Source: Xenophilus sp. Marseille-Q4582 (GTDB lineage Bacteria > Pseudomonadota > Gammaproteobacteria > Burkholderiales > Burkholderiaceae_C). From it: a DNA stretch of 64,000 nt. Position numbers and translations under genes: made by a program. The stretch covers positions 62,001 to 126,000 of the forward strand of contig NZ_CAKAKO010000003.1 in the NCBI RefSeq assembly GCF_916700565.1, given 5' to 3'. Shown one piece after another: positions 1-64,000 of the stretch (positions are counted from its first letter, which is position 1; each line of letters begins with the position of its first letter). The notes beneath the pieces are model-generated. The model made no database searches. It was not told the DNA's origin and saw only the letters and a program-made list of their open reading frames with translations.

Positions 1-415
1 ACATGCCAGCGCGGTCGGCGAGGAAGGCCTGGGCCGTTTCCGGCGGCGCGCCGGCAAAGATCTCGGCCACCCCCTGGGGCTGGAAGCTGTAGGCCATCGC
101 GGCCGCGAACAGCGTCGTGTCGGCCCATTGCGCCAGCGTGCGCGCCAGGCCCTTCTCGGGCTCGGGGAAGAAGGTGGGCTCGGGCTGCAGGTGCTCCAGC
201 ACGTCGGCGATCAGGGCCGTGTCGCAGTAGACGTCGGCCCCCACCTGCAGCACCGGCACGCGCCGGTAGCCGCCGGTGAGCGCCACCAGGTCCGGCTTGG
301 GCATGACCGGCGGCACGATCACCGACTGCCAGGCCAGCTTCTTGCCCCCGAGCATCAGGCGCGCCTTCTCGGCGAAGGGGGACATGGCGTAGTGGTGCAG
401 GATCAGTTCGGGCAT
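1..415 (-). CDS. Glutathione S-transferase family protein (3' end outside window)
   Basis: The minus-strand reading starts at the ATG at 413-415 and runs off the left edge, leaving about 138 residues. The N-terminus (MPELILHHYAMSPFAEKARL) is a typical thioredoxin-fold GST start: a beta strand, then the SPFAEKAR helix start that holds the catalytic or glutathione-contacting residue. A G-G-Y-R-R-V-P-V-L-Q segment supplies the conserved cis-proline, and a C-D-T-A-L-I glutathione-binding turn follows. Cytosolic enzymes of this kind conjugate or reduce electrophiles with glutathione. The C-terminal helical domain is mostly missing, so the subclass and substrate cannot be named. The family call is secure, the specific role is not. 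Confidence 0.85.
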   Translation of the reverse strand, partial: MPELILHHYAMSPFAEKARLMLGGKKLAWQSVIVPPVMPKPDLVALTGGYRRVPVLQVGADVYCDTALIADVLEHLQPEPTFFPEPEKGLARTLAQWADTTLFAAAMAYSFQPQGVAEIFAGAPPETAQAFLADRAGM

Positions 416-765
416 GGCGGGGTGAAGGTGGAAAGGGGTTCGGCGCCGACGTGCACGAGGCGCACGAGGCGCGGCGATGCCAACCCGCACCCTAACCGGT
501 CCGGCGCCGCGGCGCCAGTCGGGCGGCGCCGCGCGCGCGTCGGGCCGCCGCAGGGGGCTCCGGCTTCCGGACCCGCTGCGCGGAGCCGGCGCCGGATGCC
601 GCCTCAGAAGGTGTGAATGAATCCCGCGTGGCCGAGCAGACCGTCCAGGGGTGCGCCATCGAGGCGCAAAGCGCAGCCATAGCTCGGGCTATGGCGAGCA
701 TTTGCAACGATGAGGGCGTGCACCTGGGCGGGATGAGCGGGCATGTGGGGTTCGTTCACACCTTC
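416..765. other. Intergenic region: GC-rich spacer plus a long palindrome
   Basis: These 350 bases separate the GST gene from the AidB-like gene; both are on the minus strand. Positions 416-605 are very GC-rich with small nested palindromes such as GGCGCCGCGGCGCC and no convincing gene. Positions 606-766 form one long imperfect palindrome, listed separately. Open frames through here have no recognisable protein and are shadows. Confidence 0.6.
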
Positions 766-766
766 T
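606..766. repeat. 161-bp near-perfect palindrome (MITE/REP-like element or large hairpin)
   Basis: The left arm begins AGAAGGTGTGAATGAATCCC and the right arm ends with its near-exact complement. Similarity continues inward to a perfect 7-bp stem with a TCGG loop (CCATAGC-TCGG-GCTATGG) centred at about 686. The whole unit therefore folds on itself. It ends exactly at the stop codon of the AidB-like gene (766-768), so it could terminate or stabilise that transcript. It could also be a small non-autonomous repeat. No second copy was noticed in this window. Confidence 0.7.
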
Positions 767-2409
767 CAGGCCACCGGCATCGCGCGCCGGATGATGGCCT
801 CCAGGTCGGCGCCACGGCCCAGCATGCCGAAGGCATGGCCCCAGTCGCCCGCGATGCGCGAATCGATGAAGGCGCCGTGGACGGCGGCCGGCGCGTGCTG
901 CACCAGCAGGCCGGCCTGCAGCGCCAGGGCCACGTCCTGCGCCAGGCGGCGCGCCTCCAGTTCGGTGGCCATCGCCTCCACGCGCGCGGGCAGGGAATCG
1001 ATGAGCCGGTCCAGGGCCGCGTGCTGGCCGCGCGCCGGGGCGAGTTCCTGGGCGAAGGCGGCGGCCGCATCGCCCTTGCGCAGCGCGCGCAGCAGGTCGA
1101 TGGCCATGATGTTGCCGGCGCCTTCCCAGATGGAGTTGAGCGGCATCTCGCGGTAGACGCGTGCCATCACGCCCTGCCCGCCCTCTTCCACGTAGCCGTT
1201 GCCGCCCAGGCATTCCATGGCCTCCTGCGCAAGGTGGCTGCCGCGCTTGCAGATCCAGAACTTGGCCACGGGCGTGAGGATGCGGGCCATCAGGCGTTCG
1301 TGCGCATCGCCGGGCCGGTCGAAGGCGCGCGCCAGGCGCAGCGCCAGCGCCGTGGCGGCCTCGCTTTCCAGCGCGAGGTCGGCCAGCACGTTCTTCATCA
1401 AGGGCTGCTCGATCAGCGGCTTGCCAAAAGCCTGGCGCTGGGCCGTGTGGCTCAGCGCGAGCGCCACCGCCTGGCGCATGAGGCCGCTGGTGCCCAGGGC
1501 GCAGTCCAGCCGGGTCATGGTGCCCATCTCCAGGATCTGCGGGATGCCCCGCCCTTCCTCGCCCACGCGCCAGGCGCTGGCGCCGTGGAATTCCACTTCG
1601 GAACTGGCATTGGCCTTGTTGCCCAGTTTGTCCTTCAGGCGCTGGATGCGCAGCGCGTTGCGGGTGCCGTCGGGCAGCACGCGCGGCAGGAAGAAGCAGG
1701 TCAGCCCGGCCGGCGCCTGGGCCAGCACCAGGAAGGCGTCGCACATGGGCGCCGAGAAGAACCACTTGTGGCCGGTGATCGCATAGCGCTCGCCCCAGGC
1801 ATCGGCCCCTTCGCGCACCGCCTGCGTGGTGTTGGCGCGCACGTCCGAGCCGCCCTGCTTCTCGGTCATGCCCATGCCCATGGTCACGCCGGCCTTGTCG
1901 CTGAACAGGCACAGCCGGGGGTCGTACCAGCGGCTCTGCAGCTTGGGCGACCAGGCGGCGTGCACCGCCGGGTTGTCGCGCAGCGCGGGCGCCACCGCAT
2001 AGCTCATCGAGATCGGGCACAGGACGGAGGGCTCGAGCTCCGTGAACAGCATGAAGCCCGCCGCGCGCTGCAGATGCGCATGCGCGCCGCCGCCCCAGGG
2101 CGTGCCATGCAGCCCGGCGCCCACCGCCGTGCGCATCAGCGCGTGGTAGCTGGGGTGGAACTCCACCTCGTCGATGCGGCGGCCGAAGCGGTCGTGCGTG
2201 CGCAACTCGGGGGTGTGCACGTTGGCCAGCCGCGCATGGGCCTGCATGTCCGCCGTGCCGAGCTCACGGCCCAGCGCCTGCAAGGGGGCCAGTTCCAGAT
2301 CGGGTGCATGGAAGCGCAGCGCGTCCCGCATCGCCCGGTTCGTGGCGAACAGGTCGTAGTCGGCGAGCGGCTCGGGCTGGTTGAAGACGTCGTGGGTGGT
2401 GAAGGTCAT
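766..2409 (-). CDS. AidB-like acyl-CoA dehydrogenase
   Basis: 547 residues, close to the 541 of E. coli AidB and colinear with it. It has the N-terminal HDVFNQPEPL start, the RLANVHTPELRTHDRFGRRID segment, the GMGMTEKQGGSDVRANTT FAD/substrate segment, GHKWFFSAPMCDAFLVLAQ, RLKDKLGNKANASSEVEF and the C-terminal CLGGNGYVEE...REMPLNSIWEG block. AidB-type proteins are flavin-dependent acyl-CoA dehydrogenase homologues linked to alkylation stress; the isovaleryl-CoA activity reported for some is weak. The start at 2409 has GGAGACACC just upstream and matches AidB alignment; a 56-residue upstream extension is not family-like. It is divergent from the hydrolase at 2576. A GAACGTTCGAAC palindrome lies in the shared promoter region. 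Confidence 0.9.
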   Translation of the reverse strand: MTFTTHDVFNQPEPLADYDLFATNRAMRDALRFHAPDLELAPLQALGRELGTADMQAHARLANVHTPELRTHDRFGRRIDEVEFHPSYHALMRTAVGAGLHGTPWGGGAHAHLQRAAGFMLFTELEPSVLCPISMSYAVAPALRDNPAVHAAWSPKLQSRWYDPRLCLFSDKAGVTMGMGMTEKQGGSDVRANTTQAVREGADAWGERYAITGHKWFFSAPMCDAFLVLAQAPAGLTCFFLPRVLPDGTRNALRIQRLKDKLGNKANASSEVEFHGASAWRVGEEGRGIPQILEMGTMTRLDCALGTSGLMRQAVALALSHTAQRQAFGKPLIEQPLMKNVLADLALESEAATALALRLARAFDRPGDAHERLMARILTPVAKFWICKRGSHLAQEAMECLGGNGYVEEGGQGVMARVYREMPLNSIWEGAGNIMAIDLLRALRKGDAAAAFAQELAPARGQHAALDRLIDSLPARVEAMATELEARRLAQDVALALQAGLLVQHAPAAVHGAFIDSRIAGDWGHAFGMLGRGADLEAIIRRAMPVA

Positions 2410-2493
2410 GGTGTCTCCGTGGTCTGAAGCAAGGAATTCGGGCGCAGGCGCGCTCAGGTCGGGCAATGGTGCGTCCCCGCGCCCGATGGAAAA

Positions 2494-2505
2494 GAACGTT
2501 CGAAC
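2494..2505. promoter_or_regulatory. Possible operator between aidB-like gene and hydrolase
   Basis: GAACGTTCGAAC contains two overlapping 8-bp palindromes (GAACGTTC and GTTCGAAC). It lies 85 bases upstream of the aidB-like start and 71 upstream of the divergent hydrolase start. TetR-type fatty-acid regulators often bind sites of this form, but no regulator gene is nearby, so this is a candidate only. Confidence 0.3.
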
Positions 2506-2575
2506 GGCGGGGCCATCGCATGCCCGTTGTACACAGGGACGGGCTAGGATGCCCAGCGGACTTTCTCCCCCTTCC

Positions 2576-3154
2576 ATGAACGTGGTCCTGGTTCACGGCA
2601 TCTTCGACAACGGCGCGATCTTCAAGCGCCTGGCCGCCCTGCTGACCGCTCAGGGCCATCGATGCTGGGTGCCCGCGCTGCGGCCCGCGGATGCCCGGCA
2701 CGGCATCGAAGACCTGGCGTCCAAGCTCAAGGGCTATGTGCAGGCGAATCTGGCCCCGGGCGAGCCCTTCGCGCTGATCGGCTTCAGCATGGGCTGCATC
2801 ATTTCGCGGCAGTACCTGCAGATGCTGGACGGGGCGCAGCGCGTCTGCGCCTTCTTCGCCATATCGGGGCCGCATCAGGGCACCCTCACCGCCTACCTGT
2901 ACATCGGCCAGGGCGCGCGGGACCTGCGGCCAGGCAGTGCGCTGCTGGCGAGACTGAAGGCCACGGAAGAGCGGCTGTCACGCGTTGCGCTCCATGTCTA
3001 CTGGACGTCGCTGGACCTCACTGTCGTTCCTGCGACCAGTTGCAACTGGGCCCTGGCCCCGCAGCGGCTCGACAGCCGCACCCTGCTTCACCGCTTCATG
3101 CCGACGGACCGCCGGGTCTGTGCGGACATCGTCCGGCGGATCTCGGCGCTGTGA
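2576..3154 (+). CDS. Alpha/beta hydrolase (lipase-like)
   Basis: 192 residues from the ATG at 2576 (MNVVLVHGIFDNG). The HG motif of the oxyanion hole comes first, followed by a nucleophile elbow G-F-S-M-G with Ser at residue 71. This is the compact layout of small esterases/lipases of the PGAP1/LipA-like class. No signal peptide is visible, so it is probably cytoplasmic. It is transcribed divergently from the AidB-like dehydrogenase. An upstream in-frame ATG at 2549 would add nine residues, but homologues normally begin right at the VLVHG strand. The substrate is unknown. Confidence 0.75.
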   Translation: MNVVLVHGIFDNGAIFKRLAALLTAQGHRCWVPALRPADARHGIEDLASKLKGYVQANLAPGEPFALIGFSMGCIISRQYLQMLDGAQRVCAFFAISGPHQGTLTAYLYIGQGARDLRPGSALLARLKATEERLSRVALHVYWTSLDLTVVPATSCNWALAPQRLDSRTLLHRFMPTDRRVCADIVRRISAL

Positions 3155-3316
3155 AGAGCTCCGGTGCGGGCGAGCCGCGCCGGGCACATATCCGCTGCGG
3201 CCCTGGCGCGGCGCTGCTTCAGCTGCTCACCATCGGCAGGCACTGCAGCACCACGACAGCCACTCGCCGCGGCCCAGCACCGGGGCGACGGCGATGGGCA
3301 GTGCGTGCGTGCCGCT

Positions 3317-4333
3317 TCAGACCAGCTTCACCAGCTGCTTGCCGAAGTTCTTGCCCTTGAGCAGGCCCAGGAAGGCTTCGGGCGCGGATTCGATGCCTTC
3401 GGCAATGGATTCGCGCGGGCGCAGCTTGCCGGTGGCCACCAGCGTGCCCAGCTCCTTCAGGGCTTCGGGCCAGACTTCCATGTGCTCGCTGACGATGAAG
3501 CCTTCGAGCTTCACGCGGTTGATCAGCAGCAGCGTGGGGTTGGCCAGCGGCAGGGGCTGGCCGTCGTAGCCGGCGATCATGCCGCACAGCGCGATGCGCG
3601 CAAAGGCATTGAGGCGCAGCAGCACCGCATCGAGGATGTAGCCGCCCACGTTCTCGAAGTAGCCGTCGATGCCGTTGGGGCAGGCTTCCTTGAGGGCCGC
3701 GCTCATGCTCTTGACGTCGGGGTGCTGGCGGTAGTCGATGCAGGCATCGAAGCCCAGCTCGTCGGTCACGTACTTGCACTTGTCGGGGCCGCCGGCGATG
3801 CCGACCACGCGGCAGCCGCGCGCCTTCGCCAGCGCCCCAAAGGCGCTGCCCACGGCGCCCGAGGCGGCGCTCACGACCAGCGTCTCGCCTTCCTTGGGCG
3901 CGATGATCTTCACGAGGCCGTACCAGGCGGTGACGCCGGGCATGCCCACAGCGCCCAGGTAGTGCGACAGCGGCACGTGCGTGGTGTCGACCTTGCGCAG
4001 CGCGCCGGGCTGCGTGGCATCCACCACGCTGTACTGCTGCCAGCCGCCGAAGCCCACCACCTTGTCGCCCACGGCGTACTTGGGGTTGCGGCTTTCCACC
4101 ACTTCACCCACGGTGCCGCCCTGAAAGGTCTGGCCCAGCGGCTGGCTGGCGGCGTAGCTCTTGGAATCGTTCATGCGGCCACGCATGTACGGGTCCAGGC
4201 TCAGGTAGTGGTGGCGCACCAGCACCTGGCCGTCGGCCAGCGCCGGGGTCTGCGCTTCGACCAACTTGAAGTTGGACAGCGAGGCCTCGCCTTCGGGGCG
4301 GTTGTCGAGATGGATCTGCTTGTTGGCAGGCAT
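3317..4333 (-). CDS. NADPH-dependent MDR-family reductase (CurA/YncB-like)
   Basis: 338 residues, the usual length for zinc-free medium-chain dehydrogenases of the CurA / leukotriene-B4 dehydrogenase type. Visible marks are the N-terminal NKQIHLDNRPEGEAS, the SLDPYMRGRM segment diagnostic of this subfamily, and the cofactor-binding VSAASGAVGSAFGALAKARG. GCRVVGIAGGPDKCKYV and the FENVGG motif follow. These enzymes reduce the C=C bond of enones with NADPH. The start at 4333 is preceded by AGGAG at a good distance. It follows the PaaI-type thioesterase with about 60 bases between them and may share its transcript. Confidence 0.88.
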   Translation of the reverse strand: MPANKQIHLDNRPEGEASLSNFKLVEAQTPALADGQVLVRHHYLSLDPYMRGRMNDSKSYAASQPLGQTFQGGTVGEVVESRNPKYAVGDKVVGFGGWQQYSVVDATQPGALRKVDTTHVPLSHYLGAVGMPGVTAWYGLVKIIAPKEGETLVVSAASGAVGSAFGALAKARGCRVVGIAGGPDKCKYVTDELGFDACIDYRQHPDVKSMSAALKEACPNGIDGYFENVGGYILDAVLLRLNAFARIALCGMIAGYDGQPLPLANPTLLLINRVKLEGFIVSEHMEVWPEALKELGTLVATGKLRPRESIAEGIESAPEAFLGLLKGKNFGKQLVKLV

Positions 4334-4393
4334 GGAAGGCTCCTGGTGAAGAAGCCGGCCGCCGGAGGGCGGCGCGGCAGGTCGCGGGAAGGT

Positions 4394-4828
4394 TCAGTCC
4401 GTCGAGACGGGCTGCAGGTCGTGGAGAGTCTTGCTGTCCACCGGCAGGCGCCTGACGTACTTGAAGGTGCCGGTGGCCTGCGTGCAGAGCTGGCCCTGCG
4501 CGTCGTAGATGCTGGCCTCGGTGAAGGCCAGGGTGGCCGTGCGGTGCAGCAGCCGGCCCTTGCCCACCAGCGGTCCCTTGGCGGGCCGCATGAAGCTGGT
4601 CTTCATCTCGATGGTGACCACGCCCATCTCGGGCTGCACGCTGCGCGCGGCCGCGGCCATGGTCACGTCCATCAAGGTCATGCAGGCGCCGCCGTGCGTG
4701 ACGAAGAAGCTGTTCAGGTGCTCGGGCCGGGCCGTGTAGTGCAGCTCGGACTCGCCGTCCTCGAAGCGCTCGAGGGTGAAGCCCAGATGGTCGACAAAAG
4801 GAATGGCGACGCCGAAGGAAATGCTCAT
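4394..4828 (-). CDS. PaaI-family acyl-CoA thioesterase (hot-dog fold)
   Basis: 144 residues, typical of a single hot-dog domain. The central HGGACMTLMDVTMAAAA stretch is the hot-dog signature: the catalytic Asp lies on the long helix, following the THGG turn. The VTIEMKTSFMRPAKG and EASIYDAQGQLCTQATGTFKY strands complete the fold. Such enzymes hydrolyse acyl- or aryl-CoA thioesters in the cytoplasm, often to rescue trapped CoA. It sits between a downstream MDR reductase and an upstream SDR in a minus-strand run of acyl-CoA genes. The exact substrate is not deducible. Confidence 0.88.
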   Translation of the reverse strand: MSISFGVAIPFVDHLGFTLERFEDGESELHYTARPEHLNSFFVTHGGACMTLMDVTMAAAARSVQPEMGVVTIEMKTSFMRPAKGPLVGKGRLLHRTATLAFTEASIYDAQGQLCTQATGTFKYVRRLPVDSKTLHDLQPVSTD

Positions 4829-4881
4829 GGTCCTAGCTTAGCGGCTGCGGCGTTGCGCCCCTCTCGTGCTCTGCAACCCGC

Positions 4882-5676
4882 TCAAGCGGCGCCGAGGACC
4901 ACGCTGGTGCCGCCGTCCACCGCCAGCCACTGGCCGGTGATGTGCTTGCCGGCATCGCTCGCGTACAGCAAGGTCAGGCCCTTCAAATCTTCGTCGTCGC
5001 CCAGGCGGTTCAGCGGCGCGGCGGCCTTCATGTTGTCCTCGCCCAGCTGATCGATCAGGCCGGAGGCCATCTTGGTGCGAAAGAACCCCGGGCAGATGGC
5101 GTTCACGGTGATGCCGTAGCGGCCCCACTCGGCCGCCAGCGTGCGCGTGAAGCCGATCACCGCCGTCTTCGACGTGTTGTAGGCGATGGTCTTCATGCCC
5201 ACCGGATTGCCGTTCAGGCCCGCGATGGAGGCGATGTTGATGATGCGGCCCGACCTCTTCGGAATCATGGAGCCGTTGGCGATCTGCTGCGCGAGGATGA
5301 AGTAGCCCCGCACGTTGAGGTTCATGACCTTGTCCCAGGCCGCGACGGGATGCTCCTCGGCCGGCGCGCCCCAGCTGGCGCCGGCGTTGTTCACGAGGAT
5401 GTCCACGCCGCCCATGCGCGCCAGCGTCTCGTCGGCCAGGCGGCGCGTGTCTTCTTCCTTGGCGCAGTCGGCGGCGATCCAGCGCGCGTCGATGCCGGCG
5501 GCCTGCAGTTCGGCCGCGGCCTGCTCCAGGTCATCGGCCTTGCGCGAGCTCAGCATGATGCGCGCGCCGGCCTCGCCCAGCGCATGGGCCATCTGCAGGC
5601 CCAGGCCGCGCGAGCCGCCGGTCACCAGGGCGGTCTTTCCCTTGAGGTCGAAGAGTTGCTGTACGTTGCGGGTCAT
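4882..5676 (-). CDS. SDR-family oxidoreductase
   Basis: 264 residues with all classical short-chain dehydrogenase marks. These are the TGGSRGLG cofactor motif near residue 19, NNAGASWG, the catalytic Ser in IINIASIAGLNG, and the Y-N-T-S-K catalytic Tyr/Lys pair. ICPGFFRTKM and the C-terminal ITGQWLAVDGG follow. It probably oxidises a hydroxyacyl or alcohol intermediate with NAD(P). The start at 5676 has AGGAGACACC directly upstream, almost the same leader as the AidB-like gene and the thiolase. It belongs to the same minus-strand acyl-CoA gene run. Confidence 0.9.
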   Translation of the reverse strand: MTRNVQQLFDLKGKTALVTGGSRGLGLQMAHALGEAGARIMLSSRKADDLEQAAAELQAAGIDARWIAADCAKEEDTRRLADETLARMGGVDILVNNAGASWGAPAEEHPVAAWDKVMNLNVRGYFILAQQIANGSMIPKRSGRIINIASIAGLNGNPVGMKTIAYNTSKTAVIGFTRTLAAEWGRYGITVNAICPGFFRTKMASGLIDQLGEDNMKAAAPLNRLGDDEDLKGLTLLYASDAGKHITGQWLAVDGGTSVVLGAA

Positions 5677-5739
5677 GGTGTCTCCTGAAGCAATGAACGG
5701 ATGGCAAGGCGGCCCCGGCCGGCCTTCCCAGTGTGGGTT

Positions 5740-6021
5740 TCAGATCTCGTAGTCGAGCACGGTGCGCGCTTCGCGCAGCTGGCCCAACAGCGCGCCGGCC
5801 TGCTTGTGGCGCGGATGCACCTGGTAGGCGTCCAGGGCGGCCTTGTCCTCGAACACCGAGTACAGCAGCACGTCCACGTTGGCTTCCAGGCCCTCGCTGC
5901 GTGTGGCCACTTCGAACTCGCGCATGCCCGGCACGATGCCGCGGCAGGCCAGCAGTTCATCCTTGAAGCGCGCGGCCTCGGCCGGGTCCTTGAGCTTCCA
6001 CATCACGATGTGCTTGATCAT
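5740..6021 (-). CDS. Dabb-family (stress-responsive alpha/beta barrel) protein
   Basis: 93 residues starting MIKHIVMWKLKD, the standard opening of the Dabb family, with the conserved central E-A-N-V-D-V-L-L-Y-S-V-F-E-D-K-A-A-L strand-helix and a C-terminal LDYEI. These small ferredoxin-like dimers are of mostly unknown function; some act in polyketide or hydrocarbon metabolism. The start codon overlaps the stop of the upstream 70-residue membrane protein by four bases (ATGA), which implies coupled translation. Confidence 0.85.
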   Translation of the reverse strand: MIKHIVMWKLKDPAEAARFKDELLACRGIVPGMREFEVATRSEGLEANVDVLLYSVFEDKAALDAYQVHPRHKQAGALLGQLREARTVLDYEI

Positions 6022-6230
6022 GCGGGGTCCTTCATGCGCGAGCGCACCCCGATGAGCACGAGGCCGATGGCGGTCGCGATCGCGCCCGGAACCATCAGGC
6101 GCCAGCCGATGGCTTCGTCGCTGCGGCCGGTGGCGATGCCCAGCACCACGGTCAGCAGGCCGCCGTAGATCAGCACCCAGGTCAGGTGCTCGATCCAGTG
6201 GCGCTTGCGCTTGTGCGCGATGGCCGCCAT
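6018..6230 (-). CDS. Small hypothetical membrane protein
   Basis: 70 residues with two hydrophobic segments (about residues 17-32 and 45-61) joined by a short polar loop, basic at both ends. This suggests a two-helix inner-membrane protein. I do not recognise a family. Its start overlaps the acyl-CoA dehydrogenase stop by one base (TGATG) and its stop overlaps the Dabb gene start, so it is translated within this operon. A real gene is likely because both junctions are tight. Confidence 0.7.
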   Translation of the reverse strand: MAAIAHKRKRHWIEHLTWVLIYGGLLTVVLGIATGRSDEAIGWRLMVPGAIATAIGLVLIGVRSRMKDPA

Positions 6231-8065
6231 CAGAAGGCCTCTTCGGGCAGCTGGGCGCAGACCGGGTCGCGGTTCTCAACGACCTGCAGCCAGGCGCCGA
6301 TCTTGGGTAGCTCGTAGTGGAAGAAGTAGGTCATGGCGCCGATTCGGCCCGTGTTGCCGGCGCCGGCAGCGCCCTGCCCTTGGGCCTGCACCGCGCACAA
6401 CGCCACATCCAGCCAGATCCAGGCGATGACGGTGTGGCCGAAGGCCTGCATGTAGGGCACGGCGTTGGCAAGCGCCTCGGCCGGATTGCCGGTGGCCCAG
6501 GCTTCCTTCGTGGCGGCTTCGATCCGCTGCCAGGCCGTGGTGAGCGCCTGCGCATGGGTCGCCAGCGCGGGCACATCGGCGGCACGCGCGGCCGTGGCCT
6601 GCACGCGCTGAGCAAGCAGCTGCAGGCCGCGGCCCTGCTCCATCAGCACCTTGCGGCCCAGCAGGTCGGCCGCCTGGATGCCGTGCGTGCCTTCATGGAT
6701 CATGTTCAGGCGGTTGTCGCGCCAGTACTGCTCCACCGGGAAGTCGCGCGTGTAACCGTAGCCGCCGTGGATCTGGATCGCCAGCGAATTGGCCTCCAGG
6801 CACCATTCGCTGGGAAAGCTCTTGGCGATGGGCGTCAGCACTTCCAGCAGCAGGCGGGCTTCGTCGGCGCTCGCCGCCTCGCCGGTCTTCTGCTCGTCGA
6901 CGAGCTTGGCGCAGTACAGCTCCAGCGCGAACGCGCCTTCGCAATAGGCCTTCTGCGCGAGCAGCATCCGGCGCACGTCGGCGTGCTCGATGATGCGCAC
7001 CTGCGGCTTGGCGGCGTCCTTGCCGCCCGGCCCCACAGGGCGGCCTTGCGGCCGGTTCTTGGCATAGTCCAGCGAAGCGTAATAGCCCGCCAGGCCCAGC
7101 ATGGCCGCGGCCGTGCCCACGCCGATGCGCGCCTCGTTCATCATGTGGAACATGCAAGCCAGGCCCTGGCCCGGCTTGCCGACCAGGTAGCCCACGGCGC
7201 CCGCCTGCCCGCCGACCGGGAACTTGCCCTCGCCGAAGTTCAGCAGCGTGTTGGTGGTGCCGCGCCAGCCCAGCTTGTGGTTCAGGCCGGCCAGCGCCAC
7301 GTCGTTGCGCACGCCGGTCAGCCGGCCTTCGGTGTCCACCAGCTTCTTGGGCACGATGAACAGCGAGATGCCCTTCACGCCCGGGATCAGCTTGCCGTCG
7401 GCGTCCGGAATCTTGGCCAGCACGATGTGCACGATGTTTTCGGTCAGCTCGTGGTCGCCCGCCGAGATCCACATCTTGTTGCCCTTGAGCCGGTAGCGCG
7501 GACCCAACGGGTCGCTCTCGAAATCGGCGCCATCGGGCACGGCACGCGTGGCCACATCGGACAGTGACGAGCCCGCCTGCGGCTCCGACAGGCACATGGT
7601 GCCGGCCCAGCGGCCGCTGAATTCGTTGAGGGCGAACACCTTCTTCTGCAGCTCGGTGCCATGCACCATCAGCAGGTTCGCATTGCCGCTCGTGAGCATG
7701 TTGGAGCCGATGCTCACCGAAGCCAGCCCGAAGAAGGCGTTGGCCGCGGCCTGCACCGTGTAGGGCAGTTGCATGCCGCCGATCTCGTAGTCCTGCGCGG
7801 CGGCCATCATGCCGCTTTCGACGAAGGCCGTATGCGCGTCGTGCGTGGCCTGCGGCAGGATCACCTTCTCGCCGTCGAACTGCGGCTCCTGCGTGTCGAC
7901 CGTGCGGTTGAAGGGCGCGTACTTCTCGCGCGCGATGCGCTCGCAGGTGTCGAGCACGGCGTCGAAGGTCTCGCGCGAATGGTCGGCGAAACGCTCGCGC
8001 TGGTTCAGCGTCTCGGCGCCGAGCCAGTCGTAGAGAAGGAAGTCGAGGGTCGGGCGAAGGCTCAT
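6230..8065 (-). CDS. Acyl-CoA dehydrogenase (long, DmdC/FadE-like form)
   Basis: 611 residues, the length of the acyl-CoA dehydrogenases that carry an extra C-terminal domain. It starts MSLRPTLDFLLYDWL. It has AGTMCLSEPQAGSSLSDV (flavin/substrate motif), GNKMWISAGDHE, the EARIGVG helix, and IQIHGGYGYTRDFPVEQYWRD with NMIHEGTHGIQAADLLGRK near residues 430-470. These are hallmarks of the 3-methylmercaptopropionyl-CoA / medium-long chain group. It introduces an alpha-beta double bond and passes electrons to ETF. The neighbouring thiolase and hydratase-dehydrogenase complete a beta-oxidation set. Substrate chain type is unproven. Confidence 0.9.
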   Translation of the reverse strand: MSLRPTLDFLLYDWLGAETLNQRERFADHSRETFDAVLDTCERIAREKYAPFNRTVDTQEPQFDGEKVILPQATHDAHTAFVESGMMAAAQDYEIGGMQLPYTVQAAANAFFGLASVSIGSNMLTSGNANLLMVHGTELQKKVFALNEFSGRWAGTMCLSEPQAGSSLSDVATRAVPDGADFESDPLGPRYRLKGNKMWISAGDHELTENIVHIVLAKIPDADGKLIPGVKGISLFIVPKKLVDTEGRLTGVRNDVALAGLNHKLGWRGTTNTLLNFGEGKFPVGGQAGAVGYLVGKPGQGLACMFHMMNEARIGVGTAAAMLGLAGYYASLDYAKNRPQGRPVGPGGKDAAKPQVRIIEHADVRRMLLAQKAYCEGAFALELYCAKLVDEQKTGEAASADEARLLLEVLTPIAKSFPSEWCLEANSLAIQIHGGYGYTRDFPVEQYWRDNRLNMIHEGTHGIQAADLLGRKVLMEQGRGLQLLAQRVQATAARAADVPALATHAQALTTAWQRIEAATKEAWATGNPAEALANAVPYMQAFGHTVIAWIWLDVALCAVQAQGQGAAGAGNTGRIGAMTYFFHYELPKIGAWLQVVENRDPVCAQLPEEAF

Positions 8066-8192
8066 GGCGCGTGGCTCAGGAAGACGGAAGAAGAGGCAGC
8101 CGCCGCTGCGGCCGCCGTTCCGGTGTGGGCATGGCGCCCCTCACCGATGGGCCCGGCGCCGCGCAGCCGCGCGGGGCGCGGGCCGCAGGGCT

Positions 8193-9368
8193 TTACAGCA
8201 CCTCGAAGACACCGGCGGCGCCCATGCCGCCGCCGATGCACATCGTGACCACGACCTTCTTGGCGCCGCGGCGCTTGCCTTCGATGAGCGCATGGCCGGT
8301 CAGGCGCTGGCCGCTCACGCCGTAGGGGTGGCCGACGGCGATGGCGCCGCCGTTCACGTTCAGGCGGTCATCGGGCAGGCCCAGCTTGTCGCGGCAGTAG
8401 ATCACCTGCACGGCGAAGGCCTCGTTGAGTTCCCACAGGTCGATGTCGCTGATCTTCAGGCCCAGGTTCTTGAGCACCTTCGGGATCGCGAAGACCGGGC
8501 CGATGCCCATCTCGTCGGGTTCGCAGCCCGCCACGGCGAAGCCCAGGAAGCGGCCCAGGGGCTTGAGACCCTTGCGCTCGGCGTACTGCTCGCTCACCAC
8601 GACGCAGGCGCCGCCGCCGTCGGAGAACTGGCTGGCGTTGCCGGCCGAGATCAGGCCGCCGGGAATGGCCGAGCGGATGCCGCTGATGCCTTCCTTGGTG
8701 GTGCCGGGACGGATGCCTTCGTCGTTCTCGACCGTCACTTCCTTGGTGATCAGGCCCAGCTGCGCATCGGCCACGCCGGCCAGCACGGTGATGGGTGCGA
8801 TCTCGTCCTTGAACTTGCCGGCTTCCAGCGCGGCGGTGGCGCGCTGCTGGCTGCGCGCGCCGTATTCGTCCATGGCGTCGCGGCCGATGTTGTAGCGCTT
8901 GGCCACCTGCTCGGCCGTCTGCAGCATGTTCCAGTAGATCTCGGGCTTGTGCTTGACCAGCCACGGGTCGGCCAGCATGTGCTTGTTGGCTTCGTTCTGC
9001 ACGCAGGAGATGCTTTCCACGCCGCCCGCCACGTAGACCTCGCCCTCGCCCGCGATCACGCGCTGCGCCGCCGTGGCGATGGTCTGCAGGCCCGAGGAGC
9101 AGAAGCGGTTGATGGTCATGCCCGAGGTGGTGATGGGCAGGCCGGCGCGCAGCGCGATCTGGCGCGCGATGTTGGAACCGGTGGCGCCTTCGGGCGTCGC
9201 GCAGCCCATGATCACGTCGTCGACCTCTGCGCCATCGATGCCGGCGCGCTGCACCGCGTGCTGCACCGCATGGCCGCCCAGCGTGGCGCCGTGGGTCATG
9301 TTGAAGGCACCCTTCCAGCTCTTGGCGAGCGGGGTGCGGGCGGTGGAAACGATCACTGCGCTGGTCAT
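8193..9368 (-). CDS. fadA: Acetyl-CoA C-acyltransferase (thiolase)
   Basis: 391 residues, the usual thiolase length. The nucleophilic Cys is Cys90 in NRFCSSGLQ; His347 in [11 protein letters not shown] and Cys377 in [10 protein letters not shown] make the rest of the active site. It carries out the last step of beta-oxidation, cleaving 3-ketoacyl-CoA with CoA. The hydratase/dehydrogenase partner is encoded upstream at 10,916-13,018, separated by an M20 peptidase gene. The GAAGACACC leader before the ATG resembles other genes in this block. The fadA symbol reflects the role and the neighbouring fadB-type gene; an atoB-like preference is not excluded. Confidence 0.88.
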
Positions 9369-9402
9369 GGTGTCTTCCTTGGATGAATAGCGGGGGTTGG
9401 AA

Positions 9403-10872
9403 TCAGGAGGGCTGCGCGCTGGCGCGCAGGATCTGCAGGTAGAAGCGAATCATGTCGCCATACGCCGCCACGGGCAGTCGCTCATTTGTCCCGTGGAAGC
9501 GCGCGAGGTCTTCGCCGCTCACGCGGATGGGCGAAAAGCGGTAGACGGCCGGGCTCAGCGTCGTGAAATGGCGCGAGTCGGTGGCGGCCGTCATCAGGCC
9601 CGGCGCCACCACGGCATCGGGGAAGACCTCGCGCACGGCGCGCTCGATGTGGCGGTAGCCCGCATGCGCGGTCGGCGAGATCGGCGACGGCTCGGAATTG
9701 CCGGGATAAGCCTTGACCTGGATCGCGTCGTTGCCGAGCGCCCGGCGCAGGTGCGCCTCGACGCCGGCCAGCGTGTCGCCCGGCAGCACGCGGAAGTTGA
9801 CGGCGGCCTCGGCACGGCCGGGCAGCACGTTGTCCTTGTTGCCCGCACGCACGATGGTCAGGGCCGTGGTGGTGCGCAGCATCGCGTTGCTGCTGGGGCT
9901 TTTCTCCAGCTGGCCCTGCACCAGCGGCGCCGTGAGCCACAGGTTGGTGAGCATGAAGCGGTTCAGGCCGCTCATCTCGGGCGCGAGCGTGCCGAACATG
10001 TCGCGCGCCACGCCGCGGATGCCGCCGGACATGGGCGTGGCCTCGAGCCGGGCCAGCGCGGCACTCATCTGGCCGATGGCGCTGTGCTGCGGCGGCATGG
10101 ACGAATGGCCGGGCGCGGTGTCCAGCGACAGGAAGAAAGTGGCGTAGCCCTTCTCGGCCACGCCGATCAGCGCTGCGGGCTTGCTCAGGCCGGGCAGCAC
10201 GCCGTCGAGCACCAGCAGTCCTTCGTCGAGCACCCAGTCCAGCTTCACGCCGCGTGACTGCAGCAGCTCGGTGATGGGCACGGCGCCGCGCAGGCCGCTG
10301 ACTTCCTCGTCGGCCCCCATGGCGAAGTAGATCGTGCGCGCGGGCTGGAAGCCGCTGGCCAGCAGCGCTTCCACGGCCTCCATCTGCGCGAACAGGTTGC
10401 CCTTGTTGTCGAGCGCGCCGCGGCCCCAGATGAAGCCGTCCTTGACCTCTCCGGCGAAGGGATCGACCGACCAGGCCTTTTCGGTGCCGGGCGCGATGGG
10501 CACCACGTCCTGGTGGGCCATGACCACGATGGCGGGCGCCGCGGCGTCACGCCCCTTCCAGGTGTAGAGCAGCGCCTGCTGCCCCACGACTTCGCGCTGC
10601 AACGCGGCATGCGCGCGCGGGTAGTGCTGGGCCAGGTAGGCGTGCAGCGCGTCGAAGGCGGCCGCGCTGCCGGTGGGGTTCTCCAGGCTGGAGACGGTGC
10701 GCAGGCGCAGCGCGCCGGCCAGCCGCCCGGCGGCCGCGTCGAGATCCAGTGGCAGCGGCGGCGCGGGCGGCACCGCCACCTGCCGCGAACCCTGCCGCCA
10801 GGTGTTCACACCCAGTGCTACCGCCAGGGCCAGCAACAGCCCCAGCAAGCCCAGCAGAAGTTTCTTGATCAC
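9403..10872 (-). CDS. M20-family peptidase, membrane-anchored
   Basis: 489 residues. A hydrophobic N-terminal helix (residues 4-22) is followed by a Pro/Ala linker, suggesting an anchored periplasmic enzyme. Metal ligands typical of M20 are visible: His120 and Asp122 in MAHQDVVP, Asp155 in GRGALDNKG, and the Glu189-Glu190 pair in GADEEVSG. The bulge domain and a C-terminal [15 protein letters not shown] with its ligand His follow. The closest architectural match is the carboxypeptidase PM20D1/CPS1 group, which hydrolyses or makes N-acyl amino acids. That fits a lipid-catabolic neighbourhood, but substrate is inferred. Confidence 0.85.
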
Positions 10873-10915
10873 GGACGGGATCCGGCAGGCGGTCGCGGAC
10901 GGACGCTGCAGCGGC

Positions 10916-13018
10916 TCAGGCGAAGCCCTTGCCCTCGGCCACGAGCTTGCGGATCAGCGGCGCCGGCTCCCAGAACTTCGCGTCGTCCAGCGGGTTCTTG
11001 GCAAAGCGCTTCATCGTCTCGGCCACGTTGTACAGCCCCACCTGGCTGGCGTAGTGCATCGGCCCGCCGCGGTGCATCGGGAAGCCGTAGCCCGTGAGGT
11101 ACACCATGTCGATGTCGCCCGACTTGCTCGCGATGCCGTCTTCCAGGATGTGCGCGCCTTCGTTGACCAGGGCGTACACCAGGCGCTGCACGATCTCCTC
11201 GTCGCTGATCTTGCGCGGGGTGATGCCGAGCTCCTTGCGGTGGTCCTCGATCATCTTGTTCACGAGCTCGCTCGGGATGGCGTCGCGCTTGCCCGGCTGG
11301 TAGTCGTACCAGCCCGCGCCGGTCTTCTGGCCGAAGCGGCCCAGCTCGCACAGCTTGTCGGCCGTCTTGCTGTACTTCATGTCGGCCCGCTCGGTGGCGC
11401 GGCGCTTGCGGATCGCCCAGCCGATGTCGTTGCCGGCCAGGTCGCCCATGCGGAAGGGACCCATGGCGAAGCCGAACTTCTCGATGGCCTTGTCCACCTG
11501 CTGCGGCGTGGCACCCTCGTCGAGCAGGAAGCCGGCCTGGCGGCTGTATTGCTCGATCATGCGGTTGCCGATGAAGCCGTCGCACACGCCGGAGACGACG
11601 GCGGTCTTCTTGATCTTCTTGGCGATGGCCATGACGGTGGCCAGCACGTCCTTGCCGGTCTTGGCGCCGCGCACGACTTCCAGCAGCTTCATGACGTTGG
11701 CCGGGCTGAAGAAGTGCATGCCGACCACGTCCTGCGGGCGCTGGGTGAAGGCGGCGATCTTGTCCACGTCCAGCGTGGAGGTGTTGGAGGCCAGGATGGC
11801 GCCGGGCTTGGCGATCTCGTCGAGCTTCTTGAAGACGGTTTCCTTGACGCCCAGTTCCTCGAAGACGGCCTCGATGATGAGGTCGGCGCTCTTGAGGTCG
11901 TCGTAGCTCAGCGTCGTTTTGAGCAGCGCCATGCGCTCTTCGTACTTGTCCTGCTTGAGCTTGCCCTTCTTGACCTGGGCTTCGTAGTTCTTGCGGATGG
12001 TGGCCACGCCCCGGTCCAGGGCTTCCTGCTTGGTTTCCAGGATGGTGACGGGAATGCCGGCGTTCAGGAAGTTCATGGCGATGCCCCCGCCCATGGTGCC
12101 GGCGCCGATCACGCCCACGGTCTTGATCTCGCGCTTGGGCGTGTCTTCCGGAACGTCGGGGATCTTGCTGGCGGCGCGCTCGGCCATGAACAGGTGGCGC
12201 AGGGCCGCCGACTCGGGCGTCATCATCAGCGCGACGAAAATCTCGCGCTCCTTGGCCATGCCGTCGTCGAACTTCAGCTGGGTTGCGGCCTGCACGGCCT
12301 CCACGCACTTGAGCGGCGCGGGGAAGTTCTTGGACATGCCGCCCACCATGTTCTTGGCGAACTGGAAGTAGGCATCGCCCTGCGGGTGCTTGCACGGCAG
12401 CTTGCGCACCAGCGGCAGCTCACCGCCCTTGGCCGCCACTTCGCGCGCGAAGGCGAGCGCCTCGTCCATCAGCGACTCGGGCGATGCGGCAAGCTGGTCG
12501 AAGAGCTTCTGGCCCGGCGCCTTGGCGAGCAGTTCGCTCTTCACGGGCTGGCCGCTCACGATCATGTTGAGCGCGGCTTCCACGCCCAGCACGCGCGGCA
12601 GGCGCTGCGTGCCGCCGGCGCCCGGGATCAGGCCCAGCTTGACCTCGGGCAGCGCGACCTGCGTGCCCGGCGCCACCACGCGGTAGTGGCAGCCCAGCGC
12701 CAATTCCAGGCCGCCGCCCATGCACACCGAATGGATGGCTGCGACGATCGGCTTGGTGGAGGCCTCCAGGGCCAGGATGACCGACAGCAGGTTCGGGTCC
12801 TGCAAGGCCTTGGGCGAGCCGAACTCGTTGATGTCCGCACCGCCGGAGAAGGCCTTGCCGGCGCCCGTGATGACGATGGCCTTGACGGCGGCGTCTTCCA
12901 GTGCCTTGGCCAGCCCGTTGGTGATGCCCACGCGCGTCGAATGGCCCAGCCCGTTCACGGGCGGGTTGGTCATGGTGATCACGGCCACGTCGCCATGCAC
13001 TTTGTATTCAGCCGTCAT
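10916..13018 (-). CDS. fadB: Fused enoyl-CoA hydratase / 3-hydroxyacyl-CoA dehydrogenase
   Basis: 700 residues. The N-terminal crotonase domain (about 1-190) has the oxyanion-hole segments AFSGGADINEF and SVCMGGGLELALGC, with LPEVKLGLIPGAGGTQRLPR and its catalytic Glu. The dehydrogenase domain begins near residue 297 with VGVIGAGTMGGGIAMNFLNAG (NAD fold), then SNTSTLDVDKIA and GMHFFSPANVMKLLEVV with the catalytic His. Two C-terminal helical domains end with LTGYGFPMHRGGPMHYA. It hydrates and then oxidises acyl-CoAs in beta-oxidation. The start at 13,018 aligns with the crotonase N-terminus; the 31-residue upstream extension is not homologous. Confidence 0.93.
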   Translation of the reverse strand: MTAEYKVHGDVAVITMTNPPVNGLGHSTRVGITNGLAKALEDAAVKAIVITGAGKAFSGGADINEFGSPKALQDPNLLSVILALEASTKPIVAAIHSVCMGGGLELALGCHYRVVAPGTQVALPEVKLGLIPGAGGTQRLPRVLGVEAALNMIVSGQPVKSELLAKAPGQKLFDQLAASPESLMDEALAFAREVAAKGGELPLVRKLPCKHPQGDAYFQFAKNMVGGMSKNFPAPLKCVEAVQAATQLKFDDGMAKEREIFVALMMTPESAALRHLFMAERAASKIPDVPEDTPKREIKTVGVIGAGTMGGGIAMNFLNAGIPVTILETKQEALDRGVATIRKNYEAQVKKGKLKQDKYEERMALLKTTLSYDDLKSADLIIEAVFEELGVKETVFKKLDEIAKPGAILASNTSTLDVDKIAAFTQRPQDVVGMHFFSPANVMKLLEVVRGAKTGKDVLATVMAIAKKIKKTAVVSGVCDGFIGNRMIEQYSRQAGFLLDEGATPQQVDKAIEKFGFAMGPFRMGDLAGNDIGWAIRKRRATERADMKYSKTADKLCELGRFGQKTGAGWYDYQPGKRDAIPSELVNKMIEDHRKELGITPRKISDEEIVQRLVYALVNEGAHILEDGIASKSGDIDMVYLTGYGFPMHRGGPMHYASQVGLYNVAETMKRFAKNPLDDAKFWEPAPLIRKLVAEGKGFA

Positions 13019-13116
13019 GCTGCAATCCTCTGGTAGGTGAAGGAAGGAAATGGAAGGGACGCCTGCCCAAGACCCGTGCGCCGCCTGGGGCGGTGCGCCT
13101 GTCTCCGGCATGTCCT

Positions 13117-13140
13117 AAAAAAGCACGAGTGTTCTTTTTT
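13117..13140 (-). promoter_or_regulatory. Candidate operator/promoter element of fadB
   Basis: A run of six A, then GCACGAGTGTTC, then six T forms a 24-bp imperfect palindrome with 20 of 24 positions symmetric. It lies about 100 bases upstream of the fadB start in GC-rich surroundings. TetR-family fatty-acid repressors use similar dyads. The binding protein is not in this window. Confidence 0.4.
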
Positions 13141-13277
13141 GATTCTAGACAGTTCGCCGCTCGCCACAACGCGGGCCAGTCGCTGGCGGGACAAGAATCC
13201 GCCGAGCCCTGGCCACCTTTCAATCCCAGGCGCCATCCGGCACCGCTGCCCCATTCTGTGGGCGGGCGCCCCTTGTG

Positions 13278-13306
13278 CAAAACCCCGGACGAGGCCGGGG
13301 TTTGCG
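13278..13306 (-). terminator. Hairpin terminator of the liv operon
   Basis: Inverted arms AACCCCGG and CCGGGGTT, extended by GCAA/TTGC, enclose a short loop. It lies about 23 bases beyond the livF stop on the minus strand. Only a short T run follows, so termination is probably partial. Confidence 0.5.
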
Positions 13307-13328
13307 CAGGGGGAACAGCGGCAAGGGC

Positions 13329-14024
13329 TCAGACCTCCAGCCACTCCTTGCGCGTGGTCGCGTCGGCGCGCAGGCTGGCCGGCGTGCCGTCGAACACGAT
13401 GCTGCCGTGGCCCATCACCAGCGCGCGGTCCGAGATCTGCATCGCGATGGTCAGCTTCTGCTCGATCAGCAGCACCGAGATGCCTTTCTGCTTGAGCGCC
13501 TGCAGGTACTCGCCCACCAGCTCTACGATCTTGGGCGCCAGGCCTTCGGTGGGCTCGTCGATGATGATCAGGTCCGGGTCGCCCATGAGCGTGCGGCACA
13601 GTGTCAGCATCTGCTGCTCCCCGCCCGAAAGCACGCCGGCCTCGGTGTGCTCGCGCTCCTTGAGGCGCGGGAACATCGCATACATGTCGTCGAAGCTCCA
13701 GCGCCCGCCCTTCTTGCCGCTCTTCTGGCCCAGCATGAGGTTCTGCTCGACCGTGAGGTTGGGGAAGACGTCTCGGCTCTCGGGCACGTAGCCGATGCCC
13801 ATGTGCGCGATCTCGTAGGCCTTCTGGCCGACGATGTTGCGGCCCTTCCAGTGAATGTCGCCCTCGGCGTGGACCAGGCCCATGATGGCCTTGGCCGTCG
13901 TCGAGCGGCCCGAGCCGTTGCGCCCCAGCAGCGCCACGATCTCGCCCGGGTTGACCCCGAAGCTCACACCGTGGAGCACATGGCTTTTGCCGTAGTAGGC
14001 GTGCAGGTCTTGAATCTTGAGCAT
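13329..14024 (-). CDS. livF: Branched-chain amino-acid ABC transporter ATPase LivF
   Basis: 231 residues. The Walker A is GRNGSGRST, with Arg in place of the usual Lys, a variant I recall in other LivF-type ATPases. The signature LSGGEQQMLTLCRTL and the Walker B LIIIDEPTEGLAP are intact. GGAGG precedes the start at 14,024. It pairs with LivG on the cytoplasmic face to power uptake through LivH/LivM. The gene order livF-livG-livM-livH on the minus strand is that of a single operon read from livH to livF. The transported compound could be an amino acid, urea or an aromatic/short acid. Confidence 0.9.
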   Translation of the reverse strand: MLKIQDLHAYYGKSHVLHGVSFGVNPGEIVALLGRNGSGRSTTAKAIMGLVHAEGDIHWKGRNIVGQKAYEIAHMGIGYVPESRDVFPNLTVEQNLMLGQKSGKKGGRWSFDDMYAMFPRLKEREHTEAGVLSGGEQQMLTLCRTLMGDPDLIIIDEPTEGLAPKIVELVGEYLQALKQKGISVLLIEQKLTIAMQISDRALVMGHGSIVFDGTPASLRADATTRKEWLEV

Positions 14025-14089
14025 GTCAGGCCTCCGGGCTGCCCTGGCAAGAGGCGGTACACGTGTTGATGATCATGGGAGCGCGCATT

Positions 14090-14860
14090 TCAGTGTCCAC
14101 CTCCCTGCGCGTCGGCCACCGGCGAGCCGAGGTAGGCCTCCTGCACCCGCGCGTTCGCGCGGACGGCCTCGGGCGTGTCGTAGGCGATGACTTCACCGTA
14201 CACCACGACTGCGATCTTGTCGGCCAGGCCGAACACCACGCCCATGTCGTGCTCCACGGTCAGCAGGGTCTTGCCCACGGTGACTTCACGGATCAGGTCG
14301 ATGAAGTGCGCGGTCTCGGTCTTGCTCATGCCGGCCGTGGGCTCGTCGAGCAGGATCACGTCGGCGCCGCCGCCGATGGTGATGCCGATCTCCAGCGCGC
14401 GCTGCTCGGCATAGGTCAGGTTCACCGCCAGCACGTCGCGCTTGCGCTCCAGGCCCACCTGGCGCATCAGCAGTTCGGCACGCTCGTTGGCGTCGTCCAG
14501 CCGCGAAAGAAAGCGCAGGAAGGTGTAGCGGTAGCCCAGGCTCCACAGCACCCCGCAGCGCAGGTTCTCGAACACGCTGAGCTTGGGGAAGATGTTGGTG
14601 ATCTGGAAGCTGCGCGAAAGGCCCTTGCGGTTGATCTCGTACGGCGCCAGGCCGTTGATGCGCTCGCCGTTGAGCAGCACATCGCCACTCGTGGGCTGCA
14701 GGCGTCCGCTGATCAGGTTGAACAGCGTGGACTTGCCGGCGCCGTTGGGGCCGATCACGGCCACGCGCTCGCCGGCCTTCACGGCCAGGTTGGCGCCACG
14801 GATGATCGGCGTCTTGCCGAAGGTCTTGTGCAGGTCCTTGAGTTCCAGGGCATAGCTCAT
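14090..14860 (-). CDS. livG: Branched-chain amino-acid ABC transporter ATPase LivG
   Basis: 256 residues. Walker A is GPNGAGKST, the LivG-typical ISGRLQPTSGDVLLNGERI follows, and Walker B is VILLDEPTAGMS. The C-terminal extension YGEVIAYDTPEAVRANARVQEAYLGS is characteristic of LivG. The signature region reads LTYAEQR rather than LSGGQ, as is common in this family. Its ATG overlaps the livM stop by one base (TGATG), so translation is coupled. It forms the ATPase pair with LivF. Confidence 0.9.
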   Translation of the reverse strand: MSYALELKDLHKTFGKTPIIRGANLAVKAGERVAVIGPNGAGKSTLFNLISGRLQPTSGDVLLNGERINGLAPYEINRKGLSRSFQITNIFPKLSVFENLRCGVLWSLGYRYTFLRFLSRLDDANERAELLMRQVGLERKRDVLAVNLTYAEQRALEIGITIGGGADVILLDEPTAGMSKTETAHFIDLIREVTVGKTLLTVEHDMGVVFGLADKIAVVVYGEVIAYDTPEAVRANARVQEAYLGSPVADAQGGGH

Positions 14861-16179
14861 CAGGCCACCTCCTTGCGCTTGATTTCGGCTTCGATTTCTT
14901 CCTGGGCCTGGCCCCAGACGCGCGCGAAGCGGCGACGCACGAACTCCAGCAAACCGCCCCCCACGACCATGAGCACCACGGCGATGGTCCAGTGCGCCGA
15001 GGACGAGGTGTCGAGTTCGGAACCGAAGAAATGCACCTTCGGGCCCAGCGCCGCGTTGAGCTGGATGTGGTAGATCATCTCGACCAGCGCCGCGATGCCC
15101 GCCACCAGCACCGCGCTGGAAGCCGCCAGGCCGGCGTACAGGCCCCAGAAGCGCTTGAACTTGCCGAACAGCGCGACGCGCACGTTCATCATGATCAGGC
15201 TGGCCACGCCGCCGGGCGCGAACATCACCATGAACAGGAACACCAGGCCCAGGTACAGCAGCCAGGCCTTGCTCAGCTCCGACAGCAGGATCGACGCCAG
15301 CACCAGCAGCACGGCGCCGATGATCGGGCCGAAGAAGAAGGTGGCCCCGCCCAGGAAGGTGAACAACAGGTAGCCGCCCGAGCGGATGGCGCTCAGGCTG
15401 TCCGCCGCGTTCACGATCTCGAAGTTAATCGCCGCCAGGCCGCCGCCGACGCCGGCGAAGAAGCCCGCGATGATGAAGGACAGGTAGCGCACCCACTGGG
15501 TGTTGTAGCCGATGAATTCCACGCGCTCAGGGTTGTCACGCACGGCATTGAGCATGCGGCCCAGCGGCGTGCCCGTGAAGGCGAACATCAGCGCCGTGCA
15601 GATGAAGCAGTAGAAGACGATCAGGTAGTACACCTGGATCTGCGGGCCGAAATTCCACATCAGGAACTTGCCGTAGGTGCGGTCGGTCGTGACCCCGCCT
15701 TCGCCGCCGAAGAAGCCCGGGAACATCAGCGACATGGCGGCCACCAGCTCACCCAGGCCCATGGTGATCATGGCGAAGGTGGTGCCGGACTTCTTGGTCG
15801 TCACGTAGCCGAACAGCGCGGCGAAGAAGGCGCCGGCCAGGCCGGCCACGACCGGGATCGTGACCAGCGGCAGCGGCACCTGGCCCTTGGTCGCCATGTT
15901 CATCGCATGCACCGCGATGAAGGAGCCCATGCCGGTGTAGACCGCGTGGCCGAAGCTCAGCATGCCGCCCTGCCCCAGCAGGATGTTGTACGACAGGCAG
16001 ATGATGATCAGGTAGCCGATCTGCGAGAGCATGGTCAGCGCCAGGCTGCTCGTGAAGACCAGGGGCGCGATGATCAGCGCGATCGCAAAGGCGCTCCACA
16101 CCACGATCCGGCCGACGTTGAGCGGCCGGAAGCGGTAGTAGGACGTGGACGATGTCATGTTGGCGCTCGTGCTGCTCAT
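14860..16179 (-). CDS. livM: Branched-chain amino-acid ABC transporter permease LivM
   Basis: About 439 residues with many hydrophobic helices and the LivM signature block SYNILLGQGGMLSFGHAVYTGMG near residues 65-90. The PLGRMLNAVRDNPERVEFIGYN cytoplasmic loop docks with the ATPase. It is longer than typical LivM (about 320-425) because of an extra C-terminal TM section and tail rich in Arg/Glu. The start at 16,179 follows the livH stop by one base and has AGAGGG upstream; an internal ATG at 16,158 is an alternative. It forms the membrane channel together with LivH. Confidence 0.88.
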   Translation of the reverse strand: MSSTSANMTSSTSYYRFRPLNVGRIVVWSAFAIALIIAPLVFTSSLALTMLSQIGYLIIICLSYNILLGQGGMLSFGHAVYTGMGSFIAVHAMNMATKGQVPLPLVTIPVVAGLAGAFFAALFGYVTTKKSGTTFAMITMGLGELVAAMSLMFPGFFGGEGGVTTDRTYGKFLMWNFGPQIQVYYLIVFYCFICTALMFAFTGTPLGRMLNAVRDNPERVEFIGYNTQWVRYLSFIIAGFFAGVGGGLAAINFEIVNAADSLSAIRSGGYLLFTFLGGATFFFGPIIGAVLLVLASILLSELSKAWLLYLGLVFLFMVMFAPGGVASLIMMNVRVALFGKFKRFWGLYAGLAASSAVLVAGIAALVEMIYHIQLNAALGPKVHFFGSELDTSSSAHWTIAVVLMVVGGGLLEFVRRRFARVWGQAQEEIEAEIKRKEVA

Positions 16180-16180
16180 G

Positions 16181-17128
16181 TCAGGTGGCCCTCTTTCCAA
16201 GCAGGCCCTGCGGGCGGAAGATCAGGATCAGGATCAGGAACAGGTACGGCAGGATCGGCGCCATCTGCGAGATGGTCAGCTTGAGCACCGGGTAGCCGAA
16301 GGTCTGTTCCCCCACGGCCAGGCCCAGCGCCTGCAGGCCCGAGGCCATGGAATGGTCCAGCGCGACCGCGAAGGTCTGGATCACGCCGATCAGGATGGAA
16401 GCCAGGAAGGCGCCGCCCAGCGAGCCCATGCCGCCGACCACGACCACCACGAAGATGATCGGGCCCACGGCCATGGCCATGGCCGGCTCGGTCACGTAGG
16501 TGTTGCCGCCGATCACGCCGGCCAGGCCGGCCAGCGCGCAGCCGCCGCCGAAGACCAGCATGAACACGCGCGGCACGTTGTGGCCCAGTGCCTCCACCAT
16601 TTCAGGATTCTTGAGCGCCGCCTGGATCACCAGGCCGATGCGCGTGCGGGTCAGCAGCAGCCACACCGAGATCAGCATGACGACGGCCACCAGCATGATG
16701 AAGGAGCGCGACTTGGGGAACTGCGTGCCGTACAGCGTGAACAGCGGGCCCTGCAGCGCGGGCGGCAGGCCGTAGGGCACCGTGGAGCGGCCCCACACCA
16801 GCTGCACCACTTCGAGGATCAGGTAGGACAGGCCGAAGGTCACCAGCAGTTCGGGCACGTGGCCGAACTTGTGGACGCGGCGCAGGCTGTAGCGCTCGAA
16901 CAGCGCACCCAGCACGGCCACCAGGGCGGGCGCGATGAACAGGGCCGGCCAGAAGCCGATGGTGCCCGAGAGCGTGTAGCCGAAGTACGCGCCCAGCATG
17001 TAGAAACTGGCGTGGGCGAAGTTCAGCACGCCCATCATGCTGAAGATCAGCGTCAGGCCTGAGCTGAGCATGAACAGCAGCAAGCCGTAGCTCACGCCGT
17101 TGAGCAGGGAGATGAGAAAGAATTCCAC
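16181..17128 (-). CDS. livH: Branched-chain amino-acid ABC transporter permease LivH
   Basis: About 315 residues of mostly transmembrane helices. The family block SYGLLLFMLSSGLTLIFSMMGVLNFAHASFYMLGAY is at the N-terminus and the ATPase-contact loop TRTRIGLVIQAALKNPEMVEALGHN is central. I chose the GTG start at about 17,128 because AAAGG lies 8-9 bases upstream and homologues begin with a short xEFFLxxLLNG. A longer frame from 17,194 runs through the terminator of the preceding gene and is unlikely. It is the first gene of livHMGF. Confidence 0.88.
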   Translation of the reverse strand: MEFFLISLLNGVSYGLLLFMLSSGLTLIFSMMGVLNFAHASFYMLGAYFGYTLSGTIGFWPALFIAPALVAVLGALFERYSLRRVHKFGHVPELLVTFGLSYLILEVVQLVWGRSTVPYGLPPALQGPLFTLYGTQFPKSRSFIMLVAVVMLISVWLLLTRTRIGLVIQAALKNPEMVEALGHNVPRVFMLVFGGGCALAGLAGVIGGNTYVTEPAMAMAVGPIIFVVVVVGGMGSLGGAFLASILIGVIQTFAVALDHSMASGLQALGLAVGEQTFGYPVLKLTISQMAPILPYLFLILILIFRPQGLLGKRAT

Positions 17129-17159
17129 GGCAATCGACCTTTGCGGCCCCCCATAGATC

Positions 17160-17190
17160 AAAAAAAGGCCCGCCAGGACGCGGCGGGCCT
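17160..17190 (-). terminator. Rho-independent terminator after livK paralogue 1
   Basis: A perfect 9-bp stem AGGCCCGCC / GGCGGGCCT with a 7-base loop is followed on the minus strand by a run of seven T. It lies 28 bases beyond the binding-protein stop, so it separates that transcript from livHMGF or attenuates it. Confidence 0.85.
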
Positions 17191-17217
17191 GCACTCAAAC
17201 ACTTGCCGCAACGAGAC

Positions 17218-18450
17218 TCACGAGGGTCGCTTCATCTGGCAGCTCGTGGGCGTGCTGGCCACGTAGGGCTCGAAGAACTTCACGGGGGCCAGGGTGTAGC
17301 CGGTGTTCTCGGGGCTGTAGGGGTACTTGGGGCTGGCCTTTTCCCAGCGCGCGATCCACAGACCCTGCTGCAGCTGGTGGTCGGCCTTGCGCATCTCCAC
17401 GTCGCCGTTGTAGGTCTTGAACTTCATGCCTTCCAGCGCAGCGGCCACCTTCACGGGCTCGGTGCTCTTCACCTTGGCGAAAGCCTGCGCCAGCATGTCG
17501 TACACCGTGTAGACCGCGGTGGTGTACATGTCGTCGTTGAAGCGCTGCTTGAACTCGTTCATCAGCGGCTTGACGGGGCCTTCGGCGTTGTAGTGGCTGT
17601 AGCCCACCTGGTAGACGCGGCCGTCCGACGCCGCGCCCATGGCCGTCGGCGTGCCGCTGGTGACGGCGTAGTAGGTGTAGTACTTGACGTTCAGGCCCGC
17701 GTCGTTGCCGGCCTTGATCAGCAACGCCAGGTCGGACCCCCAGTTGCCGGTGATCACGGTGTCGGCGCCCGACTGCTTGATCTTGGCGATGTAGGGCGAG
17801 AAGTCACGCACCTGGGCCAGCGGGTGCAGGTCGTCGCCGACGATCTTCACGTCCGGGCGCTTGCGGGCCAGGTTCTCCTTCGCGAACTTGCTCACCTGCT
17901 GGCCATGCGAGTAGTTCTGGTTGATCAGGTAGACGTTCTTGATCTCCGGCTGGTCCTTCATGAAGGTGGTCAGCGCCTCCATCTTCATGGAGGTGTCGGC
18001 GTCGATGCGGAAGTGCCAGTAGCTGCACTTGCTGTTCGTCAGGTCCGGGTCCACGGCCGCGTAGTTGACGTACAGGACTTCCTTGCCGGGATTGCGCGCG
18101 TTGTGCTTTTCCAGCGCGTCCATGATGGCCAGCGCCGGACCGGAGCCATTGCCCTGCACCACGTAGCGCGCGCCCTGGTCCATGGCCGAGCGCAGCGCGG
18201 CGGTGGTTTCCTGCGGGCTGAGCTTGTTGTCGATGCCGATGACCTCGAACTTCACGCCGGCCGCATTCTTCTTGTTGAAGTGCTCGGCCAGGAACTGGAA
18301 GGTCTTGAGCTGGTTCGTACCGACCGCGGCCATCAGGCCCGAAAGCGGGTCCAGCCAGGCGATCTTGACGGTCTCGCCCTGCTGCGCCAGCGCTGCGGAG
18401 CTGCAGGCGGCGATGAGTGCGGCGGTGCTGATTTTCAACTTGAGGTTCAA
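17218..18450 (-). CDS. Branched-chain amino-acid-type ABC substrate-binding protein (paralogue 1)
   Basis: 410 residues from a TTG start at 18,450. AGGAGA lies six bases upstream of the TTG and the encoded N-terminus is a good Sec signal peptide (basic start, hydrophobic core, cleavage after SSAALA). Upstream in-frame starts would place charged residues before the signal. The mature protein is a type I periplasmic binding protein: GETVKIAWLDPLSGLMAAVG, DADTSMKMEALTTFMKDQP, QNYSHGQQ and ITGNWGSDLALL. A C-terminal pair of cysteines is at TPTSCQ and KCSYW. It feeds LivHMGF. It is a close tandem paralogue of the next gene. Confidence 0.88.
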   Translation of the reverse strand: MNLKLKISTAALIAACSSAALAQQGETVKIAWLDPLSGLMAAVGTNQLKTFQFLAEHFNKKNAAGVKFEVIGIDNKLSPQETTAALRSAMDQGARYVVQGNGSGPALAIMDALEKHNARNPGKEVLYVNYAAVDPDLTNSKCSYWHFRIDADTSMKMEALTTFMKDQPEIKNVYLINQNYSHGQQVSKFAKENLARKRPDVKIVGDDLHPLAQVRDFSPYIAKIKQSGADTVITGNWGSDLALLIKAGNDAGLNVKYYTYYAVTSGTPTAMGAASDGRVYQVGYSHYNAEGPVKPLMNEFKQRFNDDMYTTAVYTVYDMLAQAFAKVKSTEPVKVAAALEGMKFKTYNGDVEMRKADHQLQQGLWIARWEKASPKYPYSPENTGYTLAPVKFFEPYVASTPTSCQMKRPS

Positions 18451-18630
18451 GCTTTGTCTCCTGGTTTCGATCAATCTGACACTGACCCAAGCGTACAAGT
18501 CTTTCGGGTCAACACGCTAGGGGGAAGGCCCCCGGTTCCAGTGGCTGGAAGCCGCTTTCTATCACTCGTGTGACAGAGAGAACACCGGTTTTCTACCCAT
18601 CGGTAGGATTTGGGCCTTCCCCTGCCCCAT

Positions 18631-19866
18631 TCAGGGGCGTTTCATCTGGCAGCTGGTGGGCGTGCTCGCCACGTAGGGCTCGTAGTACTTCACCGGCGCG
18701 AAGGTGTATCCGGTGTTCTCGGCGTCATAGGCGTTCTTGCCGCCCGCCTTCTCCCAGCGCGAGATGTAAAGACCCTGCTGCAATTGGTGGTCCGACTTGC
18801 GCATCTCGATCTCGCCGTTGAAGCTCTTGATCTTCATGCCTTCCAACGCCGCCGCGACCTTCACCGGATCGGTGCTCCTGGTCTGCGTGAAGGCGGCGTC
18901 GAGCAGCGCGAAGGTGTGGTAGATCGAGTTCTGCGTCATGTCCTCGTTCATGCGCTTCTTGAACTCGGCCATCAGCGGCGAAATGGGCGGGCCCATGTTG
19001 TAGTGCCCGTAGGTCACGGTGTAGACCTGCCCTGCGGAACTGGCGCCCAGCGCCGTCGGTGCGCCCGGGCCGAAGGCGTAGTAGGTGTAGAACTTGACCG
19101 TGTCCAGCAGGCCCGAGTCCTTGGCGGCCTTGAGCAGCAGGGCCAGGTCGGAGCCCCAGTTGCCGGTGATCACCGTGTCGGCGCCGGACTGCTTGATCTT
19201 GGCGATGTAGGGCGCGAAGTCGCGCACCTGGGCCAGCGGGTGCAGATCGTCGCCCACGATCTGCACGTCGGGCCGCTTGCGCGCGAGGTTCTCCTTCGCG
19301 TACTTGGACACCTGCTGGCCATGCGAGTAGTTCTGGCCCAGCAGGTAGACCTTCTTGATGTCCGGCTGGTCCTTCATGTAGGTGGTCAGCGCCTCCATCT
19401 TCATGGAGGTGTCGGCGTCCAGCCGGAAGTGCCAGTAGCTGCACTTGTTGTTGGTCAGGTCCGGATCCACCGCGGCGTAGTTGATGTAAAGCACTTCCTT
19501 GCCGGGGTTGCGGCTGTTGTGCTTGTCCAGCGCATCCATGATGGCCAGCGCGGGGCCGGATCCGTTGCCCTGCGTGACGTAGCGCGCGCCCTGGTCCATG
19601 GCCGAGCGCAGCGTCGCGGTGGTCTCCTGCGGGCTGAGCTTGTTGTCCAGCGCGATGATCTCGAACTTCACGCCCGAGCTGTTGTTCTTGTTGAAATGCT
19701 CGGCCATCAGCTGGTAGGTCTTGAGCTGGTTGGTGCCCACCGCCGCCATCAGGCCGGACAGCGGGTCCATCCACGCGATCTTCACCGTCTCGCCCTTCTG
19801 GGCAAAGGCGGTGCCGGCGCTGCCGGCGAGGATCGCCAGGACGATGGGAGCGAGGTTCTTGCGCAT
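18631..19866 (-). CDS. Branched-chain amino-acid-type ABC substrate-binding protein (paralogue 2)
   Basis: 411 residues with a clear Sec signal peptide (MRKNLAPIVLAILAGSAGTAFA). It is nearly colinear with paralogue 1, sharing long identical stretches such as AVGTNQLKT, GARYV-QGNGSGPALAIMDAL and KQSGADTVITGNWGSDLAL. It differs mainly around residues 240-290, which suggests a change in the ligand pocket rim. Two binding proteins for one channel are often used to widen the substrate range. About 180 bases separate the two genes, so each may have its own promoter. Confidence 0.88.
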   Translation of the reverse strand: MRKNLAPIVLAILAGSAGTAFAQKGETVKIAWMDPLSGLMAAVGTNQLKTYQLMAEHFNKNNSSGVKFEIIALDNKLSPQETTATLRSAMDQGARYVTQGNGSGPALAIMDALDKHNSRNPGKEVLYINYAAVDPDLTNNKCSYWHFRLDADTSMKMEALTTYMKDQPDIKKVYLLGQNYSHGQQVSKYAKENLARKRPDVQIVGDDLHPLAQVRDFAPYIAKIKQSGADTVITGNWGSDLALLLKAAKDSGLLDTVKFYTYYAFGPGAPTALGASSAGQVYTVTYGHYNMGPPISPLMAEFKKRMNEDMTQNSIYHTFALLDAAFTQTRSTDPVKVAAALEGMKIKSFNGEIEMRKSDHQLQQGLYISRWEKAGGKNAYDAENTGYTFAPVKYYEPYVASTPTSCQMKRP

Positions 19867-19941
19867 GCGCTTGTCTCCGGTGGGTGGAATGTGGCCGCAG
19901 CGTAGCTGCGGCTCTGCCGTTGACCTTCAGGGAACACCCGC

Positions 19942-19964
19942 AAAAAAGGCCGCATGAGCGGCCT
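19942..19964 (-). terminator. Rho-independent terminator after the acyl-CoA ligase
   Basis: A perfect 7-bp stem AGGCCGC-ATGA-GCGGCCT is followed on the minus strand by a run of six T. It lies about 35 bases past the ligase stop codon. Confidence 0.85.
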
Positions 19965-19998
19965 ATCTATCGCCCGGGCGACAGCGGGCCTGCGCCGC

Positions 19999-21645
<1,647 letters not shown>

Positions 21646-21790
21646 GGGGTGGTCTCCTTGGTTCAGAAAAGGCAAAGCGCAGCGCGCGCTGGGCGGAATG
21701 TAACCAGCAATTGTGGGCCCGCGCACACCGGCCGCGACAGTTTGACCCACGACCGGCCCTGCCTTTTGCGCACCACTGCAGTGCCTGCCT

Positions 21791-23638
21791 TCAAGGGGCC
21801 GCCACCGCGCGGATGCGCGCCTCGGTGGCCGAGGCGTCCAGGCGCAGGGACGCGGGCCAGGGCTGCCAGGTGGCGCCCAGGGCCGGATGGTTCGGATCGC
21901 CCGTGCGCAGGAAGGCGCCGACGCTCGCCATCACGGCCTGCGACAACGCGAGCCGGCCCGGCCGGTTGGCCGTGTTGAAGGACACGCTGGCGATCACCGA
22001 CAGCCCGAAGTTGCCGAACACGAAGGGCAGGTCGAAGGCATGGGCCGCGCCATACACGTCGTTCCACGGCGCTGGTTGCTGTGCCCAGTCGAAGCGGTAG
22101 CTCCAGACGTCCGGCTGGTGCCGGCGCAGGGTGTCGAGCAGGTTGTCGCGGTTGGCCTCGAAGGACGCACGCGTGAGCACGGCCGTCATCGCGTTGTAGC
22201 CAGTCTTCGGCGCCTCGACCGGCAGGTACGACGCATCGATGAGGTCCTCCACCGTCAGCCGCGGCACTGCCTCGGGATCGTTGGCGAACATCATGGCAAA
22301 GCGGGTCTGGTCGTCCACGATCCAGCCGGGCTTGCCGCCCAGCGTGGCGAGCAGCGGCGCGAACAGTTTGCCCTCGTCGCGCGTGGTGCCGGCCAGCAGC
22401 GGCACCCGGTTGTGGGCATTGGCGGCCATGGCGCCGATGGGGTCGGTGGGCAGCACTTGGCCGTCCGGAATGGGCGCCACGCTGCCAAGCCCGGCGCCAT
22501 GCACCGTCTCGAGAAGCGCGCCGCCGTCCTGGGCGCGCAGGTAGCTGGCGATTTGCGCGGCGCTGCGCGTGGCCAGGTAGGCCTTGGCCGCGTCGGCGTC
22601 GCGCACGGTGCCATCGGCAATCAGAAGACGCGCCAGGATGGCCTGGCCCTGCGCGGCAGACGCGGCGGCCGGCTGCAACAGGGGCATCGCACCTTCGGGC
22701 AGGTTGCTCGCCAGCGAGATGCCGCCACTCATTTCGATGGCTTTGTGGAACAGCCCGCGCGACAGCGGCGATGCCATGAGCGCCAGCAGGTTGGTCGCGC
22801 CGGCCGACTCGCCCGACAGCGTGACATTGCCTGCATCGCCGCCGAAGGCGGCCACGTTGTGCTGCAGCCAGCGCAGCGCGGCCAGCAGGTCGAGCAGCGC
22901 GAAGTTGCCGGAATCCTCGCCGTTGCCGCTGCCCGTGCGCAGCGCGGGCATGTTGAGAAAGCCCAGCACGCCCAGCCGGTAGCTGACCGTCACCACGACC
23001 GCATTGGCGGCTTTCGCCAGTGTGGCGCCGTCGTAGAGCGGGTCCGCCGTGTAGCCCGAGATGTTGCTTCCGCCGTGCACGAAGACCAGCACCGGCAGGT
23101 TCTTCTCGTCCGTGGCCGGGCGCCAGATGTTGGCGAACAGGCAGTCCTCGCTGCCCAGTGGCTGCCCCATCGTGGTGCCGATGGTGGCGTCGAAGCGGTT
23201 GTGGGCCCCTGGGCCGAACATGCGGCCGATCTGCAGGCAGGCGCTGCCGAAGGTCTTGGCGCTGCGCACGCCCTCCCAGGGCCGCAGGACCGCCGGCGCA
23301 CGCCAGCGCAGGTCGCCGACCGGGGCCTGCGCATAGGGCAGGCCCTTCCAGAAGTAGGTGCCGGAGCCCTTGCTATCGTCCACGCCTTCGACCTTGCCGG
23401 TGGTGGTCTGGCGGATCTGCGGGCCCTCGGCCGCCGGCGGTGCGGATGGGTCCACAGGCCACAGCGCAAAGCCGCCGCCCGACGATCCGCCGCCGCAGGC
23501 CACGGCCGACGCCAGCGCAGCCACGCAGGCGGTCAGCCGCAAGGCCTGGGCAGCAGCGCTTCGCGCGCCCCGATGGCGGAGGGATGGTGCTGTACCCAAC
23601 ACAGCGCTGGGCCGAGGTTTCTTGTGCAAGGTGCGCAT
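21791..23638 (-). CDS. Carboxylesterase type B, predicted lipoprotein
   Basis: About 615 residues. The N-terminus is basic then hydrophobic (LRLTACVAALASAVAC) and ends in a Cys followed by GGGSSGGG, the usual lipoprotein-linker form. The catalytic domain has the carboxylesterase-B marks: GLPYAQAPVGDLRWRAP, SEDCLFANIWRP, the FVHGGSNISGY oxyanion segment, and the nucleophile elbow in TLSGESAGATN. A C-terminal His-containing GAAHAFDLPFVFG completes the triad. It probably hydrolyses esters at the outer envelope. The start at 23,638 (MRTLHKK) or 23,656 cannot be decided. The ISL3-type element lies immediately upstream. Confidence 0.85.
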   Translation of the reverse strand: MRTLHKKPRPSAVLGTAPSLRHRGARSAAAQALRLTACVAALASAVACGGGSSGGGFALWPVDPSAPPAAEGPQIRQTTTGKVEGVDDSKGSGTYFWKGLPYAQAPVGDLRWRAPAVLRPWEGVRSAKTFGSACLQIGRMFGPGAHNRFDATIGTTMGQPLGSEDCLFANIWRPATDEKNLPVLVFVHGGSNISGYTADPLYDGATLAKAANAVVVTVSYRLGVLGFLNMPALRTGSGNGEDSGNFALLDLLAALRWLQHNVAAFGGDAGNVTLSGESAGATNLLALMASPLSRGLFHKAIEMSGGISLASNLPEGAMPLLQPAAASAAQGQAILARLLIADGTVRDADAAKAYLATRSAAQIASYLRAQDGGALLETVHGAGLGSVAPIPDGQVLPTDPIGAMAANAHNRVPLLAGTTRDEGKLFAPLLATLGGKPGWIVDDQTRFAMMFANDPEAVPRLTVEDLIDASYLPVEAPKTGYNAMTAVLTRASFEANRDNLLDTLRRHQPDVWSYRFDWAQQPAPWNDVYGAAHAFDLPFVFGNFGLSVIASVSFNTANRPGRLALSQAVMASVGAFLRTGDPNHPALGATWQPWPASLRLDASATEARIRAVAAP

Positions 23639-23739
23639 GCGTGCTTGTCTCCACACGGTTGTTTTCTGGGGTTATCGGGAATGGCTCCGGCGGCGGCCGG
23701 GCGCATACTTCGCCGCCCTGCCCGTGCCGGAAAATTCGG

Positions 23740-25155
23740 CTATCCGGATTTCTGTGTTGAAGGAGGCTTCCGGTGATTGAGTGCCTCCGTGTGGAAACCG
23801 ACGTTGCACAGCCCGCAAATGAGCTGCTGCCGGCGGGTGTTGCCGCGCACCAGAACGACCACGTTCGCCTTGTCGTCCTTGGTCCGTCCCAGCTCGCAGC
23901 CGCAGCTCTGGCACCGGTTGCCCTGTTCCCGCTTCAGGAGCTGCAACTGGGTGGGGTTGGCAGGGTAGACGGTCGCCAGCCGCCACGGCTCCAGCGGCCC
24001 CTTGCCGTACAGGAGACGGGCGCGCAGCACCTCGAAGGTGTACCCCCGGCCCTGCCGGTTGATGGTCTTGGCGACCCCGTTCAGCGCCTCGGTGTAGGCG
24101 TTGGTGATGGGGTGGTCGAAGTACGCCAGAATCTCCGTCCGCCAGTTCTTCATGGCGGTCGTGAGAGTCTTGAAGTCCGCCTTCAGGCTGGCTGGGATGG
24201 TCCCCGGGAAGGCGTCGAAGGCCGCCACGGCCTGCGCCTTGGGCAGGTCGTAGATGTTGTAGAACGCCTCTTTCAGCCCGTAGGCGGCGGCCAGCTCGGG
24301 CTCGTTGGCCAGCCACATGTCCAGATTGAACCGGCCCTTCTCGGCCAGCTTGGCGTACCGCATGTTCAGCATCGCCTTGGACTGGAGCCACAGGCGCCGC
24401 TCGCCAGCCTTGCGCTGCTTCTGGAGCCGGATGCGGACCCGCTCCATGCAGTAGTTCGCCATGCGGACGACGTGGAACTTGTCGATGACCACCGGTCGGC
24501 CAGGGAACATCTGGTGCGACACGTCCCGGTACGGCCGCCACATGTCGATGGCCACGCCCTTGACCCAGTGCCGGTCCTTGAACCGGTGCAGCCACCCCGC
24601 CAAGGTCGCCTTGTCCCGGTCCGGCAGCATGTCGAGGATGCGGCGCTCCCCGATGTCCGTCAGGACGCAGCGCATCTTCCCGTCGATTTGGGTCTCGTCG
24701 ATGCCCAGCCAGTCTGGCATCTCCGGCCGGTGGCTGGCCTCCAGTTCGGCCATGTACTCCGCCCCCAGCGTCCGGACCGTCTTGTCGTCGCACCCCACGT
24801 TCTCCGCGATGCGGGTGAAGGTGTCCCGCAGGCTGTGGGCCTTGATGTAGGTGGCGCAGCGCTCCGTCATGCGCCGGCCCTCCAAGATGCCGCCCAGCGG
24901 CTGCAGGAAGGTCTCCTTGCAGGAGGTGCACCGGTATCGCTGGACCTTCGCCCGCAGCTTGGCCGGCTTCCCGCGCATCGGAATGTCGACGTAAGTAGTA
25001 GCTTTGGTGCCGTGCCGGTAGATGCAGTCGAGGGTGCCGCACTTTGGGCAGGCGGTAGGCATGGGCAGCGGGTACTCCGCCTCCAGCACGTCCGCCCCGT
25101 CCTCCTCGGTGCGACCCAGCACCGTCCAGCCCTTCAGGTCGAGGATGTCCGTCAT
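23740..25155 (-). CDS. ISL3-family transposase with C-terminal zinc-binding extension
   Basis: 471 residues. The N-terminal zinc finger (CPKCGTLDCIYRHG and CTSC) and HTH region are followed by the ISL3 DDE core: WLGIDETQIDGKMRCVLTD, VAIDMWRPYRDV, VVIDKFHVVRMANYCMERVR, and the late NAYTEALNGVAKTINRQGRGYTFE with the catalytic Glu. After the normal ISL3 end there is an extra segment (about residues 405-459) with CQSCG and CGLCN pairs. These are spaced like an HNH-type zinc ribbon but lack the D-H catalytic pair. It moves the element at 23,730-26,151. Confidence 0.85.
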   Translation of the reverse strand: MTDILDLKGWTVLGRTEEDGADVLEAEYPLPMPTACPKCGTLDCIYRHGTKATTYVDIPMRGKPAKLRAKVQRYRCTSCKETFLQPLGGILEGRRMTERCATYIKAHSLRDTFTRIAENVGCDDKTVRTLGAEYMAELEASHRPEMPDWLGIDETQIDGKMRCVLTDIGERRILDMLPDRDKATLAGWLHRFKDRHWVKGVAIDMWRPYRDVSHQMFPGRPVVIDKFHVVRMANYCMERVRIRLQKQRKAGERRLWLQSKAMLNMRYAKLAEKGRFNLDMWLANEPELAAAYGLKEAFYNIYDLPKAQAVAAFDAFPGTIPASLKADFKTLTTAMKNWRTEILAYFDHPITNAYTEALNGVAKTINRQGRGYTFEVLRARLLYGKGPLEPWRLATVYPANPTQLQLLKREQGNRCQSCGCELGRTKDDKANVVVLVRGNTRRQQLICGLCNVGFHTEALNHRKPPSTQKSG

Positions 25156-25179
25156 CCCCGGATTGTCGTGTGGATGGGG

Positions 25180-25575
25180 TCACCGCTTGTCAATGGCGGC
25201 GAGGTACTTGGCTCGGGCGGCGTTGGCTCCCGCTGCGTAGTCGGTATCACCGTCACAGCGGTCGGAAGCGATGACAGCCCGGATGCGAGACAGCTCGCGC
25301 ACCAGCATTTGCTGGGTGAAGGTGGCAATCCACACCGGCACATCGTTCTCCAAGACCGTGCCCTTGATGTACTTGGGGAAGGCGGGCTTCTGCCGGACGA
25401 GCTGCTCGGCAGCGCCCAACACGTCCTGCCAAGCCGGCAGCGCCGGCCTCTGGGGCGTGTCGATGCCCATTGGCGGGTCGCACACCTCCTCTTTGCCATG
25501 CTTCGCCATCGTCTGCCGGGCCAGTTTCCTTGCAGCGTCAATCTTGGCCAGCGCGCCCTCGTAATTCTCGTTCAT
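25180..25575 (-). CDS. Hypothetical passenger protein of the ISL3 element (upstream of transposase)
   Basis: 131 residues from the ATG at 25,575, which has GAGG at a suitable distance. It is mainly helical, with a charged N-terminus (ENYEGALAKIDAARKLARQT) and a central KPAFPKYIKGTVLENDVPVW segment. No family is recognised. It lies 24 bases upstream of the transposase and reads in the same direction, so probably the same transcript. Size and style resemble small phage or plasmid genes of unknown role. A helper or target-site role in transposition is possible but unsupported. Confidence 0.6.
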   Translation of the reverse strand: MNENYEGALAKIDAARKLARQTMAKHGKEEVCDPPMGIDTPQRPALPAWQDVLGAAEQLVRQKPAFPKYIKGTVLENDVPVWIATFTQQMLVRELSRIRAVIASDRCDGDTDYAAGANAARAKYLAAIDKR

Positions 25576-25641
25576 AGCAGGAACCTCAGGATGAACCACG
25601 CGCAGTACAGGGCTGCGCAGATGAAGAAAAAGGCAGTCAAT

Positions 25642-26064
25642 TCACTTCTCTCGGACCAAGACTTGAGCCGCCCGGAGAACCTCGCGTGCGAAGGTGCTGG
25701 GCAGGATATTCCCCGCCGCATCGAACGACCGACCCAAGCAGTCGGCCACATCTTGGTCCGTCAGCCGAGGCATCCGGTCATCGCATCCGTTCGCGCAGGA
25801 GCCCGTCTCGTTGCAGTAGTCTGCGTGCGGACATGGGCCGGTGGTCGCCTCGCCGTGATGCCACAGGAATGCGCAGTAGGCCGCCACATCCAGTGGGTCC
25901 CCTTTTGCAACGTGCTTCCGCAGTTCCTTGCGACACTCGCCCATCCAGTCGTCAGTCGCCCACCCGTCGGAGTAGCCGTACTTCTCCTCTGCGGCGGCGA
26001 GTTTTTCCTTCAGAGCTGCGGCGAACCGGTCCACAAGGGCGGCGGTCTTAGGATGCAGTTTCAC
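25642..26064 (-). CDS. Hypothetical cysteine-rich passenger protein of the ISL3 element
   Basis: 140 residues from a GTG at 26,064 preceded by AAAGGAAA; an 18-base longer start at 26,082 is less good. The N-terminal half is helical and acidic/basic (FAAALKEKLAAAEEKYGYSDGW). The centre has a Cys/His cluster (CPHADYCNETGSCANGCDDRM) that may bind metal. No family is recognised. It is the promoter-proximal gene of the element, about 65 bases from the second passenger gene. Confidence 0.6.
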   Translation of the reverse strand: MKLHPKTAALVDRFAAALKEKLAAAEEKYGYSDGWATDDWMGECRKELRKHVAKGDPLDVAAYCAFLWHHGEATTGPCPHADYCNETGSCANGCDDRMPRLTDQDVADCLGRSFDAAGNILPSTFAREVLRAAQVLVREK

Positions 26065-26197
26065 TTGGTTTCCTTTCCACACGAAAATCCGACTCAGGAG
26101 GATACTGCATGGTCACCTGTTCCACAAGTTATTCCGGAGAGCCGAAAATTCTAGGAATCGCCCGCGTGCCCACCGCTATCGCAAGCGCGCCAATGCC

Positions 26198-27298
26198 ATG
26201 ACTTCAGAGGCCCCAACGCCGACTTTGCGCACCCTTCGCCGGCCGTCCCGCCGCGGGCCGTGCGCGCCGCTGCCCGAGCGGCGCACCAGCTCGGCCGCCT
26301 GGCTGCAGGGCGTGCTCTCCATGTTCGAGGCCGAAGGGCTGGACGTGCCCGCCCTGCTGAGCGACGCGGGCTTCGACCCGGCATCGGTGGATCACCAGAA
26401 CGCGCGCTTCCCCGTCGACGAGATCACCCTGCTGTGGCAGTACGCCGTGGCGCGCGCAGGCCGGCCCACGCTGGGGCTGGACCGCATGCTCGTGGCGCGG
26501 CACAGCAGGATCGGCACCGTGGGCCATGCGATGTCGTGCAGCCCGCATCTGAGTGCGGCACTGGAGCGCCTGGCGCGCTACATGGCGGTGATCTCGGACG
26601 CAACCCGCTTTTCTCTGGCCCACGACCCGCGCGGCTGCTGGCTGGTGATGGCGCACACGGGCGGCAGCCTGCCCATCCCGCGTCAACGCGTGGAATGGGC
26701 GATGCTCACGGTCTTGATGCAATGCCGCTGGCTCACGCGCCGCGAACTGGAACCGCTGGCCATGGAGTTCGTGTACCCCGCGCCGGCCGATGACCGCCCG
26801 CATCGCCAGGCTTTCGGCTGCACGCCGCGCTTCGGCGCCGAGGCCAATCGCCTGCTCCTCTCAGCGGCCGATCTCGCGCTGCCGCTGCCCACCCACCAGC
26901 CGGACCTGGGACGGGTGCAGGAGCAGATGCTGGACGACCAGCTCCAGCAACTGGGCCAGACCACCACCAGCACGCTGGTGTGCGCCGAGATCGCGCGGCG
27001 CCTGCCGCAGGGCGAGCCGCGCCGCCAGGACGTGGCCGCCGGCCTGGGCCTGGCCGAGCGCACGCTGCAGCGCCGGCTGCAGGCCGAGTCGGTGTCCTTC
27101 CAGGCCCTGCTGGACCGCACGCGCAGCGAGCTCGCGCGCCAGTACCTGGCCGAGGATCGCCACACGCTGACGCAGGTGGCCGACCTGCTGGGTTTCGTGG
27201 ACAGCAGCAATTTCTTTCGCGCCTGCAAGCGCTGGTTCGGCATGCCGCCGGCGCAGTACCGCGCGCGGCTCTGGGAATATCCCGCGCTCGCGCCCTGA
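26198..27298 (+). CDS. AraC-family transcriptional regulator (OruR/ArgR-like)
   Basis: 366 residues. The N-terminal 'arabinose-binding-like' domain of the OruR class spans roughly residues 30-230 (WLQGVLSMFEAEGLDVPALLSDAGFD opening, DEITLLWQYAVARAG). The C-terminal double HTH covers about residues 265-360, with AERTLQRRLQAESVSFQALLDRTRSELARQYL and QVADLLGFVDSSNFFRACKRWFGMPPAQYR. Such regulators act on nearby catabolic genes. Before the ISL3 element entered, it would have been divergent from the carboxylesterase, so the esterase gene is a candidate target. The ligand is unknown. Confidence 0.88.
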   Translation: MTSEAPTPTLRTLRRPSRRGPCAPLPERRTSSAAWLQGVLSMFEAEGLDVPALLSDAGFDPASVDHQNARFPVDEITLLWQYAVARAGRPTLGLDRMLVARHSRIGTVGHAMSCSPHLSAALERLARYMAVISDATRFSLAHDPRGCWLVMAHTGGSLPIPRQRVEWAMLTVLMQCRWLTRRELEPLAMEFVYPAPADDRPHRQAFGCTPRFGAEANRLLLSAADLALPLPTHQPDLGRVQEQMLDDQLQQLGQTTTSTLVCAEIARRLPQGEPRRQDVAAGLGLAERTLQRRLQAESVSFQALLDRTRSELARQYLAEDRHTLTQVADLLGFVDSSNFFRACKRWFGMPPAQYRARLWEYPALAP

Positions 27299-27391
27299 AC
27301 CGCCGCAACGCGCGCGCTGCGAGCCCGGCTCCGGCGCAGGCGCGATGCCCCGTCCTGCCTGGGGTTTCGGCCGCTGCCGGACAATCGGGCC

Positions 27392-28860
<1,469 letters not shown>

Positions 28861-28864
<4 letters not shown>

Positions 28865-29292
28865 CCGCTCCACGGATCCAGAAGACCGACGCGCAATGGC
28901 AGGCCCTGCTGGCCGAGAAAGGCGCGGAACGCGTGGCCTTCGAAGTCACCCGCCATGCCGCCACCGAGCGCCCCTTCACCGGCAAGTACGAAGCCCACTG
29001 GGCCGACGGCAGCTACCACTGCATCTGCTGCGGCGCCAAGCTTTTTGACTCGCACACCAAGTTCGATGCCGGCTGCGGCTGGCCCAGCTTCTATGAGGCC
29101 GCCGAACCTGGCGCCATCACCGAGATCGTCGACCGCTCGCACGGCATGGTGCGCACCGAAACCGTGTGCACCCAGTGCGGGGCGCACCTGGGCCACGTGT
29201 TTCCCGATGGCCCGGCGCCCACCGGCCTGCGCTACTGCATGAACTCCGCCTCGCTGGACTTCAGCCCCAAGGGCGAGGACGAGCCGGCATGA
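28861..29292 (+). CDS. msrB: Peptide-methionine (R)-S-oxide reductase MsrB
   Basis: 143 residues. Two zinc CxxC pairs are present (CICC and CTQC), along with the substrate segment [13 protein letters not shown] and the catalytic Cys in [12 protein letters not shown] near residue 127. It reduces methionine-R-sulfoxide in proteins using thioredoxin. The ATG overlaps the selO stop by four bases and its stop overlaps the next ATG in the same way, so the four-gene run selO-msrB-yciB-bolA is translationally coupled. Confidence 0.95.
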
Positions 29293-29828
29293 AGCTGCTG
29301 CTCGACTTTCTGCCCATCCTGCTCTTCTTCGCAGCGTTCAAGCTGCAGGGCATCTACGTGGCCACGGCCGTGCTCATGGCCGCCACGGTGGTGCAGATGG
29401 CCATCGTCTATGCCACGCACAAGAAGCTGGAGACGATGCAGAAGGCCACGCTGGTGCTGATCCTGCTCTTCGGGGCGCTCACGCTGGTCCTGCAGGACGA
29501 ACGCTTCATCAAGTGGAAGCCGACGGTGCTGTACGGCGCCATGGCGCTGGCCATGGCGGTGGCGCTGTGGGGCTTTCGCAAGAACTTCCTGCACATGCTG
29601 CTGGGCGCCCAGCTCACATTGCCGCCGCGGGTGTGGCGCCACCTGAGCATCGCCTGGATCGGCTACTGCGCCTTCATGGCCGCGCTCAATGCCTACGTGG
29701 CGCTGTACTTCAGCACCGAGGCCTGGGTCGACTTCAAGCTCTGGGGCTACGTGTTTCCCGTCGCCTTCCTGGTCGCGCAGGGGCTGTACATCGCGCCCCA
29801 TCTCAAGACCGACGAGCCCGCACCATGA
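29289..29828 (+). CDS. yciB: Inner-membrane-spanning protein YciB (septation protein A, IspZ family)
   Basis: 179 residues with five hydrophobic segments, starting [27 protein letters not shown] as in the family, and the conserved [17 protein letters not shown] and [21 protein letters not shown] blocks. YciB helps link envelope synthesis with cell division. The four-base overlaps with msrB upstream and bolA downstream mark one operon. Confidence 0.93.
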
Positions 29829-30088
29829 GCTTGCCCACCCGCAGCGAACTCGAGGCCGCCCTGCGCGCCGCCCTGGCGCCCACGCACCTCGAAGTCATCG
29901 ACGAAAGCGGCCTGCATGCGGGCCATTCGGGCGCCTCACCCGAGGGCTACGGCACCCATTTCCGGGTGCGCATCGCCTCCCCCCAGTTTGCCCAGCGCAC
30001 GCGCGTGGCGCAGCATCGGCTTGTGTATGATGCGCTCCACTCTTTTGTGCCCCGTGGCCTTCACGCCATTGCCATCGAAACGCTCTGA
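29825..30088 (+). CDS. bolA: BolA-family protein
   Basis: 87 residues. The BolA fold is recognisable from the [15 protein letters not shown] segment with the conserved His, [10 protein letters not shown], and the helix-turn [15 protein letters not shown] followed by [10 protein letters not shown]. BolA proteins partner with monothiol glutaredoxins in [Fe-S] handling or act in morphology and stress response. It is the last gene of the overlapping run and is followed by about 120 bases before the PpiC-type isomerase. Confidence 0.92.
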
Positions 30089-30208
30089 GCCATCCGACCG
30101 CCGGCCCACGGCGGCACCTCCGCTCCCCTTCCCCCTTCCCTGTTCGTTACTTCATCACTCTCCGGCTTGCGCGTGCGCACGGCCCTGCCCACACCGAGGT
30201 TCCCGTTC

Positions 30209-30988
30209 ATGAACAAACTTGTCCTGTCCGCCGTGACCGCAGCGATGATGCTGGGCGCTCTGCCGGCAATGGCCCAGAACGCGGCCATCGTCAACGGCAA
30301 GGCGGTGCCGAAGGCCCGCATGGACCAGCTGGCGCAGCAACTGGCCGCCGCAGGCCGCCCGGTCACCCCCGAGATGCAGGACCAGCTGCGCGAGGAAGTC
30401 GTGATGCGCGAAGTCTTCATGCAGGAAGCGCAGAAGAAGGGCCTGGACGCGAGCGACGACTACAAGGCGCAGATGGAGCTGGCTCGCCAGGCCGTGCTGA
30501 TCCGCCAGTTGTTCGAGGACTACCGCAAGACCAACCCGGTCACCGAAGCCGAGCTGAAGAAGGCCTACGACTCGCTGGCCGAGGCCAACAGCGGCAACGA
30601 GTACAAGGTGCGCCATATCCTGGTGGAAACCGAGGACGCGGCCAAGAAGGTGATTGCCGACCTGAACAAGGGGGCCAAGTTCGAAGACCTGGCCAAGAAG
30701 CTGTCGAAGGACCCGGGTTCCGGTGCCAACGGCGGCGACCTGGACTGGACCGCCCCCGCCAACCTGGTGCCCGAGTTCTCGGAGGCGATGGTCAAGCTCA
30801 AGAAGGGCGAAACCACCAGCGCACCGGTCAAGAGCAGCTTCGGCTGGCACGTCATCCGCCTGGACGACACACGCAAGATGGACTTCCCGCCGCTCGAACA
30901 GATCAAGCCCGAGCTGGAGCGCCAGCTGCAGCAGCAGAAGCTGCAGGCTTATCAGCAGGAACTGCGGAGCAAGGCCCGCGTGGAATGA
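30209..30988 (+). CDS. Periplasmic peptidyl-prolyl isomerase, PpiC/SurA-like
   Basis: 259 residues. A Sec signal peptide (MNKLVLSAVTAAMMLGALPAMA) is cleaved before QNAAIVNG. A SurA-like N-terminal helical region (about 25-125) precedes one parvulin domain (about 130-225) with the KVRHILVE, SKDPGSGANGGDLDW, FSEAMVKLKKGETTSAPVKSSFGWHVIRLDD signature blocks. It catalyses proline isomerisation and chaperones outer-membrane proteins. The start at 30,209 is chosen because it begins the signal peptide; the 14 residues upstream are unrelated. A strong terminator follows. Confidence 0.92.
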   Translation: MNKLVLSAVTAAMMLGALPAMAQNAAIVNGKAVPKARMDQLAQQLAAAGRPVTPEMQDQLREEVVMREVFMQEAQKKGLDASDDYKAQMELARQAVLIRQLFEDYRKTNPVTEAELKKAYDSLAEANSGNEYKVRHILVETEDAAKKVIADLNKGAKFEDLAKKLSKDPGSGANGGDLDWTAPANLVPEFSEAMVKLKKGETTSAPVKSSFGWHVIRLDDTRKMDFPPLEQIKPELERQLQQQKLQAYQQELRSKARVE

Positions 30989-31040
30989 TCGCGGCGCGCC
31001 GATCGGCCGCCGTGCGGGCGCCCATGGCGCTCTCCAGGAA

Positions 31041-31070
31041 AAAGGCAGCCTGCGGGCTGCCTTTTTCTTT
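31041..31070 (+). terminator. Rho-independent terminator after the isomerase gene
   Basis: A perfect 10-bp stem AAAGGCAGCC / GGCTGCCTTT with a four-base loop is followed by a T-rich tail (CTTTTTCTTT). It lies about 50 bases after the stop. The A run on the other side could also let it work on the minus strand. This is the last clear core feature before the accessory region. Confidence 0.9.
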
Positions 31071-31259
31071 GTGGCCCACGGCGCGTGGAGTCGCGACCTC
31101 AAGCGCTTGAGCAATTCCTGCGCGACGCCGATCGCGGAGGACGGGTTCTGGCCGCAGCGCAGATCGCGATGGACGAGTGGGCCTACCCGCCAGCCGGCGC
31201 TGCGCGATGAACGCCAGGACTGCGCCAGTCATGGACCCGGGCGCCCCTTTGAAGCGAAC

Positions 31260-31852
31260 TCATTGCTTGGACTGCCGCGCATACCGATTGACGACGAAGC
31301 CGCATCCGTAGGCTTTCGAGCCGAGCAGCGTCAGTGCGCGAAAGCCGGATTGGGCAAACAGCCTGTGCCCGCTTCCGATTGCTGCCGGATTGACGAAGAA
31401 CGCATACTCGTCGACCAGATCCGCGGCGACCAGCGCGGAAGCAAAGCCTGAGCCGCCGAAGACCGCGATGTCCCCCTGGGCGCCCTGCTTCAATGCACCG
31501 ACCTCGCATACCAGATCGCCACCCACCACGCGTGTACCCTCCCAACGGGAGCCTTCGAGCCTGCTGCTCAGCACGACCTTCGGGATCTCGGTGATCCGTC
31601 GTGCAAAGGCGTAGAAGCTGTCCTGCGGAAAGCGTTGCGCCGCTTTCGCCCAGTGGTCGTGTAACCCTCTTGCGCCATCTTCCGGCTCAGGAGAATCGTG
31701 CCGATGGCCTGGAAGAAAAGATTGAAATCCCGCCGCAGTTCGGGTTCCCACGGACAATCGCCCACCCAGTCCCAGAGTTGCCAGGCGCCTTGCCCCTCAC
31801 CGCCGACAAAGCCGTCGGCCGACATCTGCATCTGGAGAACCAGCTTGCTCAT
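31260..31852 (-). pseudogene. RibD-C/dihydrofolate-reductase-like protein, frameshifted
   Basis: Two overlapping frames make one protein of the small DHFR-like (YwjB/YyaP) family. The first part, from 31,852, reads MSKLVLQMQMSADGFVGGEG to ILLSRKMAQEGY. The second, continuing in another frame to 31,260, reads HDHWAKAAQRFPQDSFYAFARRI then the typical GDIAVFGGSGFASALVAADLVDEY segment. The switch occurs at about 31,660, where adding one base after the codon for Tyr (TAC) would join them. Either a real one-base deletion or a sequencing error explains this. It lies at the left edge of the accessory region. Confidence 0.8.
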
Positions 31853-31966
31853 CGAACGTCTCCTGCTGCTCGGCCAGAGCGCGAATGCAAGCTCGACACT
31901 GGCATGTGAACGGTCGCAATAGTAACGTGACGGTGCGGACCGCCAAGCGCAGCGAGCTTGCCCTGC

Positions 31967-33307
31967 TTATGGCGGCATCCCGCCGAGTGTGCGGGCCGCC
32001 TGCTCAAGCCCGCCCAGGATGGCATCGCGGACACGCGGTGAGAAGTCCTGTGGCAATTCGGCTTGCGCTTCGGCAATGGCCGCTGGTGTACGAGCAAGAA
32101 GTTCTTCGACGATCGGCTCGGCGGTCGATGCGTAGCCAACTTTCTGCGCGGTGCTGTTGAAGTGCCTGCGCTGGATACCGTGCATCTCGTAGTGTCGGTT
32201 CTTGCCGAGCAGGGCCATGGCCAACTTGATCTCATACGGAGACCACTGGTTGGGGCCATCGCCCAACACCGGGTAGACCGACATCACGTCATACAGCGGG
32301 GTCAGCTGGAAACGACCGCGTGGCAGAAGCTGGATGCTGAAGTTCTTGGCATGGCCATCGGGCGCGCGTAGCAACCAGAACAGCACCTGCGCCGCCATCA
32401 GCGTCTTCATGTCGGCCTCGGTATTCACCGATTGCCGCAGCGTGCCGAACAGGGCCTTGAGCCCAGGACCGCCCTCGTTCTCGTACTTACGTAATGGCGA
32501 GCAGCCCTCGACCTGGCAAAAGTCTTCCTGTGGCAGACGCATGAGCCACTGCCCATTGGGTGCGACGCGCCGGTCGAAACGCTCCACCACCAGCACACGC
32601 TGTCGGCCGAAGGTCGCGATGCGGGCATCAGCCACGGGCAATCCGTAGGCTTTCAGCAGCCGCAAGCACAGCCATTCGTTGTCGACGGACGTGCTGAAGT
32701 CCGCCTGCCGCCCGCCCATCAGACCGAGCGGAAGCTTGAAGATGTGGCTCGTCGGCGTGGCGCCACGCGGCGCCAGCCATTGCCCGCCCCACCACAGGAA
32801 GGCGGTCTTCTCCTGCGCACCGGCCAGCGAGATGCGGAAGTCCGCATCCGGGTCTCGGCCCGCAGCGAAGGCCTGCGGCGAAACGGTTTCGATCAGGTGC
32901 CGCTCGATATCCTCCTCGGCCAGGGGCACGCCCTCGATTCGATCGAAGTCGGTGGGCACCTCCCCCTCATCCAGGATCTGGACGGCGCCCACGCAATCGC
33001 GCCCGATGGCCTTCAGTAAGTCAAACGGCTCGGTCGAACCCGTCCTGAAGCGCTCGGCCACGCGGCGGCGGATCGCGTCGCTGTCCGGTAGCAGGTTGTC
33101 GAAGTAGTTAGCGACCTTCTCGCCCTTGACCGGCAGGTTCTGCAGATTGAAAGGCAGCGACAAGGACAGCGGTCGGCCCATATCCGCAGCAAGCCAATCC
33201 GCGTCGTACTGCAGTTCCATCTCTCCGCGAGCGGGAATCGTCCATCGGCCGACGCGAACACCGTTGGTCCAGATGGACAGGCTGCGGCTGTGCGATCGAC
33301 GCCCCAT
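31967..33307 (-). CDS. hipA: HipA-family serine/threonine kinase toxin
   Basis: 446 residues, close to the 440 of E. coli HipA. The N-terminal beta-barrel domain (couple_hipA) is at residues 10-110. The Gly-rich loop is ISLAGAQEKTAFLW (about 159-172), the catalytic segment RAPDGHAKNFSI has Asp317 and Asn322, and LTPLYDV supplies the metal Asp340. Known HipA proteins phosphorylate glutamyl-tRNA synthetase and cause growth arrest and persistence. The start at 33,307 follows the hipB stop by one base. The gene appears intact and lies next to a defence-type gene, so a phage-defence or island-maintenance role is plausible. Confidence 0.92.
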   Translation of the reverse strand: MGRRSHSRSLSIWTNGVRVGRWTIPARGEMELQYDADWLAADMGRPLSLSLPFNLQNLPVKGEKVANYFDNLLPDSDAIRRRVAERFRTGSTEPFDLLKAIGRDCVGAVQILDEGEVPTDFDRIEGVPLAEEDIERHLIETVSPQAFAAGRDPDADFRISLAGAQEKTAFLWWGGQWLAPRGATPTSHIFKLPLGLMGGRQADFSTSVDNEWLCLRLLKAYGLPVADARIATFGRQRVLVVERFDRRVAPNGQWLMRLPQEDFCQVEGCSPLRKYENEGGPGLKALFGTLRQSVNTEADMKTLMAAQVLFWLLRAPDGHAKNFSIQLLPRGRFQLTPLYDVMSVYPVLGDGPNQWSPYEIKLAMALLGKNRHYEMHGIQRRHFNSTAQKVGYASTAEPIVEELLARTPAAIAEAQAELPQDFSPRVRDAILGGLEQAARTLGGMPP

Positions 33308-33308
33308 G

Positions 33309-33569
33309 TCACCAATCCGTGGGCGTCGTTGACACCGCAGCCTTGCCCCGGATCCCCACGGCCAACTCCAGGCCCAGCGCTGCGCACCATGCAAGGAGTT
33401 GCTCCACGCTCAGCTCGTGGGCGTTGAGTTCCAGATGAGAGACACGCGACTGGCTCAAGCCGATACGGGCAGCCAGTGCCGATTGGGTCAGCCCTTGCGC
33501 TTTGCGCGTGGCCTGCAGCATCGAGCCGAGTTGGCCTGTAGTGACCAGCGGATGTGACGTCGGCGGCAT
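33309..33569 (-). CDS. hipB: HipB-family antitoxin (XRE regulator)
   Basis: 86 residues with an XRE helix-turn-helix at about 13-66 (LGSMLQATRKAQGLTQSALAARIGLSQSRVSHLELNAHELSVEQLLAWCAALGLELAV). It neutralises HipA and represses the operon by binding palindromes upstream. The start at 33,569 (MPPTSHPL) matches HipB length; the longer frame to 33,641 would read through the operators. Gene order hipB then hipA with a one-base gap is standard for this toxin-antitoxin pair. Confidence 0.9.
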   Translation of the reverse strand: MPPTSHPLVTTGQLGSMLQATRKAQGLTQSALAARIGLSQSRVSHLELNAHELSVEQLLAWCAALGLELAVGIRGKAAVSTTPTDW

Positions 33570-33584
33570 GGCGAGTACCCGGGA

Positions 33585-33633
33585 TTCAGATAAGCGCAAG
33601 ATAGCTGAAAAACAGATATTCGTCAAATATCTG
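33585..33633 (-). promoter_or_regulatory. Two palindromic HipB operators
   Basis: Site 1 (33,585-33,609) has TTCAG/CTGAA arms around a 15-base centre. Site 2 (33,613-33,633) is CAGATATT-CGTCA-AATATCTG with perfect 8-bp arms. Centres are 26 bases apart and both carry CAGATA/TATCTG-like halves. They lie 16-64 bases upstream of hipB, where autorepression sites are expected. Confidence 0.65.
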
Positions 33634-33691
33634 AAATTCAACTACGTGGGCTCTGGCTGCGCCCCAGCGCCCGGTGTCAAGCTTCATCTAA

Positions 33692-35012
33692 CAGGCCGTT
33701 GAAAAAATGCTCATCGAACGCGCCAGGGTCGTGGATTTCGAAGAAACGGATCGCCCAAACTGGCCTGCGCAGCGATTGGAGCGGCCATTTCGGCCTGTTT
33801 GCAGGCCGTTTTGCCCGTTCCGGGCGCACGTATCCCATGGTTCACGCATGATGCGCGTCCCACCAGCCGCCCAGACTGCCCATGCGCACCAGGTTGTAGG
33901 TGGCAAAGCACAGCAGCGCCTGGCCCGCGAGCTTGGCCTGACCGATCAATTTGGTCTTGGCCAGACCACCCACTGTCTTGATCCAGCCAAAGGCCTCCTC
34001 GATGCGCTTGCGCACTTTGAGGCTGGTCTTGTAGCCCTCGTGGCGCCGGATGCGGCCATCGACCGCCGAGTGCTTGTCCTTGGCCGCCACGTGTGGCGTG
34101 ACTTTGAGCTTTCGGCAGCCCTTGATGAAGGCCTGGCTGTCGTAACCTTTGTCGGCCCCGACCGTGGCCCGCTTGTTCTTGTTTCCCCGGCGTTTGAGCA
34201 TCGCCAGCGCCGCCTCGCGCTCGGCGGTGCCACTGGCATGTGTGATCTCCACATCCACGATCAGCCCGTTGCGGTTCTCCATGAGGATGTGCCCCATGTG
34301 GCACAGGCGAGATTTGTCGCCCGCGCTCTTCTTGAACAGCCGGGCATCGGCATCGGTGGTGCTGGCGTGGGTGTCGTTGCAGCGCTCCTGCCCTTTGAAG
34401 TTCACCTCGGGGTTGCGTCCGGGTGGCGTGCCGCTGTCGTCGTCTTTGCGTTTGAAACTCTTGTGCGAGGCCCAGGCCTCAATCAGCGTGCCGTCCACGC
34501 TGAAGTGTTCGTCGCTGGCAAGCCGGCCCCACTGGGCGCTGAGCTTGACGCGCTCGAAGAAGGCGCGCGCCAGGTCTTCGTTGAAGAGGCGTTCGCGGTT
34601 GGCGCTGAAGGTGGAGTGGTCCCAGACCTTGTCTTCAATGTTCAGGCCCACGAACCAGCGGTACAGCAGGTTGTAGTTGACCGCCTCGACCAGCTGGCGT
34701 TCGCTGCGGATGGAGAACAGGATTTGCAGCAGCAAGGCCTTGAGCAGCATCTCCGGCGGCACCGAGGGGCGGCCACGGCGGGCGTACACCGCTTCGAACT
34801 CGCTGTTCATGCTCGACAGCAGCGCATCCACCACGGCGCGCAACTTGCGCAGCGGGTGTGCCGCTGGCACTCTTTCTTCAAGGCTGATGTAGCTAAACAT
34901 CGCCCCCTGGAAGTCTTGGTTGCCTCTCATCTTTCTTGTCGCAGTTGTTCCGGGATGGCTTCAGATCGTAGCGGCCGACGCGGACGCTCGCAGGGGATTT
35001 TTCAACGGCCTG
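33692..35012 (-). mobile_element. IS5-family element, 1,321 bp, copy 1
   Basis: The ends are CAGGCCGTTGAAAAA and its complement, flanked on both sides by the 4-bp duplication CTAA (33,688-33,691 and 35,013-35,016). Both features fit the IS5 group, which targets YTAR. It carries one full transposase. It lies between hipB and the start of the giant helicase gene without breaking either. An almost identical copy in the opposite orientation lies at 36,442-37,762. Confidence 0.93.
33842..34930 (-). CDS. IS5-family transposase (copy 1)
   Basis: 362 residues with an intact DDE core: the DUF772-type N-terminal region (ARRGRPSVPPEMLLKALLLQILFSIRSERQLVEAVNYNLLYRWFVGL), the first Asp in HFSVDGTLIEAWASHKSFK, the second in TVGADKGYDSQAFI, and the Glu in KRIEEAFGWIKTVGG. 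It differs from the copy at 36,524 by one residue (Ala for Thr in the KKS-GDK segment), the only difference noticed between the proteins. It is probably active. Confidence 0.93.
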   Translation of the reverse strand: MRGNQDFQGAMFSYISLEERVPAAHPLRKLRAVVDALLSSMNSEFEAVYARRGRPSVPPEMLLKALLLQILFSIRSERQLVEAVNYNLLYRWFVGLNIEDKVWDHSTFSANRERLFNEDLARAFFERVKLSAQWGRLASDEHFSVDGTLIEAWASHKSFKRKDDDSGTPPGRNPEVNFKGQERCNDTHASTTDADARLFKKSAGDKSRLCHMGHILMENRNGLIVDVEITHASGTAEREAALAMLKRRGNKNKRATVGADKGYDSQAFIKGCRKLKVTPHVAAKDKHSAVDGRIRRHEGYKTSLKVRKRIEEAFGWIKTVGGLAKTKLIGQAKLAGQALLCFATYNLVRMGSLGGWWDAHHA

Positions 35013-35132
35013 CTAAGCGGCTTAACGGCCAATTCGGGCGCTTCATTTCCCTGCCTTCTGTGGACTCACCGATTTCTGCTTGGGTTTTACCTGCCGAAAT
35101 TTCTGACAACTGGAGCTAATATCCTGCAAGGT

Positions 35133-35158
35133 CGTAACAGGGCGTAATGCGTGTTACG
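35133..35158 (+). promoter_or_regulatory. Inverted repeat upstream of the giant helicase gene
   Basis: CGTAAC and GTTACG arms flank a 14-base centre, 23 bases before the ATG at 35,181. It may be an operator. A TAATAT at 35,117-35,122 could be a -10 box, but no good -35 is seen at the right distance. Confidence 0.3.
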
Positions 35159-35180
35159 GCGGGGCATCATAGGGGATTCC

Positions 35181-36452
35181 ATGGACGAGACACCACCGGA
35201 AGGTTCGACCATCGCGGCCGAACTGAAAATCGACGTTACCCTGATCGCCAAACTGAACTTGGCGGATTTTCAGAATGCGGTCCCGCTGGTCCGCGATCTC
35301 TCCCTGATCAACGAGACCGATCAGACTCATGAGCAGGTCGAGTTGGTCCTGACTTCCGATCCGCCCTTTTTGAAGCCGCGCCGTTGGCGGATCGATGCGC
35401 TGGCGGCCCGTTCGCGCTATCCAATCCGCGACCTGGATCTGAACCTGGACGGCGGACTGCTGGCACGGCTGACCGAAGCCGAGACGGCCACGGTGTCGCT
35501 GGCATTGCGCACCGCAGGCGCGGATGCCTCCAGCCCTGCCCTGACGCAACGCGATGTCCATCTGGAGTTGCTGCCACGCAATCAATGGGGCGGTATCTCG
35601 CATCTACCCGACTTGGTCGCTGCGTTCGTCCAGCCCAACGACCCGGCGGTGGATCGGCTGCTCAAGCGCACAGCGGAGGTGCTGCGTCAGCACGATCGCA
35701 ACCCTGCCCTGGACGGCTATGCCGGCGGTGCCAAGCGTGCCTGGGAACTGGCCTCCGCCCTCTGGGGGGCCACGGCTGGCATGCAGTTGGACTATGCCTT
35801 GCCACCGGCCAGTTTCGAGCAGTCTGGCCAGAAGGTGCGCAGCCCCGGGCAGATCGAAAGCTCAGGCCTTGGAACCTGCTTCGACCTCGCGCTGCTGTTC
35901 TGCGCTGCACTCGAGCAAGCAGGATTGAACCCGCTGCTGGTCTTCACCGAAGGCCATGCCTTTGCTGGCGTCTGGCTTCAGCCTGAGGAATTCTCCACCA
36001 CCGTCGTCGACGACGTGACGGCCTTGCGCAAGCGCCTCAGGCTCAAGGAACTGGTTCTGTTCGAGACCACCCTGATCACGCAGCGCCCCACGGCCCCCTT
36101 CAGCTATGCCACCGCACGCGGCGCTCAGCAGGTGGACGAATCTCAGGATGCGGGATTCCGCTTGGCGGTGGACATTCGCCGGGCTCGGTTGCAGCGCATC
36201 AAGCCATTGGCCAGTGCGGAAGCGGCAGTTGCCACGGCGCCGGGCACTGAAGTGTCACCGTCCACGCCTGCCCTGCCAAAGTTCGAAGACGCGCCTGACC
36301 TTCCCGACAGCGCGCCAGCCAATGCGGAAGATGCCAGCCAGCTCGATCCCAAGGACCGGCTGCTTCGCTGGCAACGCAAACTGCTGGACCTTTCGCTTCG
36401 CAACAATCTGCTGAACTTCAAGGGCGGCAAGAAGGCGCTAACAGGCCGTTGA
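35181..36452 (+). pseudogene. Fragment 1 of the Hhe-like gene (N-terminal domains)
   Basis: 423 codons from the ATG at 35,181, which has AGGGG six bases upstream. It covers the beta-rich N-terminus, the transglutaminase-like GLGTCFDLALLFCAALEQAGL...FTEGHAFAGVWL segment and the first half of the DUF4011 motif. It then runs four codons into the IS and stops. A truncated protein of this part could still be made. Confidence 0.8.
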
Positions 36453-37762
36453 AAAATCCCCTGCGAGCGTCCGCGTCGGCCGCTACGATCTGAAGCCATC
36501 CCGGAACAACTGCGACAAGAAAGATGAGAGGCAACCAAGACTTCCAGGGGGCGATGTTTAGCTACATCAGCCTTGAAGAAAGAGTGCCAGCGGCACACCC
36601 GCTGCGCAAGTTGCGCGCCGTGGTGGATGCGCTGCTGTCGAGCATGAACAGCGAGTTCGAAGCGGTGTACGCCCGCCGTGGCCGCCCCTCGGTGCCGCCG
36701 GAGATGCTGCTCAAGGCCTTGCTGCTGCAAATCCTGTTCTCCATCCGCAGCGAACGCCAGCTGGTCGAGGCGGTCAACTACAACCTGCTGTACCGCTGGT
36801 TCGTGGGCCTGAACATTGAAGACAAGGTCTGGGACCACTCCACCTTCAGCGCCAACCGCGAACGCCTCTTCAACGAAGACCTGGCGCGCGCCTTCTTCGA
36901 GCGCGTCAAGCTCAGCGCCCAGTGGGGCCGGCTTGCCAGCGACGAACACTTCAGCGTGGACGGCACGCTGATTGAGGCCTGGGCCTCGCACAAGAGTTTC
37001 AAACGCAAAGACGACGACAGCGGCACGCCACCCGGACGCAACCCCGAGGTGAACTTCAAAGGGCAGGAGCGCTGCAACGACACCCACGCCAGCACCACCG
37101 ATGCCGATGCCCGGCTGTTCAAGAAGAGCACGGGCGACAAATCTCGCCTGTGCCACATGGGGCACATCCTCATGGAGAACCGCAACGGGCTGATCGTGGA
37201 TGTGGAGATCACACATGCCAGTGGCACCGCCGAGCGCGAGGCGGCGCTGGCGATGCTCAAACGCCGGGGAAACAAGAACAAGCGGGCCACGGTCGGGGCC
37301 GACAAAGGTTACGACAGCCAGGCCTTCATCAAGGGCTGCCGAAAGCTCAAAGTCACGCCACACGTGGCGGCCAAGGACAAGCACTCGGCGGTCGATGGCC
37401 GCATCCGGCGCCACGAGGGCTACAAGACCAGCCTCAAAGTGCGCAAGCGCATCGAGGAGGCCTTTGGCTGGATCAAGACAGTGGGTGGTCTGGCCAAGAC
37501 CAAATTGATCGGTCAGGCCAAGCTCGCGGGCCAGGCGCTGCTGTGCTTTGCCACCTACAACCTGGTGCGCATGGGCAGTCTGGGCGGCTGGTGGGACGCG
37601 CATCATGCGTGAACCATGGGATACGTGCGCCCGGAACGGGCAAAACGGCCTGCAAACAGGCCGAAATGGCCGCTCCAATCGCTGCGCAGGCCAGTTTGGG
37701 CGATCCGTTTCTTCGAAATCCACGACCCTGGCGCGTTCGATGAGCATTTTTTCAACGGCCTG
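36442..37762 (+). mobile_element. IS5-family element, 1,321 bp, copy 2
   Basis: Same ends and length as copy 1, in opposite orientation, with its own CTAA duplications at 36,438-36,441 and 37,763-37,766. It is inserted inside the DUF4011 motif of the Hhe-like gene. Reading frame is restored exactly when the element and one CTAA are removed, which shows this was a simple insertion. Confidence 0.95.
36524..37612 (+). CDS. IS5-family transposase (copy 2)
   Basis: 362 residues, identical to copy 1 apart from Thr for Ala in the KKS-GDK segment. All DDE motifs are intact. It reads in the same direction as the interrupted host gene. Near identity of the two copies shows recent spread of this IS in the genome. 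Confidence 0.93.
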   Translation: MRGNQDFQGAMFSYISLEERVPAAHPLRKLRAVVDALLSSMNSEFEAVYARRGRPSVPPEMLLKALLLQILFSIRSERQLVEAVNYNLLYRWFVGLNIEDKVWDHSTFSANRERLFNEDLARAFFERVKLSAQWGRLASDEHFSVDGTLIEAWASHKSFKRKDDDSGTPPGRNPEVNFKGQERCNDTHASTTDADARLFKKSTGDKSRLCHMGHILMENRNGLIVDVEITHASGTAEREAALAMLKRRGNKNKRATVGADKGYDSQAFIKGCRKLKVTPHVAAKDKHSAVDGRIRRHEGYKTSLKVRKRIEEAFGWIKTVGGLAKTKLIGQAKLAGQALLCFATYNLVRMGSLGGWWDAHHA

Positions 37763-37766
37763 CTAA

Positions 37767-39424
37767 AGCTGGAGGCGCCAGACCCCGGCGCGCTGGAAGA
37801 CCTGTTGGCCAGCGGCCAGCCTCTGAAGCTGCGACCGCGCCCGGACCTGATGGACGGAGCCGATCCGCGCGATCAGGCCATCTACGAAGCCCGCGAACGT
37901 GAAAACGTGCGCCGCGCGCATGCGTTCGAAGCCCTGCAGAAACGCGAGGTTTTCGTCGGTATTCCCGAAACCGAACTCGACGCACGGCTGACCGAGCTGT
38001 TCCGCAGCGCCCGCACAACTTTGCAGGAAGGCGGTGCCAACACGCTGTATCTCGCTCTGGGTTTCCTGTCCTGGACCCGCGAAGACCGAGACGGTCAGCG
38101 CTACCGCGCTCCTCTGATCCTGGTGCCGGTCAGCCTGCAGCGCAAGAGCGCCCGCTCGGGCTTCACGCTCAGCTTGCATGACGACGAGCCCCGCTTCAAT
38201 CCGACCCTGATCGAGATGCTGCGCCAGGACTTCGAGCTGAGTCTGGGTACTCTCGAAGGCGAACTGCCGCGAGACGAGACCGGCCTGGACGTCGCTGCGG
38301 TCTGGAAGGCCGTCGGCCACGCCATCAAGGACATCAAGGGCTGGGAAGTGACCGAGGACGTGGTGTTGTCCATGTTCTCGTTTGCCAAGTATCTGATGTG
38401 GAAAGACCTTGCCGAGCGCAGCGAGCAGTTGCGCGAGAACCCGGTCGTGCGCCACCTGCTGGACACTCCGCGCGATGCCTATCCACCAGGCGCTCCGTTC
38501 CCGCAGGTGCGCGAACTGGACCAGCGCTTCGACCCCAAGCAGGTGTTCTGCCCCTTGCCGGCGGATTCCTCGCAGTTGTCGGCCGTGCTGGCCGCCTCGC
38601 AGGGCAAGGACTTCGTCCTGATCGGTCCACCTGGGACCGGCAAGAGCCAGACCATCGCCAACCTGATCGCCCAATCCCTGGCGCAGGGCCGGCGCGTGCT
38701 CTTCGTGTCCGAAAAGATTGCGGCGCTGGACGTCGTCTACCGGCGCCTGCGCGAAATCGGCCTGGGTGAGTTCTGCCTGGAGCTGCACTCGAGCAAGGCC
38801 CGCAAGCTCGACGTGCTGGCCCAGCTGCAGTCCGCCTGGTCCAGCAACGGCCAAACCGACGCCGAGCAGTGGCGAGCAGAAGCCGACAATCTCAAACGTC
38901 TGCGCGATGCGCTGAACATCTATGTCGAACGCTTGCATCAGCGGCGCCGCAACGGTCTGAGCTTGTTCGACGCGATCGGCACTGTCAGCGCGGGACACGA
39001 TATCTCGACGCTTGAAGTGGCCTGGCCCACCGCCGATCAACACGATCATGCGGGCATCGAGCAGTTGCGCCATGCCGTGGACCGGCTGGAAGTCAATGCG
39101 CAAGCCATCGGCCATGCCACACTGGCACAACACCCCTTGGCCCTCATCGGCCAGGGAGACTGGTCACCCACTTGGCAGCAACAACTGATCACCGCGGCGC
39201 GCGAAGTCCTTCCCGCCGCCCAGGCGACGATCGAATCCGCAGAGGCATTTGTCCAGGCCATCGGGCTGCCTTCGCCCGCGTTGACGCCCGACACCTGCGA
39301 AGCACTGGTGATCCTGGCCCAACGCCTGCCGTCGGCAGCAGGGCACGATTGGCGCTTCGTCCTGCGCCCCGACGCACGCACTCTAAGAGCGGCTAACACA
39401 ACCCTGTCATCGTCAAGCGCCTGA
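37767..39424 (+). pseudogene. Fragment 2 of the Hhe-like gene (DUF4011 remainder and helicase Walker A)
   Basis: This fragment continues the frame after IS copy 2 (KLEAPDPGALEDLLASG). It has REVFVGIPETELDARL, a region typical of DUF4011 proteins, and the helicase Walker A segment FVLIGPPGTGKSQTIANLI at about 38,610-38,665. FVSEKIAALDVVYRRL follows. It is cut at 39,386 by a second, different IS and reads 12 codons into it before stopping. It has no good start of its own. Confidence 0.8.
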
Positions 39425-40259
39425 TCTGCGTTTGACGGTGCATGGGTCGAAACAAGAACAAGGAAATCAGCACGGCGCTGTTCAAGAAGATCGAGCCGCT
39501 GCTGCCGGTGTTCGTGCCCTCAGCCAAGGGCGGGCGCCCGCGGGTCAGTGACGAGATGGCGCTCAACGGCATCCTGTTCGTGCTGCGTACGGGCATCCCC
39601 TGGGAGGAACTGCCGCAGGAGCTGGGCTTTGGCAGCGGCATGACATGTTGGCGGCGTCTGCGCCAAGGGCAGGAAGCCGGGGTGTGGCACCGCCTGCATC
39701 TGCTACTGCTTGCTGAACTGCACAGCGCCGGCAGGCTCGATTTCAGCCGGGCCAGCCTGGACGCTGCCAGCGTCCCCAGCCCCCGGGGGGCTCGCACACG
39801 GGCCCCAACCCGACCGACAGGGGCAAACTCGGCAGCAAGCGCCACCTCATCACGGACCGCCAGGGCATCCCGCTGATGTTCTGCGTCACCGGTGCTAACC
39901 GGCACGACTCGGTGGTCTTCGAGCAACTGGTCGATGCCTTGCCCGATGTGCGAGGAAAGCGCGGCAGGCCGCGCCGCTGGCCGGGCAAGCTGCATGCGGA
40001 CAAGGGCTACGACTTTGCGCGCTGCCGGGCGCACCTCAGGCGCCGGGGCATCGTCGATCGCATCGCCCGCCGGGGCATTGAACGCAACGATCGATTGGGC
40101 CGCCATCGTTGGGTCGTGGAACGTACGCATGCCTGGCTGGCCGCCTTCGGCAAGCTGCGTGTGCGTTTCGAGCGAAGCGTTCATACCCACGTGGCCTTGC
40201 TATCCCTGGCATGCAGCGTCATTTGCGTGCGGTCCTTGAGGTGGTTGTGTTAGCCGCTC
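39387..40259 (+). mobile_element. IS5-family element of the IS427/IS1031 type, 873 bp
   Basis: The ends are GAGCGGCTAACACAACC and its near complement, flanked by the 3-bp duplication TAA (39,384-39,386 and 40,260-40,262), fitting the TNA target rule of this subgroup. It sits inside the Hhe-like gene between the helicase Walker A and DEAS motifs. Excision with one TAA restores the reading frame. Confidence 0.92.
39442..40253 (+). CDS. IS427-type transposase, two frames joined by -1 frameshift
   Basis: The first frame (39,442-39,876) gives the N-terminal domain (MGRNKNKEISTALFKKIEPLLP...GIPWEELPQELGFGSGMTCWRRL) and the first DDE Asp in LDAASV. The second frame, open from just after the shift to 40,253, gives HADKGYDFARCRAHL (second Asp) and RHRWVVERTHAWLAAFGKLRVRFE (Glu). 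The junction lies at a run of six G near 39,790, where a -1 slip joins ...SPRG to GSHTGPNPTDRG. Programmed frameshifting is the normal expression mode of this subgroup. Confidence 0.85.
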
Positions 40260-40262
40260 TAA

Positions 40263-43200
40263 GCCAACGCCTGCAGGAAGGCGCAGCACTGGTGCGCCGC
40301 CATGTCGAACTGAATGCGCAGCTCTCTGAACCATGGCCCGCTTCCGTCGTGACCGCCTGCACCGACAGCCTCGCAGCGCTCACCGAACACCGGCAGATCC
40401 ACGCACAGCTCGGCGAGCCTTGGACACCTCGCACGGTTGTGCAATTGAACCAGGGACTCGGTCTGCTGGCCCAGATCGCGCAACACCACGCAGCGCTGTC
40501 GGCCCCTTATGGCGAATCGATTGAACAGCTCGACGTCGCCGAGTTGCAGCGGAGATGGGAACAAGCCGAGCAGGCGTTCTGGCCCAAGTCCTGGCTGGGC
40601 AAACGCAAGGTTGCGGCGCAACTGTCTGGCGCAATCAAGGGAGGATCGCAGCCTGACGTCAGCAACGATCTACAGCATTGGAATGCCATCCGAGCCTTGC
40701 GCCAACAGGTTCAAGCCATTACTCCCGCGCAGGAATGTGCGTCCGCCTGGGCAGGACTGGATACCAAAGAGGACAAGGTGCGCACGGCCCTGCGCTGGCA
40801 GATCGCCCTGGCCGCTGTGCGCGAAGGCCGGGAGTGGGAAGACGATGGCTTCGACGCCATCGCGGACGGCCAATGCGGCGACCCCCTGCAGGCCGATTTG
40901 CAGAGGGCGCGCCGACTGCGCCAGTTGGACCAGGACATTGCCGCCCATGCCTCGCTGGAAACGACGACCGACGGCCTATGGGCCGGCCACGCCACGCAAG
41001 TCGACCGTCTGCGCGCCGCCTTGGATTTCTTGAGCGATCGGCGAAGGCATCTCCAACAAGGTCCCCTGGATGCGACCCACACCTTGGTCGAGGAAGGTGC
41101 TTGCGGCCCCACGCTCGCGCACGATCACCAGACGCTGCGCCAGCGAGCCGAAACCGAGCAAGCGCTGGCCGCCCTGGACGACTTGCGCGAGTCCACCGCC
41201 GGCCTGTGGAAAGGACTGGCCACCCCTCTGGATGAGCTCGCACAGGCCTGCAAGCTTCGCGAGGATCTGGCTGCCGTGCTGGCGCGTCTGGCCACCACAC
41301 CCGAGCAGATTTCCGCCTGCAAGGCACCACTGCATGCCTTGTTGGGCGATGCCAATGCATTGCTGGAGCCAGGTGGCCGCATCGCGGTGGCCGGCGCTCG
41401 ATACGTGGAGAAACGGGGACAACTGCTTCCCCGGCAGGAGACGCTCGCGGCAATCGGGTGCCTTGCCGAGGCCGCCCAGACGCAGTGGCACTCCCTGTCA
41501 CTCGACGGGCTCATCGAGCAAAGCCAGTCCATCGTGCGCGCAGAACACAGCCTGCGCAGCTGGTGCGCCTGGCGCCAGGCACGCAGCGAAGCACTTGCAC
41601 TGGGGTTGACCACGCTGGTGCAGGGTATCGAACAAGGCCATGTCGGAGCAGGCCAGGCCCGCCGAACGTTCGAAACCAACTACGCACGCTGGTGGCTCAA
41701 CGCCGTGGTAGATCACGAGCCGGTCATCCGCGGGTTCGTCAGCGCCGAACACGAACAGCGCATCCGCGACTTCCGGGAGCTCGACGAACGCTTCACCGCC
41801 CTGACCCGGGACTGGCTGCGTGCCCGCATGTGCGGCGACCTACCCTCGCAGGACAACGTCAGCCGCAACTCCGAATGGGGCGTGTTGCGGCACGAGATTG
41901 GCAAGAAGCGTGCGCATCTGCCCTTGCGGGAGTTGATGGCCCAGATTCCCGAGGCACTGACCAGGCTTACGCCCTGCTTGCTGATGAGCCCGCTGTCCAT
42001 CGCGCAGTACCTCCAGGCGGGGACCAACGCTTTCGACCTGGTGATCTTCGACGAAGCCTCACAGATCCCGGTCTGGGACGCGATCGGCGCCATCGCCCGC
42101 GGCCGTCAGGTCGTGATGGTCGGCGATCCCAAACAGTTGCCGCCCACCTCGTTCTTCGACCGCGCCGAGTCCGGTCTTGACGACGAGGATGTCGAGGCTG
42201 ACCTGGAGAGCATCCTCGACGAGTGCATCGGCGCCAACCTGCCGACCCGCGACCTGAACTGGCACTACCGCAGCCGCCATGAAAGCTTGATCGCGTTCTC
42301 CAACCACGCCTATTACAAGGGTGAACTGGTCACCTTCCCCTCCCCTGTCACCAACGACCGCGCGGTCAGCCTGCAGATGATCTCGGGCGCCTACCAGAAG
42401 GGCGGTACGCGGACCAATCCTGCCGAAGCCAAGGCGCTCGTTGCCGATGTCGTGGCCCGCCTGACAGCGCCAGGTTTCCGAGAAAGCGGGCTCACGATCG
42501 GGGTGGTCACGTTCAACGCCGAACAGCAAAAACTGATCGAGGACTTGCTCGACGAAGCCCGACGAAAAGACCCGCGACTGGAGCCCTACTTCGCCGAGAG
42601 CGAACTGGAGCCACTGTTCGTCAAGAACCTGGAAAGCGTGCAAGGCGACGAGCGCGATCTCATCTACTTCTCCATCACCTATGGCCCGGACCCCACAGGC
42701 CAACTGGCCATGAACTTCGGCCCGCTCAACCGCCAAGGCGGCGAGCGCCGACTCAATGTGGCCATCACCCGCGCACGGCATGAGCTGCGCGTGTTCGCCA
42801 GTTTCCGCGCCGAGCAGATGGACTTGGCGCGCACCCAAGCCATCGGCGTACGCGATCTCAAGCACTTCCTGGAGTTCGCCGAACGCGGCGCTCGCGCGCT
42901 GGCGGAAGCAAGCAAAGGCAGCCTTGGCGGCTTCGACAGTCCCTTTGAACAGGCCGTAGCCACTGCCCTTGCCCAGCGTGGCTGGCAAGTCCAGCCGCAG
43001 ATTGGAGCCTCTTCGTTCCGCGTCGACCTCGGCATCGTCGATCCCGACGCACCTGGCCGTTACCTGGCCGGCGTGGAATGCGACGGCGCCACCTACCACC
43101 GCAGCGCCACTGCACGCGATCGCGACAAGCTGCGCGAGCAGGTCCTGCGCGGCCTAGGATGGGAAATCGTGCGGGTCTGGTCCACCGACTGGTGGATCGA

Positions 43201-44023
43201 TCGCGCTGGCACGCTCGATAGGCTGGATGCCCGGCTGCAAGCCGTGCTCAAAGTCCAGCGCGAGCGGCGTATAGAAGAGGCAGAGCGCGAAGCCGAGGCC
43301 AAGCGCTTGGCGCAAGCGGCCATCGCGCAAGCCATGGCGTCGGTGACGAAGCCAGACGAAGAAACGGCGGCCCCAATCCAGGATGCGGACCCGATCGCAC
43401 CTGAAACCCCGGCGACGGTTCCACCGCAGCAAATCGAAGAAGTCTTTGCTCGTCAGGCCTCTGCAGCGCCAGCCCATGCTGATACAGCCGAAACAGCGCC
43501 ATCGGAGGTCTCGCTCTACCGGGTCACGAACCCCGCTGAAGCTGTCGATGGCGCCAATCTCGATCGATTCTTCGACGGGGATTACAACGACACCTTGTCG
43601 GCCATGATCGCTCACGTCATCGATCATGAAGGCCCCGTGCTCGACGCCCTACTGGCCCGCCGCATTGCCCGCGCCCACGGCTGGCTACGTACCGGCGGGC
43701 GCATCCGAGAGCGCGTTTTCCAAATCGCGCGCGCCCGCTATCGGACGACCGATGAAGAGGTCGGCACGTTCTATTGGCCCGAGCATCTCGATCCTGCGGC
43801 AGAGCCTCCCTTCCGCGGTCCCGCCGACGAGGACAGCGTGCGGGCAGCTGATGAGATCAGTCTCACAGAACTGGCTTCGCTGGCTCGCGCCGTCATCGCA
43901 CAGGGCAGTCAAGGCGAAGAGATCTATCAAGCAATGGCGCGCAGGCTCGGGCTCCAACAGCTACGCGCAGCCAGCCGAGCACGTTTTGAGAATGCAGTGA
44001 GCTCTGTGCGTCCAGAGCCATGA
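40263..44023 (+). pseudogene. Fragment 3 of the Hhe-like gene (helicase motifs, nuclease, DUF3320)
   Basis: About 1,253 codons beginning SQRLQEGAALVRRH after the second IS. A long helical section leads to LVIFDEASQIPVWDA (motif II, about 42,040-42,085), MVGDPKQLPPTSFF, YRSRHESLIAFSN, ESVQGDERDLIYFSITYG and LNVAITRARHEL. The nuclease FDSPFEQAV...RVDLGIVDP...GVECDGATYHR...GWEIVRVWSTDWW follows at about 42,935-43,200. An Ala/Glu-rich linker leads to DUF3320 (RFFDGDYNDTLSAMIAHVIDHEGPVLDALLARRIARAHG). The frame is open through the IS end, so a shorter protein with nuclease and DUF3320 is possible. Confidence 0.85.
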
Positions 44024-44324
44024 CTCTGAAGAGTTCGCCGACAGAACATGGAGGGATGAACCGACTCTTGCCGGGCGATGAACGATCTGAACGCGTCCTT
44101 CCGTCACCCAGCCGATCGGGCCGGTCAGTGGCGACTCGAAGGCGTCGACATGCGAGGTATGCGTTTTCCTGACGTAGCGTGCGGCGTGGATTTCGTCGCT
44201 GAACACCACTAGGTGTGAAGCTCCAATAGGTTGTATCCGGTGTTCATCCGGATTGAGTTTGAGAGACTGGAAGTCGCCAAACACCCAATCCACCCAGGGA
44301 GCCCAACCGGATGAACACCCATAA
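44024..44324. other. Intergenic region downstream of the Hhe-like gene
   Basis: No recognised gene in 301 bases. It contains a perfect 13-bp inverted repeat, GGTGTTCATCCGG at 44,239-44,251 and CCGGATGAACACC at 44,307-44,319, spanning 81 bases and ending five bases before the IS at 44,325. This may be a terminator-like fold or the remnant end of an older element. A 110-codon minus-strand frame through here has no family resemblance. Confidence 0.45.
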
Positions 44325-45198
44325 GAGCTACTAACAAAACCATGTCATCATCGAGCGCTTGATTGGTGTTTGATGAGGCATGGGTCGAAACAGGAATAGA
44401 GAAATCAGCGCCGCGCTGTTCAAGAAGGTTGCCCCGCTGTTGCCGGTAGTCGTTGCCTCGGCCAAAGGCGGTCGCCCACGAGTGAGCGACGAGATGGCCC
44501 TGAACGGCATTCTGTTCGTGCTGCGCACCGGCATTCCCTGGGAGGAGTTGCCCCAGGAACTGGGCTTTGGCAGTGGCATGACCTGTTGGCGGCGTCTGCG
44601 TGATTGGCAGGCTGCGGGCGTGTGGCATCGCCTGCATCTGTTGTTGCTCGGTGAATTGCGCGGCGCCGGCAAACTGGACTTCAGCCGTGCGAGCATGGAC
44701 GCGGCCAGTGTGGCCAGCCCCCGGGGGGCCACTACACCGGCCCCAACCCCACGGACAGGGGCAAACTCGGCAGCAAGCGCCACATCATCACGGACCGCCA
44801 AGGCATCCCACTGATCTTCTGCGTCACGGGCGCCAACCGGCATGACTCGGTGGTTTTCGAGCAACTGGTCGACGCGTTGCCAGCGGTACGTGGCTGTCGC
44901 GGTCGGCCCAGGCGCTGGCCGCACAAACTGCATGCCGACAAGGGCTATGACTATGCTCGCTGCCGCTTTCACCTGCGCAAGCTGGGGATCACCGCGCGTA
45001 TTGCCCGGCGCGTCATCGAACGCAACGACCGGCTCGGGCGTCATCGCTGGGTGGTCGAGCGCACGCACGCCTGGCTGGCCGCCTTCGGCAAGCTGCGTAC
45101 TCGTTTCGAGCGCCGCATCGACATTCATGTCGCGTTGCTCTCGCTGGCCTGCTGCGTTATCTGCATTCGCCATCTCCCACCGTTTTGTTAGCCGCTCT
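44325..45198 (+). mobile_element. IS5-family element of the IS427/IS1031 type, 874 bp, second isoform
   Basis: The ends are GAGCTACTAACAAAAC (left) and the complement of GAGCGGCTAACAAAAC (right). The transposase resembles the one at 39,442 but differs at many residues. The flanking triplets are TAA on the left and TCA on the right: both obey the TNA rule but they do not match. That suggests the two ends come from separate insertions joined by recombination or deletion. Its right end supplies the stop codon of the neighbouring XRE-cupin gene. Confidence 0.88.
44380..45191 (+). CDS. IS427-type transposase, second isoform, -1 frameshift
   Basis: Frame 1 (44,380-44,814) begins MGRNRNREISAALFKKVAPLLP and holds the first DDE Asp in MDAASV. 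Frame 2, open to 45,191, holds HADKGYDYARCRFHL and RHRWVVERTHAWLAAFGKLRTRFE. The same run of six G near 44,728 is the slip site. Both halves look undamaged. Confidence 0.82.
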
Positions 45199-45889
45199 CA
45201 ATCTGGACGGACTCTTCCGGAGATGCGCCATACGCGCGAAGAACCACGATCATGATCTTGGTCCCAGCTTGTGTGCCTGCAAGATAGGCATGCGGCGTCG
45301 AACTGTCGAAAAGTGCGCTGGCGCCGGCGCGCATGACGCGTGGCGGCATGCCTTCCATGTGCAAGACCAGCGTGCCCGAGAGCACATAGCAGAACTCTTC
45401 ACCCTTGTGGCCGTTGAGCCCCCCGACTTCCTCCAGGCTGCGTGCGTGCACGTCGGCAATGAGGGGCAGCAGATGCGCCGCATCGTGCGCATGCAGCACG
45501 CGAGCCTTCGACTGGCGCACGTTCGTCTCCTGCCCCTCCCCTGCGTCGGTAAAGCTGGTCAGCCGCTCACCCGGCGCCAGGTGGTGCCGGCCGACGAGAT
45601 CCGTCCAATCGATGTCCAGACCCATCATGACCCTGGACAGCACGCCGAAGGTGGGAGACATCTTGTTGTTCTCGATGCGGGACAGAGAGGCGGCCGGCAC
45701 GCCGCTGAGTTCCCCGAGCTGCGCGAGCGATAGGCCCTTGCCCTCGCGGATGACGCGCAACCTTCGCCCGAGTTCCTCAGTCATCGACTGATCGGTCTGC
45801 GCACGCCGCCAGGTGGCAGATGGTGTGGGTGCCTTGCCCGCTGCACCGTGGGAGCGACGTTCTTGGGAACGTGCAGTAAGGGTTTTCAT
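45188..45889 (-). CDS. XRE-family regulator with C-terminal cupin domain
   Basis: 233 residues from the ATG at 45,889. Helix-turn-helix at about residues 40-90 (RLRVIREGKGLSLAQLGELSGVPAASLSRIENNKMSPTFGVLSRV); cupin sensor at about 150-228 (SLEEVGGLNGHKGEEFCYVLSGTLVLHMEG, then GASALFDSSTPHAYL). This is the PuuR-like layout, in which the cupin binds a metabolite. It is divergent from the gamma-glutamyltransferase-like gene, with three palindromes between them, so it is the likely regulator of that cluster and of itself. The last residues and the TAA stop come from the IS end, so the natural C-terminus may be slightly altered. Confidence 0.88.
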   Translation of the reverse strand: MKTLTARSQERRSHGAAGKAPTPSATWRRAQTDQSMTEELGRRLRVIREGKGLSLAQLGELSGVPAASLSRIENNKMSPTFGVLSRVMMGLDIDWTDLVGRHHLAPGERLTSFTDAGEGQETNVRQSKARVLHAHDAAHLLPLIADVHARSLEEVGGLNGHKGEEFCYVLSGTLVLHMEGMPPRVMRAGASALFDSSTPHAYLAGTQAGTKIMIVVLRAYGASPEESVQIESG

Positions 45890-45917
45890 GGTTCGAGCCC
45901 AGAAAAAAGCGCTTGAT

Positions 45918-45970
45918 TTGCGGATCCGCAATACGTAAATTACGGATCCGTAATCGTTACGGATCTGCAA
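45918..45970. promoter_or_regulatory. Three 14-bp palindromic operators of the XRE-cupin regulator
   Basis: TTGCGGATCCGCAA (45,918-45,931), TTACGGATCCGTAA (45,940-45,953) and TTACGGATCTGCAA (45,957-45,970) share the pattern TTRCGGATCYGYAA. The first two are perfect palindromes. Start-to-start spacings are 22 and 17 bases. They fill the 96-base gap between the divergent regulator and first enzyme gene and would overlap both promoters. The last box ends only 15 bases before the ATG at 45,986. Confidence 0.85.
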
Positions 45971-45985
45971 ATTGTACTGCGCGGC

Positions 45986-47833
45986 ATGCCCATGAGTTCG
46001 ACCTTCACCGCCCGTCCCGAGCTGATCGGTACTTTGGGGGCCTGTTCATCCACGCACTGGCTGGCATCGCAAACCGCCATGAGCGTGCTCGAGCGCGGCG
46101 GCAACGCCTTCGATGCAGCGGTTGCCGGAGGCTTCGTGCTGCAGGTCGTCGAGCCTCATCTCAACGGTCCTGCAGGCGAGGTGCCGATCCTGTCCTGGGA
46201 CGAGAAGGCGCGTTCGATCGAAGCGCTGCGAGGCCAGGGCTGTGCGCCGCAGGACGCAACAGCCGCCGCCTTCCGCCGGCTGGGGCTGGGCCTCGTGCCG
46301 GGCATCGGTCTGCTCGCCGCCACCGTACCGGCGGCGTTCGCGACATGGCTCACGCTGTTGCGCGATCACGGCAGCTGGCGGCTGGCCGATGTGCTCGCGC
46401 CGGCCATCGGCTATGCGCGGGACGGCTTTCCGGTGTCACGCCGCTTGTGCGAGGCGGTCCTCGGCGTGCGGGCGCTCTTCCTGTCCGAGTGGCACACCTC
46501 GGCTGAGGTCTGGCTGGAAGGGTCCAAGGTGCCAGCCCCTGGCACGCTGTGGCGGCTCCCCGCGCTGGCGAATACCTATGCGCGGATCGTGGCGCAAGCC
46601 GAGCGCGAGGGTCAGGACCGGGTGAGCGAGATCGATGCGGCGCTGCGCGTATGGCGGGACGGATTCGTGGCCGAAGAGGTCGACGCGTTCTGCCGCGTGC
46701 CAGTGGGCGACAGCAGTGGCCAGGCGCATGCGGGTTTCCTGCGGCGCGAGGACATGGCCAACTGGCGGCCGGCGGCCGAAAAGCCGCTCATGGGCCGGTT
46801 CGGGCGGTACGACGTGGCCAAGTGCGGCTTCTGGAGCCAGGGGCCGCTCTTTCTGCAGACACTGGCCATGCTTCAGGGCGCCGGGCTCGACGCGTACGCA
46901 CACGACAGCGCGGACTTCGTGCACAGGCTGGCCGAAGCGACCAAGCTGGCGCTGGCCGACCGGCTCGCCTGGTACGGCAGCGCACCCGCCAGTGACGCCT
47001 GCGTGCAAGCACACCTGCTATCCACTGAATACGCCCGCGAGCGCTGGAAAAGGGTGAACCTGTTGCAGGCGTCACGCGCGCTCGACGCCGGCGCACCCCT
47101 GGGTCGTTCGCCGCGCCTGCCCGACCTGACGGTCGGCGCGCGCGAGCTTCGCGCCGCCGACGCCCGCTTCGGCATCGGCGAGCCCACCTTCCAGAACCTG
47201 CCACCCGTTGCGCAATGGTCGGAGCGGGAACTGTTCGTCGGGGACACCTGCCACATCGACGTGATCGACCGGCACGGCAACATGGTGGCTGCCACGCCAT
47301 CGGGCGGCTGGCTCTCATCGAGTCCGGCAATCCCCGCGCTCGGCTTCGCGCTCGGCACGCGCCTGCAGATGACGTGGCTGGAAGACGGGCTGCCGGGCTC
47401 ATTGACGCCGGGCGTCGCGCCCTGCACCACGCTGTCTCCCTCGCTGGCGCTTCGCGACGGGGAGCCCTACATGGTCTTCGGGACACCGGGCGGCGATCAG
47501 CAGGACCAATGGCAGCTCGGCTTCTTCCTGCGTCATGCACTACACGGCATGTCCATGCAGGAGGCCATTGAGGCGCCATCGTTCCATGTGAGGCACTACG
47601 CCGCCTCGTTCTGGCCGCGCCCGGTCACGCTGAATCGCCTGAAGGCGGAATCCCGATTTCCACCCGAGACGCTGGCGCTGCTACGCGAGCGCGGCCATGA
47701 CCTGGAGGTGGGCGAACCATGGTCGGAGGGCCGGCTGTCCGCCTGCAGCCGCACCCGCGATAGCCACGGCCGCCTCGTACTTCGCGCCGCGGCCAATCCG
47801 CGCGGCATGCAGGGCTATGCAGTGGCCCGCTGA
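45986..47833 (+). CDS. Gamma-glutamyltransferase-family enzyme
   Basis: 615 residues, Ntn-hydrolase of the GGT family. The N-terminal half has ASQTAMSVLERGGNAFDAAVAGGFVLQVVEPHLNGPAGE. The self-cleavage site is at GD-Thr421-CHIDVIDRHGNMVAATPSGG, with Thr421 as nucleophile; the second Thr common in GGTs is Cys here. LTPGVAPCTTLSPSLALRDGEPYMVFGTPGGDQQ follows, where the usual glycine pair is kept. No signal peptide is visible, so unlike classic GGT it is probably cytoplasmic. It heads a cluster with a monooxygenase, VOC protein, hydrolase and ABC transporter. A role as an amide hydrolase on a catabolic substrate is inferred. Confidence 0.87.
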   Translation: MPMSSTFTARPELIGTLGACSSTHWLASQTAMSVLERGGNAFDAAVAGGFVLQVVEPHLNGPAGEVPILSWDEKARSIEALRGQGCAPQDATAAAFRRLGLGLVPGIGLLAATVPAAFATWLTLLRDHGSWRLADVLAPAIGYARDGFPVSRRLCEAVLGVRALFLSEWHTSAEVWLEGSKVPAPGTLWRLPALANTYARIVAQAEREGQDRVSEIDAALRVWRDGFVAEEVDAFCRVPVGDSSGQAHAGFLRREDMANWRPAAEKPLMGRFGRYDVAKCGFWSQGPLFLQTLAMLQGAGLDAYAHDSADFVHRLAEATKLALADRLAWYGSAPASDACVQAHLLSTEYARERWKRVNLLQASRALDAGAPLGRSPRLPDLTVGARELRAADARFGIGEPTFQNLPPVAQWSERELFVGDTCHIDVIDRHGNMVAATPSGGWLSSSPAIPALGFALGTRLQMTWLEDGLPGSLTPGVAPCTTLSPSLALRDGEPYMVFGTPGGDQQDQWQLGFFLRHALHGMSMQEAIEAPSFHVRHYAASFWPRPVTLNRLKAESRFPPETLALLRERGHDLEVGEPWSEGRLSACSRTRDSHGRLVLRAAANPRGMQGYAVAR

Positions 47834-47859
47834 ACCCATCTTCGACAAGGAGCATTCTC

Positions 47860-49503
47860 TTGAGCAATTCTGAAAACGACGCCTCCGGCCACACCGTCCA
47901 GGTGCTGATCGTCGGAGGCGGTCCCGTCGGCTTGGCGATGGCACTGCTGCTGGACCGCTTCGGCATTTCCTTCGCGCTGATCGAACGCTCCCCCGGCGTC
48001 ACTGACCATCCCAAGGCTCGCGGCTGTGACATCCGTTCGATGGAACTGTTCCGGCAATGGGGCATCGAGGAGAAGGTCAAGGCACGCGGGCTGCCGCCCG
48101 GCTCCGACACGTTCGCCTTCGTGGACACTGTCTCCGGCCTCGAGTACGGGCGCACCACCGTCGAGACCAACCTGGGCCAGTCGCCCGCGTGGCGTTGCAT
48201 CGTGTCGCAGGATGTCGTGGAGGAGGAACTCTTCGCGGTGGCGAGCCAGTCCCGCCACGGTCGCATCCTGTACGAGACGGAGTTCCTCGAATACGAGGCA
48301 CACGAGCGTGGCGTCACTGTCAGCACGCGCAGCCTGAAAACGGGCGAGCGCATCCACTGGTCCGCCGACTACCTGGTCGGTGCCGATGGTGCCGGCAGCA
48401 GTGTGCGCCGGAACTGCGGAATCGACATGCGCGGACCGTCCACGCTGGCCGTGATGGCCAACGAATACTGGAAGGCCGATCTGTCGCGCGTGCCCCGCAT
48501 CATGGCTACCGCCGGCTACCGCATCCGGCCCCAGGCACCGGGCGAATCGGTCTGGACCGTACTGAACACCAACGGCAAGGACCGCTGGCTCAGCGCCGGA
48601 GCGGTCGGCACCGAGAGCGACGAACGCCCCGGCCCGCGCACTGACGAGGAAGTGGTCGCGCTGGCGCGGCGGCAGACCGGTATACCCGATCTCGAGGTCA
48701 AGGTGATCAGCCGCTCCATCTGGCGTTTGAGCCGCCAGGTGGCGGCCCGGTTCCGCGCGGGCCGCGTGTTCCTGGTCGGCGATGCAGCACATCGGTTTCC
48801 GCCCAACGGCGGCTTCGGCATGAACTCCGGCATTCAGGACGCGCACAACCTGGCCTGGAAGCTCAAGCTGGTGCTCGGCGGACAGGCTGGCCCGGCGCTG
48901 CTCGATACCTACGACATGGAACGGCGCCCTGTCGCGGAGTCGAACGCGGACTTCAGCCTGGGCAACCAGCGCCGCTTCACCCAGACCGACGCGGCACTGC
49001 GCTCGGGCAACAAGGACCAGATCGAATTCTGGATCCGCGACACCGACAACCATATCCACAGCACGGGACAATCGCTGGGCTTTGCCTACGAGGAAGGCGC
49101 GATCGTCCAGGACGGCACGGTACGCCAGCCGCTTCTGCCGCGCTGGTACCTGCCTTCCGATCGGCCGGGCAGCCGCTTTCCGCATCTCTGGCTGGACCTG
49201 GCCCGGACGCAATCGACGCTGGACTGGTTCGACCGCGATTTCGTGCTGGTTGCCGGACCGAAGGCCGACGGCTGGCTCGAGGCCGGACGCCGCGTGGCCG
49301 CAAAGTCGAGCGTGAACATCCAGCTTCGGCAGATGGACTGCCTCGATTCGCATCGCGGCTTCGGCATGGGCCTGCGCGGCGCCGTTCTGGTGCGCCCCGA
49401 CGGACACGTAGCCTGGCGCATGCCGTGGCTGCCGGCAGACCCCGCCAAAGAGTTGGCGAATGCGCTGGGCAAGGTGCTCGCGCGAGACGTCGTCGCGAAC
49501 TGA
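47860..49503 (+). CDS. FAD-dependent monooxygenase (aromatic hydroxylase type)
   Basis: 547 residues from a TTG at 47,860, chosen because AAGGAG lies seven bases upstream and the encoded N-terminus reaches the FAD fold at the normal distance. Motifs: VLIVGGGPVGLAMALLLDRFG (GxGxxG, about residues 16-36), YLVGADGAGSSVRR (DG motif, about 168-181), and VFLVGDAAHRFPPNGGFGMNSGIQDAHNLAWKL (GD motif, about 304-336). These define the FAD_binding_3 group, such as MhpA and PheA, which hydroxylate aromatic rings with NAD(P)H and O2. It is followed after 20 bases by the VOC gene. Confidence 0.9.
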   Translation: MSNSENDASGHTVQVLIVGGGPVGLAMALLLDRFGISFALIERSPGVTDHPKARGCDIRSMELFRQWGIEEKVKARGLPPGSDTFAFVDTVSGLEYGRTTVETNLGQSPAWRCIVSQDVVEEELFAVASQSRHGRILYETEFLEYEAHERGVTVSTRSLKTGERIHWSADYLVGADGAGSSVRRNCGIDMRGPSTLAVMANEYWKADLSRVPRIMATAGYRIRPQAPGESVWTVLNTNGKDRWLSAGAVGTESDERPGPRTDEEVVALARRQTGIPDLEVKVISRSIWRLSRQVAARFRAGRVFLVGDAAHRFPPNGGFGMNSGIQDAHNLAWKLKLVLGGQAGPALLDTYDMERRPVAESNADFSLGNQRRFTQTDAALRSGNKDQIEFWIRDTDNHIHSTGQSLGFAYEEGAIVQDGTVRQPLLPRWYLPSDRPGSRFPHLWLDLARTQSTLDWFDRDFVLVAGPKADGWLEAGRRVAAKSSVNIQLRQMDCLDSHRGFGMGLRGAVLVRPDGHVAWRMPWLPADPAKELANALGKVLARDVVAN

Positions 49504-49523
49504 GCAACGAAAGGAGTTGACCC

Positions 49524-49934
49524 ATGCAAGTCTCTGGGCTGAACCACTACACGCTGCGGTGCACGCCGGACGAACTGCGGCTGCTGCACGACTTCTATGT
49601 CGGCTGCCTGCAACTGCATGCTGGCGATCGACCCACGATGCCGGCGCCGGGATACTGGCTCTACAGCGGCGAGCGTCCCATCGTGCATCTGTATGCATCG
49701 CTGACTGGCAGCGAGGCGGGCGCCACGGCGGCGCTGGACCACATCTCGTTCAGCACGCATGGCCTGGAAGCGACCCGTGCACACCTGAAGGCCAAGGGCA
49801 TCGCCTTCGACGAGGCACCGGTGCCGGGCTGGCCCATCCACCAGATCTTCGTTCGCGATCCGCTCGGGCTCAAGATCGAACTCACGTTCGACCTCGACAA
49901 GGAAGGCGCCCCGGGCCATGACCAGTCTCATTGA
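49524..49934 (+). CDS. VOC-family (glyoxalase/dioxygenase-like) protein
   Basis: 136 residues, a single vicinal-oxygen-chelate module. Candidate metal ligands are His8 (LNHYTL), His73 (LDHISF) and Glu119 (KIELTF), the normal positions for a VOC metal site. DPLGLKIEL is the family end motif. GAAAGGAG stands just before the start. Such small VOC proteins can be isomerases, hydrolases or extradiol-type dioxygenases. Following a hydroxylase and preceding a hydrolase, a ring-cleavage or rearrangement step is possible. Its 3' end overlaps the next gene by 17 bases. Confidence 0.85.
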   Translation: MQVSGLNHYTLRCTPDELRLLHDFYVGCLQLHAGDRPTMPAPGYWLYSGERPIVHLYASLTGSEAGATAALDHISFSTHGLEATRAHLKAKGIAFDEAPVPGWPIHQIFVRDPLGLKIELTFDLDKEGAPGHDQSH

Positions 49935-50721
49935 CATCGGTGATTGCCGCATCGCCTGCACCGTCACTGGCACGGGTCCTCCTCTGTTGCTGATGCACGG
50001 CGCCGAGGGGAACCACCATATGTTCGACGCGCTCGTAGAGCACCTTGCCGCCGACTTCACCGTGATCGCGTACGACCAGCGCGATTGCGGAGACACGCGA
50101 AATCCCGAACGGGCCACTTCTCTGAACGAACTGGCGCAGGACGCCGCGGCGCTGCTCGAAACGCTGGGCCACACCAAAGCGCACGTGTATGGCACCTCTT
50201 TCGGTGGCCGCGTTGCGCAGGCGCTCGCTCACGAAAGACCGCAGGTGGTCGACCGGCTGGTGCTGGGCAGCACTTGGGCGTTGCCGTCCGCGCTCGCTGC
50301 CTTGAACCCGGACGCCGTGCAGGAAATTCAACGACTGCGAGCGAACTTGCCCGACTCCGCCGAAGCACTGGCCGGCTTCTTCCTGCCGCAGGATTTCCTG
50401 GACATTCGGCCGGAACTGAAAGACCTGTTCCGCCATGTTCAGGCGCAGTCGCCGCGGTCGATACGGCGGCAGGCCGCAGTCGCCGAATGCCCACCGCTGG
50501 AGCCCGGACGGCTGCGTACGCAGACGCTCGTTCTTGCCGGCGAACTCGACCGGGTGGTGCCGCCTGCACTCACCGTGGCGCTGGGCCAGGCGATCCCGGG
50601 CGCACGCGTGGTGCTGCTGCCCGGCGTGGGTCATGCGGCCGCCGTGCAGGCGGCCGACCAGGTCGCGGCGCACATCCGCGATTTCTGCCTCGCATCCTCC
50701 ATTTCCGCTTCCAAGGCCTGA
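49918..50721 (+). CDS. Alpha/beta hydrolase
   Basis: 267 residues. HGAEGNHHMF oxyanion region, nucleophile elbow G-T-S-F-G-G, acid Asp in VLAGELDRVVP, and His in GVGHAAAV: a full catalytic triad. The fold and cap size resemble the MhpC/BphD-like and enol-lactonase groups that act after aromatic ring cleavage. Overlap with the VOC gene and a 2-base gap to the ABC ATPase gene place it in one operon. Its substrate is inferred from position only. Confidence 0.87.
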   Translation: MTSLIDIGDCRIACTVTGTGPPLLLMHGAEGNHHMFDALVEHLAADFTVIAYDQRDCGDTRNPERATSLNELAQDAAALLETLGHTKAHVYGTSFGGRVAQALAHERPQVVDRLVLGSTWALPSALAALNPDAVQEIQRLRANLPDSAEALAGFFLPQDFLDIRPELKDLFRHVQAQSPRSIRRQAAVAECPPLEPGRLRTQTLVLAGELDRVVPPALTVALGQAIPGARVVLLPGVGHAAAVQAADQVAAHIRDFCLASSISASKA

Positions 50722-50723
50722 TC

Positions 50724-51524
50724 ATGCTTGCTACCCCTGCCGACGCCCCATCGTCTGCCTACATCCAGATCCGCGGTGTCTCCAAGACATTCGAGGACGC
50801 CAGCGGAGGCAGCGTCCTCGCGCTGCGCGAGATCGACTGCGCCATCGAAGAGGGAAGCTTCGTTTCCATCGTCGGGCCCAGCGGCTGCGGCAAGAGCACC
50901 TTGCTGCGCATCCTGGCAGGGCTTCTGCCGGCCAGCCACGGCAGCGTCGTGATGGACGGCCAGCCCATCTCCGGCACGCGGCGCGACGTCGGCATGGTCT
51001 TCCAAAGCTCCATCCTGCTGCCTTGGCGCAGCATCCTGGACAACGTGCTGCTGCCGGCGGAAGTGCTGGGCCTGGACATGGCGGTGGCCCGGCGCCGAGC
51101 GATGGAACTGCTGGAATTGGTACGGCTGCAAGGCTTCGAGCACAAGCTGCCGCGCCAATTGAGCGGCGGCATGCAGCAACGCGCCTCGATCGCCCGTGCC
51201 CTTCTGCATGACCCCAAGGTGCTGCTGATGGACGAACCCTTCGGTGCCCTGGACGCGATGACGCGCGAGCAGATGAACCTGGAACTGCAGCGCATCTGGC
51301 TGGAAAGCGGCAAGACCGTGGTGCTGATCACCCATTCCATCCTGGAGGCGATCTTCCTGGGCGATGTCGTGTTCGTGATGACGCCGCGTCCGGGCGCCCT
51401 GCGCCGCGTGATCCGGGTACATCTGCCGCGGCCTCGCAGGATGGACGTGATGGCATCGCCGGCGTTCAGCGAGACGGCCAATCAGATCCGCGAGCTCTTC
51501 AGCCACGCGGGCAGTTTCGAATGA
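50724..51524 (+). CDS. ABC transporter ATPase (nitrate/sulfonate/taurine type)
   Basis: 266 residues. Walker A GPSGCGKST, Q-loop VFQSSILLPWRS, signature LSGGMQQRASIARAL, Walker B VLLMDEPFGALDAMTRE, and the switch His in LITHSILEA. The LPWR segment and the GALDAMTREQM stretch are typical of SsuB/TauB/NrtD ATPases. It energises import with the permease and binding protein encoded next. The start at 50,724 directly follows the hydrolase stop. Confidence 0.9.
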   Translation: MLATPADAPSSAYIQIRGVSKTFEDASGGSVLALREIDCAIEEGSFVSIVGPSGCGKSTLLRILAGLLPASHGSVVMDGQPISGTRRDVGMVFQSSILLPWRSILDNVLLPAEVLGLDMAVARRRAMELLELVRLQGFEHKLPRQLSGGMQQRASIARALLHDPKVLLMDEPFGALDAMTREQMNLELQRIWLESGKTVVLITHSILEAIFLGDVVFVMTPRPGALRRVIRVHLPRPRRMDVMASPAFSETANQIRELFSHAGSFE

Positions 51525-52411
51525 CTATTCCTCCTTCCAGCACCATGACCGCTCGCACCTCCGACACGCTCGCCCCTCCCGCCGCCTCGCAGGCGGACAT
51601 CGCCGGCCGCCGCAAGTCGCTGCTGTCCCGCCGAGCGGGTTCGGTCCTGCTGCTGCTGGCACTGCTCGCACTTTGGGAGTTCGGCACGCGCGTCTTCAAT
51701 GTCCCGAAATTCCTGCTGCCGCCCTTCAGCGACGTCGTAACGGCGCTCTACCGCGGCCTGGCAGCCAGCCCGATGGCCAAGGATGGCCTGTGGCTGCACA
51801 CCTACGTCACACTGACGGAAATCCTGCTCGGATTCGCCATCGGCAGCGCGATCGGACTGGTCATGGGCGTCCTGATCTCCGAGTTCGAAGTGCTCGACGA
51901 CCTGCTGCGGCCCTACATCGCCGCCTTCCAGAGCCTGCCGAAGGTGGCGATTGCGCCGATCGTGGTGACCTGGCTCGGCTTCGGCCTGACGTCCAAGGTC
52001 GCCATCGTGTGCCTCATCACCTTCTTTCCGGTGCTGGTCACCAGCATCGCGGGTTTCAAGGCCGTCGACATCGACCGCATTGACCTGATGCGCTCGCTGT
52101 CCGCCACGCGCTGGCAGATCTTTATCAAGGTCAAGTTCCCTGGCGCCCTGCCGTACATCTTCGCGGGCCTGGACATGGCGGCGGCCTTCTCGGTCGTTGG
52201 TGCCATCGTGGGTGAATTCGTCGGTGCCCAGGCTGGGCTGGGCGTGCAGATCCTGCAGATGGAAGCCCAGTTGGATACGGCCGGCAGCTTCGCTGTCTTC
52301 ATCGTGCTGTCCCTGCTGGGCATCGCTCTCACGGCGCTGTTGCGCGCCATCCGCCAACGGATGCTGAGCTGGATGCCGGCCACCGATTCCCAAGGAGCGG
52401 TGAGCACCTGA
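51521..52411 (+). CDS. ABC transporter permease (SsuC/TauC type)
   Basis: 296 residues with about six hydrophobic helices. LLRPYIAAFQSLPKVAIAPIVVTWLGFGLTSKVAIV is typical of SsuC/TauC permeases, and the ATPase-docking EAA loop is LSATRWQIFIKVKFPGALPYIFAGLDMAAAFSVVGAIVGEF. Its ATG overlaps the ATPase stop by four bases (ATGA). It forms a homodimeric channel for the substrate delivered by the binding protein at 52,461. Confidence 0.9.
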   Translation: MTIPPSSTMTARTSDTLAPPAASQADIAGRRKSLLSRRAGSVLLLLALLALWEFGTRVFNVPKFLLPPFSDVVTALYRGLAASPMAKDGLWLHTYVTLTEILLGFAIGSAIGLVMGVLISEFEVLDDLLRPYIAAFQSLPKVAIAPIVVTWLGFGLTSKVAIVCLITFFPVLVTSIAGFKAVDIDRIDLMRSLSATRWQIFIKVKFPGALPYIFAGLDMAAAFSVVGAIVGEFVGAQAGLGVQILQMEAQLDTAGSFAVFIVLSLLGIALTALLRAIRQRMLSWMPATDSQGAVST

Positions 52412-52460
52412 GATCGTTCCCCGCACCCGTGTTCCTCCTACTTAAGAAAGGCGATTCATC

Positions 52461-53558
52461 ATGAACAGAAGAGATTTCGGCCTGGGGGCCGCCTCCTTGG
52501 GCCTCCTGTCTCTGGCACCTGGCGTCAACGCGCAAGGCAAGCGGGTCTTCCGCGGCGCCAACCCGAACGCGGTGCTAGACGCCCAGCAGGCGTTTCTCAC
52601 CTGCGGGCGCCATCCGAGGCTCGGCTACTTCGAGGCCGAGGGCGTGGACCTGGAATTCGTCAATATGAGCAGCATCACGCAGGCGATGATGTCCATCGCG
52701 ACCAAGCAGGTAGACCTGGGCTCACTGGCACCCGCGCTGTTCCTGCCGGCGATGGCCAAGGAGCCGGGACTCGGTCTGATCGCTGCCTACAACTGGCTGC
52801 CGCGCAACGCCAACACGGTGATCGTGCTTGCCGACAGCCCCATCAAGACCATCAAGGACACCGTGGGCAAGCGCATTGGCATCCGCAACCAGGGCGATGG
52901 CGGGATCGTCCAGTTGCAACTCATGTACACCGAACTAGGACTGCCGACGACCGACATCAACTTCGTTGCCGTAGGCGACGTGGGCGTCGCCGGCGCGGCG
53001 CTGAAGGAAAACAAGGTGGATGCGTACGTCAGCTTCGACACCGTCGGAGGGCGCATGGAGGCCCTTGGCTTTCCGATCCGGTACCTCCCGTTGCCGCCGC
53101 AATATGCGCGCCTGGGCTCCGGCTGGTTCGGCTTTCGCAAGAGCGATCTGAAGGAGAACCGTAAGCAGGTGGTGGGCTTCTGCCGAGCGGCGGCCAAGTC
53201 CACCCTCTTCGCGCATACGAACCTCGCCCAGGCCATCAACATCCACTGGGAACTCTACCCCGACTCGCGCTCCAAGTCGAAGTCGGACGACGAGAGCCGC
53301 AAAGAGATCGAAACCATCTTGCACCAGCGAAAGGACAACTGGATCCGCTGGCCCGACGATGCAGACCAACGATTCGGTGCATCGACGCTGGCCGAATGGA
53401 AGTCGATGATCGAGATTGCTGCGCGCAGCACCAACAATCCCCAGTTGCCCCAGCAAATCGGTGACCCGTCCAACGTGTTCACCAATGAACTCATCGACGA
53501 GGCGAATCGCTTCGACCGAAATGCAGTTATCAGGCAGGCAAGAGAGTTCAGAATCTGA
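52461..53558 (+). CDS. ABC transporter substrate-binding protein (NMT1/THI5-like)
   Basis: 365 residues. The N-terminus MNRRDFGLGAASLGLLSLAPGVNAQ has a twin-arginine motif and hydrophobic core, so export by Tat is likely. The mature part is a type II binding fold of the NMT1/SsuA kind: GYFEAEGVDLEFVNMSSITQAMMSIATKQVDLGSL, then DSPIKTIKDTVGKRIGIRNQGDGGIVQLQLMY. Relatives bind sulfonates, thiamine precursors or phthalate-type aromatics. It closes the catabolic operon. About 150 bases of non-coding sequence separate it from the IS3 element. Confidence 0.88.
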   Translation: MNRRDFGLGAASLGLLSLAPGVNAQGKRVFRGANPNAVLDAQQAFLTCGRHPRLGYFEAEGVDLEFVNMSSITQAMMSIATKQVDLGSLAPALFLPAMAKEPGLGLIAAYNWLPRNANTVIVLADSPIKTIKDTVGKRIGIRNQGDGGIVQLQLMYTELGLPTTDINFVAVGDVGVAGAALKENKVDAYVSFDTVGGRMEALGFPIRYLPLPPQYARLGSGWFGFRKSDLKENRKQVVGFCRAAAKSTLFAHTNLAQAINIHWELYPDSRSKSKSDDESRKEIETILHQRKDNWIRWPDDADQRFGASTLAEWKSMIEIAARSTNNPQLPQQIGDPSNVFTNELIDEANRFDRNAVIRQAREFRI

Positions 53559-53758
53559 GCCCTCCTGCCTAGGAGACGGTGGCATGAGCCTCGGCAATGG
53601 CCCAGCACCACGGCAGACAGAAGGCATCGCCTCCATGGCTTTCCAGCGGGTCGGCCTGCTGCCCGATTGCTAAACTGCTGCGCCGGCACCGACGGCTGGC
53701 CAGTATGAACCGCCCCGGTTTTCGCGGAGGCTCCCTCGTTTGAGAAGATGGAGCCATC

Positions 53759-54984
<1,226 letters not shown>

Positions 54985-55020
54985 CTCAAGCCAACCAGCC
55001 TCCGCGAAAGCCGGGGCGGT

Positions 55021-55476
55021 TCAGGCTTCAGCGCCCAGCAGATCGATCAGCGCTGCGGCCAGACGTTCGGGAAGACGCGTCAGATACACACTCTGCAAAC
55101 CCGCGCCATTGGGCCGCAACGGTGCATAACGCTCAGGCAGAAGCGGCGCCAGTACCGCCATGTGCGCTGCTGGCCGGACGGGCAGTCGAAGGGGATGGAA
55201 GCGCACATCCAAGCGCCAGCCGATCAAATCCCAATAGGCGCCTGTCTGCCCGAACTCCAACGGCTTCGGGGCTTCATATGCATGCGACGCTGCGATGCCG
55301 ATGGCCCGGATCACAGTGTCCGCAAAGGAGAAGACTACATCGCCTGGCGCGACCTCACGCATGAAGTCATAGAACGGATTTCTTGCCTGATTGGCCTTGC
55401 GCTTGGGCGACCAAAGGTATCCGCCCTGAACCTCATGGCGGTAGGTTTGGTTCTGATTGACCCACCAGTAGCGCAT
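55021..55476 (-). pseudogene. EVE-like domain of an HNH-type endonuclease, truncated by IS3
   Basis: 151 codons beginning MRYWWVNQNQTYRHEVQGGYLWSPKRKANQ with REVAPGDVVFSFADTVIRAIGIA. I recognise this as the N-terminal EVE/PUA-like module often found before an HNH nuclease in modification-dependent restriction enzymes. The TGA stop is formed by the terminal bases of the IS3 element, so the natural 3' part, including any nuclease domain, is gone. The missing part was not seen on the other side of the IS. It adds to the defence-type content of the island. Confidence 0.65.
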
Positions 55477-55485
55477 GGTTGCCGG

Positions 55486-55929
55486 CTACCGTCTTGGCGG
55501 CGCCGAATCGCTCAATGACGCCAGCACGTCAATCTTGCCCGCAACCGCCTGGCACGCGGCCACGAGATCGGTGACGATGCGCTCGTCGACGTTCAGGTCG
55601 CCCTCGTACTCCCCCAGGTTTCGGATATCGTGGCATTTCGACAGCACCCGCCAGACTTCCGGCCCCAGTCCCAACGTGTGCGGCAGCAGTTGAAAGACCA
55701 GATAGCGATTTGTCGAACGGTATCCATTCCATCGCAGTGCGGCCAGGCAGAACGCATGCGCTGCGTTGTAGGCGAGATCGAAACGGCTCTCGATGGAAAG
55801 AGCAAGGTTGAGGGCATCCTTCATCCTCGCATGCCCGGAGCGCTTCAAGCCATCGAACTCTCTCGCATCCGGCGGCTCGGCCTTCAGCGCTTTGCCTGGG
55901 CCGCTGAGGTTCTCAAGTGGGGAGGTCAT
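55486..55929 (-). CDS. HEPN-domain protein, partner of the nucleotidyltransferase
   Basis: 147 residues, all helical (LKRSGHARMKDALNLALSIESRFDLAYNAAHAFCLAALRWNGYRS). The late helix motif CHDIRNLGEYEGD is like that of SAV_6107-type HEPN proteins; the strict Rx4-6H RNase motif is not evident. It overlaps the nucleotidyltransferase gene by 17 bases, the standard HEPN/MNT toxin-antitoxin arrangement. In such pairs the nucleotidyltransferase modifies and silences the HEPN protein. The pair appears intact. Confidence 0.75.
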   Translation of the reverse strand: MTSPLENLSGPGKALKAEPPDAREFDGLKRSGHARMKDALNLALSIESRFDLAYNAAHAFCLAALRWNGYRSTNRYLVFQLLPHTLGLGPEVWRVLSKCHDIRNLGEYEGDLNVDERIVTDLVAACQAVAGKIDVLASLSDSAPPRR

Positions 55930-56545
55930 GTTCGCCTCCCACGATCCAGAGCTTGGATGATTCCAGCACCCGACTCAGGAACGACTCCTGCGCCGACACA
56001 CGCTTCAGGAATTCCGCACGCGTCAGAATGGTCGGATTGACCGGACGCCCCAATGTGCGGCCTGCATCCTCCACGGCCCCGAAGACATCGCCGTAGCTGA
56101 GATCGTCGCTCAGCAGCATCAGGTCGATGTCGCTGTGCGCAGTGTCCGTCTTCTTCGCCACCGATCCATAGACGAAGGCCGCGATGATCTGCGGCACAAG
56201 AGGCTGGAGCGCTTGGCGCAGGGGCTCTGCCAGCCCCACCGTCTTCTGCACGATGGCACTCAGCTCCGCAAAAATCGGCGAGTCGGGATTGGCCTGATAG
56301 TGCTTCTGGTTACCGACCGGCTTTACGGAGATCAGACCGCTCTTCACCAGCGCGGCCAACTCGCGCTGGACCGCGCCGGTGCCGCTGGCCACCAACCCGA
56401 TCACTTCGCTGGCGTAGAAGCTACGCCAGGGTTGGCCGAACAGCAACCCGAGCACACGCTGCTTGGTGCCAGGGAAAAGCGCGTCAGCAAGTGCTGAACG
56501 CGGTGCGGCGGCGTCCACAGGTATTCCCATATTGGGCTTGATCAT
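55913..56545 (-). CDS. Winged-helix/minimal nucleotidyltransferase fusion (HEPN/MNT antitoxin)
   Basis: 210 residues from the ATG at 56,545 (205 from the alternative at 56,530). An N-terminal winged HTH (TKQRVLGLLFGQPWRSFYASEVIGLVASGTGAVQRELAALVKSGLISVKPVGNQKHYQAN) precedes a MNT domain with FVYGSVAKKTDTAHSDIDLMLL (GS...DxD). The DNA-binding part suggests autoregulation, and two CCCA-TGGG palindromes lie over the start codons. The protein should AMPylate or otherwise control the HEPN partner encoded downstream. This fusion form is common in mobile islands. Confidence 0.8.
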   Translation of the reverse strand: MIKPNMGIPVDAAAPRSALADALFPGTKQRVLGLLFGQPWRSFYASEVIGLVASGTGAVQRELAALVKSGLISVKPVGNQKHYQANPDSPIFAELSAIVQKTVGLAEPLRQALQPLVPQIIAAFVYGSVAKKTDTAHSDIDLMLLSDDLSYGDVFGAVEDAGRTLGRPVNPTILTRAEFLKRVSAQESFLSRVLESSKLWIVGGEHDLPT

Positions 56546-56557
56546 ACCCAATTTGGG
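56526..56557 (-). promoter_or_regulatory. Twin CCCA..TGGG operators over the HEPN/MNT start
   Basis: CCCATATTGGG (56,526-56,536) and CCCAATTTGGG (56,547-56,557) are near-palindromes exactly 21 bases apart, two helical turns. They bracket both candidate start codons (56,530 and 56,545). They are likely binding sites for the winged-helix part of the same protein. Their position would block ribosome access or transcription start. Confidence 0.6.
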
Positions 56558-56755
56558 ATGATCGTCGAGTTCCAGATGGGCTCTACCGCATCGCAATGCA
56601 GCTCTGCGCAGACGACGTCGACCTCGTGATGTCACTCATGACTCAATAGCTGCTGGTCGCCACACCTTCCTTGACCGGCTGCAACCAGTCGGAAGCGACC
56701 ACGTTACTCTCGGCTTCGCCCCAGCAGGTTGTTCCGATCACCTGCGATAGCCACC

Positions 56756-57142
56756 ATGAACGGCAACGAATTCATTCGCGTTGCCACCATGCACACACCC
56801 ATACAACCGTCGTCCGAGAGCAGCCCTGCCCTGCCATACCCTGGTGCGGCAGGCTACGACGACCTCCCTCAGTTCCCGTCAAGGGCACCACTGCCCTTTC
56901 GCCGCACCATCCGTCGCCACGAACTGCACCAGATCGTCCCCCTGGCCGAGACCACGATCTACGAGATGGAGCAGCGCGGAGAATTCCCACGACGCTTCCG
57001 GCTTACTGCCCGCTGCGTCGTCTGGGATCTGGAGGAGGTCGAGGCCTGGATCGAGGCCCGCAAGCAGGCCTCGCGTACAGCAACGGCCGGCAGGCCCATC
57101 GGACCGGACGTGAAGCTGCGACAGTACCGGCCCGTCCGGTGA
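56756..57142 (+). CDS. AlpA-family (MerR-like) DNA-binding protein
   Basis: About 128 residues; the ATG at 56,756 or 56,789 cannot be decided. The C-terminal half is an AlpA/Phage_AlpA domain: FRRTIRRHELHQIVPLAETTIYEMEQRGEFPRRFRLTARCVVWDLEEVEAWIEARKQ. AlpA proteins act as regulators or excision factors next to P4-type integrases. It lies 27 bases from the IS that cuts the integrase remnant and reads toward it, a common arrangement in integrase modules. Confidence 0.82.
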   Translation: MNGNEFIRVATMHTPIQPSSESSPALPYPGAAGYDDLPQFPSRAPLPFRRTIRRHELHQIVPLAETTIYEMEQRGEFPRRFRLTARCVVWDLEEVEAWIEARKQASRTATAGRPIGPDVKLRQYRPVR

Positions 57143-57168
57143 GACTCTTCGCACGCCACCGAGGCTAG

Positions 57169-57992
57169 GGCGTGTTAACACTAATTTCCAGACTGGCAGT
57201 TTTCCAAGAAACTGCGAGTATGGAAATCACCCCTGAACAGTTCTCGCGCATTGAGCATTGCCTGCCTCTGCAGCGCGGCAATGTCAGCCTGACCAATTTG
57301 CAAGTGGTCAACGCCATGTTGTATGTTGCCGAGCACGGCTGCAAGTGGCGTGGATTGCCCAAGCGGTTTGGAAACTGGCACACCATCTACACGCGCATGC
57401 GCCGCTGGACCAAGGCTGGCGTGCTGGACAAGATGTTTGAAGAGCTACAGCGCGAGCAGGTCATTCGCATCAAGATTGAGGCAGTCTCGCTCGACAGCAC
57501 CAGCATCAAAGTGCATCCCGATGGCGCTGGCGCTTTAAAAAAAACGGGCCGCAATCCATCGGCAAGTCTCGAGGCGGATGGAACACCAAGATTCATATGG
57601 TTGCCGCGGATGCTCGAACGGCCGTGACATTCTGTTTGTCACCAGGTCAGGCGCACGATGCGCCTGCAGGTCGACGCCTGATCGAAAGTCTGGGAAAGAC
57701 CAGCAGACCCGTGCACTTGCTCATGGATCGCGCCTACGAGGGCAACGAGACGCGCCAACTGGCGCTGGACTTGGGTTTCATTCCCGTCGTTCCACCCTCA
57801 AGGAAGAGGCTGGATCCATGGGAGTACGACCGGGCTATGTACAAACGCCGCAACGAAGTGGAGCGTCTGTTCAGGCGGCTCAAGGGTTATCGACGCATCT
57901 TCTCCCGATTCGAGAAGCTCGACGTGATGTTCCTCGGCTTCCTCAGCTTTGTGCTGGTGGCCGATGGACTTCGCAGTTTGTGTTAACACGCC
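57169..57992 (+). mobile_element. IS5-family element, 824 bp
   Basis: The ends GGCGTGTTAACAC and GTGTTAACACGCC are flanked by CTAG on both sides (57,165-57,168 and 57,993-57,996), a usual target of this subgroup. Alternatively CTAGG belongs to the repeat itself. One transposase in two frames is inside. The integrase fragment ends at its right edge, and what follows on the left is not integrase, so loss of DNA accompanied or followed insertion. Confidence 0.88.
57220..57986 (+). CDS. IS5-family transposase, two frames joined at an A-run
   Basis: The first frame starts MEITPEQFSRIEHCLPLQRGN (57,220) and holds the first DDE Asp in AVSLDSTSIKVHPDGAGALKK. At TTTAAAAAAAACGGG (57,535-57,549) a -1 slip leads into KNGPQSIGKSRGGWNTKIHMVAADA. 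It continues to LLMDRAYEGNETRQLA (second Asp) and YKRRNEVERLFRRLKGYRRI (Glu), ending at 57,986. The eight-A run is a classic programmed frameshift site, so the gene is probably functional. Confidence 0.85.
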
Positions 57993-58626
57993 CTAGCCGG
58001 ATCTCGGCCGGCGACAGCGCCCGGTCCTTCGGCACGAAGGTCGCGATCGACGCCGCCCCCACGTCGTTAGCCGGGTTGTTCACCTTCTCACCGTGCAGGA
58101 TGGCAAACGCATAGACCTGCTTCACGATGTCGCGAACGTGCACCGCGGTCGCAGGAGCCCCGCGCGCCTTCACCTTGCCGCACAGCGCGCGCAGGTCGTC
58201 CGCGCCGATCTCGGTGAGCAGCCGGTTCCTGAACGCCGGCAGGATGTCCCGATCGACGATGTGCTTGCGCATCGCCCGGGTGCTGTCGGCCATGCGCGCG
58301 TCTGCCATCCAGCGCAGCGTCATCTCGCCGAAGTTCTGGCCTGCAGACAGGCGGCGCTTCTCGCGCTGCTTCTCCATTGCCGGGGATCTGCCCTCGGCGA
58401 TCGCCCGCTTGGCGTCCATCAGCTTCTCACGGGCCATGGCCAGCGTGATGCCGGCCGGCCCATAGCGGCCGATGGTCAGTGTCTCCCGGCGGCCGTTGAG
58501 ACGGTAATCATAGCGAAACGCGATGGTGCCGGCCGGCGATACCGTCACGTACATGCCGTCACGGTCGGAAGCCTTGTAAGTCAAGGACTTAGGCTTGAGG
58601 TTGCGCAGTGCGGTGTCGGTGAGCAT
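57943..58626 (-). pseudogene. P4-type tyrosine integrase, C-terminally truncated by IS
   Basis: The start at 58,626 has GGAGG eight bases upstream. The N-terminal DUF4102 arm-binding domain (LTDTALRNLKPKSLTYKASDRDGMYVTVSPAGTIAFRYDYRLNGRRETLTIGRYG) and the core-binding helices (FGEMTLRWMADARMADSTRAMRKHIVDRDILPAF) are intact. The frame enters the IS after DRALSPAEIR and stops at 57,943. The catalytic domain with the R...HxxR...Y residues is absent, leaving 227 of about 400 residues. Such integrases insert islands next to tRNA or other conserved genes. Here guaA is the nearest conserved gene. Confidence 0.88.
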
Positions 58627-58675
58627 CGAGGTTTTCCTCCTGTTCAAGACGGGTTTTACCGCCAAGGGCTAGGAA

Positions 58676-60177
58676 GTCCGCCCTGAACAACTCGCAAGCC
58701 CTTGATCTGACTGGTTGTTCTTCGAGTTGATGGGCGCGGGATTTGCAAGGTATGGTCTTGCCAGTGCCTGTTTTCTTGCAAATTTCTCCGGGGAGTCCGA
58801 TGGGTCCGAAGCCTTCGCAGCCGCAAACGGGCGAGTTGTTTCGTCCACGACTGGACGAGCAGATCAACATGAAGCATCCGCTGGTCAGGCTGGGCGCGCT
58901 GATCGACTGGGCCGAGATCGAGCGCACGTTCGCGGTGTCGTTCACTTCGGGGCGCGGGCGGCCCGCCTTGGCGCCGCGCCTGGTCGCCGGGCTGCTGTAC
59001 CTGCAGCACACCTTCGATGCCTCCGACGAGGCGGTGGTCAACACCTGGGTGGAGAACCCATACTGGCAGTTCTTCTGCGGCGAGACCTACCTGCAGACCG
59101 AGCTGCCCATTGACCCGTCCAGCCTGACGCGCTGGAGAAAGCGCGTTGGGGAAGAAGGCGTGGAGATGCTGCTGGCGGCCATCATCGATGCCGCCCGGCG
59201 TGGTGGCGTCATCAAGAAAGCCGGCGTGCAGCAAGTGATCGTGGACACCACGGTGATGCCCAAGGCTTTCGCTCACCCCACCGACAGCCGCCTGCTGGAG
59301 CGAAGCCGCCAGCACCTGGTCAAGGTGGCCGAGGGCAATGGGCTGAAACTGCGCCAGAACTACAACCGCATCGCCCCACGGCTGGCCGCGCAGATCGGGC
59401 GCTACGCCCACGCCAAGCAGTTCAAGCGCATGAACAAGGCCGTTCGCACACTGCGCACCCGGGTTGGCCGCGTGCACCGCGAGGTGGCCCGCCAACTGCA
59501 CATGCTGCCCGAAGCGGCCCAGGCCAAGGTCCAAGACCTGCTGCAGCGCACCGGCCGCATCCTCAGTCAACGCACGAAGGACAAGAACAAGCTGTACGCC
59601 CTGCACGCGCCCGAGGTCGAATGCATCAGCAAAGGCAAAGCCAGGACACCGTACGAGTTCGGCGTGAAGGTCAGCATCGCTACCACGTTGAAGGAAGGCC
59701 TGGTGGTGGGCATGCGCTCCATGCCGGGCAACCCCTACGACGGCCACACCCTGGCTGAGACACTGGAGCAGGTGGGCATCCTCACTGGCACGGACAGGCC
59801 GCCCGCCACGGCAATCGTGGACAAGGGCTACCGGGGTGTGAAAGTTGAAGGTGTGCGCATCCTGATGTCGGGCCAAAAGCGGGGCATCACCCGAACGCTC
59901 AGGGCCATGATCAAGCGGCGCAGCGCCATCGAACCGGCCATTGGGCACATGAAGATGGACGGGCGGCTGGGCCGCAACCCGCTCAAGGGTGCGCTGGGCG
60001 ATGCGCTGCACGCGGTGATGTGCGGTGCCGGGCATAACCTGCGCCTGATCCTGGCCGCGCTGCGGCTTTATTGCGCCCGATTCGGGTTATCGATGCAGGC
60101 GGTCATCGCCGCACTGCTGGCCGCTCCTGGCGACGTCAGCCTATCTGTAGCTGACAACTGAATTGTTCAGGGCTGAC
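58676..60177 (+). mobile_element. IS element of about 1.5 kb (IS5/IS1182-like transposase)
   Basis: The ends GTCCGCCCTGAACAACTC and the complement of GTCAGCCCTGAACAATTC are imperfect inverted repeats. They are flanked by TAGGAA on both sides (58,670-58,675 and 60,178-60,183). It lies 50 bases upstream of the integrase start, between that gene and guaA, so it separates the integrase from its own promoter and attachment region. Confidence 0.87.
58800..60161 (+). CDS. DDE transposase (IS5/IS1182-like)
   Basis: 453 residues from the ATG at 58,800, preceded by GGGGAG; an upstream ATG at 58,743 lies too close to the IS end to be preferred. The N-terminal DUF772 domain reads LFRPRLDEQINMKHPLVRLGALIDWAEIE...GRGRPALAPRLVAGLLYLQHTFDASDEAVV. 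DDE residues are in VIVDTTVMPKAFAHPTDSRLL, AIVDKGYRGV and KRRSAIEPAIGHMK. A long helical insertion (about 185-275) lies between the first and second Asp. The exact IS family name is uncertain. Confidence 0.88.
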   Translation: MGPKPSQPQTGELFRPRLDEQINMKHPLVRLGALIDWAEIERTFAVSFTSGRGRPALAPRLVAGLLYLQHTFDASDEAVVNTWVENPYWQFFCGETYLQTELPIDPSSLTRWRKRVGEEGVEMLLAAIIDAARRGGVIKKAGVQQVIVDTTVMPKAFAHPTDSRLLERSRQHLVKVAEGNGLKLRQNYNRIAPRLAAQIGRYAHAKQFKRMNKAVRTLRTRVGRVHREVARQLHMLPEAAQAKVQDLLQRTGRILSQRTKDKNKLYALHAPEVECISKGKARTPYEFGVKVSIATTLKEGLVVGMRSMPGNPYDGHTLAETLEQVGILTGTDRPPATAIVDKGYRGVKVEGVRILMSGQKRGITRTLRAMIKRRSAIEPAIGHMKMDGRLGRNPLKGALGDALHAVMCGAGHNLRLILAALRLYCARFGLSMQAVIAALLAAPGDVSLSVADN

Positions 60178-60432
60178 TAGGAAACCTGCTGATGCCCGAA
60201 AACCCGCATGGATACTGGATTTCGGAGGTGCTTTTTACCGTCAGGACGGAAAAAACATCCATCATCAACGAGCGGGTCTGAAACCGGACCGGAAATTGAC
60301 CGTCAGCTTTACCGCAAACTTATTCTGCTGGTCGCCGATAGTCACCGATCGGTATCGTGACGTATTCCCTTTAAAATCAACACGTTACGACGATTTTTCG
60401 ATAGCTGGCGATAGCCATTGAAACATCTTGTT
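60178..60432. other. Remnant of integrase promoter/attachment region downstream of guaA
   Basis: 255 bases without a gene, more AT-rich than the surroundings. Short repeated motifs occur: ACCGTCAG twice (about 60,238 and 60,299) and CGATAG three times near 60,334, 60,400 and 60,409. These could be arm-type sites of the integrase. The segment originally joined the integrase promoter to the 3' end of guaA. The matching second attachment site was not found. Confidence 0.4.
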
Positions 60433-62049
60433 TCATTCCCACTCAATCGTCGCCGGCGGCTTGGAACTCACGTCATAGGTCACGCGGTTGATGCCGCGCA
60501 CCTCGTTGATGATGCGGCCCGACACCTTCTTGAGCAGCGCGTAGGGCAGCTCGGCCCAGTCGGCGGTCATGAAGTCGCTGGTCTGCACCGCGCGCAGCGC
60601 GACCACGTAGTCGTAGGTGCGGCCATCGCCCATCACGCCCACGCTCTTGACCGGCAGGAACACGGTGAAGGCCTGGCTGGTGAGGTCATACCAGGTCTTG
60701 CCACTTGCGGGGTCGACGAAGTTGCGCAGCTCCTGGATGAAGATGTCGTCGGCCCGACGCAGCAGGTCGGCATACTCCTTTTTCACCTCGCCCAGGATGC
60801 GCACCCCCAGGCCGGGGCCGGGGAACGGATGGCGGTAGACCATCTCGGGCGGCAGGCCCAGGGCCACGCCCAGTTCGCGCACCTCGTCCTTGAACAGGTC
60901 GCGCAGCGGCTCCAGCAGCTTCAGGCCCAGTTGCTCGGGCAGGCCGCCCACGTTGTGGTGGCTCTTGATGGTGACGGCCTTCTTGCTCTTGGCGCCGCCG
61001 CTCTCGATCACGTCCGGATAGATCGTGCCTTGCGCGAGGAAGGTGGCGCCCTTGTGTCCACGGCCGCCCGCCTTGAGCTTGGCGGCCTCTTGCTTGAACA
61101 CGGTGACGAACTCGCTGCCGATGATCTTGCGCTTGGCTTCCGGATCGCTGACGCCCGCCAGCTTGCCCAGGAAGAGCTCGCTTGCATCCACGCGGATGAC
61201 GTTGGCGTGCAGCTTGCCCGCAAACATCTCCATCACCGCGTCGCCTTCGTTGAGGCGCAGCAGGCCGTGGTCCACGAACACGCAGGTCAGCTGGTCGCCG
61301 ATGGCGCGGTGGATCAGGGCCGCCGCCACGGAAGAATCGACGCCGCCGGACAGGCCGAGGATCACCTCTTCGTCGCCCACCTGTTCGCGGATCTTCTGCA
61401 CCGCTTCTTCGATGTGGTCGCGCATCACCCAGTCCGGCTGCGCGCCGCAGATGCCGAGCACGAAGCGCTCCAGCAGCGCCTTGCCCTGCACTGTGTGCGT
61501 GACCTCGGGATGGAACTGCACACCGTAGAAGTGGCGTGCCTCGTCGGCCATGCCGGCGATGGGGCAACTGGGCGTGCTGGCCATGAGCTTGAAGCCGGGC
61601 GGCAGCTCGGTGACCTTGTCGCCGTGGCTCATCCAGACCTTGAGCATGCCGTGCCCTTCGGCCGTCGAGAAGTCGGCGATGTCCCGCAGCAGCTGGGTGT
61701 GGCCGCGCGCGCGCACCTCGGCATAGCCGAATTCGCGCTGGTGCGAGCCTTCCACCTTGCCGCCCAGTTGCTGCGCCATGGTCTGCATGCCGTAGCAGAT
61801 ACCCAGCACGGGCACGCCCAGCTCGAACACGGCCTGCGGCGCACGGTCGTCCACTTCGTACACGCTGGCATGGCTGCCCGACAGGATCACGCCCTTGAGG
61901 CGGCCGTCCTTCGCATATTCGCGCACCCAGTCGCTGGTCACGTCGCAAGGATGCACTTCGCTGTACACATGGGCTTCGCGCACGCGGCGGGCGATGAGTT
62001 GCGTGACCTGCGAGCCGAAGTCGAGGATGAGGATCTTGTCGTGTTGCAT
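60433..62049 (-). CDS. guaA: GMP synthase (glutamine-hydrolysing)
   Basis: 538 residues, full length. The N-terminal class I glutamine amidotransferase domain has Cys85 in LGICYGMQT and the His/Glu region FHPEVTHT. The ATP-pyrophosphatase P-loop is [17 protein letters not shown] (about 230-246). The C-terminal dimerisation domain ends [16 protein letters not shown], the invariant guaA end. It converts XMP to GMP. guaB lies upstream with a PIN/Phd pair between them. The 3' end is a known island integration target, consistent with the integrase remnant immediately downstream. Confidence 0.97.
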
Positions 62050-62058
62050 GGCGGAGCT

Positions 62059-62475
62059 TCAGGAAAGGTCGGAAATGAAAGGATGGTCCAGCTGGCGGCA
62101 GGCGCGCACGAGGGCTTCGTCCATCGTGACGAGGGGCGCCTTGAGGTCCACGGCCAGCTTGAGGTAGGAGGCGTCGTAGCTGCTGAGCTGCAACGACTGC
62201 GCCCAGCTCCAGAACTCCAGCGGCGAGACACGCATCGGCGCCAGGGCCACGGGCAGGCGGCTCAACAGCCGCAGCACGTGCTGGTGCGCGCCGGGCGTGA
62301 AGCGGCCGCGCGCCAGCGCCCGGCCTGCCGCGTGCAGCGCCTCCAGCGGGAAGATGGCGGCCGAGGTGGCACTCTCCTCCTCGGCCATGATGCGGATCAG
62401 GGCCTGGGACACGCGGTCCGTGTCTTCGTCGGGGAAGGCCCAGCTGGCGAAGGCGGACGCGTCAATGACCAGCAT
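62059..62475 (-). CDS. PIN-domain ribonuclease toxin (VapC-like)
   Basis: 138 residues. Acidic PIN residues: Asp5 in MLVIDASAFASW, Glu in IFPLEALHAAG, and Asp pairs in SYDASYLKLAVDLKAPLVTMDEAL. The start at 62,475 is the normal PIN N-terminus; a longer frame to 62,520 is not family-like. It overlaps the antitoxin gene by 14 bases. VapC-type toxins cleave tRNA or rRNA unless bound by antitoxin. It lies 9 bases upstream of guaA and may be co-transcribed with it. Confidence 0.85.
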   Translation of the reverse strand: MLVIDASAFASWAFPDEDTDRVSQALIRIMAEEESATSAAIFPLEALHAAGRALARGRFTPGAHQHVLRLLSRLPVALAPMRVSPLEFWSWAQSLQLSSYDASYLKLAVDLKAPLVTMDEALVRACRQLDHPFISDLS

Positions 62476-62785
62476 CGCCGGCTTTCGCGCCAGGCGCGGT
62501 CCAAGGGTCGACGCGGTCATCCAGCGCGTGCTTGTGCTCGGCCCAGAGTTCCCGGAAGCCGGGTTGCCCCGGCCGCGCCGCGCCCACCTTGGCGCGCAGC
62601 GCCGCCAATTCGGCCACGATCGCCTGGCGGCGCGCCTCGATGCTGGGTTGCACCGACTCGGGCTCCCGGATGAGGCGGATCACGCGCTTGCCGTGGCGGG
62701 TCAGCACCACTTCCTCGCCGCCTTCGACCGCGCGGATCAGCTCGGAAAGTTGGCTCTTGGCCTGATGGATGGGAACCGCCTGCAT
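62462..62785 (-). CDS. Phd/YefM-family antitoxin
   Basis: 107 residues beginning MQAVPIHQAKSQLSELIRAVEGGEEVVLTRHGKRVIRLIRE, the Phd/YefM DNA-binding fold, followed by a longer helical toxin-binding tail rich in Arg/Ala. It neutralises the PIN toxin encoded downstream and represses its own promoter. The 14-base overlap with the toxin gene is typical. Insertion of this pair between guaB and guaA is a small accessory feature in a core operon. Confidence 0.87.
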   Translation of the reverse strand: MQAVPIHQAKSQLSELIRAVEGGEEVVLTRHGKRVIRLIREPESVQPSIEARRQAIVAELAALRAKVGAARPGQPGFRELWAEHKHALDDRVDPWTAPGAKAGDAGH

Positions 62786-62841
62786 AGTCTGGCTCTTTTC
62801 ATCATGAATCTGGCCAGATTCTACGCCCACCCAGGTTCGAA

Positions 62842-62875
62842 AACAAAAAAAAGGACCAGAAATTCTGGTCCTTTT
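62842..62875 (-). terminator. Rho-independent terminator after guaB
   Basis: An 11-bp stem AAAAGGACCAG / CTGGTCCTTTT with a 5-base loop is followed on the minus strand by a long T run (the A-rich stretch at 62,841-62,852). It lies about 20 bases past the guaB stop, so the toxin-antitoxin pair and guaA need their own promoter. Confidence 0.88.
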
Positions 62876-62894
62876 CGCAGCGGTCTTCTGGCGC

Positions 62895-64000
<1,106 letters not shown>

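What the first reader, a model, noticed from the sequence alone, without database searches (positions are those of the whole stretch)
35181..44023. A giant Hhe-like anti-phage helicase-nuclease gene, split by two IS elements but fully reconstructable
Removing two IS elements with one target duplication each joins three segments into a 6,642-base frame, exactly divisible by three and free of stops. The rebuilt 2,213-residue protein has transglutaminase-like, DUF4011, SF1 helicase, Vsr/PD-(D/E)XK-like and DUF3320 parts. That layout matches the DUF4011-helicase-Vsr defence type known as Hhe. Two independent hits in one defence gene suggest it was costly or no longer selected. Precise excision would restore it.
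Basis: partly seen in the sequence, partly recalled or inferred. Interest (0 to 1): 0.85.

Follow-up and report, generated by a model that had tools for sequence, protein, structure and literature searches.

The report
Phage-defence gene broken by two transposons

Summary
Three colinear pieces of one gene lie at 35181-44023, separated by an IS5-family element (36442-37762, CTAA duplication) and a smaller one (39387-40259, TAA duplication). Each piece is open, their lengths sum to 6,642 bases, and relatives run through both junctions unbroken (14 of 15 compared as DNA). One correction: the family is not Hhe. Each piece fits NCBIfam "anti-phage protein ProA" (NF058533) far better (451, 702, 1249 bits, consecutive model stretches) than Hhe (none, 259, 598). 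In 76 of 79 related loci holding all three pieces they share one open frame. No partner gene was found conserved beside it. "Costly or no longer selected" is not supported: dN/dS of the pieces lies within the range among 13 unbroken relatives, so the breakage looks recent, and the genome holds at least 37 full copies of the first element. Four IS copies within 10.6 kb is, however, denser than chance. Unbroken, the protein is probably a stand-alone Upf1-like helicase fused to a Vsr-like nuclease that attacks phage DNA (inferred); here no piece holds a whole motor. Ordinary decay of a member of a known family; interest low.

The parts
35181..36441 (+). piece 1 of the gene: ATG start, N-terminal transglutaminase-like region and first residues of DUF4011 (includes the CTAA copy)
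   Evidence: NF058533 positions 1-386, 451 bits; 84-92% identical to 13 close relatives; Cys233 and His259 invariant in 32 aligned sequences
36442..37762 (+). IS element 1, IS5 family (ISDisp1-like), one transposase ORF 36524-37612; CTAA at 36438-36441 and 37763-37766
   Evidence: NCBIfam transpos_IS5_4 315 bits, cut-off 140; 37 full-length hits in the genome, this copy included (40 of 223 candidates scored); ends and duplication; 89% identical to two plasmid copies annotated ISDisp1 family
37767..39386 (+). piece 2: most of DUF4011 and the Walker A half of the SF1 helicase (includes the TAA copy)
   Evidence: NF058533 positions 385-926, 702 bits; DUF4011 146 bits; GxxxxGK[ST] in 78 of 78 related loci with a piece-2 match
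39387..40259 (+). IS element 2, IS5 family, transposase in two overlapping ORFs (39442-39876, 39876-40253); TAA at 39384-39386 and 40260-40262
   Evidence: DUF4096 in the first and DDE_Tnp_1 in the second ORF; first ORF transpos_IS5_3 85 bits, below its cut-off of 110, second ORF not scanned in NCBIfam; 18 hits in the genome: itself, one more at about 100%, 15 at 79-80%, one short at 71%
40263..44023 (+). piece 3: long linker, Walker B and C-terminal half of the helicase, MTES_1575/Vsr-like nuclease, DUF3320, stop
   Evidence: NF058533 positions 860-1902, 1249 bits; MTES_1575 121 bits, DUF3320 70, AAA_12 58, AAA_11 38 bits; D59 E60, R292 R299 R301, and E401 D403 G404 (alignment numbering) invariant in 31 sequences, window included
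33689..35015 (-). further copy of IS element 1, ending 165 bases before the ATG; similarity to the upstream DNA of one relative (L008) begins at 35017
44322..45164 (+). element related to IS element 2 (80% identical over 843 bases) just downstream of the gene
   Evidence: G000:C3:106322-107164

Best explanation
This is a recently broken copy of a stand-alone anti-phage gene of the ProA family (NF058533). SHOWN: homology of all three pieces to one family in order, one-frame relatives mostly in Proteobacteria, conserved helicase and nuclease residues in the pieces, IS ends and target duplications, no relaxed constraint. INFERRED: the unbroken protein is an ATP-driven SF1 (Upf1-like) helicase or translocase that engages phage DNA and cuts it with its C-terminal Vsr-like PD-(D/E)XK nuclease; DUF3320 helps bind DNA, and the N-terminal transglutaminase-like region (conserved Cys and His) acts as a sensor, a protease or a scaffold. 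In this genome the Walker A half (piece 2) and the Walker B half (piece 3) are separated by an element with stops in the gene frame, so the full-length protein is most likely not made and the defence is off. The cause is most likely the genome's IS load hitting an accessory island near guaA.
For: Family and order of pieces. Unbroken relatives: 76 of 79 loci with all three pieces in one open frame (81 loci looked at, 2 lack pieces at contig ends), 14 of 15 as DNA, a 2,213-codon open frame scoring 2308 bits in the same taxonomic family (G034). Nearest solved helicases: SMUBP-2, SEN1, DNA2, UPF1. Recent breakage: dN/dS of the window against 13 relatives 0.079-0.130, 0.064-0.102, 0.097-0.182 for pieces 1-3, against medians 0.095, 0.082, 0.135 and ranges 0.060-0.210, 0.048-0.131, 0.077-0.196 among the 13. 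IS load: 38 hits for element 1, 37 of them full-length; 18 for element 2. Stops in the gene frame inside both elements. No second copy found in this genome (1 match, all 3 candidates scored; only this locus, 15 of 25 candidates scored). No conserved partner found: commonest neighbour cluster in 12 of 73 loci (ORFs of 90 aa or more).
Against: The anti-phage role rests on a family name; no paper on ProA was seen in the searches made (one search listed 20 of 2,341 papers) and nothing was tested here. Pieces 2 and 3 could still be made from starts inside the IS elements; the nuclease domain is whole in piece 3. The stretch around the gene holds more IS copies than random placement gives, which leaves room for selection.
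Confidence: 0.85

Rival explanations
1. The gene was knocked out because the defence was harmful or blocked the uptake of useful DNA, and cells with the IS insertions were selected.
For: IS insertion into cas genes, and into other host defence systems, is published (PMC10359306, abstract and section headings). Four IS starts within 10.6 kb occur in 0.9% of random placements. A same-genus genome keeps only a 3' remnant of the gene (L094/L101).
Against: No relaxed or unusual change in the pieces; with 55 IS hits about 1.7 targets of this size would be hit twice or more by chance genome-wide; IS pairs are clustered genome-wide too (11 pairs within 9 kb against 4.6 expected, 3 of the 11 at this locus).
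Confidence: 0.15
2. It is a member of Hhe.
For: Pieces 2 and 3 match the Hhe models (259 and 598 bits in NCBIfam; 159 and 442 in PADLOC).
Against: No match of piece 1 to Hhe at E 0.01; for the same pieces ProA scores 702 and 1249, PDC-S37 394 and 859; the NCBIfam Hhe cut-off is 2000 bits.
Confidence: 0.04
3. The pieces are still used: piece 2, and piece 3 with a whole nuclease, are expressed from starts inside the IS elements as separate proteins.
For: Pieces 2 and 3 each belong to an ORF with a possible start inside the IS element before it (37616, 40109).
Against: The helicase motor is split between them; 76 of 79 related loci keep all three pieces in one frame; no expression data.
Confidence: 0.05

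Closest known systems
ProA, NCBIfam NF058533 'anti-phage protein ProA' (PADLOC candidate PDC-S37)
   Same: All three pieces match in order, model positions 1-386, 385-926, 860-1902
   Different: Broken by two IS elements; no single piece passes the 1500-bit cut-off alone
Hhe (NF042953, PDLC02194)
   Same: DUF4011 and helicase-nuclease stretches match; helicase of the SF1 Upf1 group (PMC10925250, passages)
   Different: Much lower scores, no match of piece 1
MTES_1575 architecture of the 2013 HEPN survey (PMC3710099, two passages)
   Same: Transglutaminase, SF1 helicase, Vsr nuclease, wHTH overlapping DUF3320
   Different: MTES_1575 also carries a HEPN domain; no HEPN match among Pfam hits of our pieces at E 0.01
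IS insertions into defence genes (PMC10359306, abstract and section headings)
   Same: IS transposition inactivates an immune system
   Different: There mainly cas genes with IS1 and IS10; here a helicase-nuclease gene and IS5-family elements

Membership tests
ProA (NF058533) | match above the 1500-bit cut-off | tested here: inconclusive
   Pieces score 451, 702, 1249 apart, none above; searches count the locus as above the cut-off (1945 bits for pieces 2 and 3 taken as neighbours in one frame, stops between them read through)
ProA (NF058533) | order of model positions across the pieces | tested here: met
   1-386, 385-926, 860-1902
ProA (NF058533) | helicase and nuclease residues present | tested here: met
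   Walker A pattern in piece 2 and in 78 of 78 related loci; DE, E-x-D-G and arginine columns invariant in 31 sequences, window included; motif names recalled
ProA (NF058533) | anti-phage activity | not testable with these tools
   no experiment; name from NCBIfam only
Hhe (NF042953) | match above 2000 bits, better than to other families | tested here: not met
   none, 259, 598 bits for pieces 1-3; ProA higher for each
IS5 family (element 1) | transposase, inverted repeats, 4-bp YTAR-like duplication | tested here: met
   the YTAR rule is recalled
IS5 family (element 2) | transposase in two frames, inverted repeats, short duplication | tested here: met
   NCBIfam IS5_3 match of the first ORF is below its cut-off; IS427-like placement is recalled

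The most novel reading that the evidence does not exclude
The repeated IS hits in and around this gene are not chance: the helicase-nuclease attacked incoming mobile DNA that the host needed (catabolic-looking genes lie beside it), and IS insertion was selected as an off-switch, with the same gene also decayed in a same-genus genome.
Probability: 0.12. Interest if true: 0.5.

Novelty: new member of a known kind. Interest (0 to 1): 0.2.

Why it matters
It is a clean case of IS elements breaking an accessory phage-defence gene, apparently recently, with unbroken relatives at hand for comparison. It also shows that a DUF4011-helicase-Vsr gene can be misfiled as Hhe when it fits ProA better.

Tried and rejected
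Hhe as the family: rejected on scores. Relaxed selection: dN/dS of the pieces lies within the range among 13 relatives; the window has 0, 4 and 7 private residues at otherwise invariant columns in pieces 1-3, not more than the highest of the others. A partner gene: none found, commonest neighbour cluster 12 of 73 loci (ORFs under 90 aa not covered). A second copy in the genome: none found (in some only 6 and 15 of 25 candidates were scored). Mobile carriage: piece 2 has no near DNA match among plasmids; piece 3 has partial protein matches in 3 phage records (at most 42% of the query, 43% identity) and matches in 328 plasmid records at E <= 1e-50, of which 2 cover at least 80% (best: Comamonas antarctica, 77% identity over 96%). 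Transglutaminase by solved structures: no match (only Nup54 at E 0.22). An att-like repeat of the 3' end of guaA: short hits only (14, 19 and 24 bases). Papers: DUF4011 is in 3 papers, one of them opened for passages (PMC10250203: a large DUF4011 gene flanks a core defence hotspot of Pseudomonas aeruginosa; not compared here); PDC-S37 in none; ProA as a defence protein in none seen (one search listed only 20 of 2,341); DUF3320 or MTES_1575 in 4, one opened for passages.

Rows dropped: one 101-base IS hit was left out (55 of 56 hits used). In one search, 81 loci were tested (79, L081 and L082; L001 and L083-L100 were not); L065 and L066 lack pieces at contig ends; L043, L051 and L064 are not in one frame. 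The 13 relatives were picked for 77-94% identity and one open frame; L062 (74-83%) was left out. Alignments A1 and A2 used 31 and 30 chosen loci besides the window.

Full report
WHAT IS THERE. The window is part of contig C3 of a 5.54 Mb genome in 13 contigs. At 35181-44023 lie three open stretches of one strand separated by two IS elements. Element 1 is 36442-37762 with a CTAA duplication, element 2 is 39387-40259 with a TAA duplication; the pieces add up to 6642 bases, and each is free of internal stops in the phase that one frame would impose. The gene frame meets stops inside both elements (first at 36450 in element 1; 39422, 39641, 39896 and 40079 in element 2).

FAMILY. The best NCBIfam family of every piece is "anti-phage protein ProA" (NF058533): piece 1 covers model positions 1-386 (451 bits), piece 2 385-926 (702 bits), piece 3 860-1902 (1249 bits). 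Hhe (NF042953) gets nothing for piece 1, 259 bits for piece 2 and 598 for piece 3, against a cut-off of 2000. PADLOC prefers PDC-S37 (394 and 859 bits for pieces 2 and 3) to Hhe (159 and 442). No single piece passes the ProA cut-off of 1500 bits; the genome search counts the locus as above it by taking pieces 2 and 3 together (1945 bits). A relative in the same taxonomic family (G034) scores 2308 bits in one open frame of 2213 codons.

RELATIVES. A scan of named genomes with piece 3 found 122 relatives; the best 80 were kept, as 79 loci. Of 81 loci tested (these plus L081 and L082), 79 hold all three pieces and 76 of the 79 have them in one open frame. The 13 closest, 77-94% identical, come from Xanthomonas, Pigmentiphaga, Bordetella, Achromobacter, Brachymonas, Castellaniella, Acidovorax, Vandammella and Endobacter; Endobacter is an alphaproteobacterium, which points to horizontal transfer (inference, no tree built). 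As DNA, 14 of 15 loci run through both junctions. Of the 15 genomes of the genus, 5 have some match and only the window's own is counted above the cut-off; one (G010) keeps a 3' remnant with an internal stop, and the matches in G002, G007 and G008 are partial and distant. Of 299 genomes drawn from the taxonomic family, 23, the own one included, match piece 3 at E <= 1e-100.

DOMAINS AND MECHANISM. Piece 2 holds Walker A, piece 3 the Walker B residues and the rest of the helicase, the MTES_1575 (Vsr-like) nuclease and DUF3320. The nearest solved sequences are the helicases SMUBP-2, SEN1, DNA2 and UPF1, in line with the placing of Hhe and the Mokosh helicases in the SF1 Upf1 group (PMC10925250, passages). 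Transglutaminase, SF1 helicase, Vsr nuclease and wHTH in one protein were described for MTES_1575 in 2013 (PMC3710099, passages). The transglutaminase-like reading of piece 1 rests on weak Pfam matches in some relatives and on an invariant Cys and His in 32 sequences. From this I infer a single-protein system that moves along or unwinds phage DNA and cuts it; no conserved partner was found. Shown: homology and conserved residues. Inferred: substrate, trigger, role of the N-terminal region.

WHY IT IS BROKEN. Element 1 has 37 full-length hits in the genome, this copy included, 34 of them listed at 100% identity; element 2 has one other copy at about 100%. In both of more than 220 candidates were scored, so these are lower bounds. 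With 55 hits, 0.066 are expected for a target of this size and about 1.7 such targets genome-wide would be hit twice or more. Four IS starts within 10.6 kb is rarer (0.9% of random placements); IS pairs are also clustered genome-wide (11 within 9 kb against 4.6 expected, 3 of the 11 at this locus). A copy of element 1 also ends 165 bases before the ATG, two bases before the point (35017) where similarity to the upstream DNA of one relative begins. dN/dS shows no relaxation, so the breakage looks recent; this says nothing firm about cost. IS inactivation of defence genes is published (PMC10359306, abstract and section headings).

SETTING. Beyond the gene lie a regulator, gamma-glutamyltranspeptidase, an FAD monooxygenase, transporter genes, a transposase and a short integrase, then guaA and guaB. 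DNA like the window's guaA also lies near the gene in 4 of 15 compared loci (L008, L009, L012, L048; flanks of differing length), which suggests a shared island site (inference).

VERDICT. Observation confirmed, family corrected from Hhe to ProA, selection claim not supported. A recently broken member of a known family; interest 0.2.

Noticed in passing
57943-63983: A short integrase (arm and central domains matched, no catalytic domain) near guaA and guaB; DNA like guaA lies near the same defence gene in 4 of 15 compared loci, suggesting a common island site.
   Followed up: partly
31967-33394: A HipA-like gene just upstream of the IS copy that precedes the defence gene.
   Followed up: no
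45188-53558: Regulator, gamma-glutamyltranspeptidase, FAD monooxygenase, glyoxalase-like, hydrolase, ABC permease and NMT1-type binding protein in a row, a possible catabolic cluster.
   Followed up: no
L101 (G010) 7976-8927: A same-genus genome keeps only a 3' remnant of the gene, 79% identical in DNA, with an internal stop.
   Followed up: partly
G000 C1:1084641-1087172: A full copy of IS element 1 is followed directly, in the same direction, by a copy lacking its first 119 bases.
   Followed up: no
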